Source of the DNA: Phycisphaerales bacterium
Lineage (GTDB): Bacteria > Planctomycetota > Phycisphaerae > Phycisphaerales > UBA1924
Direction: 5' to 3'
Assembly: GCA_030149165.1 (NCBI GenBank)
Contig: JASBRY010000008.1
Coordinates: 434,001-498,000, forward strand
DNA: 64,000 nucleotides
Part shown: positions 1 to 64,000 of the stretch, one piece after another
Numbering within the stretch: position 1 is the first letter of the stretch
How the letters are laid out: each line of letters opens with the position of its first letter
The notes under the pieces: model-generated
Databases searched by the model: none
What the model saw: only the letters and a program-made list of their open reading frames with translations
What the model was told of the DNA's origin: nothing
Program-made: the position numbers and the translations under genes

Positions 1-1
1 C

Positions 2-682
2 TCCTCGGGCTATGGCATCGGACTCAAAGATTGTGACGATATCATCATCCAAGACAACGCGCTCTTGGCAAACCGTGTTGGGGTCTACATCGACAACAGC
101 CCATCATCAGTGGATGCGGTTGGACTCATCACACGCAACAGGCTTTCGTTCAATGAGATTGGTCTGCTCGCGACCCCGATCACCCATGACAATGTGATTA
201 CCGAGAACGCATTTATCGAGAACGAAGAGCAGGTCACCGTTCACGGCGGAGGCCAGCTCACCCTCAACTCCTTTGAGAAAGACGGACGCGGAAACTTCTG
301 GTCCGACTATGCAGGCTTCGACCTTGAAAACGACGGGATCGGTGATCTTCCGCACGCACCACGCTCGTTGTTCCGCAACTTGCTTGCGCGGGAACCCAAC
401 CTACGGATCTTTGTGCATAGCCCTGCACAACAAGCGATTGAACTCACGGCTCGTGCATTCCCCGATCTGAGCCCACAACCGATGTTTACCGATCCTCATC
501 CGCTGAGCTCGGTACCAGCGCTCCAGCTCATGTCGAGTTCAGACTCAACGAATCCCTGGCCGATGGCTGCTCTTTCAGGGGGATTGCTCTTGGCAAGTCT
601 CTCAGTGGGATGGTTCATCATTTACACACCAGGTAGATCACAAACCCAAAGACTTCATCATCTGAGGAGTGTTGACGCATGA
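2..682 (+). CDS. nosD: NosD, C-terminal part (gene cut by window start)
   Basis: The reading frame is already open at base 2, so only the C-terminal part of the protein is visible. It begins with beta-helix-like repeats (GLKDCDDIIIQDN, then LLANRVGVYIDN) and a conserved NFWSDYAGFD segment, typical of the periplasmic carbohydrate-binding/CASH-type NosD. A single hydrophobic helix near the end (AALSGGLLLASLSVGWFIIY) would anchor it in the membrane. NosD acts with NosF and NosY to supply sulfur or copper for the CuZ centre of nitrous oxide reductase. The stop overlaps the nosF start by 4 bp (ATGA). nosZ and nosR should lie upstream, outside the window. The identification is supported strongly by the D-F-Y-L gene order. 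Confidence 0.9.
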   Translation, partial: SSGYGIGLKDCDDIIIQDNALLANRVGVYIDNSPSSVDAVGLITRNRLSFNEIGLLATPITHDNVITENAFIENEEQVTVHGGGQLTLNSFEKDGRGNFWSDYAGFDLENDGIGDLPHAPRSLFRNLLAREPNLRIFVHSPAQQAIELTARAFPDLSPQPMFTDPHPLSSVPALQLMSSSDSTNPWPMAALSGGLLLASLSVGWFIIYTPGRSQTQRLHHLRSVDA

Positions 683-1620
683 TCAACGCGAAGCAAGTCA
701 CCAAAAAGTTCGGATCAACACGCGCGGTCGATGGGGTCAGCTTCGAGCTCGGAGCATCCGAGTCGCTCGCTCTCTGGGGAAGCAACGGCGCTGGCAAAAC
801 CACCCTGATCCGTTGCCTTCTGGGAATCTTCCCGTTCTCGGGACAAGCAAATATAGGGGAGCATGATGTACAACGACACGGCAAACTCGCGCGTGCCATG
901 GTCGGGTATGTACCTCAGGAGCTCGCGTTTCACGACGATGCACGCCTAGAACGATCGATTCAGTTCTTTGCCAAGTTGCGTGGAATGAGAGTCTCTGATG
1001 CGTCCCGTGTGCTCGACATGGTTGATCTGAGTGGGCACGAGTCCAAACGGGTCCGTGATCTATCCGGCGGCATGAAACAACGGCTCGCACTCGCAATCGC
1101 GCTCATCGCCGACCCCCCCATCATCGTCCTCGATGAGCCGACCTCAAACCTCGATGCGTCAGGACGACAGGAAGTCGTCGAGACCCTCCACAGGCTCCGA
1201 GAGACCGGGAAGACTCTGCTCTTTGCGTCTCATCGTCCGGATGAGGTCCACACACTGGCAAGCCGGGTGCTAGTACTTGAGAAGGGCAAGCTCATCAAAG
1301 ATGTCACTCCAGCACAGCTCTGGCCAACACATCATTCACTCCAAACCATTCGCTTGCACACGACTTCAGAGAATGACGATCATGCAGCGAATGTGCTGCG
1401 AGAAGCGGGCCATACAGTGAATCTCAACGGTCACGGCTTGTGCGTCTCGGTGCCAAATAACCGAAAAGGCGAACCTATGACGCTGCTCGCCCAAGCCTCG
1501 ATCGGTGTCCGCGACTTCGAGATACTCGAGAATATCCAGCCGAGCGAAAGCAATGAACCTAATGCCCATCCCGATGTTGCATTGAATGCTCATAAACAGT
1601 CTAGCGGAAAACAGTCATGA
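679..1620 (+). CDS. nosF: NosF, ABC transporter ATP-binding protein for N2O reductase maturation
   Basis: This is a 313-residue ABC ATPase. It shows a Walker A motif (GSNGAGKTT, about residues 34-42), a signature LSGGMKQR (about 128), a Walker B followed by the catalytic Glu (IIVLDEPTSNLD, about 145-156) and an H-loop (FASHRPDE). A roughly 90-residue C-terminal extension follows the ATPase core. It would power the NosY permease in delivering a sulfur species to periplasmic NosZ maturation with NosD. It overlaps nosD by 4 bp and nosY by 4 bp, which implies translational coupling. The assignment as NosF rather than a generic exporter ATPase rests on the neighbours. Confidence 0.9.
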   Translation: MINAKQVTKKFGSTRAVDGVSFELGASESLALWGSNGAGKTTLIRCLLGIFPFSGQANIGEHDVQRHGKLARAMVGYVPQELAFHDDARLERSIQFFAKLRGMRVSDASRVLDMVDLSGHESKRVRDLSGGMKQRLALAIALIADPPIIVLDEPTSNLDASGRQEVVETLHRLRETGKTLLFASHRPDEVHTLASRVLVLEKGKLIKDVTPAQLWPTHHSLQTIRLHTTSENDDHAANVLREAGHTVNLNGHGLCVSVPNNRKGEPMTLLAQASIGVRDFEILENIQPSESNEPNAHPDVALNAHKQSSGKQS

Positions 1621-2516
1621 CCACAATCTCCAACGATCAATACTGCGGGCTCGACCACCGATCAAACTTTAGTCCAGGTCATACATCCAAGGGCTATTGC
1701 ACCCTCTTGTTCGCTCGAAGAGAGTTTCTTGATGCGCTCTCGAGTCGATGGTTCTTGCTGTACACCATCGCGTTCTCTATGCTATCGATTTCGGTATCGT
1801 ACATGTCGCTCGCGGGATCAGGTTCGCAAGGATTTGCGGGGTTCGGACGCACAACTGCGGGACTCCTGAATCTAATCATGCTGGTGGTCCCATTGATGGC
1901 ACTCATCGCAGGCGCTGGATCGATCGCGGGAGAACGCGAACGCGGAACCCTTCTGTATCTACTCGCTCAGCCCATCACGCGCACAGAGCTACTATTTGGC
2001 AAGTACATCGGCCTTGCAGTTGCAATGTGCTGCTCGATGGGGTTCGGGTTTGGGCTCAGCGCTTCAGTCCTCGCTTGGAAAGCCGGCGGCGTTGGCTTGG
2101 GATCCTTTTCTATGTTAATCCTACTGACCTGCATGCTCTCACTTGCGATGCTGTCGGTTGGTATGCTGCTTTCTGTGCTCTCTCGCAGGAGCGGGGTAGC
2201 AACGGGGCTAGGGCTCTTCTGCTGGTTGGTCCTAGTGTTCCTGAGTGACCTCGGGTTGATGGCCGGTACAGTGATTTTCAAACTTCGTGTTCAAGAAGTC
2301 TTCGCGATCGCAATATTCAATCCGCTCCAGGCATTCAAGATGGGCGTTATCGTCAACATGAATGCTTCGCTCGATGTCCTAGGACCAGTAGGCACATACG
2401 CAACGCGCACCTTCGGCGACGCGCTCTCTTGGCTATTAGCGCTCACCATAGTGGCGTGGATCATCCTGCCGCTTTTATTCGCGATGCTTGTGTTCCGCAA
2501 ACGAGGAGGGGTATGA
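1617..2516 (+). CDS. nosY: NosY, ABC-2 type permease for N2O reductase maturation
   Basis: This 299-residue integral membrane protein has about six hydrophobic segments (first around residues 46-66, last around 275-293). It carries the typical ABC-2 permease sequence GAGSIAGERERGTLLYLLAQPITR after the second segment. It is the transmembrane partner of NosF. The start overlaps the nosF stop by 4 bp (ATGA), and its stop overlaps the nosL start in the same way, so the four genes form one operon. An extra hydrophilic stretch of about 35 residues precedes the first helix. An internal start is possible but none has a better ribosome-binding site. Confidence 0.9.
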   Translation: MTTISNDQYCGLDHRSNFSPGHTSKGYCTLLFARREFLDALSSRWFLLYTIAFSMLSISVSYMSLAGSGSQGFAGFGRTTAGLLNLIMLVVPLMALIAGAGSIAGERERGTLLYLLAQPITRTELLFGKYIGLAVAMCCSMGFGFGLSASVLAWKAGGVGLGSFSMLILLTCMLSLAMLSVGMLLSVLSRRSGVATGLGLFCWLVLVFLSDLGLMAGTVIFKLRVQEVFAIAIFNPLQAFKMGVIVNMNASLDVLGPVGTYATRTFGDALSWLLALTIVAWIILPLLFAMLVFRKRGGV

Positions 2517-2974
2517 ACATGATCAAACTGAGCGTATCGATAGCATTTGCACTACTTTTCTTTTCTATTCTATCGTGCGGACGCACGAGTTTAGACGGTC
2601 CACCATCAATCATGCTTGGGGATTCTACATGTCGAGAATGCGGCATGATCATTAGCGACGAACGGTTCGCGACTTCAACCATTATTGTGAATGAGCGCGG
2701 CCATCAACCTCTTTTGTTCGATGATTTCAACTGCCAGATCAACTTTGAACACAAAATGCCTGAACTCGAAGTAGTCAACCGTTGGTCCCACGATTACTTA
2801 AGTTCAGGATGGATCGAGACCGATGCTGGATGGTTCGTTCATTCAATGCAGATCCGCTCACCAATGGCCTCTGGCTTAGCATTCTTTGAAACCCGATCAG
2901 AAGCTGAGTCATTCGCAAAAACACTCAGCGCCGAGGTCTTTAACCAAGAATCCGCATGGCTTCTCACTGAATGA
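2513..2974 (+). CDS. nosL: NosL, copper-chaperone lipoprotein
   Basis: The protein has 153 residues. It opens with a lipoprotein-like signal (hydrophobic helix ending ILSC-GR) and then the NosL metal-site region CRECGMIISDERFA, followed by FDDFNCQINFE. NosL binds Cu(I) and delivers it to NosZ. The start chosen is the ATG overlapping the nosY stop. A second ATG at 2519 is better spaced from the strong Shine-Dalgarno GAGGAGGGG (2503-2511) and would remove only two residues. It is the last gene of the operon. The predicted transcription terminator lies about 300 bp downstream. Confidence 0.88.
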   Translation: MNMIKLSVSIAFALLFFSILSCGRTSLDGPPSIMLGDSTCRECGMIISDERFATSTIIVNERGHQPLLFDDFNCQINFEHKMPELEVVNRWSHDYLSSGWIETDAGWFVHSMQIRSPMASGLAFFETRSEAESFAKTLSAEVFNQESAWLLTE

Positions 2975-3335
2975 CATCAATACACCACAAAGCGCTGCAC
3001 TGTGAATGAATCCTCACACGACACACTTCTCATTTCTAGCACGGCCAGTAGAATGCAACACCGCCATTGAGATTGCATTGTTCATTTCTCACGAATCAAT
3101 GCCCCGATCAAGCGCTTGGCATGTTCGCTTACTTGATCCCAGACTTCGATAACCTCGAGTAATCGTGGATCCCATTGCTTTGTACATGGGAAGCGTGCGC
3201 CGCATTCTGCGCTCAGGATTGCCGAAATCGACGATTCTGAGCCGGAATCCCTATCTGTTCGAGTCTGTCCAGGCCCATTACAAAGCCCCGACCAAATGGC
3301 CGGGGCTTTGCGTCTTTTTGAGTAACTCAGCAGAT
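2975..3335. other. Intergenic region between nosL and the GC-dockerin cluster
   Basis: I see no convincing gene here. There is a long hairpin at 3211-3242 (GCTCAGGAT paired with ATTCTGAGC) and a clear intrinsic terminator further on. The minus strand could encode a short peptide ending near 3082 whose last 26 residues look protein-like. It has no ribosome-binding site and runs through the terminator, so it may be a gene relic. A TTCGAGTC string at about 3258 recalls a tRNA T-loop, but the flanking stems do not pair. Confidence 0.5.
3281..3318 (+). terminator. Intrinsic terminator of the nos operon
   Basis: There is a perfect 10-bp stem, CAAAGCCCCG (3281-3290) with CGGGGCTTTG (3301-3310), and a 10-nt loop. 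On the + strand it is followed by CGTCTTTTT. The T-run is only on the + side, so it mainly serves nosDFYL. The convergent gene ending at 3336 could use the same stem less efficiently. Confidence 0.85.
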
Positions 3336-4574
3336 TTACGGGCATCCCGCTCCATATTCGGCGAGGAACGCGGAGACATCCAAGAAGTTGAATGAGCCGT
3401 CGTCAGTGAAGTCGGCAACAGGATCGTCATTACTGAACGCAGTGAGGAATGCGCTCACATCCAAGAAGTTCAACGATTGATCCTCGTTGATATCCGCGGC
3501 GCAAGTGCTCTGAGTTGGTGTGAGCATGAATGCAGTCGCGAGAGCAGACCCGCTCCGGCGTCCCCAACCAACGATGATCCCTGTATTGGAAATATCGCGT
3601 GCATCGACGATCTGGAAGTCTCCAACATCCGCGAGCGTGTTCAGATCGACGAGCCCGTCTTCGTCTGAGTATCTCCAGTTCCCCCCCACAATCACTCCAG
3701 CGTCGTTGATCGCCCAGGCTTGGGTCATCGGTGATGGGAGTAGAGCAACACCGTCACCTTGTGACCACGCGAAGGCACGAATGTCTCCGCCGAATCCCGA
3801 GTCGCGCGAGCCGACCACGATGCCGTTGTTATTGATGTCGTACGCGTCGCTGCGCACGCCGACCTGTCCGACTGGGACGAGCTGAGAGTGCAGGTCGATG
3901 TGCTGGCTTGCATCGAAGTCGAAGTAGAACGCTTGATTGTTATCGAAGCGACCATTCCCGGCGATCCCGACCATCTCACCAAAATCGTTCACACTCCAGA
4001 CCTGACCGGCATCGGGAACGAGGCCTGTTGATTTGAGATTCACGATCCCGGTGCCTTCGGTCCAGAAGAACGCGTCACGCAGAACACCTTGGCTGATGGA
4101 CCCCTGTCTGATCGAAGCGCCCACGACCATGCGAGACTCGCTGATGTCCCATGCTCGGAGCGCGACATCGCCTACGAAGACATCGATCTGATCACTCCCA
4201 CCCTCGGCGTACTCAACAGTTGCCCATTGCAGATGCGGAGACTCCATGACGCGATCACCACGATTGTTCAGTGCGTTGAGGTGCTCAGCAGTTTCTCCAG
4301 TCCCATTGGAACTCCATGTCACCGATTGGTTGGTGACGCTGAAGTTCCCGCTGGGGAGTTGAGTCAGGACGGTGCTCGTGCCCCAAGCGGTGCCGTTGTC
4401 GAGCACACGAACAAAGATGCTCTCTGAGGTCGAGCTGTCATAGAACGGCTCGACCACATGGAGGTTGTACTCGAACGATCCCTGCGCGTGTACTGATCCT
4501 GCACTGAGCGCGAGCGCTCCCACAATAGCAACAAGTTTGAGACTTGAACGAGTTTGTGTTGGTGTTTGAAACAT
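3336..4574 (-). CDS. Secreted GC-dockerin protein with HAF-like repeats
   Basis: The protein has 412 residues. It opens with a Sec signal peptide (hydrophobic core VAIVGALALSAG, cleavage near VHA-QG). The middle consists of repeats built around 'AWDIS..RMVVGAS', 'VNDFGEMVGIAG', 'DINNNGIVVGSRD' and 'AINDAGVIVGG', the pattern of HAF-type extracellular repeats. The last 57 residues are a GC-type dockerin with two D-x-N-x-D-x-S-LNFLDVSAFL units ending GAGCP. I chose the ATG at 4574 because GGAGGA lies 4 bases upstream of it; longer reading is possible but unsupported. It is a single-gene unit with a sigma54-like promoter and an activator site upstream. Its function is unknown; it is presumably exported and attached through the C-terminal module. 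Confidence 0.85.
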   Translation of the reverse strand: MFQTPTQTRSSLKLVAIVGALALSAGSVHAQGSFEYNLHVVEPFYDSSTSESIFVRVLDNGTAWGTSTVLTQLPSGNFSVTNQSVTWSSNGTGETAEHLNALNNRGDRVMESPHLQWATVEYAEGGSDQIDVFVGDVALRAWDISESRMVVGASIRQGSISQGVLRDAFFWTEGTGIVNLKSTGLVPDAGQVWSVNDFGEMVGIAGNGRFDNNQAFYFDFDASQHIDLHSQLVPVGQVGVRSDAYDINNNGIVVGSRDSGFGGDIRAFAWSQGDGVALLPSPMTQAWAINDAGVIVGGNWRYSDEDGLVDLNTLADVGDFQIVDARDISNTGIIVGWGRRSGSALATAFMLTPTQSTCAADINEDQSLNFLDVSAFLTAFSNDDPVADFTDDGSFNFLDVSAFLAEYGAGCP

Positions 4575-4632
4575 GGTGTCCTCCATTTGACGGGTTGATT
4601 GCCAAGGGGTTATGTGGTTCTCACCATACCCT

Positions 4633-4648
4633 ATCAATCCGCATGCCA
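4633..4648 (-). promoter_or_regulatory. Sigma54-type -24/-12 promoter candidate for the gene at 3336-4574
   Basis: Read on the minus strand it is TGGCAT-N5-TTGAT, against the consensus TGGCAY-N5-TTGCW. The -24 half is perfect. The -12 half has GA where GC is usual, with the correct GG-N10 spacing. It lies about 60 bp before the start codon and 103 bp from the centre of the dyad at 4742-4757. Confidence 0.55.
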
Positions 4649-4741
4649 AACCTGTTGTTTGCAGGGATTCAATACAATTCAACACATCGCGCAACTCAGA
4701 TACAAAGCATAAATATGACGCTGCACAGATGTGGCCAAGGC

Positions 4742-4757
4742 TGGCTAATAGTCGCCA
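4742..4757. promoter_or_regulatory. Putative enhancer dyad (copy 1), TGGCTAATAGTCGCCA
   Basis: This 16-bp imperfect inverted repeat (TGGC...GCCA around AATAGT) matches four other copies in the region. A further TGGCCA half-site adjoins at 4732-4737. It is a candidate binding site for the sigma54 activator encoded at 13130-14605. Confidence 0.6.
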
Positions 4758-4781
4758 ACTCGATCGCATCAGCCACGGATT

Positions 4782-6110
4782 TCATGGACAACCAGCGCCG
4801 TAAGCGGCGAGGAACGCGGACACATCGAGGAAGTTGAACTGCCCGTCATTGGTGAAATCTGCAGCGGGATCTGTGGCACCGAATAGTTGCAAGAAGGCGC
4901 TGACATCAAGAAAGTTGAGCGATCCATCAGGAGTCAAATCCGCAGCACATAAACCCAAGCAATCATACGACGCGACATTCCATGCATCGCTATTGCCGCC
5001 GGCGCTTGAGAACTGACCGCCTGCATAGATTGTCCCGTCCGCAGTGACCGTAGCATCCCAGACTGTTGTTTGGATTGCGGGAATCATTCCTGTACCCAAC
5101 GCAGACCATTGATCGCTTGCGGGATCGTAGATCGCGATGTTGTTCGCCGGAACAGAATCGACCATGTGGAAGAATCCGGACAGGATGACCTTTCCCTCTG
5201 CAGTAGTCTCAAGATCCCAAGGCGAGCTGCCGTTGGTTCCGTTGAGACCATCGCCCACTGGGGACCATGTGGAGCCGTCCCAGATCGCGAGTCCGTTGCA
5301 AGCGACACCGCCTGCTTCACCGAAGATTCCAGCGACCATCAAGTCACCATTGGGCAGCAAGGTCATCGCGCGAGGGACATTGTTCAATCCTGTTCCTAGT
5401 GCGTGCCACTGGACACCATCCCATCGAGCGATACCACGGATTGGCATCCCATCAACTTGGGTAAAGTTCCCGCACGCGATGATGTCGCCGTTTGGGAGTT
5501 CTATGAGATCCTGCGCCATCGTGGGACTCGGCTCAGGTGTGAACCATCCCGCGAATCCACCTCCGACTGTGTTGTTGCCGAGCTTGTTCCACTGGACACC
5601 ATCCCATTTCGCGATTCCCCACGCCGGCTGATTATCAGCTTGCAGGAACGATCCTGCCGCGATCACTTCGCCGTCACCTGTATTCAATATCGCACGACAT
5701 GATCCCGCATCCAATCCATCTCCGAATGCGTGCCATTGTGTGCCATCCCATCGAGCTATGAGTCCGGCGTTCATGTTTCCGGCTTGCGTGAATTGACCTC
5801 CTGCGATGAATCCACCTCCTGGGAGAGCAACAATGCTCCGGACGAATCCATTCACCCCATTGCCGGGCTCGGACCATGTCGAGCCGTCCCAGATCGCGAT
5901 CCGATTGACAAACTGTCCATCGATCCCGCTGATTGAACCACCAAAGACCACGCTCCCATCGTCGAGCGCGGCGCATCCATACGCTGCCGGTCCAGCCCCA
6001 GTCCCCAAGGGAGACCAGTCACAATCGCCAGCCATTGCTATAGAGGTTGTCGTCAGTGTGCTCATTTGGCAGGCCATCGATATGAGCATGAGTGAGTGTT
6101 GAGATTTCAT
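4782..6110 (-). CDS. Secreted GC-dockerin protein with tandem 'IAxWDGxxW' repeats
   Basis: The protein has 442 residues. It has an N-terminal signal segment (cleavage probably near SIAMA-GD). At least six tandem repeats of about 55 residues follow, each carrying the pattern 'G.F....G....IA.WDG..W..LG.G', for example IARWDGTQWHAFGDGLD and IARWDGVQWHALGTGLN. Such repeats are expected to fold as a beta-propeller. The C-terminus is the GC-type dockerin ending GAGCP. The ATG at 6110 is preceded by GGAAAG at a good distance. A TTG 96 bases upstream is open but lies within the predicted promoter. The gene stands alone between two activator-site-bearing spacers. The ligand is unknown. Confidence 0.85.
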   Translation of the reverse strand: MKSQHSLMLISMACQMSTLTTTSIAMAGDCDWSPLGTGAGPAAYGCAALDDGSVVFGGSISGIDGQFVNRIAIWDGSTWSEPGNGVNGFVRSIVALPGGGFIAGGQFTQAGNMNAGLIARWDGTQWHAFGDGLDAGSCRAILNTGDGEVIAAGSFLQADNQPAWGIAKWDGVQWNKLGNNTVGGGFAGWFTPEPSPTMAQDLIELPNGDIIACGNFTQVDGMPIRGIARWDGVQWHALGTGLNNVPRAMTLLPNGDLMVAGIFGEAGGVACNGLAIWDGSTWSPVGDGLNGTNGSSPWDLETTAEGKVILSGFFHMVDSVPANNIAIYDPASDQWSALGTGMIPAIQTTVWDATVTADGTIYAGGQFSSAGGNSDAWNVASYDCLGLCAADLTPDGSLNFLDVSAFLQLFGATDPAADFTNDGQFNFLDVSAFLAAYGAGCP

Positions 6111-6189
6111 AGTTACTTTCCATTCAGTTTGCCCACGCACACAACACGAGCGATTCGTGCTGAACAGTTGCGGGTTCTGTGTAATGGAA

Positions 6190-6206
6190 TGCAAATGAGA
6201 GGCCAA
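6190..6206 (-). promoter_or_regulatory. Sigma54-type promoter candidate for the gene at 4782-6110
   Basis: The minus strand reads TTGGCC-TCTCA-TTTGCA, with the invariant GG and GC dinucleotides exactly 10 bases apart. It lies about 80 bp before the ATG and 92 bp from the centre of the dyad at 6288-6303. An alternative (TGGCAT-N5-TGTAT, 6223-6238) has a perfect -24 half but no -12 GC and a different distance. Confidence 0.5.
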
Positions 6207-6287
6207 GCTTCAATCCTGCTTGATACATGCCTATGCCAACCAAACTCAGTGCTTAGTCAATACAAGAAACTCATTTGGTGACAGTTT

Positions 6288-6303
6288 TGGCCAATAGTGA
6301 TCA
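6288..6303. promoter_or_regulatory. Putative enhancer dyad (copy 2), TGGCCAATAGTGATCA
   Basis: This copy of the 16-bp motif lies upstream of the gene at 4782-6110. Its last three bases are the stop codon of the gene at 6301-8787. Confidence 0.55.
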
Positions 6304-8787
6304 GGGGCATCCATTGCTGTACGCAGACAGGAAACTGGAAACATCGAGGAAGTTGAATAAACCATCGTCCGTAAAATCTGCGGCGGGATCACTATTCCCG
6401 AACGCGGTCAGGAACTCGCTGACATCCAGGAAGTTCAATGACTGATCGTTATTGAGATCAGCAGGACAGTCACTTGCGGCTCCAGATGTGAGCAGGATCG
6501 CTTCGGTGCGTCCGAGCACGCTGTTGTATGCCGAGCCAACGATCGAGATGGTCCCATCCGGCGCAACCTCGATGTCTCTCAAGTTGAATCCTGTGTAGTC
6601 ACTGGGAACGACATCGACCAGACTGGTGAATGATCGCGCTGAGCTGCCCCAGATCCCGATGCGGCTTGTTGGTTCATCTGGGAAAGTCGCGGCTCCGATC
6701 TGCAGTCCGCCGTCGCACGCGTAGAGATTGCTGGTTGACGCGCCCTCTGGAGTGAGGTCGATAACTGATTCGGGTGATCCTTCCCACATCACGCCTCGTG
6801 GCGTGCTCCACTGGTTCGCGACTCCGATCTGCTGACCATCGCTCGCATCGACGATGGCGCTGTTCCCGGCCCAATCTGGGTTCATATCGACGAAACTCGA
6901 AGCCGAGCCGCGCCACATCGCGGCGTGCACGACCGCGAATGGGAGCGAAGCGGTCCCGAACTGGTACTCTCCATCCACAGCAACAGCACTGCTGTTGCGA
7001 TAGCCCGTGGGATGGATCGACTGCGCGGAGTAGTGTGTCGGCGCTCCCCAGATCACGGCACGCGTGTAATAGTTTCCCGAAGCATCGTCTGTGGTTCCTG
7101 ATCCGACGACGGACACACCATCGGTTGCGGACATGGTGGTGTACTCGTATCCTGAGTAGCTTGTCTCGTGGAATGTGCCGTCAAGATTCCACCAGCATCC
7201 GCGCCTGAAGTAGCAGGTCTGCCATTGGTTGTTGACATAGCACTGGATCGGTTCCCACCACCAACCCACGAGTTTGTCTCCAGCGAAATCAAGGATGTTC
7301 CCGCCTTGCGAACCGCTCTGGGTGAGGTTGAGGACGCTGCTTGCACTGCCCGTCCATTTGACTGGATGATCGATGTTGTTGTAGTCAGGCGTGTCATACA
7401 CCGCATTTCCTACTTGAACGCCGTTGTCGATGCTGTTGGCATACGAGGCTTCTGCAAATGACGGATGCAGACTCGTCCAGGTCCACTCCTGGGCAATGTC
7501 AGGCGGGAAGCGAACGCTGACCATCGCGGGATCGCTGGTGTCGGATCCGCATGCGTTGGTCGCGACCAGTGTGTAGCTGCCCTCCGCGCTCGCTGGGAAA
7601 TCGTCGATGCGGAGGCCTTGGGTGTTCGCGCCGATCACGCTGCTTCCGTCGACTTGCACGCCGTCAGTGAGTGGCATCCCATCACGCATCCACTGGTAGG
7701 TCATTGCACCAGCGCCTGAAGATTGCACACTCAGACGAAGCACGGCGTACTCCCATACCGATGTATCGATCGGTTGCTGGAAGATCACTGGACAGGGAGT
7801 CGCATAGATCGACTCGACACTCGCTGTCCCCCCACTGCCGTTGGCGCCTCCGATGACATAGAGGCGATCGTCGGAGCCCAGGATCGTCGTGAATGTACTG
7901 CGCGGCTCGCTCATCGTGGCGCCATCAGACCAACTGTCGAGCATCGGGTCATAGACCTGAACTGTACTGACGGTTTGCGCCGATCCGCTCGGACCCTCGA
8001 TCCCGCCGAGAACATAGATTCGTCCGTCAGCGCCGAGACTTGCTCGATGATGTGAGACACCTATGGGCATGTCTGCATTCGCACTCATGGACCAAGTGTT
8101 CGTCGCGATGTCGTATTGCAGGACTTCGGTTGAGCGGACAGAAGTATCGGTTCCGATCCCGCCGAACACCAGAATGTGACCCATTCCATCGACACACGCC
8201 GCGGCGTTGCTGAGTGGGATCGGCATCGGCGCGATGGGCTCCCACATGTCCAGCGATCCGATATAGCGCTCGCAGTAAGTGGAACTCGGAGAGGCGCTCC
8301 CTCCGAGCGAGTAGATGCGTCCTTGATCATCAGTGCAGTACGCAAAGCCGCTAACTGGCGCGCTGGGACTGCGCTCCGCGAGATCATGCCAAGGCCCTTC
8401 GTCGGGATGCCAATCGAATGGTGTGGGTGTGTTCTCGGCGTCGTTGATGTCGTATCCACCAAAGATCACGATGCGTCCGAGGTCGTCGATCCCGCCTCCG
8501 AACCCGACGAGTCCGCCGTAGCCGTCGAAGCTGTTTTCTTCCTGCCAAACACTCCCCCCGATCGGCATGGAATAGACCGTCCCATCCTCCATGCTCGCGG
8601 CGTTGAGCCATGGAGGACCTCCGAGCACATAGAGCCGACCATCACTCTCTACACCCACGGCGTGGGTCTTCGCCTCGCCGTTGGTTGGGAGTGAGGACTC
8701 GGATTGCCAATGCCCGTCAGTGCTTTGAGCGAGTGAGATCGAGGTCAGTGCTGATAGAACGAGAACAGCGAGTGTGTGGTGACGCAT
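6301..8787 (-). CDS. Secreted Kelch-repeat / Ig-like / HAF-like GC-dockerin protein
   Basis: This is the largest of the family at 828 residues. A signal peptide covers residues 1-20 (cleavage at SLA-QS). Residues about 25-330 contain Kelch-type repeats (for example GRIYVLGGIEG and DDRLYVIGGAN), predicted to form a beta-propeller. Residues about 340-430 look like an Ig-like domain (YQWMRDGMPLTDG, then GSYTLVATNACGS). The region from about 435 to 760 carries degenerate repeats of the 'W.GS..S..DL...G' kind, similar to HAF repeats. The GC-type dockerin ends SNGCP. It is the third gene of a unit with the genes at 8812 and 10238: only 24 bp separate it from its upstream neighbour. Function is unknown, possibly glycan or matrix binding. 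Confidence 0.85.
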   Translation of the reverse strand: MRHHTLAVLVLSALTSISLAQSTDGHWQSESSLPTNGEAKTHAVGVESDGRLYVLGGPPWLNAASMEDGTVYSMPIGGSVWQEENSFDGYGGLVGFGGGIDDLGRIVIFGGYDINDAENTPTPFDWHPDEGPWHDLAERSPSAPVSGFAYCTDDQGRIYSLGGSASPSSTYCERYIGSLDMWEPIAPMPIPLSNAAACVDGMGHILVFGGIGTDTSVRSTEVLQYDIATNTWSMSANADMPIGVSHHRASLGADGRIYVLGGIEGPSGSAQTVSTVQVYDPMLDSWSDGATMSEPRSTFTTILGSDDRLYVIGGANGSGGTASVESIYATPCPVIFQQPIDTSVWEYAVLRLSVQSSGAGAMTYQWMRDGMPLTDGVQVDGSSVIGANTQGLRIDDFPASAEGSYTLVATNACGSDTSDPAMVSVRFPPDIAQEWTWTSLHPSFAEASYANSIDNGVQVGNAVYDTPDYNNIDHPVKWTGSASSVLNLTQSGSQGGNILDFAGDKLVGWWWEPIQCYVNNQWQTCYFRRGCWWNLDGTFHETSYSGYEYTTMSATDGVSVVGSGTTDDASGNYYTRAVIWGAPTHYSAQSIHPTGYRNSSAVAVDGEYQFGTASLPFAVVHAAMWRGSASSFVDMNPDWAGNSAIVDASDGQQIGVANQWSTPRGVMWEGSPESVIDLTPEGASTSNLYACDGGLQIGAATFPDEPTSRIGIWGSSARSFTSLVDVVPSDYTGFNLRDIEVAPDGTISIVGSAYNSVLGRTEAILLTSGAASDCPADLNNDQSLNFLDVSEFLTAFGNSDPAADFTDDGLFNFLDVSSFLSAYSNGCP

Positions 8788-8811
8788 TGGAATTGATCCG
8801 TTCTGAAATGT

Positions 8812-10185
8812 TTATGGACATCCCACGCTGTACGCGCTCAGGAATGCGGAAACATCGAGGAAGTTGAGTTGGCCGTCAACTTGGAAGTCCGCGATTGGAT
8901 TGCTTGATCCGAACATCGACAGGAAGGCGCTGACATCGAGGAAGTTCAGTTCCCCGTCCCCAGTCAGATCAGCGGAACACGCGTCGATGCTCTCACCGAA
9001 CACATACACTGCTCCCTCAAAGTTGCTGTCGCTGAATCCGGTCGCTCCAACCGCGACGACCCCATTGTCCATCACAATGGATGAACCGAGCATATCAAAT
9101 GTTCCACCATCACTCGCAAGGAGTTTGTCGATCTGACTCCCGCTGTGAGCATCGAACAGGTACGCGGAACCTCCGGACCATGCCATGTCATCGTCTTCAT
9201 TGGCGCCAATCGCGATTGTTCCATTGTCGAGCGAGACCGAGAATCCGAAATGGTCACGATCCTGTCGATCGTCAGGGAAGATGAACGCGAGTTGCTCGCC
9301 GCTCGATGCATCAAAGACATACGCGGCGCCGGAGAAGTCGAAGAACACGCTTCTGTGAGGCGCGCCGACTGCGACCAGACCATTGTCGATATCGATGCTG
9401 TCAGCGAACTGACCGCCTTGATCTCCGTTGTAGTTCTCGATATCTGCTTGGAGCACATTGGTCACTTCACCCGTGCTCGCATCAAACAGGTGCACCTTCG
9501 CGAATGTAAATCCCTCGCCGAGGACAAAGTAGGTTCGTGATCCGACGGCGACGATGCCGTCATCCATCGCGATTGAGACCCCGAAGGTCTGGTAGTTGTT
9601 CCCCGAGTCAGGAAGCAGTTTCTCGAGTTGAGTCCCAGTTGAAGCATCGAAGAGGTACGCGGCTCCGGATCCATCCCCCAGATCATCCGCTCTCCATGCA
9701 CCGACCGCGATGGTTCCATTGTCGAGTGCAATGGAGTTCCCGAACTCGTCGCCGCTCTCCGGATCATTGGGAACGATCTTCTCGAGTTGCGCCCCTGTGT
9801 TTACATCAAAGATGTACGCTGAACCCGAAGCGATCCCATTGTGCTCATCGCCTGGAGCTCCGACGACAACGATGCCGTCTTGGATCGCGATCGAGAACCC
9901 AAACTGATCACCAGCAGCGCCGTCACTTGGGAGCAGCTTCGCGATCTGTGCTCCAGTTGTCGCGTTGATCAGGTACGCGGACCCAGAGTTGTTGCCGTTG
10001 TCATCGTCGTTGTGAGCGCCCACAGCGATGATCCCGTTGTCCATATCGATGGCGTATCCGAACTCGTCGTCGGCAGCCCCGTCAAGAGCAGTGATCTTCA
10101 TCCCCTCGTTGACAATCGCTCCAGAAGCGGAGGAGAGGAGTAGTCCGAGTCCCAAGAATGCGGCGGTTGATTTCATGTTGTTCAT
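8812..10185 (-). CDS. Secreted FG-GAP-repeat GC-dockerin protein
   Basis: The protein has 457 residues with a signal peptide (LGLGLLLSSASGA). It contains seven or so repeats of about 50-55 residues with the pattern 'D..GDxFGxSIAxDxGxxxVGA...D......G.AYLFD...G', for example GDEFGNSIALDNGTIAVGA. This is the FG-GAP pattern of integrin-alpha-like propellers. The C-terminal GC-type dockerin ends SVGCP. The start at 10185 is supported by GAAGGA seven bases upstream; a longer frame to 10251 would run into the preceding gene. It lies 52 bp after the gene at 10238-11464 and 24 bp before the next, so it is probably the middle gene of a three-gene unit. Confidence 0.85.
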   Translation of the reverse strand: MNNMKSTAAFLGLGLLLSSASGAIVNEGMKITALDGAADDEFGYAIDMDNGIIAVGAHNDDDNGNNSGSAYLINATTGAQIAKLLPSDGAAGDQFGFSIAIQDGIVVVGAPGDEHNGIASGSAYIFDVNTGAQLEKIVPNDPESGDEFGNSIALDNGTIAVGAWRADDLGDGSGAAYLFDASTGTQLEKLLPDSGNNYQTFGVSIAMDDGIVAVGSRTYFVLGEGFTFAKVHLFDASTGEVTNVLQADIENYNGDQGGQFADSIDIDNGLVAVGAPHRSVFFDFSGAAYVFDASSGEQLAFIFPDDRQDRDHFGFSVSLDNGTIAIGANEDDDMAWSGGSAYLFDAHSGSQIDKLLASDGGTFDMLGSSIVMDNGVVAVGATGFSDSNFEGAVYVFGESIDACSADLTGDGELNFLDVSAFLSMFGSSNPIADFQVDGQLNFLDVSAFLSAYSVGCP

Positions 10186-10237
10186 TTCATTTTCCTTCGT
10201 TGAATTATTGAGTAACTGTTCAAACCACGCAAAGAGC

Positions 10238-11464
10238 TCACGGGCATCCATCTGAGAACATGCTCAGGAACGCAGAAACATCGAGGAAGTTCAGTGATCC
10301 GCTCTGATCAAAGTCCACACTCTGATCTCCGGCATTGAACGATGACAGGAAGGCGCTGATATCGAGAAAGTTCAACTCGCCGTCAAGCGTAAGGTCCGCG
10401 GCACAAATGGAAGTATTCGGAACGAGGACCACAACAGCGTTGGTGTCCGCGCTTGCGTCGTAGGCGATCGTGTAGACTCGGCGATCATTGCCGATGTACC
10501 CAATACTCGTATCCCAGTTCTGATCAGCAGGTTCGGTCAGTGCGTCATACGAACCGAACCATTGGTCCTCGTTTGCGAAGTACACGCCACCCCACGCGGA
10601 GACATCGCCTTGGTTGTTGTTGTCGTACACAAACCCGACGAATCGAGTCCCAATCAAGTCGGGATTCATCGGAGTCCAGATGCCGTCGTAGATATAGGTC
10701 AACCATTGGTTGTTCGTAGAGGTCGCAATATGCGCTGCGGCGATAACCTGCTCGCTGTCGTTGATCGCGTATCCGAGCACATGCGTGAATCCGACTGAAC
10801 CGACTTGACCGGGAACACCGATATGCGTTGCGGTATTCGTGTTCAGGTCAAAGATGTAGTTTCCGCCAACCGCGACATTGTTGTTGTTAATGTCCTCAAC
10901 AGTCGCTTGGAATCCGAGCTCTCCGAGATTGACTGGAGGCTGATCCATCGAAAAGAGTGTCGTTGGACCTCCCTGGAAACCTTGATAGCGCGACCACCCC
11001 ACCACGACTCCGGCATCGTTGATCGCCGTTGCCATCCCGCCGTTGATTGGGAGAACACCCAAAGGGCTTGGCTGGGACTCAAACTGCTCTGGGATATGCG
11101 CGGTGTACCCTCCATTCCCATCCGGAACCCAGATCGCGGGCTCACCACCGTCAAAGACAAATCCACCTCCATGCACGGCACCAACCACGACGCCATTGTT
11201 ATTGACATCCATCGCGACACTCGAAGTTGTGCCGTTTGGGAGTGGGAGCAGTGTTATGCCGTTTCCTTGAGACGCAACGAATGCTCGGCTGAGTCCATTC
11301 ACGATCTGATCTCCGACGATCAAACCAGTATCACTCGCTCCACGAACATTGGTGGACTGCGTGAAGGTCGCGACCACATCGACGCTGTAGGTTGGAACTT
11401 CTGCGTGTGCCGCCAAGCCGCAGGCGCTGACGAGTGTGAGTGCAAAGCGTTGGATCGTGTTCAT
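10238..11464 (-). CDS. Secreted GC-dockerin protein with HAF-like repeats
   Basis: The protein has 408 residues. The signal peptide ends near AAHA-EV. The body contains HAF-like repeats ('GASDTGLIVGD', 'DVNNNGVVVGAVHGG', 'AINDAGVVVGWS', 'DINNNNVAVGGN', 'AINDSEQVIAAAH') related to those in the protein at 3336-4574. The GC-type dockerin has a divergent first unit (LNFLDISAFLSSF) and ends SDGCP. The ATG at 11464 is preceded by GGGGA at a suitable distance; an ATG four codons upstream would overlap that site. It is the promoter-proximal gene of the three-gene unit driven from a textbook sigma54 promoter at 11528-11543. Confidence 0.85.
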   Translation of the reverse strand: MNTIQRFALTLVSACGLAAHAEVPTYSVDVVATFTQSTNVRGASDTGLIVGDQIVNGLSRAFVASQGNGITLLPLPNGTTSSVAMDVNNNGVVVGAVHGGGFVFDGGEPAIWVPDGNGGYTAHIPEQFESQPSPLGVLPINGGMATAINDAGVVVGWSRYQGFQGGPTTLFSMDQPPVNLGELGFQATVEDINNNNVAVGGNYIFDLNTNTATHIGVPGQVGSVGFTHVLGYAINDSEQVIAAAHIATSTNNQWLTYIYDGIWTPMNPDLIGTRFVGFVYDNNNQGDVSAWGGVYFANEDQWFGSYDALTEPADQNWDTSIGYIGNDRRVYTIAYDASADTNAVVVLVPNTSICAADLTLDGELNFLDISAFLSSFNAGDQSVDFDQSGSLNFLDVSAFLSMFSDGCP

Positions 11465-11527
11465 GGTGTTCCCCATTCATTGAGTTGCTCGTTGTGTTGC
11501 ATGAGTTGCAAACACTGAGAAGGCACT

Positions 11528-11543
11528 TGCAATATGTGTGCCA
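11528..11543 (-). promoter_or_regulatory. Sigma54 promoter, perfect consensus
   Basis: The minus strand reads TGGCAC-ACATA-TTGCA, an exact match to the sigma54 consensus TGGCAC-N5-TTGCW. It lies about 65 bp before the ATG at 11464 and would drive the genes at 10238, 8812 and 6301. The centre of the dyad at 11636-11651 is about 101 bp upstream of the -24 GG. Confidence 0.85.
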
Positions 11544-11635
11544 TAAATATTGTGGACACGAAGATCTTTAATAGCAAGAAAATCCACGCTCAACGAGGAT
11601 GGATTTTGAATATGGCAAGATGTGGCCAGCAGGAT

Positions 11636-11651
11636 TGGTTCATAGTGGCCA
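11636..11651. promoter_or_regulatory. Putative enhancer dyad (copy 3), TGGTTCATAGTGGCCA
   Basis: This is the 16-bp motif upstream of the perfect sigma54 promoter. A second TGGCCA half-site lies at 11622-11627, between the dyad and the promoter. Confidence 0.62.
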
Positions 11652-11657
11652 GTTTGG

Positions 11658-13133
11658 TCATGGACAGCCCATACCAAAGGCACTTAAGAACGCGGAGACA
11701 TCTAAGAAGTTGAACTGTCCATCGACCACAAAGTCCGCGGCGGGATCCATCGCGCTGTACGCACTCAAGAACGCGGAGACATCGAGGAAGTTGAGCGATC
11801 CCTCTCCAGTCAGGTCAGCCGGGCAATCTGGTGCGAGGATGTCATCATCGGAAATGATGCCATCACCATTGAGATCTCGGAGATCGAAGTTCGGACCATA
11901 ATCCACAATCTCAACATCCCCATCGACAACGCCGTCGGCGTCTGATGCTGTTCCATCAAGAAGAGCAATGGAATCTTCGATGATCTGCGTGTCTGATTCT
12001 GTGACGAGGTCGTCGTCATCAAGATCGCCGTGGATCTCATCAAATCCTGTATCGGTCCAGATGAAGAACGCTGTTGGATCTTTGACGAGCGACGCCGTCC
12101 CGATGAGCGCTGATGCCCCCCACTGACGCGGGCGGTAATAGTCTTCTTTCTGACGCCCCTCCCAAGGCTGGGTGAGTTCGCCAAGATTACCAACGGCGTA
12201 GTCCGCGCCATAAATCAAATCATCGAGCGCTTCGGCGATGGATGTTTGGTTGGAAACATTGGAATCGACGGATTGTTCACTCTGACCCAGAAGTTCCGCC
12301 GCGCCTTCGTTGGTGACTGGGAAGATGAGTGTGATGGTGGTTTCGTCTACCGAGGTCTCGTGCTTGAACTGGAGCTCGACCACTGGATCAAAGAGTCCAA
12401 AGTCGCTCCCTCCGAACAATCCGCTCTCTGGAGCAAACGCAACGAAACGCTCAAAGAAACGACCGCTCACGATCCATGTCTCTCCTGCGTCGAAGTTCGA
12501 GTCCATGTTCCCGTCTTGCGTGATGATGCTCGGAGTGAAACAGCCGCACATCGCGAGCGCGAAATCCCCTCCGGATCGCTCGAACTGTGGTTCGGTGTTG
12601 AAGTTCGAATCAAGATCTTCCGCGGCGTTGCGGACCATGCGATCGGAGATCGAACCGAATGGACTGAGTCCGAAGCGTCCTACATTTGCGAGATACCGAT
12701 TCTTCGCGAGCGGCATGAACTCCCCGCCGCTGTTCTTCTGATCGTCAACATCGAGCTCGATGTATCCGAAGAGCGGACGATCTCCAAACAAGTAGGGCGC
12801 ATACGGAGATGCGTCCAGACCGATCGGACCTGGAGGCGCGACGAGACCAGCAACACGGATCTGGATGCGAACGAGATTCGCATCGCCTCCGGTGCTATCT
12901 CCGTTGTATGGGTTCGTTTGTGGTGTGCTGGTTTCCCATCCCTCCACACGGAGTTCGAGCAGATCAATCGGTTCGAATCCCATAGGAAGGGGTGCATCCT
13001 GACCTGAGTCTGTGCGGCGGATCACGGCATCGCCCACAGCGTCTGTAAACACGCCGTCGCCGTCGGAACTCCATGCAATCGGGGTCATCAAGCACATGAC
13101 GAGCATCAGAATGGAGCAAGCACGATTCATCAT
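11658..13133 (-). CDS. Secreted GC-dockerin protein, unknown globular domain
   Basis: The protein has 491 residues and a signal peptide (ILMLVMCLMTPIAWS). The body has no repeat pattern I recognise. It is acidic and contains Ca-loop-like stretches near residues 370-440 (DLDDDDLVTESD, DADGVVDGDVEIVD, DLNGDGIISDDD). The C-terminal GC-type dockerin ends GMGCP. The start overlaps the stop of the response-regulator gene by 4 bp, so it is translationally coupled to it. This makes it the only dockerin protein built into the kinase/regulator operon, a reasonable candidate for a dedicated output or accessory sensor. Two adjacent ATG codons (13133 and 13130) can both serve as start. Confidence 0.82.
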   Translation of the reverse strand: MMNRACSILMLVMCLMTPIAWSSDGDGVFTDAVGDAVIRRTDSGQDAPLPMGFEPIDLLELRVEGWETSTPQTNPYNGDSTGGDANLVRIQIRVAGLVAPPGPIGLDASPYAPYLFGDRPLFGYIELDVDDQKNSGGEFMPLAKNRYLANVGRFGLSPFGSISDRMVRNAAEDLDSNFNTEPQFERSGGDFALAMCGCFTPSIITQDGNMDSNFDAGETWIVSGRFFERFVAFAPESGLFGGSDFGLFDPVVELQFKHETSVDETTITLIFPVTNEGAAELLGQSEQSVDSNVSNQTSIAEALDDLIYGADYAVGNLGELTQPWEGRQKEDYYRPRQWGASALIGTASLVKDPTAFFIWTDTGFDEIHGDLDDDDLVTESDTQIIEDSIALLDGTASDADGVVDGDVEIVDYGPNFDLRDLNGDGIISDDDILAPDCPADLTGEGSLNFLDVSAFLSAYSAMDPAADFVVDGQFNFLDVSAFLSAFGMGCP

Positions 13134-14605
13134 CGCTCTACGATCTCCCTGACTTGATTCTCGAGGTTGTATCGCTCGATGCGGTATCTGAAGCTCGATC
13201 GCTGCATCCCGATCAAACGCGCGGCTTTGGACACATTCCCGCCCGTGTGCTCGAGCGCTTGGAGCATCAACAACCGCTCGATCTCATCGGCTTTGTGTGG
13301 ACCGTTTTCAAAGTCAATCTGGAAACCATCCCCAGCACCTGTCGCTGATTGTGCACGAACTGACGCTGCAGTCCCCGGCTTGATCGCGAGATCATCGCGA
13401 TCGATCTCGTCTCCGCTGCAGAGCATCGCGGCTCGCTGAATCATGTTGAACAGCTCGCGGACATTCCCGGGCCAATGGTGTGATCGCAGCAGCGCCTTCG
13501 CGTCGTCGCTGATCTCGACTGGATCCATTGAGTACTCTCGCCGCAGACGATCGACGAGACTCTGCGCGATGAGCACCGCATCATCACCCCGCTCGCGCAA
13601 GCTGGGGAGTGTTATGGTGAACGCGTTGATTCGATAGAGCAGGTCCTCGCGGAAGTTGCCGTCCTTGACCGCTTGTTCGAGATCACGATTGGTCGCGGCG
13701 AGCACCCTGACTCGGATCGTGCGTTCCTTTGCTGAACCCACCCGGCGTATCTTCCCTTCTTCCAGTACTGTGAGCAGTTTCGCTTGCAGCTCGAGCGGGA
13801 GGTCCCCGATCTCATCGAGGAAAATCGTCCCGCCGTCAGCCATCTCAAACAACCCCTCGCGAGCTTCCTTTGCGTCCGTGAACGCGCCTTTGACATGACC
13901 AAAGAGTTCACCCTCGATCAAAGTCGCAGGCAACGCCGTGCAGTTCACATGAACGAACGGCTGCTTGGGATCATCGCTGGAGTTGTGCAGATGCTTCGCG
14001 AGCACGCCTTTACCAGCCCCAGTCTCACCGGTGATGAGCACTGTGGTGACCGCACCGCCGCTGGCGCTGCCGAGATCTGCTGTGCGATTGATGACCGGGA
14101 TCTTTGCGAGGCGCTCGGCGAGTTCGAGTGTCTGGACCCAAGCGGGTGACTTACCCACTGGTCGATTGCTCGCTTGGTCGACCTGACGCATGCGCTGATA
14201 GAGACGAAGATGACGCGAGTTGCGACGCTGCTCCAGAAGTCGATCGGTGATGATCTTCAGTTCCTCAAGACGAACCGGTTTCGCGAGGTAGTCGTCAGCT
14301 CCGAGCTTCATCGCTCGCACCGCATCATCCACATTCGCAAATGCGGTCATCAGCACGATCCCACCCTCGTAGCCTTGCTCGCGTAGTTCCTCGACATAAT
14401 CGATCCCAGACTCAGCACCCAGGTTCACATCCGTCAGTACGATATCGAACTCTCCAGCAGCGAATGCATCACGCGCTTCTGGGAGCGAGGCGACATCGAT
14501 CACCTCATGATCCGCTTTGATAAGCGCCCTCGCAACTGTGAAGCGCAAGGTCTCGTCGTCTTCAATGAGCAGAATACTGGCCAATCCATATACCTTACTG
14601 GCCAA
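13130..14605 (-). CDS. Sigma54-dependent response regulator (NtrC family)
   Basis: The protein has 491 residues. An N-terminal receiver domain (LLIEDDE; phosphoacceptor Asp in VLTDVNLG; conserved Lys in DDYLAKPV) is followed by an AAA+ sigma54-interaction domain. That domain carries Walker A GETGAGKG, the loop GAFTDA in place of the usual GAFTGA, and Walker [14 protein letters not shown] Fis-type helix-turn-helix ([18 protein letters not shown]) ends the protein. It is predicted to activate sigma54 promoters on phosphorylation by the kinase encoded just upstream. The start is unsure: TTG at 14605 or TTG at 14584. The second has AAGG eight bases upstream and begins right at the receiver domain. 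A copy of the regional 16-bp dyad overlaps this start. It is the inferred activator of the dockerin promoters. Confidence 0.9.
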
Positions 14606-14614
14606 TACTGGCCG
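14599..14614. promoter_or_regulatory. Putative activator-binding dyad (copy 4) over the regulator start, TGGCCAATACTGGCCG
   Basis: This is the motif with one G-to-C change in the core. Two more TGGCCA strings lie within 30 bp (one at 14578-14583), giving three tandem half-sites. No -24/-12 element is found about 100 bp downstream, so this copy more likely mediates autoregulation than enhancer action. Confidence 0.45.
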
Positions 14615-14617
14615 TGT

Positions 14618-16105
14618 CTATCCTTTTCCAGCATCCTGAGCATTCATGCGGACACGCATCACAAACGCTGTTCCTTGCTCAGAATCGCCGATTGGGGGCG
14701 ATTGGACCTCGATCGAGCCTTTGTGCTGATCGATGATCCTGTGTACTAATGCAAGTCCAATGCCAGTTCCGCCTTTGCGCGTGGTGAAGTATGGCCGGAA
14801 AATAGAGACATGCAAGTCCGCTGGAATCCCAGGACCATGATCCCGCACAATCAGGGTCCAGTAATCCGCATCCGCATTCAGCGTCAAATCCACGCTTGTC
14901 CCGCTCGGCGCGTAGTCGATCGCGTTGCTGAGCAGTGCCGTGATCGCGTGTTCGAGCTGCTCAGGATCACCAACCCCTTCACTCGTTTGATTGATCTCGT
15001 GGAGATGAATCGTCACCGATCGACTCTCAGCAGCGCCTCGATGCGATTCGATGACCCCATTGATGAGTTCCTTGGGGTTGTACGGACGATGATGGAGCTG
15101 GAGCGGCGAGGATACCCGGAGCATGCCTTGGAGCCAACCCTCGAAGCGATCGACGCTCGAGATGATGCGCTGCTGAATCTCTCGCAGGTCTGATTCAGGT
15201 TCCAGCTCGCTTTGAGTCGTTTCAGCAAGCGCACGGATCCCGGCGAGCGGGGTCCTGAGGTTATGCACAGTGCGCTGCGCCATCTCACCCATCGCCGCGA
15301 GCCGTTCGCGCTCGATGCGTTCGTCCTGCATCGACTGGATCATGGAAGACATGTGGTTGAATTCATCACCCAGTTGACCAAGCTCGTCGCTTGTTCGAAC
15401 CTGAATATTGTGGTCGAACTCGCCCTTTGCGTAGTGCTGTGCGCCGATTCGGAGCTGATTGACAGGTTGGAGCACCCAACGGCGTAAGAGAATTACACAG
15501 TAAAACGCGACGAGTGCGGCGCCGAGCACGCCGATCGCGATGATGCTGTAGATCAGCACACGCAGGCGCTGCCCGTATGTGTTCGCGAGCGCCGCGTCCG
15601 CGATCATCCGGCCCTCGATGCGTTCGATGAGCTCGTGCCTTGCTTCAATGAAGGCAACAACCTGTTCGTACTGGTCTCGCGTTTGATCATTGAGCCATTG
15701 ATTGGTGATCTGTGTGATCTCGCTTGAACGAGCGCGTAAGTTTTCACTCGTGGATACTCCGGACTGGAAACGCATCGAACTCTCATCATCGAGCACTTCG
15801 AGCACTTCACTCACTTGCTGCTCAAGCGAGAGAATCCGTGGAGCGATCAGCTCTGCATTCACTACTTCTGGAGCATCATCGGCCGATCGTGTGATTGCGA
15901 ATCGGCCCACCCCGAGCTCCTGTGCTTGCTGTTCTCCCAATCGTTTGATGTCGTACAACCCTTTAAGCACGGGCTGCGAAGATCGCATGGACCACGCGAG
16001 CTCTCGCTCAAGGAAGCGGATACTCCACACGCTCAGCACAACATTGGCGCCCAGCGTTACGCCGAGCAGCGCGAGCACGATGAAGAACTTGGATCGCAGC
16101 GACAT
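14618..16105 (-). CDS. Membrane sensor histidine kinase
   Basis: The protein has 495 residues. Transmembrane helices at about residues 7-29 and 178-203 flank a helical extracytoplasmic sensor of about 150 residues. A HAMP linker follows (LRRWVLQPVNQLRIGAQHYA), then a dimerisation/phosphoacceptor region with the His in RTVHNLRTPLAG (about residue 280). The ATP-binding domain has the N box (LLSNAIDYAP), G1 (VRDHGPGIP) and G2 (GGTGIGLALVHRI). It lies 12 bp upstream of the response regulator and is its obvious partner. A pseudopilin-like gene ends 30 bp before its start. The signal it senses cannot be read from the sequence. Confidence 0.9.
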   Translation of the reverse strand: MSLRSKFFIVLALLGVTLGANVVLSVWSIRFLERELAWSMRSSQPVLKGLYDIKRLGEQQAQELGVGRFAITRSADDAPEVVNAELIAPRILSLEQQVSEVLEVLDDESSMRFQSGVSTSENLRARSSEITQITNQWLNDQTRDQYEQVVAFIEARHELIERIEGRMIADAALANTYGQRLRVLIYSIIAIGVLGAALVAFYCVILLRRWVLQPVNQLRIGAQHYAKGEFDHNIQVRTSDELGQLGDEFNHMSSMIQSMQDERIERERLAAMGEMAQRTVHNLRTPLAGIRALAETTQSELEPESDLREIQQRIISSVDRFEGWLQGMLRVSSPLQLHHRPYNPKELINGVIESHRGAAESRSVTIHLHEINQTSEGVGDPEQLEHAITALLSNAIDYAPSGTSVDLTLNADADYWTLIVRDHGPGIPADLHVSIFRPYFTTRKGGTGIGLALVHRIIDQHKGSIEVQSPPIGDSEQGTAFVMRVRMNAQDAGKG

Positions 16106-16135
16106 ATCGCGATGGTACCCGAAACAACGACCTGA

Positions 16136-16972
16136 TCAGCGTCCGCCTTGATATGACCAGTCGAAGTCTGGTTCACTTGCAGGCTCAGCGCTGGATTCCA
16201 CATGACCATCCACGAAAGCGATGTTCGCCTTGCCTCCATGCCGGAGACCAGGCATCCAGACACGATCATCCGCGTACGGCCCCTGCGAGTCCAGCGATGG
16301 AGCAATATACAAAGGATTCACACCCTGATCTTGCGCTGACAGTCCATCCACATCCATGAGCAGAGGCACATTGCCGTGCGAGAGAATATCCGAACGCAGG
16401 TTTACTCCCACAACGCGCGGACGGCCTCTTGAATCGATAATCTCCGCACGATGCAAGCGAGCGTTGAACGCATAGGACACACTCGGGCCTGGTCCAACGG
16501 CACCGTTGGAACACGCGAGATTGTTGCGGAGCGTCATCGGCTCGCGGACTTCCGGACAACGCATCGGATTGTTCCCGCTCGCATCTGGGACTTCCACGGC
16601 TCCTGAGTCACCCCAGCGCCAGAACTCATCGACCGCGTATTGACTCTCTTGGAATGTCTCGATGTGGAACAGACCACCATCGCCGTCGTCACCACGATCA
16701 CCGTGGAGTTGGGGATCGGCGAAGATTTGGAAATCAAACGCGACCGATCGCTGCGCCATCTGACATTTGAACGCGCGCGCTCGGACCATCGCGCCGTGGA
16801 TCGCTGGACTGAGTATCCCGATCAGCAGCGCGATAATTGAAACAACAACGAGCAACTCTATGAGTGTGAACGCTCGACGAGGATCGGCTGCGACTGTGTT
16901 GTCCCCACAGGATGACATGTCAGCATCATAACCCATTCGAGTCGTTTCACGGAATAGGTTTCTCAAATTCAC
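16136..16972 (-). CDS. Prepilin-type N-methylation and H-X9-DG domain protein
   Basis: The protein has up to 278 residues. A type IV prepilin-like cleavage site (RRAFTLIELLVVVSIIALLIG) lies near the N-terminus. The C-terminal 'RHGGKANIAFVDGHVE' is the H-X9-DG signature seen in the large DUF1559-like family of planctomycete pseudopilins. The start is uncertain: GTG at 16972, ATG at 16936 or ATG at 16918, none with a strong ribosome-binding site. The last gives a leader of typical length. It precedes the kinase gene on the same strand by 30 bp, so a pseudopilin, kinase, regulator and dockerin protein appear to share a transcript. A role in secretion or surface assembly linked to this regulon is only inference. 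Confidence 0.78.
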   Translation of the reverse strand: MNLRNLFRETTRMGYDADMSSCGDNTVAADPRRAFTLIELLVVVSIIALLIGILSPAIHGAMVRARAFKCQMAQRSVAFDFQIFADPQLHGDRGDDGDGGLFHIETFQESQYAVDEFWRWGDSGAVEVPDASGNNPMRCPEVREPMTLRNNLACSNGAVGPGPSVSYAFNARLHRAEIIDSRGRPRVVGVNLRSDILSHGNVPLLMDVDGLSAQDQGVNPLYIAPSLDSQGPYADDRVWMPGLRHGGKANIAFVDGHVESSAEPASEPDFDWSYQGGR

Positions 16973-17005
16973 ACGGAAAAATGAAGACTCACTTCGAGCA
17001 GAGTC

Positions 17006-17058
17006 TGGCTAATTCTCTGGCCAACTCAAGCCTGTGATGGATAGGCCAATAGTCACCA
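17006..17058. promoter_or_regulatory. Putative enhancer dyads (copy 5), AGGCCAATAGTCACCA at 17043-17058 plus a variant at 17006-17023
   Basis: The main copy at 17043-17058 has its centre 95 bp from the -24 GG of the + strand promoter at 17144. The variant TGGCTAATTCTCTGGCCA at 17006-17023 has a two-base-longer core. The spacer is shared with the divergent pseudopilin-kinase-regulator unit, so it could also affect that unit. Confidence 0.6.
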
Positions 17059-17143
17059 TCACCACTGGTTCCTGCCAGCCAGAATCAGCACGGGATATCG
17101 AGAAACTGCACCAAATCAACGGTTTTTGTGCGTTTGCGGGATT

Positions 17144-17159
17144 TGGCACGCCGGTTGTA
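17144..17159 (+). promoter_or_regulatory. Sigma54-type promoter for the gene at 17249-18529
   Basis: The sequence TGGCAC-GCCGG-TTGTA has a perfect -24 half and one change in the -12 half (GT for GC). It lies about 90 bp before the start codon. Confidence 0.6.
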
Positions 17160-17248
17160 TTGAGGCGTTCATGTTGACTCGTACCTGACCCACGCGTCAT
17201 CAAAGAATCGTATTTGTTTGACACACACTTCTAACAAGAAAGCAAGAA

Positions 17249-18529
17249 ATGAAACCACAAACTCTCAACTCACTTTGGCTCATTGCCGCTGCAGGATCTG
17301 CCGCCGTCGCTGCTCCAGCATTCTCACCCGCGACGGCTGTACCAACAGGACAGCGCCCCGCAGGGGTCGCGTTCGCTGATTTTGACGGCGATGGCGACAC
17401 AGACCTTGCAGTCACCAGTGACAACCTCGACAAAATCGAGATCTACTCCAACACCGCCGGATCGCTTGCCCTCAGCGCCACCTACTTTACTGGTGCCGGG
17501 ACGAGCGCTGACGATCTGATCGCATCCGATGTCGATGGAGACGGCGATGCCGACCTCGTCGTCGTGCTCAAGAACACGAACTCGGTCCAGGTGTACTCCA
17601 ACACCGCTGGGTTGTTCACCGCTGGAGCATCAGTGACAGTCGGCGCCGAACCAATCGATCTGTCCATCGGCGATGTCGATGGCGACGGCGATGATGACTT
17701 CGTGACTGCAAACCGTGACGGTGCTTCATTCACCGTGCTCACCAATACCGCAGGCGCTCTGAGCGCAACGAGCTTCCCAGGTGGTGTCGAACCTCGCTCA
17801 ACAGCGATTGGCGACTTCACTGGTGATGGTGTCGCTGATATCGCTGTCAGCGAACACGATGGACGATCCGTGAATATCCATTCCGGCGCTGCGGGATATG
17901 CCGTCGCTCAAGGACTTGGGGTCAATCCGATCGCTCGTCCCGACGGAGTCGTAGCCGCTGATTTCAACGGCGATGGACTTATGGACCTCGCTGCTGCCGT
18001 GAGCGATGACCTGCTCAATGTCGCTTCGGTTTGGCTCAACTCCGGTGCAACCATGGGTCCTCGCACCGACTTCCCAACTGGTGGAGCGAATGTTGGTGGG
18101 ATTGCGGCTGCAGATCTCGATGGTGATGGGGATACTGACCTCGTGACCACTCATCAGGATTCCAACTCCATGAGCACGCTCGATAACTCCGGCGCCGGCA
18201 TCTTTGCTGCAGGTGTCGTATCAGCAGCCGGAGCTCGTCCTGGGAACATCGCTTTCGGCGACATCGATGGCAACGGAGGTTTCGATATCGCGATCGCAAA
18301 CAGAGACGGCAACGATGTCTCTGTGTACATGAACCAGAACGGCATGGTTGCTCCATGCTCAGTGGTCGATTTCGCTGAGCCGTTCGGTCAACTCAACTTC
18401 CTGGATGTTTCGGCATACCTTGATGCCTTCAGCATGGGTGATCCATCAGCAGACCTGAACGCTGATGGGAACCTGAACTTCCTGGATATCTCAGCATTCC
18501 TCGCAACATACTCCGTGGGATGTCCATAA
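17249..18529 (+). CDS. Secreted FG-GAP/VCBS-repeat GC-dockerin protein
   Basis: The protein has 426 residues with a signal peptide (IAAAGSAAVAAPAFS). Seven or more VCBS/FG-GAP repeats follow, each with a Ca-binding loop such as DFDGDGDTDLAV, DVDGDGDADLVV or DLDGDGDTDLVT. The fold is expected to be a calcium-loaded beta-propeller. The GC-type dockerin at the end has a shortened first half (FGQLNFLDVSAYLDAF) and ends SVGCP. It is the only family member in this cluster on the + strand, divergent from the pseudopilin-kinase-regulator unit. It has its own sigma54-like promoter and activator site, and an intrinsic terminator 60 bp downstream. Upstream AAGAAAG and AAGAA stretches serve as a weak ribosome-binding site. 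Confidence 0.87.
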   Translation: MKPQTLNSLWLIAAAGSAAVAAPAFSPATAVPTGQRPAGVAFADFDGDGDTDLAVTSDNLDKIEIYSNTAGSLALSATYFTGAGTSADDLIASDVDGDGDADLVVVLKNTNSVQVYSNTAGLFTAGASVTVGAEPIDLSIGDVDGDGDDDFVTANRDGASFTVLTNTAGALSATSFPGGVEPRSTAIGDFTGDGVADIAVSEHDGRSVNIHSGAAGYAVAQGLGVNPIARPDGVVAADFNGDGLMDLAAAVSDDLLNVASVWLNSGATMGPRTDFPTGGANVGGIAAADLDGDGDTDLVTTHQDSNSMSTLDNSGAGIFAAGVVSAAGARPGNIAFGDIDGNGGFDIAIANRDGNDVSVYMNQNGMVAPCSVVDFAEPFGQLNFLDVSAYLDAFSMGDPSADLNADGNLNFLDISAFLATYSVGCP

Positions 18530-18588
18530 CGAGACTTCTTCATATCGAGTGGTGTCCACTGATCAACACCAACTCGCTACTAACGATG

Positions 18589-18617
18589 CCCAGCCGAGCA
18601 ATCGGCTGGGTATTTTT
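18589..18617 (+). terminator. Intrinsic terminator after the VCBS GC-dockerin gene
   Basis: A 9-bp stem, CCCAGCCGA (18589-18597) with TCGGCTGGG (18602-18610), has a GCAA loop and is followed by TATTTTT. Confidence 0.9.
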
Positions 18618-19051
18618 GCATCTCTTCAAATTGTTTGAGAAGTTCTTTGTACCGGTGAGCGAAGTAGCATTCTGCGCTCGTTTCAAACTAAACGAGTCTG
18701 GCACAATGCCTTTCGGTGTCTTGTACAAATTGTACATGTACGATTTTGGGATGATATAGAAGTTGAGCAGTGTTGCAACACCTGCAGCTCAGCCATCCCA
18801 GACGACTGGTCTATCGCCAAGTGTGGTCCCTCACAAGCATTGCGATGTCGCTTGTAGCGGATTGCATAGGAGCTACCGCTTCTTCGTGTACCTGCGAGTA
18901 CAGCCGCACAATGTGTGTCCTATCCAGTCGATTGATCAGATCCGAAATAGATGAAATCGTACAAAAAATACCCCGGCTGGCACCTACGCTCTCTATGCAG
19001 GCGAACCCACCACGATGAATCGATCGGATTTGTCTTTGGAAAGGATGAACT
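18618..19051 (+). promoter_or_regulatory. katG upstream region with a 15-bp palindrome
   Basis: This stretch of over 430 bp carries no gene I can support. It contains a perfect inverted repeat TGTACAA-A-TTGTACA at 18722-18736, which resembles an operator. It lies about 315 bp before katG. A smaller hairpin-forming repeat, CTCGTTT with AAACGAG, lies at 18677-18696. No OxyR, PerR or Fur box is recognisable with confidence. Confidence 0.4.
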
Positions 19052-21349
<2,298 letters not shown>

Positions 21350-21416
21350 TCCTTCTAACTCATGGAATCTGTAGAAACCAGCTTCCATATTTCTCAGATT
21401 TATGTGGACAAAACAG

Positions 21417-21448
21417 AAGGGACCAGCTTGAGTGCTGGTCCCTTTTCA
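21417..21448. terminator. Bidirectional intrinsic terminator between katG and the anti-sigma gene
   Basis: A perfect 11-bp stem, AAGGGACCAGC (21417-21427) with GCTGGTCCCTT (21434-21444), has a 6-nt loop. TTTTC follows on the + strand, and CTGTTTTG follows on the minus strand. Confidence 0.9.
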
Positions 21449-21470
21449 TATGGTCAATGAGTTGAGAATG

Positions 21471-22313
21471 TTACGGAGCGAGTGCGAGCAATGGGACTCG
21501 GCTTCGATCTGAAACCACCACACCTCCTGGAGGTTCAACGGTGATCGCGAATGCAGCAGCTTGATTGACAGCAAGTTTGGAGTCGATCTCGATGATGATC
21601 TCACTCGCGCTGTTGATGTCGAAGACGCCGCCGTCGATTGGGCGCTGAGTGAGCAGTCCTTCCCCGAACTGTGGGAGATCCCCTGTTGGTCGTGTCGCGT
21701 CGAAGATCCACAACTGATACTGCTCAAGCGATGGATCATTCACAGCGAGTCCGGAGATCCGCATATACCCCTTGTTGAGGGTGTCGCTCCAGACGACATC
21801 GCCGATGACTTCGCCGACCACGGCTTGGTCATCTGTGGAAATCCAATCCCACTGGATCAAGTCGTCTTCGGGGGTTTGGTCGATCAGAGCGAGACGCTGC
21901 GCTTCAAGATCCAGAGGTTGCTGCTGGATCACAGGCGCGGAGCGTGGGAGTAGTATCGCCGCGGATGCGATGAGCAGCGAAGCCGCGGCAACCATCCATG
22001 GAACCCACTGGACACGCTGTGGGGTTGCTTGGTGAGTAGGCTGATCGATCCGGTACGGAGATTCCGATTGATACACCGGTTGCGAAGGGTATTGGTCGAC
22101 TTCATTCTTGATCCGATCAGCGAGACCCTCCGGCATATCAAGCGGAGCAGTCTCTGCAGCGGCTTGATCGAGCACAGCCGCGGCCAGTTCCATTTCTTGA
22201 TAGAGCTGCGCATCGATGGAGTCATCGGAGTAGTTTTCAGTCTCTCCGAGGACACGATCGAGGATCAGGTCCATTGCACGATCATCAAACTGTGGGTTGT
22301 GTGCATCGGTCAT
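21471..22313 (-). CDS. RskA-type anti-sigma factor
   Basis: The protein has 280 residues. The acidic N-terminal cytoplasmic part (about 1-100) would bind the sigma factor. One transmembrane helix follows (about 105-124, WVPWMVAAASLLIASAAILL). The extracytoplasmic part matches the anti-sigma-K (RskA) C-terminal domain: 'QYQLWIFDATRPTG', 'GGVFDI' and 'AFAITVEPPGGV'. I do not see the zinc-binding HxxxCxxC motif in the N-terminal part, so it is not a ZAS protein. Its start overlaps the sigma gene stop by 4 bp. It should hold the ECF sigma factor at the membrane until regulated proteolysis. Confidence 0.85.
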   Translation of the reverse strand: MTDAHNPQFDDRAMDLILDRVLGETENYSDDSIDAQLYQEMELAAAVLDQAAAETAPLDMPEGLADRIKNEVDQYPSQPVYQSESPYRIDQPTHQATPQRVQWVPWMVAAASLLIASAAILLPRSAPVIQQQPLDLEAQRLALIDQTPEDDLIQWDWISTDDQAVVGEVIGDVVWSDTLNKGYMRISGLAVNDPSLEQYQLWIFDATRPTGDLPQFGEGLLTQRPIDGGVFDINSASEIIIEIDSKLAVNQAAAFAITVEPPGGVVVSDRSRVPLLALAP

Positions 22314-22891
22314 TGAGACACCCCCCCTGTTGAAGCGTGCGAAGCTCGCGAACGGAGCATGGAACGGACTTCTTCGAGTCCACGGCGGATGTGAGCTTTC
22401 ACAGTCCCGAGCGGCATGCTCGTGGACTCCACGATCTGTGAGTGCGAGAGCCCGTGGATAACAGATAGCTCGAGTACCTGTCGGCGCTGCGGACTCATGG
22501 ATCGCATGATGTCCATCGCGGAAGCGATTTCCTCAGAGCTCGTTTCGTTTGATTGCGGAGTATCAGCGGCGCTGTATTCCACGGCGCCATCAAACTGGAC
22601 TTCTGGATCCCGCCGTGTCACCTTGCGGATGTAATCAATGACGCGACGACGCGTGATCACAGAAACGAAGGTCGCTTCAGATCCCATCTCGGGTTGGTAA
22701 CGCTTGGCGCTCTTCCAGATTTCAGCGAAAATATCTTGCACGAGATCCTCGGCATCGGCTTTGTTCGATACTTTCCTGCGAACCAGTGACCAGACGAGAC
22801 CGGTGTATTGATCGATCAATCGACGCATGCACTCTTGATCGCCTTGTGCGATCCGCTCGAGCAGTGCGGGTTGGTCAGTCAGTGCGGTCAT
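22310..22891 (-). CDS. ECF-family RNA polymerase sigma factor (SigK-like)
   Basis: The protein has 193 residues. The sigma-2 region (LIDQYTGLVWSLVRRKV, then DAEDLVQDIFAEIWKSAKRY) binds core polymerase and the -10 element. The sigma-4 region (MSPQRRQVLELSVIHGLSHSQIVEST, then GTVKAHIRRGL) recognises the -35 element. The tight 4-bp overlap with the RskA-type anti-sigma gene defines the pair. The closest described arrangement is mycobacterial SigK/RskA. A consensus ECF promoter lies in the divergent spacer facing the fasciclin gene. I found no equally good element in front of the sigma gene itself. Confidence 0.9.
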   Translation of the reverse strand: MTALTDQPALLERIAQGDQECMRRLIDQYTGLVWSLVRRKVSNKADAEDLVQDIFAEIWKSAKRYQPEMGSEATFVSVITRRRVIDYIRKVTRRDPEVQFDGAVEYSAADTPQSNETSSEEIASAMDIMRSMSPQRRQVLELSVIHGLSHSQIVESTSMPLGTVKAHIRRGLEEVRSMLRSRASHASTGGVSQ

Positions 22892-23084
22892 ATGTGGTGA
22901 TGATATCCTACTGGAAACTGATGACGATCGGGTGCCGGGGCAGCGATCGCGTGATGAATTCGTAGTGAAATTCTCATGGATGCAAAATGGACAGATAGAT
23001 GGTCGATTTTTTGGTCACTTTTCCGTCTGCAAAAATCATGACGATTTCCGCATCCGTTCGTCAGAGCACCTCGAAATCATTCTC

Positions 23085-23109
23085 GGAACCGGTTAATCAC
23101 ACGGCCGTC
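23085..23109 (+). promoter_or_regulatory. ECF-type promoter of the fasciclin gene
   Basis: GGAAC (23085-23089), 16 bases, then CGTC (23106-23109): the classical ECF pattern. Transcription would begin about 45 bp before the ATG at 23163. Confidence 0.7.
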
Positions 23110-23162
23110 TGGTAGGCGGCTCCAGAAACCTCATCAATAACAACAGTTAAAGGAAACACACC

Positions 23163-24104
23163 ATGAAAACCATCATGACCGCTATCGCTGTCGCTTCACT
23201 CGCTGCAACCCCTCTCGCACTGGGTGGACCCAATTGCTCTTCGAGCAAGTATGATCATTCAAACACCATGCAGGTCAACAAGCGTCAGGCGGACATCGTT
23301 GATACCGCCATCGCGGCCGGCTCATTCAATACCCTCGCCGCGGCACTGACCGAAGCAGACCTCGTCGGCGCACTCAAGGGCAAGGGACCATTCACCGTCT
23401 TTGCACCAACTGACGAGGCATTCGCGAAGCTACCAAAGGGCACTGTTGAAAATTTGCTCAAGCCTGAAAATCGTGATCAGTTGATCAATATCTTGACCTT
23501 CCATGTTGTTCCAGGCGAGTACGACGCGGAGCATGTGCTCGGCGCCCCAGGCTTGAACATGCTTAATGGGCAGCGCGCAGACATTGATGCGAACAATGGC
23601 GCCATTGATGGTGCAAGCATCATCAAAACAGACATCGAGTGCAGCAATGGGATCATCCATGTGATCGATGAGGTCATCCTCCCGAAGACCGATTCGATCC
23701 TTGAGACCGCTTCCTCTGCAGGATCATTCAACACACTCGCGGCAGCAATTGAAGCCGCGGGTCTGGTTGACGCACTAAGCGGCGAGGGTCCATTCACTGT
23801 GTTCGCTCCAACCGATGCAGCGTTTGCGAAGCTCCCAGCAGGGACTGTTGAGAACCTGCTGAAGCCTGAGAATCTTGACACACTCCGCTCGATCCTTCTG
23901 TACCATGTCGTCGAGGGACGCGTCTACAGCGACGAAGCGGTTGACGCGAAGAAGGCAAAGACCCTTCAGGGCGACAAGGTCAAAATCCGTGAGTACAAGG
24001 GCAAGGTTCAAGTCGGCAACGCGACTGTTGAAGCCGCGGACATCGATGCGTCCAACGGCGTGATCCATGTGATCGACACAGTGATCCTTCCATCAGATAG
24101 CTAA
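23163..24104 (+). CDS. Secreted protein with two fasciclin (FAS1) domains
   Basis: The protein has 313 residues with a Sec signal peptide ([17 protein letters not shown]). Two FAS1 domains span about residues 40-172 and 175-312. Each has the two signature boxes, [15 protein letters not shown] with [10 protein letters not shown] in the first and [15 protein letters not shown] with [10 protein letters not shown] in the second. Each ends in a G-I-I/V-H-V-I-D strand. FAS1 proteins are adhesion or matrix proteins. A GGA-containing ribosome-binding site (AAAGGA) lies upstream. The gene is divergent from the SigK/RskA-like pair and carries a matching promoter, so it is the probable regulon target, as MPT70/MPT83 are in mycobacteria. 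Confidence 0.92.
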
Positions 24105-24153
24105 TCGAACCCTTCTCATCCCGCCGCGGATTCGCGGCGTGACTACGAGCACG

Positions 24154-24182
24154 AAGGACCCGGTTAACGCCGGGTCCTTTGT
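24154..24182. terminator. Intrinsic terminator between fasciclin and threonine aldolase genes
   Basis: A 10-bp stem, AAGGACCCGG (24154-24163) with CCGGGTCCTT (24170-24179), has a TTAACG loop. The T-run is short on either side. A smaller hairpin (CGCCGCG/CGCGGCG) lies at 24122-24139. Confidence 0.75.
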
Positions 24183-25244
24183 CTATTCACAGAGCGCTTT
24201 GATGCGTGGAGTGACCTCGTCGAGTGCATCATTATCCAGATCAAGATGCGTCACAAAGCGCAGCGTCCCGGCACTTTCCGCGTAGCACAGGACACCGATG
24301 TCTTTGAGTCGAGTCTCTAACGAAAACGCATCGCCAAAGGACTCCATCGCGGACTGCGAGAGCTTTGCATAGACGAGGTTAGTCTCAACGGAATCTGGGT
24401 CAAAGTCAAAGATATTCAGATCAGCGAGCTGACGCGCGAGTCGCTTCGCACGATCGTGGTCTTCTTGGAGTCGCTCGAGATGATTCTCGATCGCGTACAA
24501 ACCCGCCGCGGCGAGCACGCCGGCTTGGCGCATCCCACCACCAAGCATCTTGCGCTTGTGTCTCGCGCGTTCGATGGTTTCGCGATCACCCACAAGCACA
24601 GAACCAACCGGACATCCGAGTCCTTTACTCAGACACGCGGAGAGCGTATCGCTCGTTGATGCGAGGTCTTTGAGACTGATGCCGCTCGCGATGGATGCGT
24701 TCCAGATCCGCGCACCGTCACAGTGCACACGCAGTCCGAACTCATCCGCGACCTGTCGAACGGATCGGAGTTGGTCCAATGTCCAGGTCACTCCCCCACC
24801 CCTGTTGTGGGTGTTCTCGATTGTGCACAGACGCGGGGTTGGGAAATGGATATCCCTCAGGCGAACGACGGTTCGGAGCGATTGAGCCGAGAACACACCG
24901 CGCTTCTGTTCGTCTTGATCATCAACGAAGCGGATGCTGCAACCAGCAAGTGCGGCGTACCCTCCGGCTTCGTAGTAATAGATATGACTCTCACGCTGGG
25001 TGATGATCTCGTCGCCTGGATTTGTCTGCGCGAGGATCGCGAGCAGATTCGCCATCGTTCCAGAAGGCGTGAAGAGGGCGGCTTGCTTTCCGAACAGGTC
25101 CGCGGCTTTCTCTTCGAGCGCGATGACCGTGGGATCGGTCCGCATCACATCATCGCCGACCTCTGCGGATGCCATCGCTTCGCGCATCCCGAGAGTGGGT
25201 TGGGTGACCGTATCAGAACGGAGATCAATCATGTTTGTCGGCAT
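24183..25244 (-). CDS. ltaE: Low-specificity L-threonine aldolase
   Basis: The protein has 353 residues, the usual length for this PLP fold-type I enzyme. It cleaves L-threonine and allo-threonine to glycine and acetaldehyde. It opens with the family sequence MIDLRSDTVTQPT, and EVGDDV follows. The GTMANLLA region binds the cofactor phosphate, HCDGARIWNA supplies the Asp that contacts the pyridine nitrogen, and the Schiff-base Lys lies in CLSKGLGCPVGS (about residue 205). It overlaps the end of the upstream DUF502 gene by 20 bp, so both are likely on one transcript. It is distinguished from other beta-eliminating lyases by the N-terminal signature. Confidence 0.92.
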   Translation of the reverse strand: MPTNMIDLRSDTVTQPTLGMREAMASAEVGDDVMRTDPTVIALEEKAADLFGKQAALFTPSGTMANLLAILAQTNPGDEIITQRESHIYYYEAGGYAALAGCSIRFVDDQDEQKRGVFSAQSLRTVVRLRDIHFPTPRLCTIENTHNRGGGVTWTLDQLRSVRQVADEFGLRVHCDGARIWNASIASGISLKDLASTSDTLSACLSKGLGCPVGSVLVGDRETIERARHKRKMLGGGMRQAGVLAAAGLYAIENHLERLQEDHDRAKRLARQLADLNIFDFDPDSVETNLVYAKLSQSAMESFGDAFSLETRLKDIGVLCYAESAGTLRFVTHLDLDNDALDEVTPRIKALCE

Positions 25245-26130
25245 TGGTGTCTATCTTGTTCTGTGAGTCTGGAGCCATTGGGTCGGTCGGGATGCCTTTG
25301 ATGACGATTGGGGTCACTGGGACATCTCCGGGATCGATCTCGTCGCTGGATTGTCCCGGCGCGAGCACACCAGCGGTGATGACGAAACGCAGTGCTTCCT
25401 CAACGCTCATATTCATCTCGATCGCGTGCTCTTGGCGCACATTGATCGTGAATCCAGTGAACGGCGTCGGTGAGGTCGGGATAAAGACCGAGACGACCTG
25501 ACCTCCGGCGGAGTCATCGATCTGGCGGATGGAGTTTCCGGTCAAGAATCCGACAGTCCAAATGCCTTCTCTTGGGTATTCAACAAGGACGACTTTGGAG
25601 AATGCCATCTTCTTTTCGCCGAGGATCATGTCCACGACTTGCTTGACATGGGGATAGATCTGCTTGAATCCTGGGATCTGTGTGATGAGCCGCTCGACTC
25701 TGTTATAGATCGTTTTTCCAACGATGTTCCCGAGCAGTACGCCTGAGAGATAGATGAGCATGATCGCGATGACAAATCCGGTCAGGTTGAGATACCAATG
25801 GCTCTCCCAGAAGTCGGTCAGGTATTCCTTGCGGAGTTGTCGGCGCAGAGCCGCGTCGGTCATCGAGTCTGGGATATCCCGGTTGTAACGCTCAAGGACC
25901 AGCTCGTCCTTGGTGACGCGGAACCATCCTGGGAGGTCTTCCTCATCGAAGACCTGAGGCACCCCCCAGATCACGACGACGCGGGTGGCGTTGTTGATCG
26001 GCTGAGCGACATTGTTGTAGATAAATCCGAACGCTTGCCAGAGCAACCAGAGGGTGACCGCGGTCGGGAGCAAAATCGCCAACCCTTTGCCAAAGAAGCG
26101 TTTGAAATCTGAACCAAAAGATTCCGCCAT
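25225..26130 (-). CDS. DUF502 family membrane protein
   Basis: The protein has 301 residues. Two transmembrane segments are visible, at about residues 19-40 (LAILLPTAVTLWLLWQAFGF) and 115-140 (LTGFVIAIMLIYLSGVLLGN). A conserved block follows (GKTIYNRVERLITQIPGFKQIYPHVKQVVD), then VFIPTSPTPFTGF. These are the marks of the DUF502 (COG2928) family, whose function is not established. The ATG at 26130 has GAGGAG upstream; a TTG six codons earlier overlaps that site and is less likely. An insert of about 60 residues between the helices carries charged sequence. The gene is translationally linked to ltaE. Confidence 0.85.
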   Translation of the reverse strand: MAESFGSDFKRFFGKGLAILLPTAVTLWLLWQAFGFIYNNVAQPINNATRVVVIWGVPQVFDEEDLPGWFRVTKDELVLERYNRDIPDSMTDAALRRQLRKEYLTDFWESHWYLNLTGFVIAIMLIYLSGVLLGNIVGKTIYNRVERLITQIPGFKQIYPHVKQVVDMILGEKKMAFSKVVLVEYPREGIWTVGFLTGNSIRQIDDSAGGQVVSVFIPTSPTPFTGFTINVRQEHAIEMNMSVEEALRFVITAGVLAPGQSSDEIDPGDVPVTPIVIKGIPTDPMAPDSQNKIDTNADKHD

Positions 26131-26304
26131 CTGTATGGGGCTCCTCAATAGACCCGGGAAGACCTGTGTGCTCGACGCTCATTGTACCGGATCTTGGACC
26201 CCAGATTTCATCCGCGGCCATCAAACCCAACGGATCTGCACATTCGTTGGAATCCAGAATACGATCAGAGCTGATTGATGGATTGAATGACACTGGAGGC
26301 ACAC

Positions 26305-27345
26305 ATGCGAGTTCTGGTCACAGGTGGAGCGGGATACATCGGATCCCACGCGTGCCAACGACTCCTCAAGGATGGATACCACATCGTCGCGCTGGACAAT
26401 CTCCATCGTGGTCATCGCGAGCCGATGGAGATGCTCAAAGCCGCGCATCCTGACCAGTTCGAGTTCGTGCACGCGGATCTCGGAGATCAATCCGCCGTCC
26501 AGAAGGCTCTCGATGAGCATAACCTGGATACGGTCATGCACTTCGGCGCTCTTGCGTATGTGGGAGAGTCCGTCGAGGCCCCCCTCTGGTACTACCAGAA
26601 CAACATCGCGCAAGCGATCAATCTGCTCCAAGCGTGTGATCAATCACGAGGTGGCAAAGGGATCGAGCGATTCATCTTCTCCTCCTCCTGCGCGACCTAC
26701 GGCGATCCTCCAGAGGACATGATCCCAGTCCCTGAGCACTGCCCCCAGAATCCCACATCGCCGTACGGATACACCAAGCTCCATATGGAGCACATCCTGA
26801 AGGACTACGCGAACAGCCGTGCGATGAAGAACAACCCCATCGCGCTGACCATGCTCCGCTACTTCAATGTCGCTGGATCGGATCGATCTGGGATGCTCGG
26901 CGAGGATCACGATCCCGAAACGCATCTGATCCCGGTCGCGATCAACGCGGCGCTGGGAAAGCGTGATTCCATGTCTATCTTTGGCACCGACTACCCCACT
27001 CCCGACGGCACCAACATACGCGACTATGTCCATGTGGAGGACTTGGTCTGGGCGCATGTACTCGCGATGAACTCCACAAAGCGAGGAGAGGTCGAAGCGT
27101 TCAATGTGGGGATCGGGAAAGGCTACTCCGTCCGAGAGATCCTTGACGCTGTCAAGCGTGTCTCAGGAGTGGACTTTACGGTCCATGACGCGCCAAGGCG
27201 TGCGGGCGACGCGATCGCGTTGTACAACGATCCGACGAAGATCAAAGCCAAACTCGGATGGGATGCGAAGATCACCGACATCGACGAGGTCGTGAAAGAC
27301 GCATTCGATTGGTTTAAAGCGCACCCAAACGGATACGCAAGCTGA
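26305..27345 (+). CDS. galE: UDP-glucose 4-epimerase
   Basis: The protein has 346 residues, in the extended short-chain dehydrogenase family. It shows the NAD-binding GGAGYIGSH at residues 7-15, the catalytic Ser region SSCATYG (about 125) and the YxxxK pair in YGYTKLHME (about 153-157). PDGTNIRDYVHVEDL and the C-terminal P-R-R-A-G-D are typical of GalE. It interconverts UDP-glucose and UDP-galactose for exopolysaccharide or glycan synthesis. The ATG at 26305 is preceded by GGAGG. An upstream in-frame ATG at 26287 overlaps that site and is rejected. It ends directly against the convergent pseudopilin gene with no spacer. Confidence 0.93.
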   Translation: MRVLVTGGAGYIGSHACQRLLKDGYHIVALDNLHRGHREPMEMLKAAHPDQFEFVHADLGDQSAVQKALDEHNLDTVMHFGALAYVGESVEAPLWYYQNNIAQAINLLQACDQSRGGKGIERFIFSSSCATYGDPPEDMIPVPEHCPQNPTSPYGYTKLHMEHILKDYANSRAMKNNPIALTMLRYFNVAGSDRSGMLGEDHDPETHLIPVAINAALGKRDSMSIFGTDYPTPDGTNIRDYVHVEDLVWAHVLAMNSTKRGEVEAFNVGIGKGYSVREILDAVKRVSGVDFTVHDAPRRAGDAIALYNDPTKIKAKLGWDAKITDIDEVVKDAFDWFKAHPNGYAS

Positions 27346-27966
27346 TCACTCGTCGAACTGACGAGGCGACGCGCTCGCGACCAATCGGATCGTCGGCGCT
27401 TCAAGATTCGCACCGATCGCGGCATCCTGAACATCATCTGGTTGGATGATCAGATCGATGGTCACACGCCGGAGTTTGGGACCAACATCGTACTCCATGT
27501 CAAACTGGACCTTGTTGAGACCCACCATCAGCGGTGCGGCGGATTCTGACTGATAGGTGTCGTTCACGAATGTGGTGACAACATACCAGAGCTCGTACGG
27601 GCCGGTCTCCGCGTCACCGTCACGGCGCTCAAGACGAGTGACGCGCCGCTCACCTGTAACTGGATCGCGGAACGAGACGAACTCCATCCATGTGGATTCG
27701 ATGTTTGGAGTGGTGATGGCATTCACAGGATACGGACCGAAGTTCTCTCCGGTCCGGACCATGGAGGTCAGACGCTGCATCACGATGCGTGCCACGACAT
27801 TGGTGGACGCTCCCTCAGTGGTGACCTTGTAGCTTTTGAATGACGCATCGAGCGCTGCCATGGTTGCGGTCAGCAGCGTCGAGGTGATCGTCAGCGCGAT
27901 CAGGACTTCGATCAGGCTGAATCCGCGACGAGCCGGCTTGCTTGGTTTACGAGTGGAACGGATCAT
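27346..27966 (-). CDS. Pseudopilin, PilW/GspJ-like
   Basis: The protein has 206 residues. The prepilin peptidase site is RRG-FSLIEVLIALTITSTLL with the conserved Glu at +5, followed by a hydrophobic helix. It has the GspJ/PilW trait of a long soluble beta-rich domain. It is the third gene of a pseudopilin set; its ATG overlaps the preceding stop by one base (TGATG). It is probably a minor pilin or pseudopilin at the tip of a type IV pilus or T2SS pseudopilus. Which of the two systems cannot be settled here, since no secretin is in view. Confidence 0.78.
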   Translation of the reverse strand: MIRSTRKPSKPARRGFSLIEVLIALTITSTLLTATMAALDASFKSYKVTTEGASTNVVARIVMQRLTSMVRTGENFGPYPVNAITTPNIESTWMEFVSFRDPVTGERRVTRLERRDGDAETGPYELWYVVTTFVNDTYQSESAAPLMVGLNKVQFDMEYDVGPKLRRVTIDLIIQPDDVQDAAIGANLEAPTIRLVASASPRQFDE

Positions 27967-30860
27967 CAGTGGATCCCTCCTTCTTGATAAGTACCCGCGA
28001 CTGGCGGCATCGACAACGGCAGCATCAGACCAGACGGCAGACGCATATCGGGATTGTGACGCACACGGATCTTTCCGAATCCATTAAAAGGCACGGGTGT
28101 CGATCCTGGAGGCTGAGCTTGGTCGTATGGCGCATCAGCTAGACCATCGCCTGTCGTGTCGTATCCGATGATCGGCACACCACCCACGATCGGAAGGTCC
28201 GCGGGATCGATCGATTCAAAGTCACCATCGCCGTCACCGAAATATCCCAACGAGGTATTGAATCCGGCAGGGTTCCCGATCGGCGCGCCGGTGATATCGA
28301 TCAGCGGCGCCACGCCGTATTCCGGATCGAAGGTCAGTAGGAGTGCACCAAAGATATCGGTGTTGCCGCGTGCGTCGAGCACACCCGCGATGATCGCACC
28401 CTGAAGCTGGACATCCTGCTCAGGTGGCGAGTTAAACGAACCAAGATCGACCGAGTAGTTCGGGAGCATCATCGAGCTGGTCTCGATATCTTCCATGTCA
28501 CCCGAATCCGGATTGAGGTACGGATTCTCTGGTTCATCGGGATGCACAGTTGAGAACTTGGTTGCGCCGGTGAACTGGATCTTGTTGCGAAGCTGTGTGT
28601 AGTTGATTGGCGTATCAGAAACCACTGAACCCACAAACAGTGTGTCGTGGAATCGGATGTTGTTGGAGTACTTCTTGGTATCCGTCACGCGCAGTCCATT
28701 GATGATCAGAGGCTCAGGAAGTGTGTTGTATGCGGAGCCATATGTACCGATTTCTGAATCCGGAACATCACCCTTATCGATCGGGGATCCGACATCGATC
28801 ATCAGGATGTACTGATTCGGTGGGATCGCTGTGGATGGGAGCATCGGAGGCGCGTTGGACGCATCTTCTCCAGATTCATCGCCGTAGACAGTTCTGCTGT
28901 ACTTCGGAATGACATCGCCGTCGGTGTCGTAGACATTCAAGCCGTACTCTTGCCAGAGCGGATGGGTGTTGTCATCGTGCGTGCGGATGTAGGTCGCTCC
29001 GACGAAGGTGCAGTTGTCGAAGAGCGCGTTAAGACCCATCGGGATCTGTACATTGCGGAAAGTCATGTTCGTGAACACTGGACGCCAGTAGATATCCGAA
29101 TAACTCGGCGAGTTGAACGGAGCTTTCTCAGAGTAGGCCTCGGCGTGGTTGTCAGGAAGCCCGTCGTAATCTGTATCTTCCCAGACTGCATTGAACTGTG
29201 GGTTTTCCAGGTTCGAGGAGTTGTCCGCGAGTGTCCATGTATCCAAAGCCGCGACTGTGGTTCCAAGTTGATCAGCGACTTGCTGCCAGAATGGATCGCC
29301 GTCCGCGGCCGCCATCAGCGCTGTTTCAGTCTCGACAAAACTGGTTTCGTCGATGTCTGGGAGTCTCAGATCATCTGCACCAAACTCCATCGGCGGATCA
29401 CCTTCACCCGGAACGATCGGGCCGTGGAGCCGATCCTCGATCGGTCCCTGCTCGGTTTCCCAGCTCGAGAGATCAGTCCGAAAGACCAAGCTCCCGTTCA
29501 CTTTCGCGTATCGATCCATGAGATCGATATATCCGTCGCGCCACCCGAGCTCAAGGTCGGAGTAGACGCTGTGGATCGCGTCGTAGTCCAGTGGGTTTTC
29601 ATCCGCTGGTTCATACTGTCCATTGTTGTTCGCATCGACGAATCCGAACACGCCGTTTTTGTTTCGGTCCGGCGTATTTGAATCCATCAACAGCGCGAGG
29701 TCCTCATCCACACCATCGAACTCAGGTGCAGCGCCAGCAGATTCAGCGGGAGTGCCTGCGATCAATGCCGCGGAGAGTGTCACGCGGTTGTCGCCGTTGG
29801 TGTCGTAGTGGCGGATGAAGATATCGAACTCGTCTAGGAACCCATCTCCTGTTGCGTCATTGAACGCACCATCGGGAACTGAGTCGCCGTCCTGATCGAC
29901 ATCGGATGGGATCCCGGCCCCTTCTGTTGGGTGACCGATGCGGAGACGGTTGTCATGATCCACATCCGAAGCAGACAGTGCAGCCCAGAAGTCTTCGAGT
30001 TTCGCGTCGAGGTTCGCATCCAAGCCGTAGAAGTCCGAACGCATGACGATCGGATCACCATGGTTGAAGTCGACCTCGTCATAGCGAGTCCCGAGATCTC
30101 CCTCGATGCTGACATTCTTTCCGATGAGGATCTTCGAATGCGCGAGGATCGCTTGATCCACACTCTTCGCGATCCTGTAGTCTCGCATAATCGTCCGGCG
30201 GATCGGCTGGTTGTTCCGCTGCATGTCGTAGACGATGCCTTCGGAGATCACACGGATGTACTGACCACCCGCGAGTGGCGCGTAGCGGATCTGATACGCC
30301 GGAGGCGGATTCGTCATCGTGTTGGTATCCCACTCGGTCAGCATGACCGCTTGGGTGTTGACCCAGTTCGATGATGCGTACACCGTGGAGTCCACACCGC
30401 TTGGTGCGGATTGGATCTCAGGTGCTTCAAGGTAACCCAGGCCTGTGATGTAGTTCGTGTCGGCCGTGTGGATGTTCACCAATGCTTCAGCGATCCCTGC
30501 TGGAGTCGCGGCTTCGGTGTATCCCATGCGAGGTGGTGAGACCTGATAGGTCCCGATGTCCGAGCCGTTCCCGGTCCAGAGCGCCCACGAGAGGTTCGCA
30601 TCGATCTGACTCTCTGCAACGACAAATCGGGAAGAAGCTTCGTGTAAGCGATGTTCCGCGACCGCGAGTCCGGTCTCCGCAGCACTCATCGCACGCATCA
30701 CATGCAGGTGCATATTTGCTGTGCGGATATTGCCTGTGGAAGAAACCGCCATTGCAGCGATCAATGATCCGAACAACACGAGGAACATCATCGCGAGAAT
30801 CGAAGCGATCCCACGGCGGTGGGATTTGAGTACCTGGGTTTTGCGTGCTCGAGTCGTCAT
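27966..30860 (-). CDS. Very large PilX-like pilus-assembly protein with Ca-loop motifs
   Basis: The protein has 964 residues. The N-terminal part (RRGIASILAMMFLVLFGSLIAAMAVSSTG, then MRAMSAAETGLAVAEHRL) matches the PilX N-terminal domain of minor-pilin operons, which lacks the Glu-5 pilin motif. PilX homologues are usually under 250 residues, so the extra 700 or so residues are unusual. Residues about 310-430 carry a run of EF-hand-like Ca loops (DVDQDGDSVPDG, DATGDGFLDEFD, DTNGDNRVTLSA, DRNKNGVFGFVD, DANNNGQYEPAD). The ATG at 30860 is preceded by AAAGGA. It lies between the PilV-like and PilW-like genes, the order expected of a minor-pilin operon. The large C-terminal part is unrecognised. 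Confidence 0.75.
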   Translation of the reverse strand: MTTRARKTQVLKSHRRGIASILAMMFLVLFGSLIAAMAVSSTGNIRTANMHLHVMRAMSAAETGLAVAEHRLHEASSRFVVAESQIDANLSWALWTGNGSDIGTYQVSPPRMGYTEAATPAGIAEALVNIHTADTNYITGLGYLEAPEIQSAPSGVDSTVYASSNWVNTQAVMLTEWDTNTMTNPPPAYQIRYAPLAGGQYIRVISEGIVYDMQRNNQPIRRTIMRDYRIAKSVDQAILAHSKILIGKNVSIEGDLGTRYDEVDFNHGDPIVMRSDFYGLDANLDAKLEDFWAALSASDVDHDNRLRIGHPTEGAGIPSDVDQDGDSVPDGAFNDATGDGFLDEFDIFIRHYDTNGDNRVTLSAALIAGTPAESAGAAPEFDGVDEDLALLMDSNTPDRNKNGVFGFVDANNNGQYEPADENPLDYDAIHSVYSDLELGWRDGYIDLMDRYAKVNGSLVFRTDLSSWETEQGPIEDRLHGPIVPGEGDPPMEFGADDLRLPDIDETSFVETETALMAAADGDPFWQQVADQLGTTVAALDTWTLADNSSNLENPQFNAVWEDTDYDGLPDNHAEAYSEKAPFNSPSYSDIYWRPVFTNMTFRNVQIPMGLNALFDNCTFVGATYIRTHDDNTHPLWQEYGLNVYDTDGDVIPKYSRTVYGDESGEDASNAPPMLPSTAIPPNQYILMIDVGSPIDKGDVPDSEIGTYGSAYNTLPEPLIINGLRVTDTKKYSNNIRFHDTLFVGSVVSDTPINYTQLRNKIQFTGATKFSTVHPDEPENPYLNPDSGDMEDIETSSMMLPNYSVDLGSFNSPPEQDVQLQGAIIAGVLDARGNTDIFGALLLTFDPEYGVAPLIDITGAPIGNPAGFNTSLGYFGDGDGDFESIDPADLPIVGGVPIIGYDTTGDGLADAPYDQAQPPGSTPVPFNGFGKIRVRHNPDMRLPSGLMLPLSMPPVAGTYQEGGIH

Positions 30861-30886
30861 AGTGTTCTGTCCTTTGCTGCCGAGCA

Positions 30887-31597
30887 TCAAGGCACCACCC
30901 ACATCACCTCAGTCACGAGGTCCGGTTCGATCGCATTGACCGCTTGGTAAAACACGCGGACCGTCACACGGAGTGGATAATCATCAACCTCTCGTCCAGG
31001 GAAATCGCCGTTCGCGGCTTCGGTGAAGTTGTCGGCGCGGACGATGGAAGAATCAAACGGATCGACTTTCTGGACGACAACCTGCTGTGACCAGCCGTAC
31101 ATCGGAGTCCCAACAAAGACGCCGTTGCTGGTTGTGCCTTCTTCGGTGCCGTAGTGGTCGATTTCAGGGATGATCTCGCCGTACGCGTTGATCGGTCCTG
31201 GAAGATCACCATCTGCGAATCCAGCCGTGCCAACAAACGAGAAGGTCAGACCATCGAAGTCTTCGATGTCATCAAAGTCGTCGACATTGATCTCCCCGGC
31301 ATCTGGTCCCCAGCCGTGAAGCACACCACCGTCGCCGTTGTCTTCGATGAATAATCCCACCACGGGATCATGCTTCGGGAGGTTCCGTGTCATCTCACGG
31401 ATTTCGTTTGCGAGATAGGTCCCGCTCGCGGCGTGCGATGACCATGAGTTCGATGTGATGAACGAGGACTGTGCATCAACCATCGCGAGCACACCAACAC
31501 CGATGATAATCGTCGCCATTGCGGCTTCAATAAGCGTGAAGCCTTGTGCGGAGTGTGCTCTGCGGCGGATTTGTTGGATGGATAGACGCTCAGACAT
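30887..31597 (-). CDS. Pseudopilin, PilV/GspI-like
   Basis: The protein has 236 residues. The prepilin site is AQG-FTLIEAAMATIIIGVGVLAMVDAQ with Glu at +5. The length and the following 'YLANEIREMTRNLP' segment are typical of PilV/GspI-type minor pilins. The ATG at 31597 is preceded by GGAGGTGCAGGAG, a strong ribosome-binding site; an ORF extension to 31630 is rejected. It lies 26 bp upstream of the PilX-like gene and 58 bp after the platform-protein gene. Confidence 0.8.
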   Translation of the reverse strand: MSERLSIQQIRRRAHSAQGFTLIEAAMATIIIGVGVLAMVDAQSSFITSNSWSSHAASGTYLANEIREMTRNLPKHDPVVGLFIEDNGDGGVLHGWGPDAGEINVDDFDDIEDFDGLTFSFVGTAGFADGDLPGPINAYGEIIPEIDHYGTEEGTTSNGVFVGTPMYGWSQQVVVQKVDPFDSSIVRADNFTEAANGDFPGREVDDYPLRVTVRVFYQAVNAIEPDLVTEVMWVVP

Positions 31598-31655
31598 CGT
31601 GTGCTCCTGCACCTCCCCCTCGCTCTTCAACGCGAGTCTCTACAGAAATCATCGT

Positions 31656-32882
31656 TTACGAAACGATCTGGCTCATCTTGAAGATCGGGAGAATGATCGC
31701 CATCGCGATGAATCCGACGATTGAACCCATGATGATGATCATGACGGGCTCGATCATTCCGGTAACCGCTTTGATGTGGTCCTTGAGCTGCTTCGCGTAG
31801 TAGACCGATATCTCGTCGAGCACCTCGCCGAGCTTACCGGATTCCTCACCAGCACCGATCATCTGCACAACAGACTTGGGCAGCAGCGAAGTCGAATGGA
31901 GCGGTTCTGCGATCTTGCGACCCTGCTTCACAGAGCCGTGCACTTTGCGCCACATGCCCTCGAAGAGCTTGTTGCCAGAGATATCTCCAGTGATGCTGAG
32001 CGTGTCGAGCATCGGGACACCCGCGTTGATGAGCTGGCCCATCGTTTGAAGCGAGCGTGTGATGTACAACGAGCGGAACATGCCCCGCATGACCGGGATA
32101 GTCAGTTTCGTGCGATCGATCCAAAACGCGCCGATTTCGGTTTTGGAGAATCCGAAGAACGCTCCGCCGCAGACCGCGAGCCCACCCAGAATGAACGGCC
32201 AATGCGCGATCAGTGTCTGCGAGAGCATCATGAGGAAGTTGGTTGCCCAAGGCAGGACATCTTCCTTCCCCTCAAACACGGTGTAGAACTTCGGGAGTAC
32301 GAAGGTCAGCAGGAACACAGTCACCGCGACGGCCATACCACCGATGATCGCTGGATAGATCGATGCGCCGATGACCATCTTGCGTGTTTCGATTTGCTGC
32401 GCGATGTATCCCGCGATGCGTTCAAGCATCTCGGAGAATGAACCCGACATTTCCGATGCACGCACCATGTTGATGTACAAAGGCGAGAACAGCTTCGGAT
32501 GCTTGACGAGCGCTTCGGAGAACTGCTTACCGGACTCGACATCCGATTTGAGTTCCATGATGACCTTCTTGAATGCCTTGTGATCCGTCTGATCCGCGAT
32601 CCCGTCGAGTGCTGAGCGGAGGTTGATCCCCGCTCGGATCATGACGGCGAGTTGCGTGGTGAAATCCAGGACATTCTTCTGCGTGGGTTTCTTAGAGTTC
32701 AGACTCGAGAGCGTCGCGAGGAGACCAGATTCTGCAACGCCCTCTTTCGCTTGGTCAACGGACATCACATGGACGCCCTGATTTCTCAGAACGGTAGCCG
32801 CGGATGTCGCGCTGTCTGCTGACAGCACACCTGTGCGGATCTTCCCGTCTGAACCTTTGACCTGGTATTTATAGTTGGGCAT
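31656..32882 (-). CDS. Type II secretion / type IV pilus inner-membrane platform protein (GspF/PilC)
   Basis: The protein has 408 residues, the family's usual length. The N-terminal cytoplasmic domain (YKYQVKGSDGKIRTGVLSAD) is followed by two homologous membrane domains with the family helices VTVFLLTFVLPKFYTVFEG and MIEPVMIIIMGSIVGFIAMAIILPIF. 'MIRAGINLRSALDGIADQ' and 'LINAGVPMLDTLSITGDIS' are the paired G-hinge motifs. It connects the assembly ATPase to the pseudopilus or pilus. It is followed by the PilV-like gene and preceded at 33 bp by the PilT-like gene. Confidence 0.9.
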   Translation of the reverse strand: MPNYKYQVKGSDGKIRTGVLSADSATSAATVLRNQGVHVMSVDQAKEGVAESGLLATLSSLNSKKPTQKNVLDFTTQLAVMIRAGINLRSALDGIADQTDHKAFKKVIMELKSDVESGKQFSEALVKHPKLFSPLYINMVRASEMSGSFSEMLERIAGYIAQQIETRKMVIGASIYPAIIGGMAVAVTVFLLTFVLPKFYTVFEGKEDVLPWATNFLMMLSQTLIAHWPFILGGLAVCGGAFFGFSKTEIGAFWIDRTKLTIPVMRGMFRSLYITRSLQTMGQLINAGVPMLDTLSITGDISGNKLFEGMWRKVHGSVKQGRKIAEPLHSTSLLPKSVVQMIGAGEESGKLGEVLDEISVYYAKQLKDHIKAVTGMIEPVMIIIMGSIVGFIAMAIILPIFKMSQIVS

Positions 32883-32915
32883 TGAAAGTCTCCGTCTGGA
32901 ACATCTTCAGATCAA

Positions 32916-33971
32916 TCACGCAACGAGCTGACGCTCCAGCTTGTCGGGGTACACCGCTTGTGCGATCGCGTCTTCTTTGGTGATCGTGCCGTTGAAGTAG
33001 AGCTCCGCGATCGAGGAGTCGAGCGAGCACATACCGATCGCACGGCTGGTCTCGATGACATTGGGGATCTCGAAGATCTTGTTCTCACGGATCAGGTTGC
33101 GGACCGCTGGTGTACAGAGCAATGTCTCGACCGCTGGGACCATACCTGGACGATCCGAGCGTGTGAACAAGGTTTGCGAGATGACCGCTTGGAGCGTGGT
33201 CGAGAGCATCGAGCGGATCTGGTTCTGCTGACCCGATGGATACATATCGATGATACGAGACACGGTCTGTGATGCGTTCACAGTGTGCAGTGTCGAGAGA
33301 ACCAAGTGACCTGTTTCCGCTGCGGAGATCGCGAGCGATGAGGTCTCAAGGTCACGCATTTCACCCACGAGGATGATGTCGGGGTCCTGGCGCAGCGCGT
33401 GCTTGAGTCCGGATGCAAAACTGACCATGTCGCGTCCGAGTTCACGCTGCTCGATCAGACACTGGTCGGACTCGAACATGTATTCGATCGGATCTTCAAG
33501 CGTGATGATGTGCTTGGAGTAGCGTTCGTTCATCGCTTGAATCATCGCCGCGAGTGTGGTGGACTTACCCGAACCAGTATCACCTGTCACGAGGACAAGA
33601 CCGCGAGGGAGGTAGGTCAGACGAGCGATGACCTCTGGAAGCGAGAGCGCTTCCAGTGGTGGTACTTTGGTTTTGATCGCACGCATCGCGAGTCCGATGG
33701 TGCCTTTCTGCATGTGCGCATTGACACGGTAGCGAGCGAGTCCCTCGACCTCATAGGAGAAGTCCGCGTCGCGCTCCTGCTCGAATACAGTTCGGACATG
33801 CTTGTTGCTCATGCGCTCGAACATCGCGCCGACCACTTCTTGACTCAGCACAGTGTCACTGAGCTTGGTCATCACCTGGTGAATGCGAACCATCGGGGGC
33901 TCACCCGCGATGATGTGAACATCAGAGGCATCGGCTTCATGCGCTTGACGGAGGATGGCATCGAGTTCCAC
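32916..33971 (-). CDS. pilT: PilT-type retraction ATPase
   Basis: The protein has 351 residues, the typical PilT length. Walker A is GDTGSGKSTT, the Asp box is 'IITLEDPIEYMFE', Walker B is 'DIILVGEMRD', and the His box is 'ETGHLVLSTLHTVNA'. The C-terminal 'LYFNGTITKEDAIAQA' is close to the AIRNLIRE/CDS-type end of PilT. It powers pilus retraction. I chose GTG at 33971 because GGGAGA lies seven bases before it and the protein then begins at the family N-terminus (VELDAILRQA). A longer frame to 34109 adds 46 residues without family resemblance. Confidence 0.9.
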   Translation of the reverse strand: MELDAILRQAHEADASDVHIIAGEPPMVRIHQVMTKLSDTVLSQEVVGAMFERMSNKHVRTVFEQERDADFSYEVEGLARYRVNAHMQKGTIGLAMRAIKTKVPPLEALSLPEVIARLTYLPRGLVLVTGDTGSGKSTTLAAMIQAMNERYSKHIITLEDPIEYMFESDQCLIEQRELGRDMVSFASGLKHALRQDPDIILVGEMRDLETSSLAISAAETGHLVLSTLHTVNASQTVSRIIDMYPSGQQNQIRSMLSTTLQAVISQTLFTRSDRPGMVPAVETLLCTPAVRNLIRENKIFEIPNVIETSRAIGMCSLDSSIAELYFNGTITKEDAIAQAVYPDKLERQLVA

Positions 33972-34199
33972 GGCAGATTCTCCCGGGTATAAGCAGAGCA
34001 AACGGACAACACGCGCGTGCGTCCTCATCCAAATCATCGACCCGATGGGGGTTGTGGTTGATTGGAGCTTCAATGGACTATGGGAAAGCGGGGCCGTCTG
34101 TGCGGGCAAAACCAGCGATCAGCAGGTTTGCCAATCCCTACAGCCTGATCCGTCCGTGAATTGGGCACCGATAATCAGATTCTGATTGACAACCTTGAG

Positions 34200-34688
34200 T
34201 TATCGAGACGCGATCGCTTCGCGAGCTTGGACGGCGAGTTCATCGACCCGCTCGTTCTCAGGGTGCCCGTCATGACCTCGCACCCAATGGAAGCTGATGA
34301 CATGGAGCTTGCGGAGTTCATCGAGCCTTTTCCAGAGGTCTACATTCTTTACAGGCTTCTTCCCAGCTGTTTTCCATCCACGGCGTTTCCAGCCGTCCAT
34401 CCATTCTTCGAGACCTTTGAGGACATACTGGGAATCGGAATAGAGCTCCACGAAGCTTGGCATCTGAAGATCGGAGAGCCCTTCGATGACCGCTTGGAGT
34501 TCCATGCGATTGTTGGTGGTATCGGGTTCACCACCGGATTGTTCGCGTTGTTTGCCTGTTCTGGGGTGAACGAGCAGATATGCCCAGCCGCCGGGACCTG
34601 GATTTCCCGAGCACGCACCATCGGTAAAGAGGTGGACCTTGCTCTTGGGAGCGTCACTTTGGGAATCTGTGGCGGAAGTCTCAGTCAT
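34200..34688 (-). CDS. rnhA: Ribonuclease HI
   Basis: The protein has 162 residues. The catalytic carboxylates of RNase HI are all visible: Asp in [15 protein letters not shown], Glu in [13 protein letters not shown], Asp in [11 protein letters not shown], and Asp in NERVDELA. The basic handle region [20 protein letters not shown] is of the E. coli type. It removes RNA from RNA-DNA hybrids. The start is placed at ATG 34688; ATG 34700 is also possible, and neither has a strong ribosome-binding site. The gene is divergent from purL across about 60 bp. The 228 bp between it and pilT contain nothing I recognise. Confidence 0.93.
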
Positions 34689-34747
34689 CGCGCGGATCAT
34701 ACCCACCCAATCGAGTCCTGTTGGAAGGTCTTGGTCTACGATCGTCC

Positions 34748-37708
34748 ATGAGCAACGCATCCGCTATCGCCGACAGTGTTCAGAGCAAGCTTCATCGCAT
34801 CGAGATCCACCCAACAGAACACGCCGGCGACCCTCGCGCCAGCGAGTTTGCCCATCGTGCGGAGGTTCTCGGGACCCACATCGAGCGTGCACGCAGCGCA
34901 CGGATCTTCCTGATCGAGGGAGATTTGAGCGATCAACAACTCGATGAAGTCGTCACGAAGCTGCTCTGCAACCCAGTCGTCGAAACGGTCATCCACGGCA
35001 CTTCCGAAGCAACAGGGACCCTCGTCGAGGTCCATCCGCTCCCAGGCGTGATGGACCCTCCCGCCCAATCGACCGCCGCGGCGATCAAAGCACTGACCGG
35101 TGTGGAGGTGCAGGTCTCCACTGGTTATCGCTACGAGATCTTCGGACTTGAGCAATCCGCAGCACTGGATATCGCTCAGCGCGTGCTCGCCAATCCTGTG
35201 GTTTCTGGAGTACACACCGATCCGTACTTCCCAGACGAACTCCCGAAGGGGCACGATCACGCGTTTGATCTGACGCATGTCCCGATCCGCGACCTCGAAG
35301 ACCACGAGCTCGAAACCCTCTCGCGCGATGGACACCTCTTCCTCGATCTCCATGAGATGCAAGCAATCCGTCACGAATACCAGCAGCTCGGACGCGAACC
35401 AACAGACATCGAGCTCGAGACTCTTGCACAAACTTGGTCGGAGCACTGCGTACACAAGACCCTCAAGGCGACGATCCATTACAGCGGTCCAGAGATTGAT
35501 GGGATCGACAGGTCGAGCCGACCACATCACGAGGTCCATGAGGATGGTTCGGTCACGATCCATAATCTGCTCAAAGCGACTGTCGCAGCAGCGACCTTTG
35601 AACTGATCGACGAAGGACTCGATTGGACGCAGTCCGTGTTCGTGGACAATGCCGGGATTATCAAGTTTGATGATGACCATTCGGTTTGCATTAAGGTCGA
35701 GACGCACAACCATCCCAGCGCCCTGGAACCCTACGGCGGCGCCGCGACTGGGATCGGTGGATGCATCCGCGACATCATGGGGACGGGACTCGCCGCCAAG
35801 CCCATCGCGAGCACCGATGTTTTCTGCGTCGCGCCCCCCACCACCGGTGACATCCCCGATGGATGCCTGCATCCCAAGCAGATCCTGACGGAAGTTGTCG
35901 GCGGCGTTCGCGACTACGGCAATCGGATGGGCATCCCAACCATCAACGGTGCGGTCTCCTTTGATCAACGCTACATCGGGAACCCACTCGTGTTCTGTGG
36001 GTGTATCGGGATCATGCCGAGCGATCTAATCGCGGGTGATGCGCAGCAAGACGATCGGATCATCGCGCTTGGAGGGCGTACAGGACGCGACGGCATCCAC
36101 GGCGCGACTTTCAGTAGCGCGGAACTCACCGATTCGCACGCCGACGAGTTCAGCCATGCTGTGCAGATCGGGAACGCGATCGAAGAAAAGCGCACGCTCG
36201 ATGCGATCATGCGAGCACGAGACGCTGAGGGTGGACCACTGTTTAGTGCGATCACGGATTGTGGTGCTGGAGGATTCTCGTCTGCTGTTGGTGAGATGGG
36301 CGAGAAGATTGGCGCCGATGTGCATCTGGATCGCGCCCCGCTCAAGTACAACGGACTCACCTACGACGAGATCTGGATCTCCGAAGCACAGGAACGCATG
36401 GTCCTCGCGGTCCCTGAGAAACACCTCACCCAACTGCGTCAGATCTGCGAAGAAGAACATGTGGAAATGGCGGATCTGGGACACTTCGGAACGCCGGGTG
36501 CTGAACTCATCCTCAACTTCCACGGCACAGAAGTCGGACGACTCCCGATGTCCTTCCTCCACGACGGCATCCCAACACCTACACGCACAGCAGTCTGGGA
36601 AGCACCACACCAAGAACCTCCACACGCGCTCCCAACAGGCGGAGTGGATCTCAACGAAGCACTGCTCAAACTCCTCGCGCATCCAAACATCGCATCCAAG
36701 CACTGGATCATCCGTCAGTACGACCACGAGGTGCAGGGGAACACAATCATCAAACCACTGGTCGGACCGCGTGGGATCGGTCCCGGCGATGCGTCAGTCG
36801 TCGAACCAGTCCCTGGGACTGGACAAGGACTCGCTGTGGGATGCGGACTCGCGACTGGACTCAGCGACGATCCATACCAGATGACACTCGCGGCGATTGA
36901 CGAGTGCGTGCGCAACCTCGTGTGCGTGGGAACCGATCCCGATCGGATCGCGATCCTCGACAACTTCTGCTGGCCGAGCTGTAAGAAACCGGAGAATCTG
37001 GGATCGCTCGTCCGCGCCGCGCACGCGTGCTACGACGGCGCGAAGGCATACAAGACGCCGTTTGTCTCTGGGAAGGACTCGCTCAACAACCAGTTTACGA
37101 CCAAAGACGGCAAGACCATCGAGATCCCACCAACGCTGTTGATCACCGGCATGGGGATCGTTCCCTCGCTCGATCATGCCGTGACCAGCGATATGAAACG
37201 GACTGATTCTGTGCTTGTCCATGTCGGACTTGAACATCCTGGAGGACTTGGCGGGAGCACCTTCGAGCAACTGTTCGGAGTCCAGCAAGATCGCACAGCA
37301 ACACTCGATCCCGAACTGGGCGCCAAGATTGCACGAACAGTCGCTGGCTTTATCCGCAGCGGACCAGTGCTCGCAGCGCACGATGTTTCTGATGGTGGAT
37401 TGCTCTGTAGTATCGCGGAAATGCTGATCGCGGGATCCAGCGAGTCGAATCCGATCGGCGCTTCGATCACGCTTCCGGATCATGACAATCTGGAAGTGGG
37501 TGCGTTTAACGAATCGCCTTGCGGATATGTCCTTGAAGTTCCAGTGGATTGCTCGATCGATGATCTGCAGCGATCACTACCTGAAGGTGCGACTGCACGC
37601 ATTGTCGCCAAGACAAACTCTTCTGGAACGCTCTCAGATGATCGCGGGATGATCTCAGTGGATGTGGATCAACTCACCAAAGCTTGGCGAGGAACTCTGG
37701 ATTGGTGA
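34748..37708 (+). CDS. purL: Phosphoribosylformylglycinamidine synthase, PurS-PurL fused form
   Basis: The protein has 986 residues, intermediate between small PurL (about 740) and the full proteobacterial enzyme (about 1300). The first 200 or so residues look like two PurS-type units ([18 protein letters not shown] and [22 protein letters not shown]). The PurL catalytic core starts with [10 protein letters not shown] and continues with [21 protein letters not shown], where the GGAATGIGG loop binds ATP. There is no C-terminal glutaminase (PurQ) domain, so a separate PurQ should be encoded elsewhere. It makes FGAM in the fourth step of purine synthesis. It is divergent from rnhA and convergent with the HDOD gene. 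Confidence 0.92.
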
Positions 37709-37714
37709 GTTTCA

Positions 37715-39661
37715 TCACGCCGCTTGCTTTGAATCCGCAGTAATGAATCCGATCCACTTCCCGATGTTCTTTGAGAAGTTGGACTTACCGATCAGTTCGG
37801 TGACACCCAAATCACTGACCTGCTTCTTGAGATCCATCGATTCGTTCGCTGTCAGCAGGTAGAACGGGATCATCCCTTTGAGTCCGATGCTTTCGAAGCG
37901 ATTGAACACATCGATCCCAGAGTATTCAGGCATGTTGTAATCACAAACCACGACATCGCACGGCAACTGGTTCTCTCCAACAGATTCCGTAAAGAACTCC
38001 ATCGCGGATTTACCGGTTTTGAACCATCGAACTTCAACATCCGCTTGTCTCTTGAGCAGCGTAATCAGGAGTGTCGCCGCGAGTGAATCGTCCTCGATCA
38101 GCACGATGCGCTTCTTGTTCTCGAATCCTTCAGGCACTTGCAACTGTGGAGGCTCGGCAACTGGTTGCTTGGCTTCAGTCTGAGCGGGCACAGAATCCGG
38201 GCTCCAGACCTGCACATTGTTTCGTCCCGCGGCCTTGGCGGCATATACACCCGCGTCCGCTTCAACGACCAGTTGATCACTCTTCACCACGCGGTCTGCT
38301 GGTCCGGCATCAATCGCAGAAACACCAATACTCACCGTCACTGGGAGTTCGTCTGGACCATCATCAAGATCACGGATATCAAACGGAGTTGATGCGATCT
38401 CATTGCGAACACGCTCAGCGAGCATTCCTGCTTTCAACACGGTGTATCCAGGGAGGATGACACCGAACTCCTCACCACCGTAGCGGCAGACGATACCTTC
38501 GCCTCCGACAGTTTGTTTCGTTCGTTGAGCAAGCTCGACAAGGACGGCATCTCCGACGGCGTGGCCGTGCGTGTCATTGACGGATTTGAATCGGTCGGCA
38601 TCAAAGAACAAAACCGCGAACTGGGTCCCAGATGATTTGTACTGGTCGAACGCGGCTTCGATGGTTTTGTCAAACTCTTTGCGATTCGGGATCCCGGTCA
38701 GTCCGTCCGTAACGGCTTCTCGTTCGAGCGATTCGGTCTGTCGCTGCATGCTGATCTGATGCTCAAGACCTCGTTCTTGCGCCTGCGCCATGAGATTATG
38801 AACATTCTTCAGATCACCAATTTCGGTGTTGAAGAGCGAAGCGAGTTCCTTCGCGGATTCATTGACATCTTGGAGTAACTCTCCGATGTCAAAGTTTCTT
38901 TTTGGGAACCACGCCGCAACCTGTCGTTCAATTTTTCGCACCAAGGCTTCTGGAGAGTCCACGCTCAGCGCCTCGGCAACCTGTGTTCCGAGCGCGACCG
39001 CTCGAACCATCTCGACATCATCCGCGTTCATCGCATCCGGAGTGTGGTGATGCTCGATCGCATCAGCAATACTTGTCGGGAGCTGCCATTTGCGCGCGAG
39101 TTGGGCTCCGACCTGTGCGTGATTAAAACCGAACTCTTCCTGCTCGATCTTGCAGATCTTCCTGTGATCGACATCATTGATTTTTTCGATATATCGCCCC
39201 TTCATCGCGGTAAAGGTTGCGAGCATCCCCATGTCCTGGAAGAGTCCTGCAGTGAAGACTTCATCCTTGTCAGAGAGTCTGAACTTGTCGGCGATCATCC
39301 GTGCTGCCGTAGCGCCCATCAAAGTGCGTCGCCAATGTGCGACCATATCAAAATCGTCATCGTCAACTGACGAGGTGGTTTCAACGAGAGAGAATCCCAG
39401 CACAAGGGACTTCACTGTGTTGAGTCCGAGGTATCCCATGGCGCGATCGATTGAGCCGCATTTATTTGGGAGGCCGTAGAAACTAGAGTTCACTGTCTTG
39501 AGTACTTTTCCAGCGAGCGCTTGGTCCTGCTGCACAGTCTTTGCGATCTCGCTGATTTGAACATCCGGATCACCAGTGAGTTCGATCAGTTTCGCGGCTA
39601 CTGCAGGTAGCGAAGGCAGCGACGGACAGTTCAAGATGTCGTTGAGGAGTTCAGAAGTCAT
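37715..39661 (-). CDS. HDOD-GGDEF-receiver signalling protein
   Basis: The protein has 648 residues with three modules in order. Residues 1-270 form an HDOD domain (CPSLPSLPAVAAKLIEL, then VLKTVNSSFYGLPNK and an HH site at IADAIEHHHTPDA). Residues about 310-480 form a GGDEF domain with the active signature RYGGEEF and metal Asp in FFDADRFKSVNDTHGH, so diguanylate cyclase activity is predicted. Residues about 520-640 form a receiver (VLIEDD, phosphoacceptor Asp in VVCDYNMPEYSG). I do not see a clear RxxD inhibitory site. AAAGGGA lies before the ATG at 39661. It stands alone, and no cognate kinase is adjacent. A C-terminal receiver is unusual; it most often precedes the GGDEF. Confidence 0.88.
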   Translation of the reverse strand: MTSELLNDILNCPSLPSLPAVAAKLIELTGDPDVQISEIAKTVQQDQALAGKVLKTVNSSFYGLPNKCGSIDRAMGYLGLNTVKSLVLGFSLVETTSSVDDDDFDMVAHWRRTLMGATAARMIADKFRLSDKDEVFTAGLFQDMGMLATFTAMKGRYIEKINDVDHRKICKIEQEEFGFNHAQVGAQLARKWQLPTSIADAIEHHHTPDAMNADDVEMVRAVALGTQVAEALSVDSPEALVRKIERQVAAWFPKRNFDIGELLQDVNESAKELASLFNTEIGDLKNVHNLMAQAQERGLEHQISMQRQTESLEREAVTDGLTGIPNRKEFDKTIEAAFDQYKSSGTQFAVLFFDADRFKSVNDTHGHAVGDAVLVELAQRTKQTVGGEGIVCRYGGEEFGVILPGYTVLKAGMLAERVRNEIASTPFDIRDLDDGPDELPVTVSIGVSAIDAGPADRVVKSDQLVVEADAGVYAAKAAGRNNVQVWSPDSVPAQTEAKQPVAEPPQLQVPEGFENKKRIVLIEDDSLAATLLITLLKRQADVEVRWFKTGKSAMEFFTESVGENQLPCDVVVCDYNMPEYSGIDVFNRFESIGLKGMIPFYLLTANESMDLKKQVSDLGVTELIGKSNFSKNIGKWIGFITADSKQAA

Positions 39662-39848
39662 TCTCAAAGTTCCCTTTCCACAAAGCGATCATCACCAAAC
39701 GAAAGTGGATCGCTATTCCCCCCTTGAATCGGTGGAAATGGGAAGGAATATGAGTGATGGAACGCAGAAATATAGGAAAATCACCCTAGGGGATTCTCGG
39801 ACTGTTCATTCGGACTCGATATGGGTTGCTTTACCTAAATGATGAAGA

Positions 39849-41288
39849 TTATCGGAGCCCATATTCGTTGAGCTTTCGGTAAAGCGTCCGCTCACCGATT
39901 CCCAGCATCTTCGCGGCTTGCTCGCGATTCCCGCCTGTCAGTTTGAGCGTTTCGCGGATCGCTTGGCGCTCGAGCTGCTCGAGACTTGTCCCGGCAAGTG
40001 AACCGATCGAATACGACTCAGAAGTCCCACCTGATTCGGACTCGCGGACCTCGTCTGGAACATGCTCAGGACCGATGGCTTTGCTGTCGGATCCGCTGCT
40101 CATCACGACCATGTTCTGGACGACATTGAGCAACTGACGCACATTCCCCGGCCAGTCGTATGCAGTGAGCCTGAGCATCGCGGCGTCGGACACATCAGGG
40201 ACTGATGATCCAGGATTGAGTTCGTGCGAGAACTTGCTCACGGCATGGCGCACGATACGAGGGATATCCTCGCGTCGATCTCGCAGTGCCGGGAGATGGA
40301 CCATCGTGCCTTTGATGCGGAAGTAGAGGTCTTCGCGGAAAGTACCCTCTTTGATCATCGCTTGAAGGTCCTTGTTGGTCGCGCTGACCAATCGGACATC
40401 GACCTTGCGGAGTTCGTTGGAGCCGAGCCGGACGACTTCCCCAGATTCGAGCACACGCAGGAGCTTCGCTTGCATCGTCAGCGGCATGTCCCCGATCTCG
40501 TCGAGGAACAGCGTCCCGCCGTTGGCGTACTCGAAGACCCCCTCTCGGTCCTTCTCCGCACCGGTGAACGCTCCGCGGACATGTCCGAACAACTCATCCT
40601 CGAGCAGGTTCTCCGCTTGTCCGGCGCAGTTCATGGATTTGAACTTCTTGTCCTTGCGAGACGAGTTGCGATGCACGGCTTGTGCGATCAGTTCCTTCCC
40701 CGTCCCGCTCTCTCCAGTCACGAGCACCGCGATATTCGAACGAGCGACGGTGCGGACCGTCTCGATGATCTTCCGCATCGATTCGGCGCCGGCGATGATG
40801 CCCTCGAACCCCTCGTGCTGGATGAGGTCCTTGAGCTCGTCTGATTCGCTCCGGAGCACTGCTTGCTCCGCGGCTCGTTGCACGACTGATCTCAACACCA
40901 CGAGATCAAGGGGCTTTTCCACAAAGTCATACGCGCCGTGCTTGAACGCATCGCGTGCTGTCGGGACATCGCCGTGGGCGGTGACCATGATCGTCTCCGC
41001 ATCGGGTTGGTGCTTCTCAGCGAGTTCGAGGACCTTCATCCCGGCGTTGGATCCGTCGTCGTTGACGCCGTGGATTCCCGCGCTCTCCGGCATACGAAGA
41101 TCTGTGATGATGACATCGAACTTGCCGCCCGTGATCTCCTCGTACGCTCGCTCGATGTTGTGGACTGTCGTGCAGATGTGTCCTGGACGACGCAGCGCAT
41201 CGACGATGACATCCGCGTGCTCCACTTCGTCCTCGACGATAAGCACCTGCGCGACGATGGCTTCCTTTTTGGTGTCCGAATCGGTCAT
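39849..41288 (-). CDS. Sigma54-dependent response regulator (NtrC family), orphan
   Basis: The protein has 479 residues. A receiver domain (VLIVEDE; Asp in VIITDLRMPE; Lys in DFVEKPLD) is followed by an AAA+ domain with Walker A GESGTGKE, a standard GAFTGA loop and Walker B GGTLFLDEIGDM. A Fis-type helix-turn-helix ends the protein (GGNREQAAKMLGIGERTLYRKL). No kinase gene is adjacent. It lies 19 bp downstream of ruvC and probably shares its transcript. The receiver contains an insertion (HGVNDDGSNAG) after the phosphoacceptor. Its targets are unknown. Confidence 0.9.
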   Translation of the reverse strand: MTDSDTKKEAIVAQVLIVEDEVEHADVIVDALRRPGHICTTVHNIERAYEEITGGKFDVIITDLRMPESAGIHGVNDDGSNAGMKVLELAEKHQPDAETIMVTAHGDVPTARDAFKHGAYDFVEKPLDLVVLRSVVQRAAEQAVLRSESDELKDLIQHEGFEGIIAGAESMRKIIETVRTVARSNIAVLVTGESGTGKELIAQAVHRNSSRKDKKFKSMNCAGQAENLLEDELFGHVRGAFTGAEKDREGVFEYANGGTLFLDEIGDMPLTMQAKLLRVLESGEVVRLGSNELRKVDVRLVSATNKDLQAMIKEGTFREDLYFRIKGTMVHLPALRDRREDIPRIVRHAVSKFSHELNPGSSVPDVSDAAMLRLTAYDWPGNVRQLLNVVQNMVVMSSGSDSKAIGPEHVPDEVRESESGGTSESYSIGSLAGTSLEQLERQAIRETLKLTGGNREQAAKMLGIGERTLYRKLNEYGLR

Positions 41289-41307
41289 TGGAGTATGGTA
41301 GGGCGAT

Positions 41308-41811
41308 TTAGATACTCAGCACACCGAGCTGGTGACGACGATGAGCACACGCCGCGATCGCGAGTGCATCCGCAAGATCCGCTGGTTTCGGGAGCTCTGG
41401 GAGATTGAACATCGACTGGATCGAGAGCTGCATCTGCTCCTTGGTCGCGCGCCCCGATCCGGTCGCGGCTTTCTTGACTTCCGCGGGCTTGAGCTCGATC
41501 ACTTCGATCCCAGCCGACCTCGCCGCGAGCAGGATGACGCCGCGAGCGTGCGCCATCTTGATGACGGTTCCGGGATGGTCCTTGTGCGCGAACATCCCCT
41601 CGATCGCGATCAAATCCGGCGTGACGCGTTCGATCAGTTCGTTGACATCCTGATGGAGCTCGACCAGACGATCCCCAATCGGAGGGGTTGGCTGTCCCGG
41701 CTTGGTCAAACGGAAGACCCCCGCTTCCACAATGGAAGGTCGGATCGCATCGCCGCTGACACAGCCGTAGCCGGTGATGGAGAGGCCGGGATCAAATCCG
41801 AGGACACGCAT
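41308..41811 (-). CDS. ruvC: Holliday junction resolvase RuvC
   Basis: The protein has 167 residues. It begins MRVLGFDPGLSITGYG, typical of RuvC. The four catalytic acids are D7, E71 (LIAIEGMF), D145 and D148 (ADLADALAIAACAH), with the expected D-x-x-D spacing. The PGTVIKMAHARGVI helix and GSGRATKEQM loop are conserved. It cuts Holliday junctions with RuvAB during recombination. It is nine bp after ribE and 19 bp before the NtrC-like gene, so the three form an operon. ruvAB are not in the window. Confidence 0.95.
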   Translation of the reverse strand: MRVLGFDPGLSITGYGCVSGDAIRPSIVEAGVFRLTKPGQPTPPIGDRLVELHQDVNELIERVTPDLIAIEGMFAHKDHPGTVIKMAHARGVILLAARSAGIEVIELKPAEVKKAATGSGRATKEQMQLSIQSMFNLPELPKPADLADALAIAACAHRRHQLGVLSI

Positions 41812-41820
41812 GGAATCAGT

Positions 41821-42435
41821 TTATCCGATTTTGGTCGAAGACATGACTGAATCGAGTGTGTTCACGATGGTCTTGACCAAGACATCCGCTTCGATGTTCA
41901 CGCCATCAGCTCCGCTTCGGTCTTTCAAATTCGTGCGCAGCAGGGTCTCTGGGATCAGGGCGATCTCGACCCATTCGTCCTCGTGACTGAGATCAGCGAT
42001 GGTCAGGGAGACGCCGTCGATCGCGATGGAACCTTTGGGGACCATCCATTTCATGTTGAACCCTGTGAGTCCGATGCGGATTCGATAGCCGTCTTCCTCG
42101 TTAACATGGAGCACGGTCCCCACGCCGTCGATGTGTCCTTGGACTTGATGCCCATCCAGTCCATCCCCGACGCGGAGAGAGCGTTCGAGGTTGATCCGAT
42201 GTCCTTTGGTCCAAGTCCCGATTGTGGTCTTGACGATGGTCTCTGGGATCGCGTCAAAGACCCACGATCCGTCCTGGATTTCGACGAGTGTCAAGCAGCA
42301 GCCGTTGTTCGCGATGGAGTCGCCGGGACTGGGGACATGGTCCCATTCTCCTGGATCGATCCAGACTCGGAGCCCGTTTGGGGTTTTGAGTGTCTTGGTG
42401 AGTGTCCCGACGGCTTGCACGATGCCTGTAAACAT
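41821..42435 (-). CDS. ribE: Riboflavin synthase alpha chain
   Basis: The protein has 204 residues, made of two lumazine-binding repeats of about 95 residues. It starts with MFTGIVQAVGTL. The first repeat has NNGCCLTLVEI and VQGHIDGVGTV follows; the second has SIAIDGVSLTIADL. It dismutates two 6,7-dimethyl-8-ribityllumazine molecules to riboflavin. It is first in an operon with ruvC. I looked for an FMN riboswitch in the 142-bp spacer upstream and found none. Confidence 0.94.
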   Translation of the reverse strand: MFTGIVQAVGTLTKTLKTPNGLRVWIDPGEWDHVPSPGDSIANNGCCLTLVEIQDGSWVFDAIPETIVKTTIGTWTKGHRINLERSLRVGDGLDGHQVQGHIDGVGTVLHVNEEDGYRIRIGLTGFNMKWMVPKGSIAIDGVSLTIADLSHEDEWVEIALIPETLLRTNLKDRSGADGVNIEADVLVKTIVNTLDSVMSSTKIG

Positions 42436-42577
42436 ACCGAACCATAGGGATCCGTGTGCGGATCGTCATGATCAGCGGCGTTCGGGGCTGCATCTTCGGT
42501 GTTTGCCCCCTATCCTTGCTCTCACCAACTGCTGGAACCAGATGATCCGGATGATCCAACTGCGGAGTAGCCTCAGA

Positions 42578-43699
42578 ATGACCAGAAACTCGATCCGAAG
42601 CATGATTCTCCTCGCCACGCTCGCGCCAGCCGCGGCTCTCCAGGCGTGCTCCTCAACCCAGACGACTGAACCCAAAGCGGAGAAGGTGGAGTGGACCATC
42701 GACCACGACGCTTGGCACGATCTGGGATACCGCTGGGAGTGGACCGGATTCCCGCTCATGAAGCCGGGAGCAGGACTCACAGACGCCGTTGCGTACGGCG
42801 ATGCGATCGTCACAACGGCTTCGGACACCACAGTCACCTGCCTCGAATCCTCGACGGGCAAAGTCCGCTGGGCAAAGCAGCTTGATCGTCCAACAACCCA
42901 GCTCTTTGAGCCGACGCGTGTTGGTGAGACGCTGTTTATCACCTCCGATACCGAACTCCATGAGATCAACCTCAAGAACGGCAACACGCTCGATCGCGAC
43001 GCGGTGGGCGCGATCATCAACACCAAGCCGTTGGTCATGGGGAACCTCGCACTCTTTGGCACAACCAAAAATGAGTTGTACGCATTCGAAACCACCAACG
43101 ACTTCAAGCACTGGTCCTACAAGTTTGACGGCGAGATCGAATCCGCACCGATCCAGGTCAGTGCTGGCTCGGTCGCGATGATCTCTGCTGGAGGAGACCT
43201 CCGCATCCTCAACAACTACGACGGCGCTTCGATCCTCAAGATGAACATCGCGGGCGGCGCGGTTGCTTCCATGCTCATCGACAGCGGCGCGATCATCGTT
43301 CCATCCACTGACCAATCGATCTACGCGTTCTCACTCATCGACGGCTCTCGCTACTGGCGCAAGCGGACGAGCGAGCCGGTTATTGTCCAGCCGGTCATGC
43401 ACGACGGGATCATGTACGGCACCACTGCTGATGACGGACTCGTCGCAATCGACTCGATCGACGGCAAGATCATCTGGTCCAACAGCGATATCCAAGGCTG
43501 GGTCGTCTCTCTTGCGAACGGCGATGAGCTCATGGTCTGGGACGGCAAGTCTTTGTCCGCAGTCGATATGGATTCGGGCGAGGTCATCGTTTCCGCGGAT
43601 CTCAACGGAGCCGCGGGCGTGCGAGCCGACGAGTTCATCGACGGCAATCTCTATGTGATCTCTCCGAACGGTGCACTCGCGAAGTTCAGCCTCCGTTGA
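42578..43699 (+). CDS. PQQ-like beta-propeller lipoprotein (BamB-like)
   Basis: The protein has 373 residues. A lipoprotein signal ends in LQAC with the Cys at residue 24. The rest consists of PQQ-like propeller blades, for example VTCLESSTGKVRWAKQLDR, YAFSLIDGSRYWRKR and VAIDSIDGKIIWSNSD. BamB is the nearest well-known family, but the blades are too general to claim outer-membrane assembly. I chose ATG 42578 because the signal then has normal length; GGAG lies 12 bases upstream. It is divergent from ribE and 46 bp before purH on the same strand. Confidence 0.82.
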   Translation: MTRNSIRSMILLATLAPAAALQACSSTQTTEPKAEKVEWTIDHDAWHDLGYRWEWTGFPLMKPGAGLTDAVAYGDAIVTTASDTTVTCLESSTGKVRWAKQLDRPTTQLFEPTRVGETLFITSDTELHEINLKNGNTLDRDAVGAIINTKPLVMGNLALFGTTKNELYAFETTNDFKHWSYKFDGEIESAPIQVSAGSVAMISAGGDLRILNNYDGASILKMNIAGGAVASMLIDSGAIIVPSTDQSIYAFSLIDGSRYWRKRTSEPVIVQPVMHDGIMYGTTADDGLVAIDSIDGKIIWSNSDIQGWVVSLANGDELMVWDGKSLSAVDMDSGEVIVSADLNGAAGVRADEFIDGNLYVISPNGALAKFSLR

Positions 43700-43745
43700 T
43701 CCATTCTTCCTCAACTGAATCGCCGAACCGGCGCAAGGATCTCCC

Positions 43746-45359
43746 ATGATGACCGACGCTCCGCTCAAAGCATCCAGCGATCCGCTGGTGCGTGTCACGC
43801 GCGCGCTGATTTCTGTTTCCGACAAAGCCGGGATCGTTGATCTCGCTCGCTCGCTTCATGAACTCGGGGTTGAGATCATCTCGACGGGCGGGACCGCTCG
43901 AGTCATCGCTGATGCGGATATCCCAGTGATCAGCATCGACGAAGTAACGGGATTCCCAGAGATGATGGATGGACGCGTCAAGACGCTTCACCCCAAGATC
44001 CACGGCGGACTACTCGCTCGACGCGACGATCAATCGCATCTGGATGCGATGCATGAGCACGAGATCGAGCGGATCGACCTTGTCTGCGTCAACCTCTACC
44101 CCTTCGAAGCGACAATCGCGAAAGAAGGCGTGACGGACGAAGAAGCGATCGAGCAGATCGATATCGGTGGTCCATCGATGGTCCGCTCCGCGGCGAAGAA
44201 CCATCAATCCGTCGCGATCGTCACCGATCCGTCGCAGTATCCTTCGATCCTTGAAGAACTCAAGAACAACAACGGCTCTACCACGCTCGAGCTCCGCAAG
44301 AAGCTCGCGGCGGACGCGTTTACAGCGACGGCGCACTATGACGCCGCGATCAGCGCGTGGATGACCAGAGCAGACACAGAGCTCCCAAACAAGCTCTCGA
44401 TCGGACTGACCAAGATCGACGACCTCCGCTATGGCGAGAATCCGCACCAATCCGCGGCGTTGTATCGGATCGGTCAAGCCCAGGACGGCACGCTGATCAA
44501 CGCGAAACAACTCCACGGCAAGCCTTTGAGCTTCAACAACCTCAACGACGCGAGCGCGGCGCTGGAGCTCGCGAGAGCACTCAAAGCAGCTGCTCCAGAT
44601 CAGCACGGCGCGTGTGTGCTCAAGCACACCAACCCATGTGGTGCCGCGTGTGCGGGATCGATCAGCGATGCCGTAGATGCCGCGATCGCGGGTGATCCGA
44701 TGGCGGCATTTGGTGGGATCCTCGCGACGAACTCGACGATTGATACGCAAGCCGCGGAACGCATTACAGCGGAAGGCACATTCTTCGAGGTCGTCATCGC
44801 GCCGTCGTATGATGACGATGCGCTCGAGTTGCTCCGCTCGCGATGGAAGAATCTCCGAATTCTTCAGGTCGGAGAACGCACAGCAAACATCGCACGCGAG
44901 ATGAAATGGATCCCAGGCGGGATGCTCGTCCAGGATCGTGATCTTGTCGTCCCTGATCCATCGACCTGGGAGCACGCCGCGGGTCCCAAGCCGAGTGACG
45001 AGGTGCTTCGCGCCGCGAGTGTGCTTGAACCGATGTGCACCGCACTCTCGTCCAACGCCGTCCTCCTCGGCGGGATCGAGAACGGACGCGTGCGATTGTT
45101 CGGCGCCGGCGCGGGACAGATGGATCGTGTCGCGTCGTGTCTCGGAGCGATCCGTAAAGCGGGAGATCTCGCGAAGGGATCGATCGCGGTCTCTGATGCA
45201 TTCTTCCCTTTCAGTGATGGTCCGCAACTGCTCATCGATGCTGGAGTGACAACCATCGTGCATCCAGGTGGATCCAAACGCGACCAGGACACCTTTGATC
45301 TGTGCAATGAGCACGGCGTGACCTGTTTGACGACGGGTGTTCGTCACTTCCGGCACTGA
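43746..45359 (+). CDS. purH: Bifunctional AICAR transformylase / IMP cyclohydrolase
   Basis: The protein has 537 residues, in the normal range. The N-terminal MGS-like IMP cyclohydrolase domain (RALISVSDKAGIVDLARSLHE, STGGTARVI, VKTLHPKIHGGLLARR) is followed by the AICAR formyltransferase domain. That domain contains the conserved KHTNPCGAA and DPMAAFGGI, and it ends DAFFPFSDGPQLLIDAG. It catalyses the last two steps of IMP synthesis. AAGGA lies six bases before two adjacent ATG codons (43746, 43749). purL is 6 kb away, so purine genes are dispersed here. Confidence 0.97.
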   Translation: MMTDAPLKASSDPLVRVTRALISVSDKAGIVDLARSLHELGVEIISTGGTARVIADADIPVISIDEVTGFPEMMDGRVKTLHPKIHGGLLARRDDQSHLDAMHEHEIERIDLVCVNLYPFEATIAKEGVTDEEAIEQIDIGGPSMVRSAAKNHQSVAIVTDPSQYPSILEELKNNNGSTTLELRKKLAADAFTATAHYDAAISAWMTRADTELPNKLSIGLTKIDDLRYGENPHQSAALYRIGQAQDGTLINAKQLHGKPLSFNNLNDASAALELARALKAAAPDQHGACVLKHTNPCGAACAGSISDAVDAAIAGDPMAAFGGILATNSTIDTQAAERITAEGTFFEVVIAPSYDDDALELLRSRWKNLRILQVGERTANIAREMKWIPGGMLVQDRDLVVPDPSTWEHAAGPKPSDEVLRAASVLEPMCTALSSNAVLLGGIENGRVRLFGAGAGQMDRVASCLGAIRKAGDLAKGSIAVSDAFFPFSDGPQLLIDAGVTTIVHPGGSKRDQDTFDLCNEHGVTCLTTGVRHFRH

Positions 45360-45535
45360 CTTTGAAGCACATTTATCGGCTGGTTTGTGACACGATCGTG
45401 CTGATCGGGACGATCTGTGCGTGCAGAATCATGCGATTCTTGACCAAACTTTGACGCCTGTGGAGCGTATGGAGTTGTTGTAGCCGCTAAAAAGTGGTAC
45501 AAACTCCGTATAAAGTCTCCTTATGAAGGACTGAT

Positions 45536-46297
45536 ATGCCCCGTCGTCAACGCTCCAAATCAAGACGATCCAAGGCTCTGAGATCAGGGCGGGGTACTCG
45601 TGCCGAGTCGGTCACCGGCATAGCCGGCGGCATCGGCTCAGAGGGCGCCGGTGCCGCAGCACTTGATTACAACCACCTCGTCACTGGTCTGGATGCAAAG
45701 GTGCTTGTGCTCAACAAGCTCTACATGGCGGTCCGCGTCGTTACGGCTCGTCGCGCGTTCGTGCTTCTGAGCAGAGAGATCGCGGAAGTCATCCACGCCG
45801 ACGATGGCTCATACGCGAACTACGACTTCTCGACTTGGGCCGAGCTCTCTGAACTCCGCAAGGAGTTCGAGCCTGATCGTCACGATTGGATCAAGACTGT
45901 CCGCTTTGATATCGCGGTCCCGCGAATCATCCGCTTGGTTGGGTACGACAAACTCCCGGCACAGCATGTGAAGCTCAATCGCCGTAACCTGTTCGCACGC
46001 GATCACAATCGCTGTCAGTACTGTGGCAAGCATTTCTCGACCTCTGAACTCTCGATCGATCATGTGGTCCCGAGAACACAGGATGGCCCTGACACATGGG
46101 AAAACCTTGTGTGCTCGTGCGTGAAATGCAACTCGAAGAAGGGTGGACGCACTCCGGCGCAAGCGAACATGAAGCTGATCAAAAAGCCGATCCAGCCGAA
46201 GCGCAATCCGTTGATTTCGATGCGACTCAACAGCGAACGCTACGCATCGTGGAAAGCATTCCTCGATGAAGCGTACTGGTCGGTCGAACTCAAATAA
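45536..46297 (+). CDS. HNH endonuclease family protein
   Basis: The protein has 253 residues. A basic, Arg/Lys/Ser-rich N-terminus of about 25 residues precedes a domain of unrecognised fold (LDAKVLVLNKLYMAVRVVTARRAF). An HNH domain follows at about 155-215 with two CxxC pairs (CQYCGKHF and CVKCNSKKGG) and the ELSIDHVVPRTQDG core, in which the DH holds the catalytic His. The family is widespread as a solitary chromosomal gene in planctomycetes and cyanobacteria, and its physiological role is not known. GAAGGA lies before the ATG. I see no methylase or other restriction partner. Confidence 0.87.
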   Translation: MPRRQRSKSRRSKALRSGRGTRAESVTGIAGGIGSEGAGAAALDYNHLVTGLDAKVLVLNKLYMAVRVVTARRAFVLLSREIAEVIHADDGSYANYDFSTWAELSELRKEFEPDRHDWIKTVRFDIAVPRIIRLVGYDKLPAQHVKLNRRNLFARDHNRCQYCGKHFSTSELSIDHVVPRTQDGPDTWENLVCSCVKCNSKKGGRTPAQANMKLIKKPIQPKRNPLISMRLNSERYASWKAFLDEAYWSVELK

Positions 46298-46315
46298 GAA
46301 ACATTGATTGCGGTA

Positions 46316-46612
46316 TCAATCCACGATGCCGTCGGCGGTTTTCGCAAGCTCGAAATCTTTGTGCGTGATGCCACCAGCGTCGTGGGTGGAGACGGTCAGC
46401 GTGACTTTGTTGTAGCGGATGAGGATATCGGGATGATGCTGGACCTGCTCGGCGTATTCCGCAATCCGATTGACGAATCCCATGGATTGGTCGAAGTCTT
46501 CGAACTGGAATGTTCTCTGGATCTGCCCATTGAGTTCTGCCCACTCTGGGTAGTCCTCAAGCTGGGCCGCGATCTGATCATCGCTCAGCTTTCCGAGTGC
46601 TTGTTCAGTCAC
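46316..46612 (-). CDS. 4a-hydroxytetrahydrobiopterin dehydratase
   Basis: The protein has 98 residues. The family signature is visible: hydrophobic 'FQFEDFDQSMGFVNRIAEYAEQVQHHPDI' with the catalytic HHP, then 'NKVTLTVSTHDAGGITHKDFELA' with the second catalytic His. It recycles oxidised pterin cofactor for aromatic amino acid hydroxylases or acts in other pterin metabolism. I chose GTG at 46612 because GGAGG lies six bases before it; this gives the usual length. No pterin-dependent hydroxylase is visible in the window, so its partner is unknown. Confidence 0.9.
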   Translation of the reverse strand: MTEQALGKLSDDQIAAQLEDYPEWAELNGQIQRTFQFEDFDQSMGFVNRIAEYAEQVQHHPDILIRYNKVTLTVSTHDAGGITHKDFELAKTADGIVD

Positions 46613-46721
46613 AGATGCCTCCTCGATGCTTGCGCCACGCACGCACATCTATCGAGCGCGAGCAATGGAGGCACTTGCTCCATTGGCTTGCGCTGTGACC
46701 ATAGTGTACACTCAAATCGCC

Positions 46722-47678
46722 GTGCGTGAACCCCGATTTCCCAACCAAAAATCGACCAGATTGGCACCATCCCCCACTGGCGCGTTGCATTTGGGGAATG
46801 CTCGTACATTCTTGATCAACTGGGCGCTCGCTCGTCAGAATGATTGGCGGATTATTTTACGCATAGAGGACCTCGATACCCCTCGCGTGAAGTCTGGCGT
46901 GATCGAACAGACGATCGAGACCATGCGATGGCTCGGCATGGACTGGGACGAGGAACCCATCATCCAGAGCGAGCACATCGAGTCGCACAAGCGTGCGATG
47001 CAACATTTGGCGAGCAAGCAACTCGTGTATCCCTGCGAGTTGTCGCGCTCCGAGATTGAAGCCGCGAGCAGTGCGCCCAATGAGGGAACACATGAAATTC
47101 GCTTCGATCCGTCACTGCGTCCAAAGACGATCCCGACGAGCTTCGAAGACCAAAGCACAAACTGGCGCTTGTGTGTGCAGCAAGGCGCCATCAGTTTCGT
47201 CGATCAGTTTGTTGGACAACAGTTCATCGATCCATCCGAAAGCGTTGGCGACTTTGTCGTCTGGACTCGGCGTGGATGTCCGAGCTACCAACTCGCGGTT
47301 GTGGTCGATGACCACGAGCATGGGATCAATCAGATCATTCGTGGTGATGACCTGCTCGATTCCACGGCTCGTCAGATCGTGCTCCAGCGAGCACTCGGAT
47401 ACGAGCAGCCCCCCACTTACACGCACCTCCCGCTGATTCGTGGAGAAGACGGCAGAAGACTAGCCAAACGGCACGGCGACACACGAATCGAGCACTATCG
47501 ATCTCAAGGAAGCACACGCGAGCAGATTCTGGGGCTCATCGGTTTTTGGTGCGGGATCATGGATACTCGGCAACCAATGAGCATTACAGACTTCCTTGAT
47601 GGGTTTGATCTTGATACACTCCCACACGAAGACATCATCTTTTCCAGCGAGGACGACCAATGGCTCAGATCCATATGA
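46722..47678 (+). CDS. gluQ: Glutamyl-Q tRNA(Asp) synthetase-like protein lacking its zinc ligands
   Basis: The protein has 318 residues. It has the class I GluRS catalytic core without an anticodon-binding domain: RLAPSPTGALHLGNARTFLINW (HIGH-type motif), RIEDLDTPRV, and the KMSKS-like GRRLAKRHGDTR. This length and layout match GluQ-RS (YadB), which glutamylates queuosine at the wobble base of tRNA-Asp. The zinc site expected after 'YPC' is absent: the usual C-x-C is CEL, and no further Cys pair is seen. The start is uncertain; GTG 46722 fits the family, while an open frame extends to 46626. queF, the queuosine-precursor gene, is in the same window, which fits the function. Confidence 0.82.
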   Translation: MREPRFPNQKSTRLAPSPTGALHLGNARTFLINWALARQNDWRIILRIEDLDTPRVKSGVIEQTIETMRWLGMDWDEEPIIQSEHIESHKRAMQHLASKQLVYPCELSRSEIEAASSAPNEGTHEIRFDPSLRPKTIPTSFEDQSTNWRLCVQQGAISFVDQFVGQQFIDPSESVGDFVVWTRRGCPSYQLAVVVDDHEHGINQIIRGDDLLDSTARQIVLQRALGYEQPPTYTHLPLIRGEDGRRLAKRHGDTRIEHYRSQGSTREQILGLIGFWCGIMDTRQPMSITDFLDGFDLDTLPHEDIIFSSEDDQWLRSI

Positions 47679-48175
47679 CAAGACGATTCATCCTGCTCTC
47701 GATGCTCGGTCTTGCTGCATTGCTCGTTGGATGCTCAAAGCCAGCGATCGTCGATGGGAAAGCGAAGGTGAATCTGGATGGCACGGTGTATACCCTCGAC
47801 ATCGTCGCGGACAATGCGACACGCGAACGAGGCCTGGGAGGTGTGGAGTCTCTCCCAGAAAACGGAGGGATGCTGTTCGTTTTCCCTGATTCCAAGATGC
47901 GTGCATTCGTCATGCGGGACTGCTTGATCGACATCGACATCATCTTCCTCGATTCAACGGGACGGATCGTTGCGATGCATCACATGCCGATCGAGGAAGC
48001 TCAAAGACCTGACGAATCGGATCTGCAGTATGAGCTACGGCTTAAAAAATACTCGAGTCGATTCAGCGCCAAATACGCGATCGAGATCCTCGGCGGGAAA
48101 CTCGAGACCATGGACCTCAAAGAAGGGCAACTCATCGAGCTCGATACAACATACCTCGAATCGATCGTGCAGTAA
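47675..48175 (+). CDS. DUF192 lipoprotein
   Basis: The protein has 166 residues. A lipoprotein signal ends LLVGC at about residue 20. The remainder matches the DUF192 family: 'LDIVADNATRERGLGGVESLPENGGMLFVFPDS' followed by 'FVMRDCLIDIDIIFLDSTGRIV' and 'YAIEILGG'. The family's function is not established. The ATG at 47675 overlaps the gluQ stop by 4 bp, so the two are translationally coupled. A short insert (EEAQRPDESDLQYELRLKKYS) extends the middle of the domain compared with the compact versions. Confidence 0.88.
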   Translation: MTRRFILLSMLGLAALLVGCSKPAIVDGKAKVNLDGTVYTLDIVADNATRERGLGGVESLPENGGMLFVFPDSKMRAFVMRDCLIDIDIIFLDSTGRIVAMHHMPIEEAQRPDESDLQYELRLKKYSSRFSAKYAIEILGGKLETMDLKEGQLIELDTTYLESIVQ

Positions 48176-48340
48176 ATCTCTGGATTATCGGTACATCCAC
48201 ACGATCATCGGACGCATGATTCCGGCTGGGGGAGCTTCCCCTAGACCTTGAATCCCTCGAACGACAGTCAAACAACGCATCAAACTGAATCTTGCCGATC
48301 GTTACTCAACGGCGAACTTGTGCCGTTGGAGGGTTCCCTC

Positions 48341-49654
48341 ATGTCGATGCGTCTCACCGATTCCCATGATGAGTTCTCAGGACCAGCCGTGCTGGTCTCA
48401 GGGATCGAAGAAGTCCACAAGCTGATGCCTGGCTGGTTTGACTCGCTCGTGAAAGAGCTCGCCGCATTCGGATTGGGTACCGCGGAGATCACCCTCGAAG
48501 CGTTGCTCGAAGCGGATTCCACAAAGCTCATCTCCAGCGCACCGACCCTCATCGTGATCTCGGAACACACTTCAGACAGACAAATCGGTCAGCTGATGGA
48601 CATGCTGAGCGAATCGCACTCCGCGGCGTTGGTGCTCGTTGATGAGACCCAAACCAAAGTGCGTTCGTTCATGCAAGCCGAGGGGATCTTGTGTGAACCC
48701 ATGACGACTACTCCGCATGACGCATCATTGATGCTTCGTACGCTGGCGCAGCGTCAGCCCGCGTTGCATCGACTCAATACCGATCTTCGACTCAGCGAGA
48801 TGACGATCCACGGCGTGCAGTCCGAGGTCGCGAAACTCCACGAAGAACTCCAGAGCGCTGCGAGCATTCAGCGCGAATATCTTCCTGTGGGCATCCCTGA
48901 AATTGACGGCGTTGATCTTGGAATCATCTATCGTCCTGCTTCATATGTTTCTGGGGATATCTACGACATCTGTCAGCTCGACGACAATCGATCCGCGTTC
49001 TTCATCGCCGATGCGGTCGGTCACGGCGTTCCCGCGGCTCTCATGACCATGGTCATCACACAAGGTCTCCGCAAACTCGATGGCTCGGGAACCAACTCGC
49101 AGGTTGTTGAGCCCGCTGAAGCATTGCGCCGACTGAATAACACGATGGCGTCACACACTGGAAAGAACGCACGCTTCGCGACGGCGATGTACGCGATTTA
49201 CGACAAGTCCACGAACGAGGTGACCATCGCGGGAGCGGGTCATCCGCCGGCGCTGGTCGTGCGTGATACGACAGGCGAAACCGAGATGATCGATTCGCAG
49301 GGACCATTGCTCGGGATCTTCCAGGATGTCGAGTTCGAGCAGACCACGGTCAAGCTTGATCCGGGTGATGTGCTTGTGTTCTATTCTGATGGATTCGAGG
49401 TCGCATTCCCGAATACCGCTGACGATGAGCACGAACGCAAGCGCCCGACGCTGACTTACCTGACTGAACTCAGCAGTGCTGGGACGGACTCCAAGAATCT
49501 CGATCAGTCGATCCGTTTCCTTGAGGACAACCTCGATCTCCAAATGGGATCGCTCCATCAACCCGACGATATCACCGCGCTATTCATTGCTCCAAAGTCC
49601 AAGAGATCCGCAGCGATAAACGAACTCGTGAACGATCTAAGCGAGCAGTCGTAA
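48341..49654 (+). CDS. RsbU/SpoIIE-type PP2C phosphatase with N-terminal receiver-like domain
   Basis: The protein has 437 residues. The N-terminal 130 or so residues resemble a receiver-like fold without a recognisable phosphoacceptor. A coiled-coil-prone linker follows (TIHGVQSEVAKLHEELQSAASIQREYLP). The C-terminal PPM domain shows the metal-binding Asp residues: SGDIYDI, FFIADAVGHGVPAA, FYSDGFEV and the final DDITALFI. It would dephosphorylate an anti-anti-sigma STAS protein. ATG 48341 is chosen because GGAGGG lies seven bases upstream. A TTG at 48248 would add 31 residues and cannot be excluded. A STAS gene is convergent, 26 bp away. Confidence 0.88.
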   Translation: MSMRLTDSHDEFSGPAVLVSGIEEVHKLMPGWFDSLVKELAAFGLGTAEITLEALLEADSTKLISSAPTLIVISEHTSDRQIGQLMDMLSESHSAALVLVDETQTKVRSFMQAEGILCEPMTTTPHDASLMLRTLAQRQPALHRLNTDLRLSEMTIHGVQSEVAKLHEELQSAASIQREYLPVGIPEIDGVDLGIIYRPASYVSGDIYDICQLDDNRSAFFIADAVGHGVPAALMTMVITQGLRKLDGSGTNSQVVEPAEALRRLNNTMASHTGKNARFATAMYAIYDKSTNEVTIAGAGHPPALVVRDTTGETEMIDSQGPLLGIFQDVEFEQTTVKLDPGDVLVFYSDGFEVAFPNTADDEHERKRPTLTYLTELSSAGTDSKNLDQSIRFLEDNLDLQMGSLHQPDDITALFIAPKSKRSAAINELVNDLSEQS

Positions 49655-49680
49655 ACCCTGTCAGCGATTCTAAACACGAC

Positions 49681-50028
49681 TCAAGAGGCGGGAGTGTCCT
49701 CGATCTGCACCGAAGCGATCGCGGTCAGTGTGTCGGGAGCGAAAATAAAGATCTTGTTGAGTCCCGAGACGATCAAGACGGACATCACTTCGTCTGTCAC
49801 AGAGCACAGCACGAGCTTGCGTGCACGGTCTTCCAGCTGCTTCCGGACTTGGAGGAGCTGAGCGATGTTCGAGGAGTTCACATAGGTGACCTCATGGAAG
49901 TCAAGCACGACATGCGGCGGAGACTCCGCGCTCTCGATGCGCTCGATCAGCGTGCTGAGTTCATCAGACAACGCCGGCTCGTCAGCGAGATTCGCGATCG
50001 CGATGTCGGAAGACCAATCGATGGCCAT
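49681..50028 (-). CDS. STAS-domain anti-sigma-factor antagonist
   Basis: The protein has 115 residues. The STAS core is 'HVVLDFHEVTYVNSSNIAQLLQVRKQLEDRARKLVLCSVTDEVMSVLIVSGL'; one of the two serines in VNSSN is the likely phosphosite. AAAGGA lies eight bases before the ATG. It is 23 bp downstream of gyrA on the same strand, and convergent with the RsbU-type phosphatase gene. The pair suggests a partner-switching pathway, but no RsbW-like kinase is found in the window. Confidence 0.88.
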   Translation of the reverse strand: MAIDWSSDIAIANLADEPALSDELSTLIERIESAESPPHVVLDFHEVTYVNSSNIAQLLQVRKQLEDRARKLVLCSVTDEVMSVLIVSGLNKIFIFAPDTLTAIASVQIEDTPAS

Positions 50029-50051
50029 GTCTGCCGTCCTTTCCTCAGTCT

Positions 50052-52793
50052 TTACGACTGCTCCTCGATTGTATCAGATGAATCGTCGTTTGAGTCCTCG
50101 GATTCTTCAACACGAGCCGCTGCAATCACGCGATCATCGCCCTTGAGCCCCACGACACGAACGCCTTGGGTCCCTCGACCGATTCTGGAGATTGAATCCA
50201 CTGCCATGCGGACCAGCAGTCCACCACGCGAGATCACGACGACATCGTCCGCGTCGTAGACCCCCACCGCGACGACGGCTTGTCCGTTGCGAGCGGTGGT
50301 CTTGATATCGCTGCGCCCCTTGCCTCCTCGAGATTGGCTCCGCATCGGACCATTCTCTGGAGCGACGCGGTATTCATCGACGAGCGTGCGCTTGCCGTAG
50401 CCGTTCTCACAGATGGTCAGGACGCTCAGTCCACGCTCAAGAGCATCCGGCGAAGTGTGACGGACTTCGTCGTCTTCTGGATCAGTCAGCATCGGGACAC
50501 GCATGATCCCGACGATCTCGGCGCCATCTGCGAGGTCGATACCCTTGACACCTGCAGCGGATCGTCCCATGAGTCGGACATCCTGCTCGTTGAAGCGGAT
50601 CGCCATGCCGTTGGACGCGATGAGCATGATGTCATCGACCCCAGTAGTCAAACGGACATTGAACAACGCATCGTCGTCCTTGAGTCCGACAGCGATCAGA
50701 CCAGAGCGATTGACATTTCGATACTCTTTGAGCGCTGTGCGCTTGATGATGCCGCCTTTGGAGACGAAGGTGAGGAAGTGCGATCCGGATTCGAAGTCCT
50801 TGATGGAGCGGTACGCGCAGGTCCGTTCCCCGGGCTTGAGATCGATGTAGTTGATGATCGGTCTTCCCTTGCTCGTGCGTCCCATCTCAGGGAGTTCGTA
50901 GACCTTGATCTTGAACACGCGTCCCGTATCAGTGAAGCAGAGCAGATCGTCGTGTGTCGAAGCGACGAACAGGTGCTCGATGAAATCATCATCCTTCGCA
51001 TCGGATGCTTTGATGCCCTTGCCGCCGCGCCCTTGGGATCGGTAGGTCTCAAGCGGGACGCGCTTGACATAACCCTGATGCGAGATGGTCACAGCCATGT
51101 CCTGCTCTTGGATGAGCGCCGCGATGTCGATATCACCCGCCGCATCCTCGATCGAGGTCAGACGATCACGCCCGTACTTGGACTTCATCTCTTCGCAGTC
51201 CTCGACGATGATGTCGAGAATCTTGCGATGATCCGCGAGGATTGCTTCGTAGCCTTCGATCTCGACAACGAGCTCGGTGTACTCCTTGACCAATCGCTCG
51301 ATTTCCAGACCAACGAGCTGGATGAGTCGCATCGCTCCGATGGTTTCGGCTTGGACGCGTGTCAAAGCAGTTCCGCCGTGGTTGTCCGCTTCGCGGACCA
51401 TCGCCATGAGTCGTTGCGGGATCTGTGCCGCGGCGGGATGATCCGATGGGATCGTGTAGCGACGATCCATGAGCTTGTTGATTGCTTCATCACGCGTCTT
51501 GGAGGACTTGATGAGCTGGATGATCTCGTCGATATCCACGACGGCGTAGATCATGCCTTCGAGCACATGCGCGCGTTTCTTCGCTTCGCGGAGCAGGTGC
51601 TGCGTGCGTCGCGTGATCACTTCGACACGGTGGTCGACATAGCACTCCATCATCTGCTTGAGCCCCATCGTTCTCGGCTGACGATTGACCAGCGCGATGT
51701 TGATGATGCTGAAGGTCTGCTGGAGCGGGGTGTTCTGGTAGAGCTGGTTCTCGACGACCGCCGGATCCGCGCCCTTCTTGAGTTCGATCACGATGCGTGT
51801 CTGAGCGTTGCGACCCGACTCGTTGCGAACATCCGCGATGTCCACGATCCGCTCGTCCTTGACCGCTTCGACGATCTTCTCGACGAGCGTGTTCTGGACG
51901 AGCGAGTATGGGATCTGATCGATCACGAGTTGATCGCGACCTGGACGCATTTCTTCGACATGGACATTGCCTCGCACAGTGACGCGGCCGCGTCCAGAGG
52001 TGTATGCGTCCATAATGCCTTTGCGTCCAAGGATCCGACCTGCCGTTGGGAAGTCTGGTCCCTGCACACCTCTACGAACAACATTGCCTTCCTCATCAAC
52101 CTCGTCGGTCATCAGTTCGAGCAGATCGATCTCCGGCTTATTCACCAATCGGATGATCGCGTCGAGGATCTCAGTCGGATTGTGCGGCGGGAGACTGGTT
52201 GCCATTCCCACCGCGATCCCCATACCGCCGTTGACGAGCAGGTTGGGGAACTTGCCAGGCAGAACGGTCGGCTCCAAGAGTCGATCGTCATAGTTTGGAG
52301 CGAAGTCCACCGTGGACAGTTTGAGGTCCTGCATCATGTCCATCGAAGCGTGCGTCATGCGCGCTTCGGTGTATCGCATCGCCGCGGGAGGATCGCCGTC
52401 GATGGAACCAAAGTTCCCCTGCGGCTGGACCATCGGCGTGTTCATCTTCCACTTCTGCGCCATACCGACCATCGTTGGATAGATCACCGACTCGCCGTGA
52501 GGGTGGTAGTTTCCCGAAGTGTCACCACAGATCTTCGCACACTTGAGGTGCTTCTTGTTTGGGCGCAGGTTGAGGTCGTTCATCGCGACGAGGATGCGCC
52601 GCTGGGAGGGCTTGAGACCATCACGCACATCAGGGAGCGCCCGATCCATGATCGTGCTCATCGCGTAGGTCAGATAGGAGTCTTGGAGTTCGCGCTCGAT
52701 GTCCAGATCCAGCACGACGCCGCCTCCGATGGGAGTGGAATCGGACTGCTGATTGTCATCGTTCGCGTGTGTGTTCTCGTGCTCGTCGCTCAT
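50052..52793 (-). CDS. gyrA: DNA gyrase subunit A
   Basis: The protein has 913 residues. The active-site Tyr is Y141 in PAAMRYTEARMT. The GyrA box is QGRGGKG (about residue 580), which marks gyrase rather than topoisomerase IV. The quinolone-resistance region reads GNYHPHGESVIYPTMV: Ser at E. coli position 83 is kept (S102), but position 82 is Glu and position 87 is Pro (P106) instead of Asp. The six-blade C-terminal domain continues to about residue 890, followed by an acidic tail (EESEDSNDDSSDTIEE). GGGAG lies before the ATG. gyrB is not adjacent. A STAS gene follows in the same direction. Confidence 0.97.
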   Translation of the reverse strand: MSDEHENTHANDDNQQSDSTPIGGGVVLDLDIERELQDSYLTYAMSTIMDRALPDVRDGLKPSQRRILVAMNDLNLRPNKKHLKCAKICGDTSGNYHPHGESVIYPTMVGMAQKWKMNTPMVQPQGNFGSIDGDPPAAMRYTEARMTHASMDMMQDLKLSTVDFAPNYDDRLLEPTVLPGKFPNLLVNGGMGIAVGMATSLPPHNPTEILDAIIRLVNKPEIDLLELMTDEVDEEGNVVRRGVQGPDFPTAGRILGRKGIMDAYTSGRGRVTVRGNVHVEEMRPGRDQLVIDQIPYSLVQNTLVEKIVEAVKDERIVDIADVRNESGRNAQTRIVIELKKGADPAVVENQLYQNTPLQQTFSIINIALVNRQPRTMGLKQMMECYVDHRVEVITRRTQHLLREAKKRAHVLEGMIYAVVDIDEIIQLIKSSKTRDEAINKLMDRRYTIPSDHPAAAQIPQRLMAMVREADNHGGTALTRVQAETIGAMRLIQLVGLEIERLVKEYTELVVEIEGYEAILADHRKILDIIVEDCEEMKSKYGRDRLTSIEDAAGDIDIAALIQEQDMAVTISHQGYVKRVPLETYRSQGRGGKGIKASDAKDDDFIEHLFVASTHDDLLCFTDTGRVFKIKVYELPEMGRTSKGRPIINYIDLKPGERTCAYRSIKDFESGSHFLTFVSKGGIIKRTALKEYRNVNRSGLIAVGLKDDDALFNVRLTTGVDDIMLIASNGMAIRFNEQDVRLMGRSAAGVKGIDLADGAEIVGIMRVPMLTDPEDDEVRHTSPDALERGLSVLTICENGYGKRTLVDEYRVAPENGPMRSQSRGGKGRSDIKTTARNGQAVVAVGVYDADDVVVISRGGLLVRMAVDSISRIGRGTQGVRVVGLKGDDRVIAAARVEESEDSNDDSSDTIEEQS

Positions 52794-53011
52794 GGATCAG
52801 GGTCTCCCAGTGGGGTCCCCAACGACACAGAAGCGGCGTTTTTGACGATCCCAACGCACGATTGATCGTGCTGGAAATCATCGAAATTCGGGGACATCTA
52901 TGATAGGCGCACCACGAATTTTGGTCCCTCAGAACCGCTCAAAATCATGTCAAAATCAACTTCCCAAAGCCGTTGTAAACAAGCATCTTACAGCAATCCG
53001 ATTGTCGATTT

Positions 53012-54886
53012 TCAAGGCTTCGGATCAGGAACTTGTCGAGCACCGATCGCGCGGACTGAATCCTCAAACTCCATTGCTGCGAGCAGCGCTAATGCTGATG
53101 AGACTGGGCTCGCATTCCAATCCGTCAGCGACTGGCGCACTCCGCCGATACTTCGCTGCGGCGCTCTGCTCAGGAAGCTGCTCGTGTCGTCGACCATGAG
53201 TTGATTGACGAAGCGCATCGAAGCCGCAACGCGTCCGATCTCGCTTGCGACCTCGAAATCTGCGATGGTGCCTTGGGTGAGTCTTGGATCTCCGAGCATC
53301 GAGCACAGGAACGCGATGGGACGGATATTCTCGCTGCCGGGCAGTCGATTGGTGCCTTTGGTGAACACGACGGATCCGATGTAGTCCCGATCGCGCCAAT
53401 CAAGGTCGGCTTTGCCAAGTTGATGTCCCCAAACGAATGCACGCATCTGGTTGAGTGCTTCGCTTGCAGGGACCTGCTCCTTGCCTTTCGCGAGTTCAAG
53501 CTCGGCCCATCCGAGGAAGGGCATCTGCGCCACCAACTCGCCTGGTTGGGTGTCTCGGAACACGGCTCGGACCGCATGCTCGGCGTGCTCGTGGTTGATC
53601 TTGACCAATGCGTGCGCCACGAGTCCCTGAGCCGCGGGAGGGAGCGTCGATACGAATCCATCGATCGGCGTGTAGATCTTGTTGAGTGTTTCACTGCAAC
53701 GCCTTTCAAGCGTCTCGAATGTATCAGGCCGCAATCCGAATCCGTACTCAGTAAACGCGAGCATGCACGCAGCACTCGCGATCTGATCGTCCCAAGGCGC
53801 CGGCTCTCCGGGTTGAACCTCCGCGATCGCGCTGAGCAGGTCCATCGCGAACTCGCGCGCCGAGAGCTTGTTCGGATCATTCATATCATCGGCGTACTCC
53901 ATGAGCGCGTACGCAACGAGTGCCTGCTCATAAATCGGAGCGACCTCGGGATTCGATCGTCCGCTGATGACATCGCGCGATCCGGCCATCCCGTACGCCT
54001 CGCTGCCGGGCCAGCGTTGTGCGACGAGGAACGATACGAGTTGATCCGCCATGGATCGGACGGATGCGAGTCCGATCGCGGACTCCTCGATCACTCGCCC
54101 TCCACGATCGATGAACACCCCCCCACGCCCCTCAGCGGACTGCGCGATCCAGATCGGTTCGCAGCGTGCAAACTCGTATCCACGCGAGAGCAGTTCTCCG
54201 ATCGACGCGAGTGACATGGCGCCGTCTCCTGAGAGTTCGGTCGCCATGGAATATGCGGCTCGATCCATCCCGATCCCGAGAGTGAACATCTCATCAGCAG
54301 TCACAATCTCAGCGCGCTCACCCAACCGCATCGCGAGCGCGTGGACACCTTGGGATAGACCCAAGCCGTGCTGCGCGAGCGCGTCTTCGCTCATCGGGAC
54401 AAGCTCTTGAGCAAGCTCGACGCTGAGGGTGATCCGCGACGCGATGGATTCCCACACTTCATCGCTCGGCTCGACATCCGCACGATTGCGGACCCACTGA
54501 TTCGCTTGTGCGATCGCACTGCGTGTTGCTTGAACAATCGTCATCTCGTTGGGTGATCCATGGATAATCTGTCCTCTCCCGATGACCTGTCCATCAAGGC
54601 GCAGCGTGACACTCGCGACGCTGAGCGCAGGAATATCCTCGTTCGTTTCATCAGGAACATCGAGGTCGCGTACCCAGCTATCGATCGTCCGGTAAACACG
54701 CATTGATTCGTTGATGTCCAGCTGCTGCGCGTGTGCATTTGTCAGTCCGAGAACTGAGATCGCAAGCACGCCGGGTAAGAGTCGAACGCGCAGAAAGTTC
54801 CCTAGATTACCCAACCCGAACGATGGTGCGAGTCCGAGAAGTGAAACTTGCACAGAGCGACTCGAAGTTGCTTCACTTGGGCGCAT
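53012..54886 (-). CDS. Exported protein of unknown function
   Basis: The protein has 624 residues. I do not recognise it. A hydrophobic signal (LPGVLAISVLGLTNAHA-QQ) lies about 45 residues from the chosen start, so the real start may be further downstream. The mature part is largely alpha-helical, with Ala/Leu/Glu-rich segments and no transmembrane helix. The region around 350-480 (ALVAYALMEYADD, ASAACMLAFTEYGFG, AQGLVAHALVKI) recalls alpha/alpha-toroid or TPR-like repeats. ATG 54886 is used because the earlier candidates (54952, 55006) overlap a divergent mini-gene. It is neighboured by gyrA downstream (218 bp) and the mini-gene upstream. Its role is unknown. Confidence 0.6.
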   Translation of the reverse strand: MRPSEATSSRSVQVSLLGLAPSFGLGNLGNFLRVRLLPGVLAISVLGLTNAHAQQLDINESMRVYRTIDSWVRDLDVPDETNEDIPALSVASVTLRLDGQVIGRGQIIHGSPNEMTIVQATRSAIAQANQWVRNRADVEPSDEVWESIASRITLSVELAQELVPMSEDALAQHGLGLSQGVHALAMRLGERAEIVTADEMFTLGIGMDRAAYSMATELSGDGAMSLASIGELLSRGYEFARCEPIWIAQSAEGRGGVFIDRGGRVIEESAIGLASVRSMADQLVSFLVAQRWPGSEAYGMAGSRDVISGRSNPEVAPIYEQALVAYALMEYADDMNDPNKLSAREFAMDLLSAIAEVQPGEPAPWDDQIASAACMLAFTEYGFGLRPDTFETLERRCSETLNKIYTPIDGFVSTLPPAAQGLVAHALVKINHEHAEHAVRAVFRDTQPGELVAQMPFLGWAELELAKGKEQVPASEALNQMRAFVWGHQLGKADLDWRDRDYIGSVVFTKGTNRLPGSENIRPIAFLCSMLGDPRLTQGTIADFEVASEIGRVAASMRFVNQLMVDDTSSFLSRAPQRSIGGVRQSLTDWNASPVSSALALLAAMEFEDSVRAIGARQVPDPKP

Positions 54887-54891
54887 TGTGC

Positions 54892-54922
54892 TTGCACGCG
54901 CAAAGAGTTGGGGTACTCTTTG
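54892..54922 (+). promoter_or_regulatory. Promoter and inverted repeat ahead of the 29-residue gene
   Basis: TTGCAC (54892-54897), 16 bases, then TACTCT (54914-54919) is a plausible sigma70-type promoter. A perfect 7-bp inverted repeat, CAAAGAG (54901-54907) with CTCTTTG (54916-54922), overlaps the -10 and could be an operator. Confidence 0.45.
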
Positions 54923-54950
54923 ATCAGACAACTGAAAAAAGGATTTCACC

Positions 54951-55040
54951 ATGAACAGCTTTGAGCTTATCTTCGCAGTCAATGACCTTCGCAAGCGGGT
55001 CGCCATCCTCAGCCTCCTGTGCTTTGTTGCACTGTGCTAA
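54951..55040 (+). CDS. 29-residue membrane-type mini-protein
   Basis: The ATG at 54951 has AAAAAAGGA seven bases upstream, a very good ribosome-binding site. The 29 residues run MNSFELIFAVNDLRKRV then AILSLLCFVALC. The first half is amphipathic with a basic LRKR, and the second half is a 12-residue hydrophobic stretch ending in Cys. A promoter-like element lies upstream and a strong terminator begins 18 bp after the stop, so it forms a complete small transcription unit. It matches nothing I know. It could be a small membrane regulator, a leader peptide or a short toxin. The coding strand is divergent from the gene ending at 53012. Confidence 0.6.
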   Translation: MNSFELIFAVNDLRKRVAILSLLCFVALC

Positions 55041-55057
55041 ATCTCAAGTGATTGTCC

Positions 55058-55090
55058 ACGCCGAGTGTTTCTTCGCACTCGGCGTTGTTT
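55058..55090 (+). terminator. Intrinsic terminator of the 29-residue gene
   Basis: A 9-bp stem, CGCCGAGTG (55059-55067) with CACTCGGCG (55076-55084), has an 8-nt loop, one A-T pair extension and then TTGTTTG. Confidence 0.75.
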
Positions 55091-55199
55091 GATGCTCGAT
55101 TGGGGACCGAGCATCTGCTCAAAGATCACTTTATCGTTCACTGTGTATCCGTGATCAATCCTATCAGGTTGCAAGACATCATCACTCCCGCTGGGAACT

Positions 55200-55240
55200 C
55201 TATAAAAACACCCCGGTCCATCGCTGGCCGGGGTGTGCAA
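55200..55240 (-). terminator. Intrinsic terminator of rpsA
   Basis: A 9-bp stem, ACACCCCGG (55208-55216) with CCGGGGTGT (55228-55236). Read on the minus strand it is followed by TTTTTATA. Confidence 0.85.
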
Positions 55241-55291
55241 GTTTTGGTTGTGAGCACTTGAATCGTGCACTGATTCAGCGTTCACCCTGAT

Positions 55292-57076
55292 TCAGAGCGA
55301 GATCTTGTCGGTACCCATGGAGCCGTGATCGTCCATACCACCACGCGATGGTGCTGGTGAACCGCCGAAGCCGCCCATGCCTCCGCCATCGCTGGAGTCT
55401 CCGCCGCCTTCTCCGAGATCGCCGGAGTCACCCCACTGTGCACGCTTGAGTGACAAGCCGATCTTGCGATCGTCTATGTCCACGCGGAGGATCTTGACTT
55501 CCAGTTCTTCGTCGATCGCGACGACATCTTGTGGGTTCTCGATCTTGTGATCCGCGAGTTCGGAGATGTGGAGCAGACCTTCGAGATCGTCTTCAAGCTC
55601 AACGAAGACACCGAAGTTGGTGATCTTGGTGACCTTGCCCTTAACGACCATACCAGGCTGGTACGCGCTCGGGATCGCATCGAGCCATGGATCTTCAGTG
55701 AGTTGCTTGATGCCGAGCGAGATGCGCTGCTTGTCACGATCGACTTCGAGTACCACACACTGGACCTCGTCGTTCTTCGAGTACAGCTCGTTGGGATGTG
55801 TGACCTTCTTGGTCCACGACATATCGGAGATGTGGAGCAAGCCGTCGATGCCTGGTTCGATCTCAACAAACGCGCCGTAGTTCGCGAGGTTGCGGATCGC
55901 GCCGGTGACGATGGTGCCTGGAGGGTACTTCTCGGAAACGAGTTCCCAAGGATTGACCTCGACCTGCTTCATGCCGAGCGAGATCTCTTGCTTGTTCTTG
56001 TCGATCTCGAGGACAACGACTTCGACCTCGTCGCCTGGATTGACGATCTCGCTTGGGTGATTCACGCGGCGAGTCCACGACATCTCGGAGATGTGGACCA
56101 GACCTTCGATGCCTTCATCCAAGCGGATGAACGCGCCGTAGGACATGATGTTGACCACTTCACCCTTGATGCGTGATCCGACAGGGAATCGCTCTTCGAT
56201 CTCTTCCCATGGCGACGACTCGGTCTGCTTGAGACCAAGCGCGATCTTCTCTTTGTCGTGATCGATGTTGAGGACCTTGACCTCGACCTTGTCGTCGATC
56301 TTGAGCATCTCCGATGGGTGATTGATGCGTCCCCACGACATGTCGGTGATGTGGAGGAGCCCGTCGATACCGCCGAGATCAACAAACGCACCGAAGTCCG
56401 CGATGTTCTTGACAGTACCCTTGACGATCTGACCCTCTTCGAGGGTGGACATCAAGCGGCGCTTCGCTTCTGCACGCTCAGTCTCAACGAGACGGCGACG
56501 CGAGATCACGATGTTGCGACGCTCGGTATCGATCTTGAGAATCTCAGCACGGATCTTGCGACCAACAAACTCATCGAGGTTGTGTGGACGGCGGATATCG
56601 ACCTGCGATGCTGGGAGGAACACTGGGACACCGATGTCTACCAGAAGACCGCCTTTGATCTTCCGCATGACCATACCTTCGATGACATCCTCTTCCTTGG
56701 TGGTGTCGACGATGCGCTGCCAAGCGATCTGACGATCTGCTTTGCGCTTGGAGAGTTCGACGATGCCTTCGGAGTTCTCGAGCGACTCGAGGAGCACATC
56801 GACCTCGTCACCGATCTTGAGACCGGTCATGTCTTCAAACTCGTCCTTATCGATCAAGCCTTCGCTTTTGAGTCCGACATCGACAACGACATCGTCACCA
56901 GCAAACCCGATCACGGTGCCCTTGATGAGCTTACCCGAGGTCAGGTCGGTCGCTTGTTCAGTGAGAATCGAATCCATCTGTTCGGAGCTGTCGGAGTTGC
57001 CGAAGGCTTCGCCCAGAAGTGCCATCGCTTCGTCGTCATTGATTCCGAGTGAAGCGATTAGATTTTCATCGATCAT
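55292..57076 (-). CDS. rpsA: 30S ribosomal protein S1
   Basis: The protein has 594 residues with six S1 (OB-fold) domains at about 50-115, 130-200, 215-285, 300-372, 387-460 and 474-545. The last four carry the repeated 'G.V..I..FGAFV.L..G.EGLLHISDMSW' pattern. After the sixth domain comes a roughly 45-residue low-complexity tail rich in Gly, Ser and Asp (GEGGGDSSDGGGMGGFGG). S1 recruits mRNAs to the ribosome. GGAAGGA lies before the ATG. It has its own promoter at 57328-57357, a leader of about 245 nt with two strong hairpins, and its own terminator. Confidence 0.95.
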   Translation of the reverse strand: MIDENLIASLGINDDEAMALLGEAFGNSDSSEQMDSILTEQATDLTSGKLIKGTVIGFAGDDVVVDVGLKSEGLIDKDEFEDMTGLKIGDEVDVLLESLENSEGIVELSKRKADRQIAWQRIVDTTKEEDVIEGMVMRKIKGGLLVDIGVPVFLPASQVDIRRPHNLDEFVGRKIRAEILKIDTERRNIVISRRRLVETERAEAKRRLMSTLEEGQIVKGTVKNIADFGAFVDLGGIDGLLHITDMSWGRINHPSEMLKIDDKVEVKVLNIDHDKEKIALGLKQTESSPWEEIEERFPVGSRIKGEVVNIMSYGAFIRLDEGIEGLVHISEMSWTRRVNHPSEIVNPGDEVEVVVLEIDKNKQEISLGMKQVEVNPWELVSEKYPPGTIVTGAIRNLANYGAFVEIEPGIDGLLHISDMSWTKKVTHPNELYSKNDEVQCVVLEVDRDKQRISLGIKQLTEDPWLDAIPSAYQPGMVVKGKVTKITNFGVFVELEDDLEGLLHISELADHKIENPQDVVAIDEELEVKILRVDIDDRKIGLSLKRAQWGDSGDLGEGGGDSSDGGGMGGFGGSPAPSRGGMDDHGSMGTDKISL

Positions 57077-57225
57077 GTTGTGTGATTCCTTCCCTGCCCG
57101 CGAGCGGACAGATCGATCAAGGATTGACGCCGTCGGCCGAGCGTGTCGATCTTGATCACCGAGTCGATCCTAGAACAGATCAAATCGGGTGCTCCCTGAT
57201 GGAAGCGGCTTGGGTTGCGTTGTTG

Positions 57226-57292
57226 GCGCTGCTGGACCATCCAGCAGCGCGCGAAGGCCGATCCCGCACTCGGAGTTGCTCCGAAAGCGGGA
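57226..57292 (-). promoter_or_regulatory. Structured 5' leader of rpsA with two hairpins
   Basis: Hairpin 1 (57226-57250) is a perfect 11-bp stem, GCGCTGCTGGA with TCCAGCAGCGC, and a 3-nt loop. Hairpin 2 (57262-57292) pairs TCCCGC with GCGGGA outside and TCGGAG with CTCCGA inside, separated by a 2x2 internal loop. Both lie between the predicted start of transcription and the rpsA ATG, 150-215 bp before it. Confidence 0.65.
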
Positions 57293-57327
57293 AGAGAGGA
57301 TAGAACCTCCAAGAGGATCAGAAAACC

Positions 57328-57357
57328 TGTATAGGCACTAAATTACAGAGATTTCAA
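57328..57357 (-). promoter_or_regulatory. Sigma70-type promoter of rpsA
   Basis: The minus strand reads TTGAAA (57357-57352), 18 bases, then TATACA (57333-57328). Transcription would begin near 57321. Confidence 0.55.
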
Positions 57358-57640
57358 CAATTTAAACTGTTCCAATTTCGACGATCCGATGGGATGATCG
57401 AGCGATGTGAGTTCGGACGCTCAAATCGAGCAAAAATCTCTTGAAGAATCCCTCCCTGCATATCCAGAAAAACAGCCCGAGATGAACTGAGAAGGGGTAT
57501 GATTCGAGTCCCGGCGGCTGTCGTTTTGTCGCCCGATGACGATGGGCAGCGCGTCATCGGATCTGTGCGATCGGGTGCTGCGTCACAAGGCGTGAGACGC
57601 CCGCCCGGCTTACCCCGGACGCTTGACTGGATGCATACAT
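57358..57640. other. Intergenic region upstream of glutamate dehydrogenase
   Basis: About 280 bp without a gene I can support, between the divergent rpsA promoter and gdhA. GC-rich inverted segments occur around 57530-57610, but none is a clean hairpin. It presumably holds the gdhA promoter. Confidence 0.4.
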
Positions 57641-58957
57641 ATGACTGCAACAGCGACAGAGCTCCCCCGTGGATCGGTCACCGATGAACTCGGATTCCCG
57701 GATGACCCCAACAACCTGTACACCCAGACCGTGAACACGATGCTGGGAGCCGCGGAACTCATCAACCTCAAGCACCGCACGCGGATCATTCTCGCTCAAC
57801 CAAAGAACGAGATCATGGTTCACTTTCCAGTAAAGATGGACGACGGGCACCACAAGCTCTTCAAGGGATACCGCATCCAGCACAACAACGCGTGCGGCCC
57901 TTACAAAGGCGGCTTTCGTTTCCACCCCGATGTCCACCTCGATGATGTCAAATCTCTCGCGTTCCTCATGACGATGAAATGTGCTGTTGTCCGCATCCCA
58001 TTCGGAGGCGGCAAGGGCGGTGTCAAAGTCAACACGCGTGAACTTTCTGAGGGTGAACTCCAAAGACTGTCCCGCCGCTACTGCAGCGCGATCATGGATC
58101 AGATCGGACCGGATGTCGACATCCCAGCGCCGGATGTTGGAACCAACGCACAGATCATGGCATGGTTCGCGGACACCTACATGATGTCCTCGAAGCACCA
58201 GCACCACGACGCGCTCCGCTGTGTCACCGGCAAGCCGGTCGAGTTCGGCGGATCCGCCGGACGCGAAAAGGCAACAGGTCAGGGTGTCGCGGACACACTC
58301 GCTGAGATGCTCCCAGGCATCGGCATCCCTCTTCAGGGCATGAAGGTCTCGCTCCTCGGTTTCGGTAATGTGAACGGCTGGGGCGGACAGATCCTTCAGG
58401 ACATGGGCGCCAAGATCGTCGCCGTCATGGACCACACTGGAGGAATCCGCAACGACAACGGCATCGACTGTAAGGACCTGTACCAGTACAACATGAAGAC
58501 CGGCGGCGTCGCAGGATACGACAAAGCAGACGCGATCGATGAAGAGACCTTCTACCGCACACCGGTTGATGTCTTTATCCCTGGTGCACTCGAGCAGATG
58601 ATCAAAGAGAAGCAAGCGGAATGGCTCGACTGTAAGGTCATGGCTGAAGCCGCGAACGCTCCTTGTGATCCGAGCGGCGATCGGAAGCTTGACGAGAAGG
58701 GCATCGAAGTCATCCCAGCGATCCTCGCGAACGCTGGTGGCGTGACCGTGTCCTACTTCGAATGGGTCCAGAACAAGAACGCCGTGACCTGGTCCGCGGA
58801 GCAGGTTGACCGCGAACTCAACCGACACATGGTCGTCGCGGCACAGCGTACGCTCGAGCGTCGCAACGAGCTCAACTGCTCGCTGCGTACCGCGGCGTTC
58901 GCTTCAGCGCTCGATCACATCGGTGATGTCTACAAGGTCCGCGGCATCTTCCCTTGA
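57641..58957 (+). CDS. Glutamate dehydrogenase (Glu/Leu/Phe/Val family)
   Basis: The protein has 438 residues, typical of the hexameric small GDH. The substrate domain has GYRIQHNNACGPYKGGFRFHP, where the second Lys binds the carboxylate. The catalytic Lys lies in GGGKGGV with the Asp in DVDIPAPDVGT. The dinucleotide domain follows with SLLGFGNVNGWGGQ, a GxGxxG motif. It interconverts glutamate and 2-oxoglutarate with ammonia. Cofactor preference is not clear from the motif. The ATG at 57641 is used; the TTG six codons earlier lacks a better site. A perfect terminator follows. Confidence 0.93.
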   Translation: MTATATELPRGSVTDELGFPDDPNNLYTQTVNTMLGAAELINLKHRTRIILAQPKNEIMVHFPVKMDDGHHKLFKGYRIQHNNACGPYKGGFRFHPDVHLDDVKSLAFLMTMKCAVVRIPFGGGKGGVKVNTRELSEGELQRLSRRYCSAIMDQIGPDVDIPAPDVGTNAQIMAWFADTYMMSSKHQHHDALRCVTGKPVEFGGSAGREKATGQGVADTLAEMLPGIGIPLQGMKVSLLGFGNVNGWGGQILQDMGAKIVAVMDHTGGIRNDNGIDCKDLYQYNMKTGGVAGYDKADAIDEETFYRTPVDVFIPGALEQMIKEKQAEWLDCKVMAEAANAPCDPSGDRKLDEKGIEVIPAILANAGGVTVSYFEWVQNKNAVTWSAEQVDRELNRHMVVAAQRTLERRNELNCSLRTAAFASALDHIGDVYKVRGIFP

Positions 58958-58978
58958 TCCCAGCATCAACTCAAAAGC

Positions 58979-59007
58979 AAACACGCCCGATCGGGCGTGT
59001 TTTTTTA
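58979..59007. terminator. Intrinsic terminator shared by gdhA and the TPR gene
   Basis: ACACGCCC-GATC-GGGCGTGT (58981-59000) is a self-complementary stem followed by TTTTTTT on the + strand. AAs flank it on the other side, so it can also act on the convergent gene. Confidence 0.92.
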
Positions 59008-59030
59008 TGCGTGTATTGAAGACCTGTGAG

Positions 59031-60335
59031 TTACTTTTCGCTTCCTGCTGGATCCGAGTAGCGACGCAGCAGCTCGACAATCCTCGGCTGCTGACGCTCG
59101 ATACGCAGTGAGCGGCGCATCGCATCCACGGCACGCTCGCGAGCACCGCCGTCTGTCTTTCCGTTCCAAAGGTAGTTGTTAAGTTCACAGACCGCGATGC
59201 CGTTGAGACCTGGGTAGTGGTTCGGATCGAGATTCACAGAGGAGTTGAATGCTTGGAGCGCGTCGTCATAGCGTCGCAAGCGGAAGTATCCCGATCCCAA
59301 TCGTTCGTACGCGACGGTGTCCGGCTCGATGAGTACGAGCTGCTCGAGAGCGGCGACCATTTCTGCGTAGCGCTCGAGCTGGTTGAGTGAATCCGCGAGA
59401 TTCAACAGCAGTCCCGTCCCAGGTGCTTCCATCATGTCCGCGGCTTGCTGATACTCGACAATCGCGTCTTCGTGCTGATCCATCGCAGCGTAGACATTTC
59501 CGAGGTGCATGCGAGCACGCCCGCTCGGTGGATCGGCGCGGACAGCACGCTGTGCATAGGGGATCGCTTGCTCAGCAGCGCCAGACTCAAGATGCACGAT
59601 CGAGAGCCCGAGGTTTGCATCAAAGGCGCTCGGACGGATCGAGAGCGCTCGGAGGTACGCACGCTTGGATTCTTCGAGTGCTCCGAGCTTGTGGAGCACA
59701 TTGGCGTGACGATACTGCGCGAGGTAGTTGCGTGGTTCGTTGCGGACCGCCGCGGCGTATTGACGCTCGGCGCGTTCGTAGTCCGCCAACTCCATGTAGA
59801 TATCACCCGATTCGATGTACGCTCGTGTGAAGCGAGGGTTGATCGCAATCGCACGCTCGAGTTCCCGCAGCGCCGCTTCGAGATCTCCACTGGAGTAGAG
59901 CTCGACGGCACGCGAAAGAGATTCTTCTTCTCGAGACTTTGGGGATGGAAGATCGATGATTGGTTCGTTGGTCTGGACTGGACGCGAGCCATCGCTTGCC
60001 GATGGTCGCTCGTCGATGATCTCCATCACGACCTCATCGAGCGATTCTGGTTCTGTGCGAGCATTAGACTGGGTCTCTGTCGGAGTCTCGCGTGGACGCT
60101 GCTGCTGGATCCATTCGGATTGATCGACCGGCTGCTCGTTCTGAGCCGTGGTCTGGGGGTCCTCGTTGGTCTGCATCTCTTCGATCTGACGCGCTTCACG
60201 CTCGGCGGCCTTGCGGTCCTGATGCTTCTTGATCGCTTTGCAACCACCCAGAGTCCCTGCGCATCCGATCAGGATCGAGGCGCTCAGGAGCGTGAGGGTC
60301 TGCTGCTTGATGAATGTCGTGTTCTTGTGCGTCAT
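59031..60335 (-). CDS. TPR-repeat lipoprotein
   Basis: The protein has 434 residues. A lipoprotein signal (TLLSASILIGC-AG) is followed by a charged, low-complexity region rich in Glu, Gln and Arg to about residue 150. About seven tetratricopeptide repeats then follow, including SRAVELYSSGDLEAALRELERAIAINP, AYIESGDIYMELADYERAERQYAAAV and YERLGSGYFRLRRYDDALQAFNSSV. TPRs mediate protein-protein interactions; the partner is unknown. ATG 60335 is chosen since it gives a normal lipoprotein signal; AGGAT lies upstream. It is divergent from the SDR gene across 53 bp. Confidence 0.87.
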   Translation of the reverse strand: MTHKNTTFIKQQTLTLLSASILIGCAGTLGGCKAIKKHQDRKAAEREARQIEEMQTNEDPQTTAQNEQPVDQSEWIQQQRPRETPTETQSNARTEPESLDEVVMEIIDERPSASDGSRPVQTNEPIIDLPSPKSREEESLSRAVELYSSGDLEAALRELERAIAINPRFTRAYIESGDIYMELADYERAERQYAAAVRNEPRNYLAQYRHANVLHKLGALEESKRAYLRALSIRPSAFDANLGLSIVHLESGAAEQAIPYAQRAVRADPPSGRARMHLGNVYAAMDQHEDAIVEYQQAADMMEAPGTGLLLNLADSLNQLERYAEMVAALEQLVLIEPDTVAYERLGSGYFRLRRYDDALQAFNSSVNLDPNHYPGLNGIAVCELNNYLWNGKTDGGARERAVDAMRRSLRIERQQPRIVELLRRYSDPAGSEK

Positions 60336-60388
60336 GGCCCATCCTATTCGTTCAACTCGTCGCGTACACTCGATCAAGGAGTTCTGCT

Positions 60389-61195
60389 GTGCAATCAATC
60401 ACCAATCCACTCGAATCTCGTATCGCTCTGATCACCGGCGCTTCGGCAGGGATCGGATGCGACTGTGCTCTGCACCTTGCATCGCTTGGTGCGAAGCTGA
60501 TCCTCAACGCCCGCCGAGAGAAAAAACTCACGGAACTGGCGCAGCGGATCGACGACCAGTACCCCACTGCTGACGGATCATCCAGATCCGTCATCGTCGC
60601 GGGAGATGCCGCCGATCAGTCCGTTATCGACGAAATGATGAACGCATCCACACAACTGGGCGCACAAACACCTGACATTGTGGTCGTCAACGCCGGGAGA
60701 GGGCTCAACGGCTCGGTCATGACCTCTGATACGACGCAATGGGAGGAGATGGTTCGCACAAACCTGCTCGGAGCCGCTCATCTGATCCGCTCAGCTGGAT
60801 CCAAACTCGTGGAGCTCCAGGAATCGAGAGATTGGCCCGAAGGCGGGGCCTCGGATCTGGTGATCTTGGGATCGACTGTGGGTCGTCACATCTCCCCGTT
60901 CTCCTCGATGTACGGCTCCACGAAGTTCGCCGTCAACTCGCTCGCCGAAGCCGCTCGCCGAGAGCTCGGTCCCAAGGGCGTCCGCGTGACGCTCATTGAG
61001 CCGGGGATCGTGAGGTCGGAGTTTCAGCAGGTCGCGGGATACGACGAGCAGAAGTTCGGGGAGCTGATGGACAGCATCGAGCCTGTGCTGACTCCGATGG
61101 ACATCGCTCGCTCGATCGGGTTCATTGTGTCACAACCCGCCGCGGTGCATATCTGTGATGCCGTGATCCGTCCGACGCGTCAGGAATATCCGTAA
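60389..61195 (+). CDS. Short-chain dehydrogenase/reductase
   Basis: The protein has 268 residues, classical SDR length. The cofactor motif TGASAGIG is at about residues 15-22, the NAG motif is in VVNAGRGLNG, and the catalytic Ser and YxxxK are in VILGSTVGRH and MYGSTKFAVN. The conserved 'RVTLIEPGIVRSEF' follows. The basic residue after the Rossmann strand (NARREKKL) suggests NADP(H). The substrate cannot be told. GTG 60389 is chosen as the start because AAGGAG lies seven bases before it; a longer frame from 60314 starts inside the divergent TPR gene. Confidence 0.88.
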   Translation: MQSITNPLESRIALITGASAGIGCDCALHLASLGAKLILNARREKKLTELAQRIDDQYPTADGSSRSVIVAGDAADQSVIDEMMNASTQLGAQTPDIVVVNAGRGLNGSVMTSDTTQWEEMVRTNLLGAAHLIRSAGSKLVELQESRDWPEGGASDLVILGSTVGRHISPFSSMYGSTKFAVNSLAEAARRELGPKGVRVTLIEPGIVRSEFQQVAGYDEQKFGELMDSIEPVLTPMDIARSIGFIVSQPAAVHICDAVIRPTRQEYP

Positions 61196-61211
61196 TCTAT
61201 TCGGACGCCGT

Positions 61212-61595
61212 TCAGCGCCCCAGGAAATGCTTTGGCACATCCCCGAAGTCCACGCGGACGACGGAGCGGATGCCTCCACGTCCCTTCCAGTTGGTTTCGA
61301 TCTGGAGCCAGTTGGGATTGATGACCTTGACCAAATCATCGCGGATTATGTTCGTCACGGCTTCGAAGAACGCGCCCTCGTTGCGGAAGCTGTGGTAGTA
61401 GAGCTTGAGTGATTTGAGCTCGATGCACTTGCCGCCGTCTTTGGCGGCGTGGGGTTCGTAGCGGAGCGTCACGACACCAAAGTCCGGATGTCCGGTGATC
61501 GGACACATGCTCGTGAACTCCTCGGCGATGTGTTCGATCACGAACGGTGAATCCGAGGGGGTCGGGAAGACTTCAAAGACGGTTGCATCAGGCAT
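61212..61595 (-). CDS. queF: NADPH-dependent 7-cyano-7-deazaguanine reductase
   Basis: The protein has 127 residues, the short unimodular QueF type. The nucleophile Cys lies in FTSMCPITGHPDFG, and the QueF motif with its Glu in CIELKSLKLYYHSFRNEGAFFE. It reduces preQ0 to preQ1 in queuosine synthesis. It links logically with the GluQ-like gene at 46722, which modifies queuosine in tRNA-Asp. It lies 115 bp after rpoC, separated by a terminator. The stop is 16 bp from the convergent SDR stop. Confidence 0.95.
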   Translation of the reverse strand: MPDATVFEVFPTPSDSPFVIEHIAEEFTSMCPITGHPDFGVVTLRYEPHAAKDGGKCIELKSLKLYYHSFRNEGAFFEAVTNIIRDDLVKVINPNWLQIETNWKGRGGIRSVVRVDFGDVPKHFLGR

Positions 61596-61644
61596 GATCC
61601 AGCGTAGGCCTCGTATTTTGAGGATGAAAGCGGTCCACCAATGA

Positions 61645-61675
61645 AAGAGGGCACTCCGTTTGGAGTGCCCTCGTT
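61645..61675 (-). terminator. Intrinsic terminator of rpoC
   Basis: A perfect 11-bp stem, GAGGGCACTCC (61647-61657) with GGAGTGCCCTC (61662-61672), has a GTTT loop. On the minus strand TTTCAT follows. It would end the rpoBC transcript before queF. Confidence 0.8.
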
Positions 61676-61709
61676 GAGTCTCTATAAGAGTCTTGATTAT
61701 CGAAGCGGA

Positions 61710-64000
61710 TCAGTTGTCGCTCGTGGTTTCCGCTGGGGATTCACCAACGATGACATCGCGGATCTCGACCTGCGGCGAGCCGACCTCAGCGGTCTCGTAC
61801 TGGTCTTGTTCCATCTCAGCTTCGAGTTCCGCATCGTTGTAGTACTCGTCGTCGGCCATCGCTTCTTCGAGCTCTTCTGGACTGACGAGCGTCTTGACGC
61901 GGATGTCCTGGTATTTGCGGAAGCCGGTCCCTGCCGGGATGAGGTGTCCGAGGAGGACATTCTCTTTGAGACCGATGAGTTCGTCCTCGGCGCCGCGGAG
62001 CGACGCTTCGGTGAGCACTTTGGTTGATTCCTGGAAGGACGCACCTGAGAGGAACGACTCGCTCGAGAGTGCTGCTTTGGTGATACCAAGGAGCAGCGTG
62101 CGAGCGGACGCGGGACGAGCACGCTTGGTTTTCGCGATCTCGCCTCCCTCGGCTTCGGCCTTCATGTTCGCTTCCTTGACCTCGTCCTTCGGGTACAGCT
62201 CCCCAACACGCAGCGGCGTGGTTCCCGCATCGGTCACGCGGAGCATGCCCGCGATCTCTGCGTTCTTCTTGCGGAACTTGTACTTGTCGACGATGTCGTG
62301 CGGGAGCATATCGGTATCACCAACATTCTCGACACGAACCTTGCGGAGCATCTGCGACAAGATGAGTTCAATGTGCTTGTCATTAATAGGCACACCCTGA
62401 GCACGGTAGACATTCTGGACTTCGTCGAGCATGTACTGCCAGAGGACCTCTTCACCCTTAATACGAAGGATATCGTGAGGGATCTGAGGACCTTCGGTGA
62501 GCGAGTCGCCTGCTGTGACGAAGTCACCTGCGTGGACGAGCAGCGCCTTGTCGTTCGGGACGTGGTGGTCCTTCTCGATGCCGGAGTCGGAGATGACGCG
62601 GATGGTCATCTTGCCCTTGCGCTTGTCGGAGTGGATCTCGACCACACCCGAGATCTCAGCCATAACAGCTGGGTCCTTCGGCTTGCGTGCTTCGAAGATC
62701 TCAGTCACTCGAGGGAGACCACCAACGATGTCCGCTGAACCAGCCGCGGATCGAGGTTGACGAGCGATCATGTGACCGGACTCGATAACCTCGCCATCGG
62801 TGACTTCCAGACGCGCCTTGGCAGGCAGGTAGTGGAAGTCGAGGATGTTCCCATCGTTGTCAACGATGTTGATCTGAGGGTGCTTATCGCCCTTGTGTTC
62901 GATGACCACAAGTGCCTTCTGACCACGACCAGCGTCTTCTTCACGCACGGTCTCGCCGACCTCGATGTCCACGAACTGGACGGTACCCGGCTTCTCAGCA
63001 AGGGTCGGGGTACGGTGAGGGTCCCACTGAAGCAGCGCGGTTCCGCGCTTCACAGTGTCGCCGTTCTTCGCGTAAAGGAACGCGCCGTAAGGGACTTTGG
63101 TCTTCTCGAGTTCTTTACCCGCATCGTCGAGGATCGCGAGTTCACCGTTCCGCTTGAGCGAGACGAAGCAATCGTTGCCGTCCTCGTCTTGCACAGCGAC
63201 CTCGTTACAGTCGCGGATCTCGATGGTACCGTTGTTGAGCGCGCGGTACTCGGTATCCAGAACATCGCGAGTACCGATACCACCTGAGTGGAAGGTACGC
63301 ATCGTGAGCTGAGTACCAGGTTCACCGATCGACTGAGCGCCGATGATCCCGACCGCCATGCCCTCTTCAACGAGCTTGCCGGTCGACATGTCCATGCCGT
63401 AGTCGAGCGCCGAACATCCGGTTGCGGACTCGGAAGTGAGCGGCGAGCGGACGAGCACGCCGTCCATACCGATCTCTTCGATGCGTTTGGATGCTTCTTC
63501 GGAGATCATCTCGTTGGCGTCGACGATCTTGTCACCAGTGACTGGATCGGTAATCGCGTTGACTGAGACTCGACCGAAGACCTGCTCGGACAATGGGACA
63601 TCGATCTGCTCACCCTTGTAGATCGCACGCTTCATGATGCCTCGGCGTGAGCCACAGTCGTGCTCGCCGATGATGACGGATTGTGCGATGTCACAGAGTT
63701 TACGAGTCAGGTAACCGGAGTCCGCGGTCTTGAGCGCGGTATCCGCGAGACCCTTACGAGCACCGTGGGTGGATGAGAAGTATTCGAGGATGTGCAGACC
63801 CTCGCGGAAGTTCGCGCGGATCGGGGTTTCCATAATCTCACCCGATGGTTTCGCCATCAGACCACGCATACCAGCGAGCTGCTGCATCTGCGAGACATTA
63901 CCACGAGCACCCGAGTCACTCATCAAGTAGACCGGATTCAGGAACGCTTCGCCTTCCTTCTCCGCGATGTTCGCGTACGAGCCGTCTTCGTGACGACGAT
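61710..64000 (-). CDS. rpoC: RNA polymerase beta' subunit, C-terminal part (gene cut by window end)
   Basis: The frame is open to the window edge, so the N-terminal part of the gene lies beyond 64000. The visible 763 or so residues start with the conserved [14 protein letters not shown] and [13 protein letters not shown] of the F-bridge region. They continue through [27 protein letters not shown] (trigger loop) and [16 protein letters not shown]. The tail [18 protein letters not shown] and [16 protein letters not shown] is typical of beta'. The second zinc motif is C-x6-C-x2-C-like in '[16 protein letters not shown]'. It ends with an acidic tail of about 50 residues. Confidence 0.97.

Follow-up and report, generated by a model that had tools for sequence, protein, structure and literature searches.

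A predicted sigma54-dependent switch for secreted GC-dockerin proteins in a Phycisphaerales bacterium, with a candidate promoter embedded in its own kinase gene

Introduction

GC-dockerin proteins are numerous in the genome of the Phycisphaerales bacterium (Planctomycetota) studied here, with 94 matches of which 83 are over the cut-off, and our literature searches on these proteins did not find their regulation described. Just seven of the 94 matches lie inside one cluster, which also encodes a histidine kinase and an NtrC-type response regulator. The question raised by this locus is whether the pair constitutes a dedicated switch for the surrounding GC-dockerin genes, by which DNA sites it would act, and how the regulator itself would be expressed. 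The window, i.e. the whole stretch of DNA that was analysed, comprises 64,000 nt (GCA_030149165.1, contig JASBRY010000008.1, positions 434,001-498,000 of the forward strand). A first-pass annotation had read the cluster as a two-component sigma54 regulon and had raised the presence of rpoN as a decisive point. One rpoN was found in the 2.84 Mb genome, and the reading is further supported by the concentration of the motif and by its co-occurrence with the regulator in relatives.

Results

The two-component pair and its neighbours

The components of the proposed switch are the following.

14618-16105, minus strand: histidine kinase (HAMP, HisKA, HATPase)
13130-14605, minus strand: NtrC-type response regulator with REC (PF00072), sigma54-interaction (PF00158) and Fis-type HTH (PF02954) domains
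11658-13133, minus strand: DOC491, a GC-dockerin protein (NF041540, 41.6 bits), with a 4-bp overlap (ATGA) with the regulator gene
16136-16972, minus strand: H-X9-DG protein of prepilin-like type (TIGR02532, TIGR04294), whose gene opens the conserved block

All three domain matches of the regulator are above their cut-offs, its start codon is probably the TTG at 14584, and the same recognition helix or a close variant of it is found in 40 of 42 orthologues. The sigma54-contact loop reads GAFTDA, without the canonical GAFTGA, in 41/41 readable orthologues, and this counts against a sigma54-dependent switch as the best explanation. GAFTDA is included among the loop variants expected to retain activity in the available part of one report (PMC4641369), and a pull-down with a GAFTDA protein did not recover sigma54 according to the available part of another (PMC10714721). 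Three further strong sigma54-activator matches are present in the genome, one of them inside the window at 39849-41288.

Among 20 orthologue regions, DOC491 was matched in 18, the prepilin-like gene in 15 (in L107 merely as a short stretch) and the kinase in 13 by the longest-ORF rule. DOC491 is thus a conserved operon partner of the regulator and is probably co-transcribed with it. It has no Pfam match, and an attempt to derive its function from structure was dropped as the AlphaFold model (pLDDT 71) yielded no fold match in the PDB at E <= 0.001.

Predicted target promoters and their genes

The five dyads of the first-pass annotation were all recovered at the positions it gave, and four of them do precede GC-dockerin genes, as it had claimed. 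These four belong to the promoters A, B, C and E, identified by element scan (-24/-12 elements) and by dyad matrix and consensus (dyads, unstranded).

4633-4649, minus strand: promoter A -24/-12 element
4732-4757: promoter A upstream dyads, 4732-4747 and 4742-4757
6190-6206, minus strand: promoter B -24/-12 element
6278-6303: promoter B upstream dyads, at 6278 and 6288
11528-11544, minus strand: promoter C -24/-12 element, TGGCAC-N5-TTGCA
11613-11651: promoter C upstream dyads, at 11613 and 11636
17143-17159, plus strand: promoter E -24/-12 element
17018-17058: promoter E upstream dyads, at 17018 and 17043

The predicted targets were assigned by profile matches.

3336-4574, minus strand: HAF/DUF3466-repeat GC-dockerin protein, target of promoter A
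4782-6110, minus strand: GC-dockerin beta-propeller protein (Rax2/DUF5122), target of promoter B
10238-11476, minus strand: GC-dockerin protein that weakly matches DUF3466, first gene behind promoter C
8812-10251, minus strand: GC-dockerin FG-GAP protein, second gene after promoter C (presumed operon)
6301-8787, minus strand: GC-dockerin kelch/Ig protein, third gene after promoter C (presumed operon)
17249-18529, plus strand: GC-dockerin FG-GAP protein FGGAP3, downstream of promoter E

The cluster targets fall in propeller and FG-GAP families of Pfam, and all seven dockerin proteins of the cluster carry a C-terminal GC-type dockerin (NF041540, 35.3-45.1 bits against a cut-off of 29). The 16-bp consensus is exact at 4742, 6288 and 11636, has one mismatch at 17043 (the dyad at 4732 and its counterparts being additional) and two at 14599. 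One 16-mer per promoter had been proposed. The dyads are real, but their repeating unit is TGGCCA, a half-site, and a promoter usually carries at least two dyads. The distances from dyad centre to GG of 103, 92 and 95 bp were reproduced, while that of promoter C, given as 101, measured 102 bp. The -24 GG and -12 GC with 10 bp between them are complete in B, C and the kinase-embedded element described below; A and E keep the GG, but their -12 is GA or GT, one base off. At A, B, C and E the dyads precede the -24/-12 elements by about 80-120 bp, so that activation of sigma54 polymerase by the regulator is predicted at these promoters. A reading of the dyads as terminators, three of them lying at the 3' end of a preceding gene, was rejected: by eye no T-run follows, and the dyad at 14599 (dyad D) and that of E do not fit.

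Specificity of the sites

The composite pattern GGCCA-N75-105-TGGCMY-N5-TTG matched four times in the entire 2.84 Mb, exactly at promoters A, B, C and E, and the reversed-pattern control matched once. When dyad and -24/-12 were scored jointly upstream of GC-dockerin genes, 4 of 94 upstream regions had both, all in the cluster and none among the 87 outside it; the four score 34-35.5 and the next best 18.4. The genome scan proposed earlier thus turned out as expected by the first-pass annotation, with matches concentrated before the GC-dockerin genes of the cluster and not spread randomly.

The idea that the dyads are a chance similarity of intergenic sequences draws on the derivation of the motif from the very sites it describes, and at up to three mismatches the 16-mer has 19 window matches against 10.9 expected. 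For the same reason its exact count, three copies in the genome, all within this cluster, is not independent. A half-site matrix was therefore built from the regulator-start dyads of relatives alone (72 half-sites, own locus excluded), and it ranks 14599 first among 63,985 window positions, with ranks 2-10 all at promoters A, B, C and E. Six of ten window copies of TGGCCA fall inside a total of 658 bp, comprising the 14599 site and the upstream region of each of the four promoters (P ~2e-10, for regions picked after the sites were seen). Together with the composite search, the joint upstream scores and the lack of dyad D in distant homologues, these results make a chance origin scarcely credible and we discarded it. 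The four dyad plus -24/-12 promoters are, as judged from sequence, real.

A predicted sigma54 element in the kinase G2 box

The earlier promoter inventory was right about the four cluster promoters but overlooked a candidate within a gene.

14750-14766, minus strand: -24/-12 element CTGGCATTGGACTTGCA in the kinase gene, predicted from codon conservation to be the promoter of the regulator and DOC491

The element overlies the codons of the kinase G2 box (GTGIGLA / TGIGLA), about 180 nt upstream of the regulator start. In the 41 readable distinct orthologues Leu451 is always CTT (41/41, against a usage of about 13%), and the GGC and GCA codons of the element are kept in 40 and 36, respectively, while the spacer wobble bases vary and Gly450 takes all four codons. 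Over 473 conserved columns of kinase, regulator and DOC491, synonymous-codon conservation places Leu451 CTT first (30/30) and Thr447, Ala452 and Gly448, all within the element, second, third and fifth. In the kinase locus L097 the pattern did not detect an element, yet the Leu451 codon is CTT.

It could be argued that these codons are kept for rare-codon pausing or mRNA structure and that the -24/-12 match is a by-product of TGIGLA, as any G2 box tends towards GG-N10-GC and the distant homologue L357 scores 15.6 there. We hold this to be very unlikely, since the conserved positions are the consensus positions whereas the spacer wobble bases are free, since the embedded element scores 16.2 and the G2-box-like matches in 13 other kinases of the same genome 9.4-13.4, and since no other near-invariant Leu column, of 37, has a single-codon share above 0.67.

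Dyad D at the regulator start

Two unstranded features, identified by conservation among orthologues, mark the start of the regulator gene.

14599-14614: conserved dyad D of the TGGCCAN4TGGCCA type, predicted autoregulatory site
14578-14583: another TGGCCA half-site, the third, which overlaps the TTG (14584) at which the regulator probably starts

Dyad D had been listed as a near-match, correctly as regards its mismatches to the consensus, but it is the best-conserved site of all, a status that had been missed. It occurs in 37 of 42 distinct orthologous loci and is absent from five; at least 10 of 12 positions match in 28/30 loci (own included) and in 25/28 named-relative loci. None of 51 more distant homologues (<= 41% identity) has it. 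The third half-site covers the start codon in 32 of the 42 loci. Nearby regulator codons include Ala9 as GCC in 25/30 and Ile11 as ATT in 18/25. The most conspicuous codon columns of the regulator are at the half-site by its start and at its final codon, where the start of DOC491 overlaps.

An RNA hairpin that controls translation of the regulator could also form, from three UGGCCA stretches that can pair with one another around Shine-Dalgarno and start codon, and besides the third copy over the start codon it may be noted that inner pairs 2-5 form in 37/37 loci. These pairs almost never vary and are thus uninformative, whereas the outer pair is lost in 9/37 with no compensating change and altered on both sides in just two. 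The same dyad type also lies upstream of the target -24/-12 elements, hence yields no hairpin in the target mRNA, and we regard a hairpin as unlikely.

The embedded element and dyad D are about 156 bp apart, with D downstream, and the distance is 154-158 bp in 28 of 37 loci. An enhancer downstream of its promoter is unusual, and this position counts against D as the enhancer in the best explanation. Two other arrangements were tried and rejected: an upstream enhancer within the kinase gene, where no conserved dyad was found, and a second embedded promoter in the regulator gene served by D, for which no -24/-12 element scoring >= 13.3 lies within 40-170 bp downstream of D in the window.

A serious possibility, falling somewhat short of probable, is that the regulon is as described but that D is a negative-feedback operator, not an enhancer, and blocks transcription or translation of the regulator. 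The location of D just before the start codon, with the third half-site on it, agrees with this, as does the embedded element being kept in four loci without D (L099, L325, L329, L331). On the other hand, a sigma54 promoter requires an activator and the kinase gene offers no such upstream dyad; the near-fixed spacing of D also speaks against an operator, though constant gene spacing would give it too.

The proposed regulon across relatives

Positive genomes were compiled by hand from listed regulator identities, and overlapping composite matches were merged by hand before counting. The 58 regulator-positive genomes hold 62 composite sites, in 35 genomes, 23 being without a strict match; the 92 regulator-negative genomes hold 25, in 21, where the reversed pattern gives about 15 by hand count. 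Among fetched sites (5 of the 25 negative ones were unfetched), a GC-dockerin gene follows in 20/60 positive against 0/20 negative cases (Fisher P 0.002, although such P values overstate independence, as orthologues share ancestry), and 33/60 against 1/20 pass the strength filter. Followers were called by the longest-ORF rule, and frame inspection, applied to positive non-dockerin sites alone, added L206; of the 33 strong sites, 15 are followed by genes that the rule does not recognise as GC-dockerin, a number that inspection lowers to 14. GC-dockerins are present almost throughout the family (147 of 150 genomes), so their absence cannot account for the regulator-negative results.

FGGAP3 represents the commonest target type among relatives: dyad and -24/-12 also precede a gene like it in L103, L111, L112, L114, L115, L116, L305, L312 and L322 (L103 and L114 assigned by eye, from the N-terminus). 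At unlinked loci (L235, L236 and L242), such promoters precede full-length relatives of the cluster's targets: in G024 one of FG-GAP_2 type (59% over 433 aa) and one of kelch type (45% over 831 aa), in G080 another of kelch type (42% over 842 aa). The regulon, earlier described as self-contained, is so in this genome, but in other genera targets are dispersed and include non-dockerin genes. An Rfam search of putative small-RNA loci returned tRNAs alone, in L101.

With three more strong activator matches in the genome, one within the window, a different activator might use the dyads. This is most improbable: D is located at the gene of the regulator itself and occurs with its orthologues alone, composite sites follow the presence of the regulator, and the other activators have different HTH ends.

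Discussion

The kinase and the NtrC-type regulator very probably form a dedicated, autoregulated switch that acts through sigma54 on the genes of secreted GC-dockerin proteins. Judged by its domains, the kinase would sense a signal and phosphorylate the regulator, whose Fis-type HTH would bind TGGCCA half-sites, as their co-conservation suggests. Activation of sigma54 polymerase at A, B, C and E would then bring six GC-dockerin genes to expression. For the regulator and DOC491 themselves, transcription would start at the sigma54 promoter overprinted on the kinase G2 box, and dyad D, downstream of that element and before the regulator start codon, would make the regulator autoregulated. We infer binding, phosphorylation, transcription and the direction of D's action, be it activating or repressing, from these patterns.

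With moderate confidence we put forward a wider reading, in which the promoter overprinted on the catalytic G2 box is maintained by synonymous-site selection in at least 16 genera, the active-site codons of the kinase thus doubling as the promoter of its own response regulator, the near-fixed downstream dyad gives a self-amplifying or self-limiting switch, and the regulon of GC-dockerin surface proteins, small secreted proteins and probable small RNAs has been rebuilt in each genus on the same DNA code. For the numerous GC-dockerin proteins of this genome there is now a regulator candidate, together with a DNA code and a brief list of targets open to testing. The embedded element is a clear candidate for one stretch of DNA that encodes both a conserved enzyme motif and the promoter of the gene that follows, and its footprint is resolved to single codons; codon-level conservation can expose promoters invisible to intergenic scans.

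The planctosome hypothesis, as far as the available text of PMC6461901 goes, proposes that dockerin proteins of Phycisphaerae build extracellular complexes; it concerns protein assembly, not regulation, and its dockerins are not established there as GC-type. In the Desulfovibrio vulgaris sigma54 regulome, too, dedicated activators each control a small regulon, and some act on an ncRNA encoded next to the activator, but its regulators are others and the available part of the report does not mention GC-dockerin targets (PMC4641369). Intragenic sigma54 promoters in E. coli nagB, yqeC and rlmD also drive the next gene and are conserved between species (Bonocora 2015, PMC4591121, in its available part). 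Their leaders are 360-760 nt, whereas here the leader is about 180 nt, a catalytic motif is covered and there is a tie to the regulator's own dyad; "histidine kinase" is absent from the text of PMC4591121.

RpoN-dependent expression of a C-terminally sorted surface protein has been bench-tested for pepA of Aquincola. That protein is of the PEP-CTERM type, and a role of PrsK/PrsR is not settled in the available part of that report (PMC9850573). Separately, an EpsH-like gene elsewhere in the present genome scores 99.5 bits, under its cut-off.

In PrsK/PrsR of Proteobacteria, a two-part upstream motif before PEP-CTERM genes tracks the regulator across genomes (Haft 2006, PMC1569441, in its available part). 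Both systems combine a kinase and an NtrC-type regulator, an activator site followed by -24/-12, and surface proteins with a shared C-terminal sorting-type domain; the two DNA sites are likened by layout, not letter by letter, and the available text reports the motif in Proteobacteria only. The regulator scores 321 bits against the PrsR model TIGR02915, under the cut-off of 502.6, and for the kinase TIGR02916 is not among the best 25 of 82 matching models, the best being AtoS (148.6 bits, cut-off 646). All seven cluster dockerin proteins end in a GC-type dockerin, not in PEP-CTERM. The switch parallels PrsK/PrsR/PEP-CTERM yet is not a member of it: here the domain is the GC-dockerin, the phylum is another, the operon includes prepilin-like and GC-dockerin genes, and a sigma54 element lies inside the kinase gene.

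Predicted promoters of the GC-dockerin genes

The genome under study (11 contigs, 2.84 Mb, 94% complete; window at G000:C6:434001-498000) holds one copy of rpoN, which the sigma54-dependent regulon of GC-dockerin genes proposed in the first-pass annotation requires, together with four strong matches to sigma54 activators. The window also encodes a second NtrC-type sigma54 regulator at 39849-41288 (minus), with the AtoC, NtrC and PrsR models nearest and all listed cut-offs above its scores. The proposed cluster comprises:

4633-4649, minus: -24/-12 element of promoter A, with a HAF/DUF3466 GC-dockerin gene behind it (minus)
6190-6206, minus: -24/-12 element of promoter B, with a Rax2-like GC-dockerin gene behind it (minus)
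11528-11544, minus: -24/-12 element of promoter C, with three GC-dockerin genes (D3466, FG-GAP_2, kelch) behind it (minus)
13130-14605, minus: NtrC-type regulator, in 4-bp overlap with the GC-dockerin gene DOC491 (minus)
14599-14614: dyad D, before the regulator start
14618-16105, minus: histidine kinase
14750-14766, minus: predicted -24/-12 element embedded in the kinase gene
16136-16972, minus: prepilin-like H-X9-DG protein
17143-17159, plus: -24/-12 element of promoter E, with the FG-GAP GC-dockerin gene FGGAP3 behind it (plus)

All seven dockerin proteins of the cluster exceed the NF041540 cut-off. If, as we infer, the three genes downstream of C share a single operon and DOC491 is co-transcribed with the regulator, each of the seven genes has one of the four promoters, or the embedded element, upstream of it. 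The five dyads reported in the first-pass annotation were all found in place, and A, B, C and E do precede GC-dockerin genes; the distances from dyad centre to -24/-12 element are 103, 92, 102 and 95 bp, the third having been given as 101 bp.

Since the 16-mer of that annotation was derived from its own sites, specificity was tested independently of it. With a half-site matrix made from D dyads at 36 further loci, D ranked first of 63,985 window positions, and ranks 2-10 (11613, 4732, 4742, 6288, 17018, 17043, 11636, 4722 and 6278) all fell at A, B, C or E. The composite pattern GGCCA-N75-105-TGGCMY-N5-TTG was built on the half-site, and its degenerate bases were chosen to let all four known elements through, the result being the absence of further matches: across the whole genome it matched only A, B, C and E, and its reversed control matched once. 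The expected concentration of the motif pair at the GC-dockerin genes of the cluster is thereby borne out. Among 94 GC-dockerin upstream regions the joint score, from a matrix trained on the window, was 34-35.5 for four in the cluster and 18.4 for the best other; the remaining three cluster dockerin genes are inside the operon of C or after the regulator. In a plain TGGCCA count, seven of 87 upstream regions outside the cluster had a -24/-12 score of at least 14.5, and none of these seven had a dyad above 7/12, against 9-11 at the four promoters.

Site D and the predicted embedded promoter

Named relatives of the regulator (48-85% identity) occupy 28 loci in metagenome assemblies of Phycisphaerales or other Planctomycetota, except for one titled just 'bacterium'. 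A TGGCCA-N4-TGGCCA dyad with at least 10/12 matches, previously called a near match in the window, stands directly before the regulator start in 28 of the 30 orthologous loci examined, that of the window among them, in 25 of the 28 named-relative loci and in none of 51 more distant homologues. After duplicate removal it is present in 37 of 42 loci (absent from L097, L099, L325, L329 and L331); the start codon carries a third TGGCCA in 32 of the 42, and the recognition helix (a 10-residue motif) or a close variant is found in 40. Most simply, D would be the regulator's own binding site, with the same type of site standing upstream of its targets.

No -24/-12 element was found after D within the window. 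Most orthologues encode the kinase G2 box GTGIGLA as GGn ACT GGC ATn GGn CTT GCA, spelling CTGGCATnGGnCTTGCA, an element located 150-222 bp (mostly about 180) upstream of the regulator. Coding coincidence was assessed over 473 conserved codon columns in the three genes (kinase, regulator, DOC491) at 30 loci spanning 16 genera by label, each against the codon usage of its locus, with P values serving for ranking only as related sequences are not independent. Kinase Leu451 ranked first (CTT in 30/30 loci; mean usage 12.7%), followed by Thr447 ACT, Ala452 GCA and, in fifth place, Gly448 GGC; the fourth column was the last codon of the regulator, which overlaps the DOC491 start. The commonest codon of 37 near-invariant Leu columns had a mean share of 0.50, and only Leu451 exceeded 0.67. 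Among 41 readable distinct orthologues, Leu451 is CTT in 41, Gly448 GGC in 40, Ala452 GCA in 36 and the Thr codon T-ending in 36; Ile uses three codons, and Gly446, outside the element, and Gly450, in its spacer, use four each. CTT GC[AC] is kept in all 28 named-relative loci, and L097 is unreadable to the search pattern, yet has CTT at Leu451. G2-box-like matches in 13 other kinases of the genome score 9.4-13.4 versus 16.2 for the embedded element. This codon conservation is strong evidence that selection acts on the embedded DNA element.

D lies 125-197 bp downstream of the embedded -24 (median 156; 154-158 bp in 28 of 37 loci), and no conserved dyad was found upstream of the element. Some sigma54 activators, such as FlbD and FleQ, act from downstream, and the regulator at D may likewise activate the embedded promoter. 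Alternatively, D could be a site of feedback repression. The regulator has GAFTDA in place of GAFTGA in its sigma54-contact loop in 41/41 readable orthologues, whereas the genome's remaining three sigma54 activators carry GAFTGA. On GAFTDA, the accessible parts of PMC4641369 and PMC10714721 disagree.

Distribution among related genomes

A search of 150 family genomes distinguished regulator orthologues, some of them partial, at 45-79% identity from paralogues at no more than 42%, giving 58 positive genomes, the own among them. Around 20 of these, a longest-ORF rule recovered DOC491 in 18 regions; it gave a prepilin match in 15, of which one was short, and picked up the kinase in 13. Contig ends and this rule account for some gaps. 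Two regulator orthologues, L074 and L095, have one in-frame stop each in the assembly (TAG and TGA), either decay or assembly error.

The comparison with related genomes favours the proposed regulon. Strict composite sites numbered 62 in 35 of 58 positive genomes versus 25 in 21 of 92 negative ones (genome-level Fisher P 5e-6). The reversed pattern, counted by eye, gave 10 and 15 matches, respectively, so that the majority of composite matches in negative genomes is at chance level. Of the sites fetched (60 positive, outside the own genome; 20 of the 25 negative), a strong -24/-12 element with a dyad of at least 9/12 was found at 33/60 versus 1/20, and a GC-dockerin gene came next at 20/60 versus 0/20 (Fisher P 0.002). 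GC-dockerins occur in 147/150 family genomes, and their absence therefore does not explain the negatives. Unlinked loci behind such promoters encode full-length relatives of FG-GAP_2 (59%) and kelch (45%) in G024, and of kelch (42%) in G080. FGGAP3 is the commonest target type (L103, L111, L112, L114, L115 and L116, 6/20 regions, with L103 and L114 called by eye; also L305, L312 and L322). At L305:5979-8450 (+) a single 823-aa frame with a GC-dockerin match joins DOC491-like and DUF3466-like parts, which are separate genes in the window.

Candidate targets other than dockerins were also seen. Secreted proteins of 134-157 aa (L211, L213, L258), from three genera, are encoded downstream of a dyad with a -24/-12 element; two of them are similar at the N-terminus (DYRVRARIRTGT / DYRVQARIRTGT), and a 70-residue piece of the L211 protein had no Pfam match. 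Frames with LANNDLGMHCMMRDF in common lie behind a -24/-12 element at L103:911 (-) and L315:7570-8826 (+), the latter matching multihaem cytochrome families. In G148, G097, G119, G090 and G047 (three genomes of the window's genus, two of another) the 140-165 nt or so that follow the predicted start have no convincing frame and end in a strong inverted repeat; these stretches with terminator-like repeats (L101:16536 (+), L102:15209 (+), L105:17369 (+), L218, L219) look like candidate sigma54-driven small RNAs, and Rfam names no small RNA among them.

Comparison with known systems

The observation of the first-pass annotation is thus confirmed, and its interpretation supported and extended. Among open-licence PMC papers, the titles and abstracts listed for dockerin in Planctomycetes or Phycisphaerae, for GC-type dockerin and for sigma54 in Planctomycetes describe no sigma54 regulon of GC-dockerin genes; those listed for sigma54 internal promoters with kinase genes describe no such regulon, and the word dockerin is absent from the accessible part of a sigma54 regulon survey of 2025 that also covers Planctomycetota (PMC12316311). 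Conserved intragenic sigma54 promoters occur in E. coli, but kinase genes are not among their hosts in the portion available (PMC4591121). The exosortase/EpsH-like gene L388 (G000:C10:365063-365788) scores 99.5 bits, slightly below the model cut-off of 105.55, and a PEP-CTERM-type system may thus coexist with GC-dockerin proteins. In PrsK/PrsR, as far as the accessible text describes it, a two-part motif precedes PEP-CTERM genes (PMC1569441). Among the models that match the kinase of the cluster, the best 25 of 82 do not include PrsK. The cluster system follows the same idea with different parts, but falls outside PrsK/PrsR both by its regulator model and by its sorting domain. It is a known kind of system in a new variant form, with an unusual and directly testable promoter architecture.
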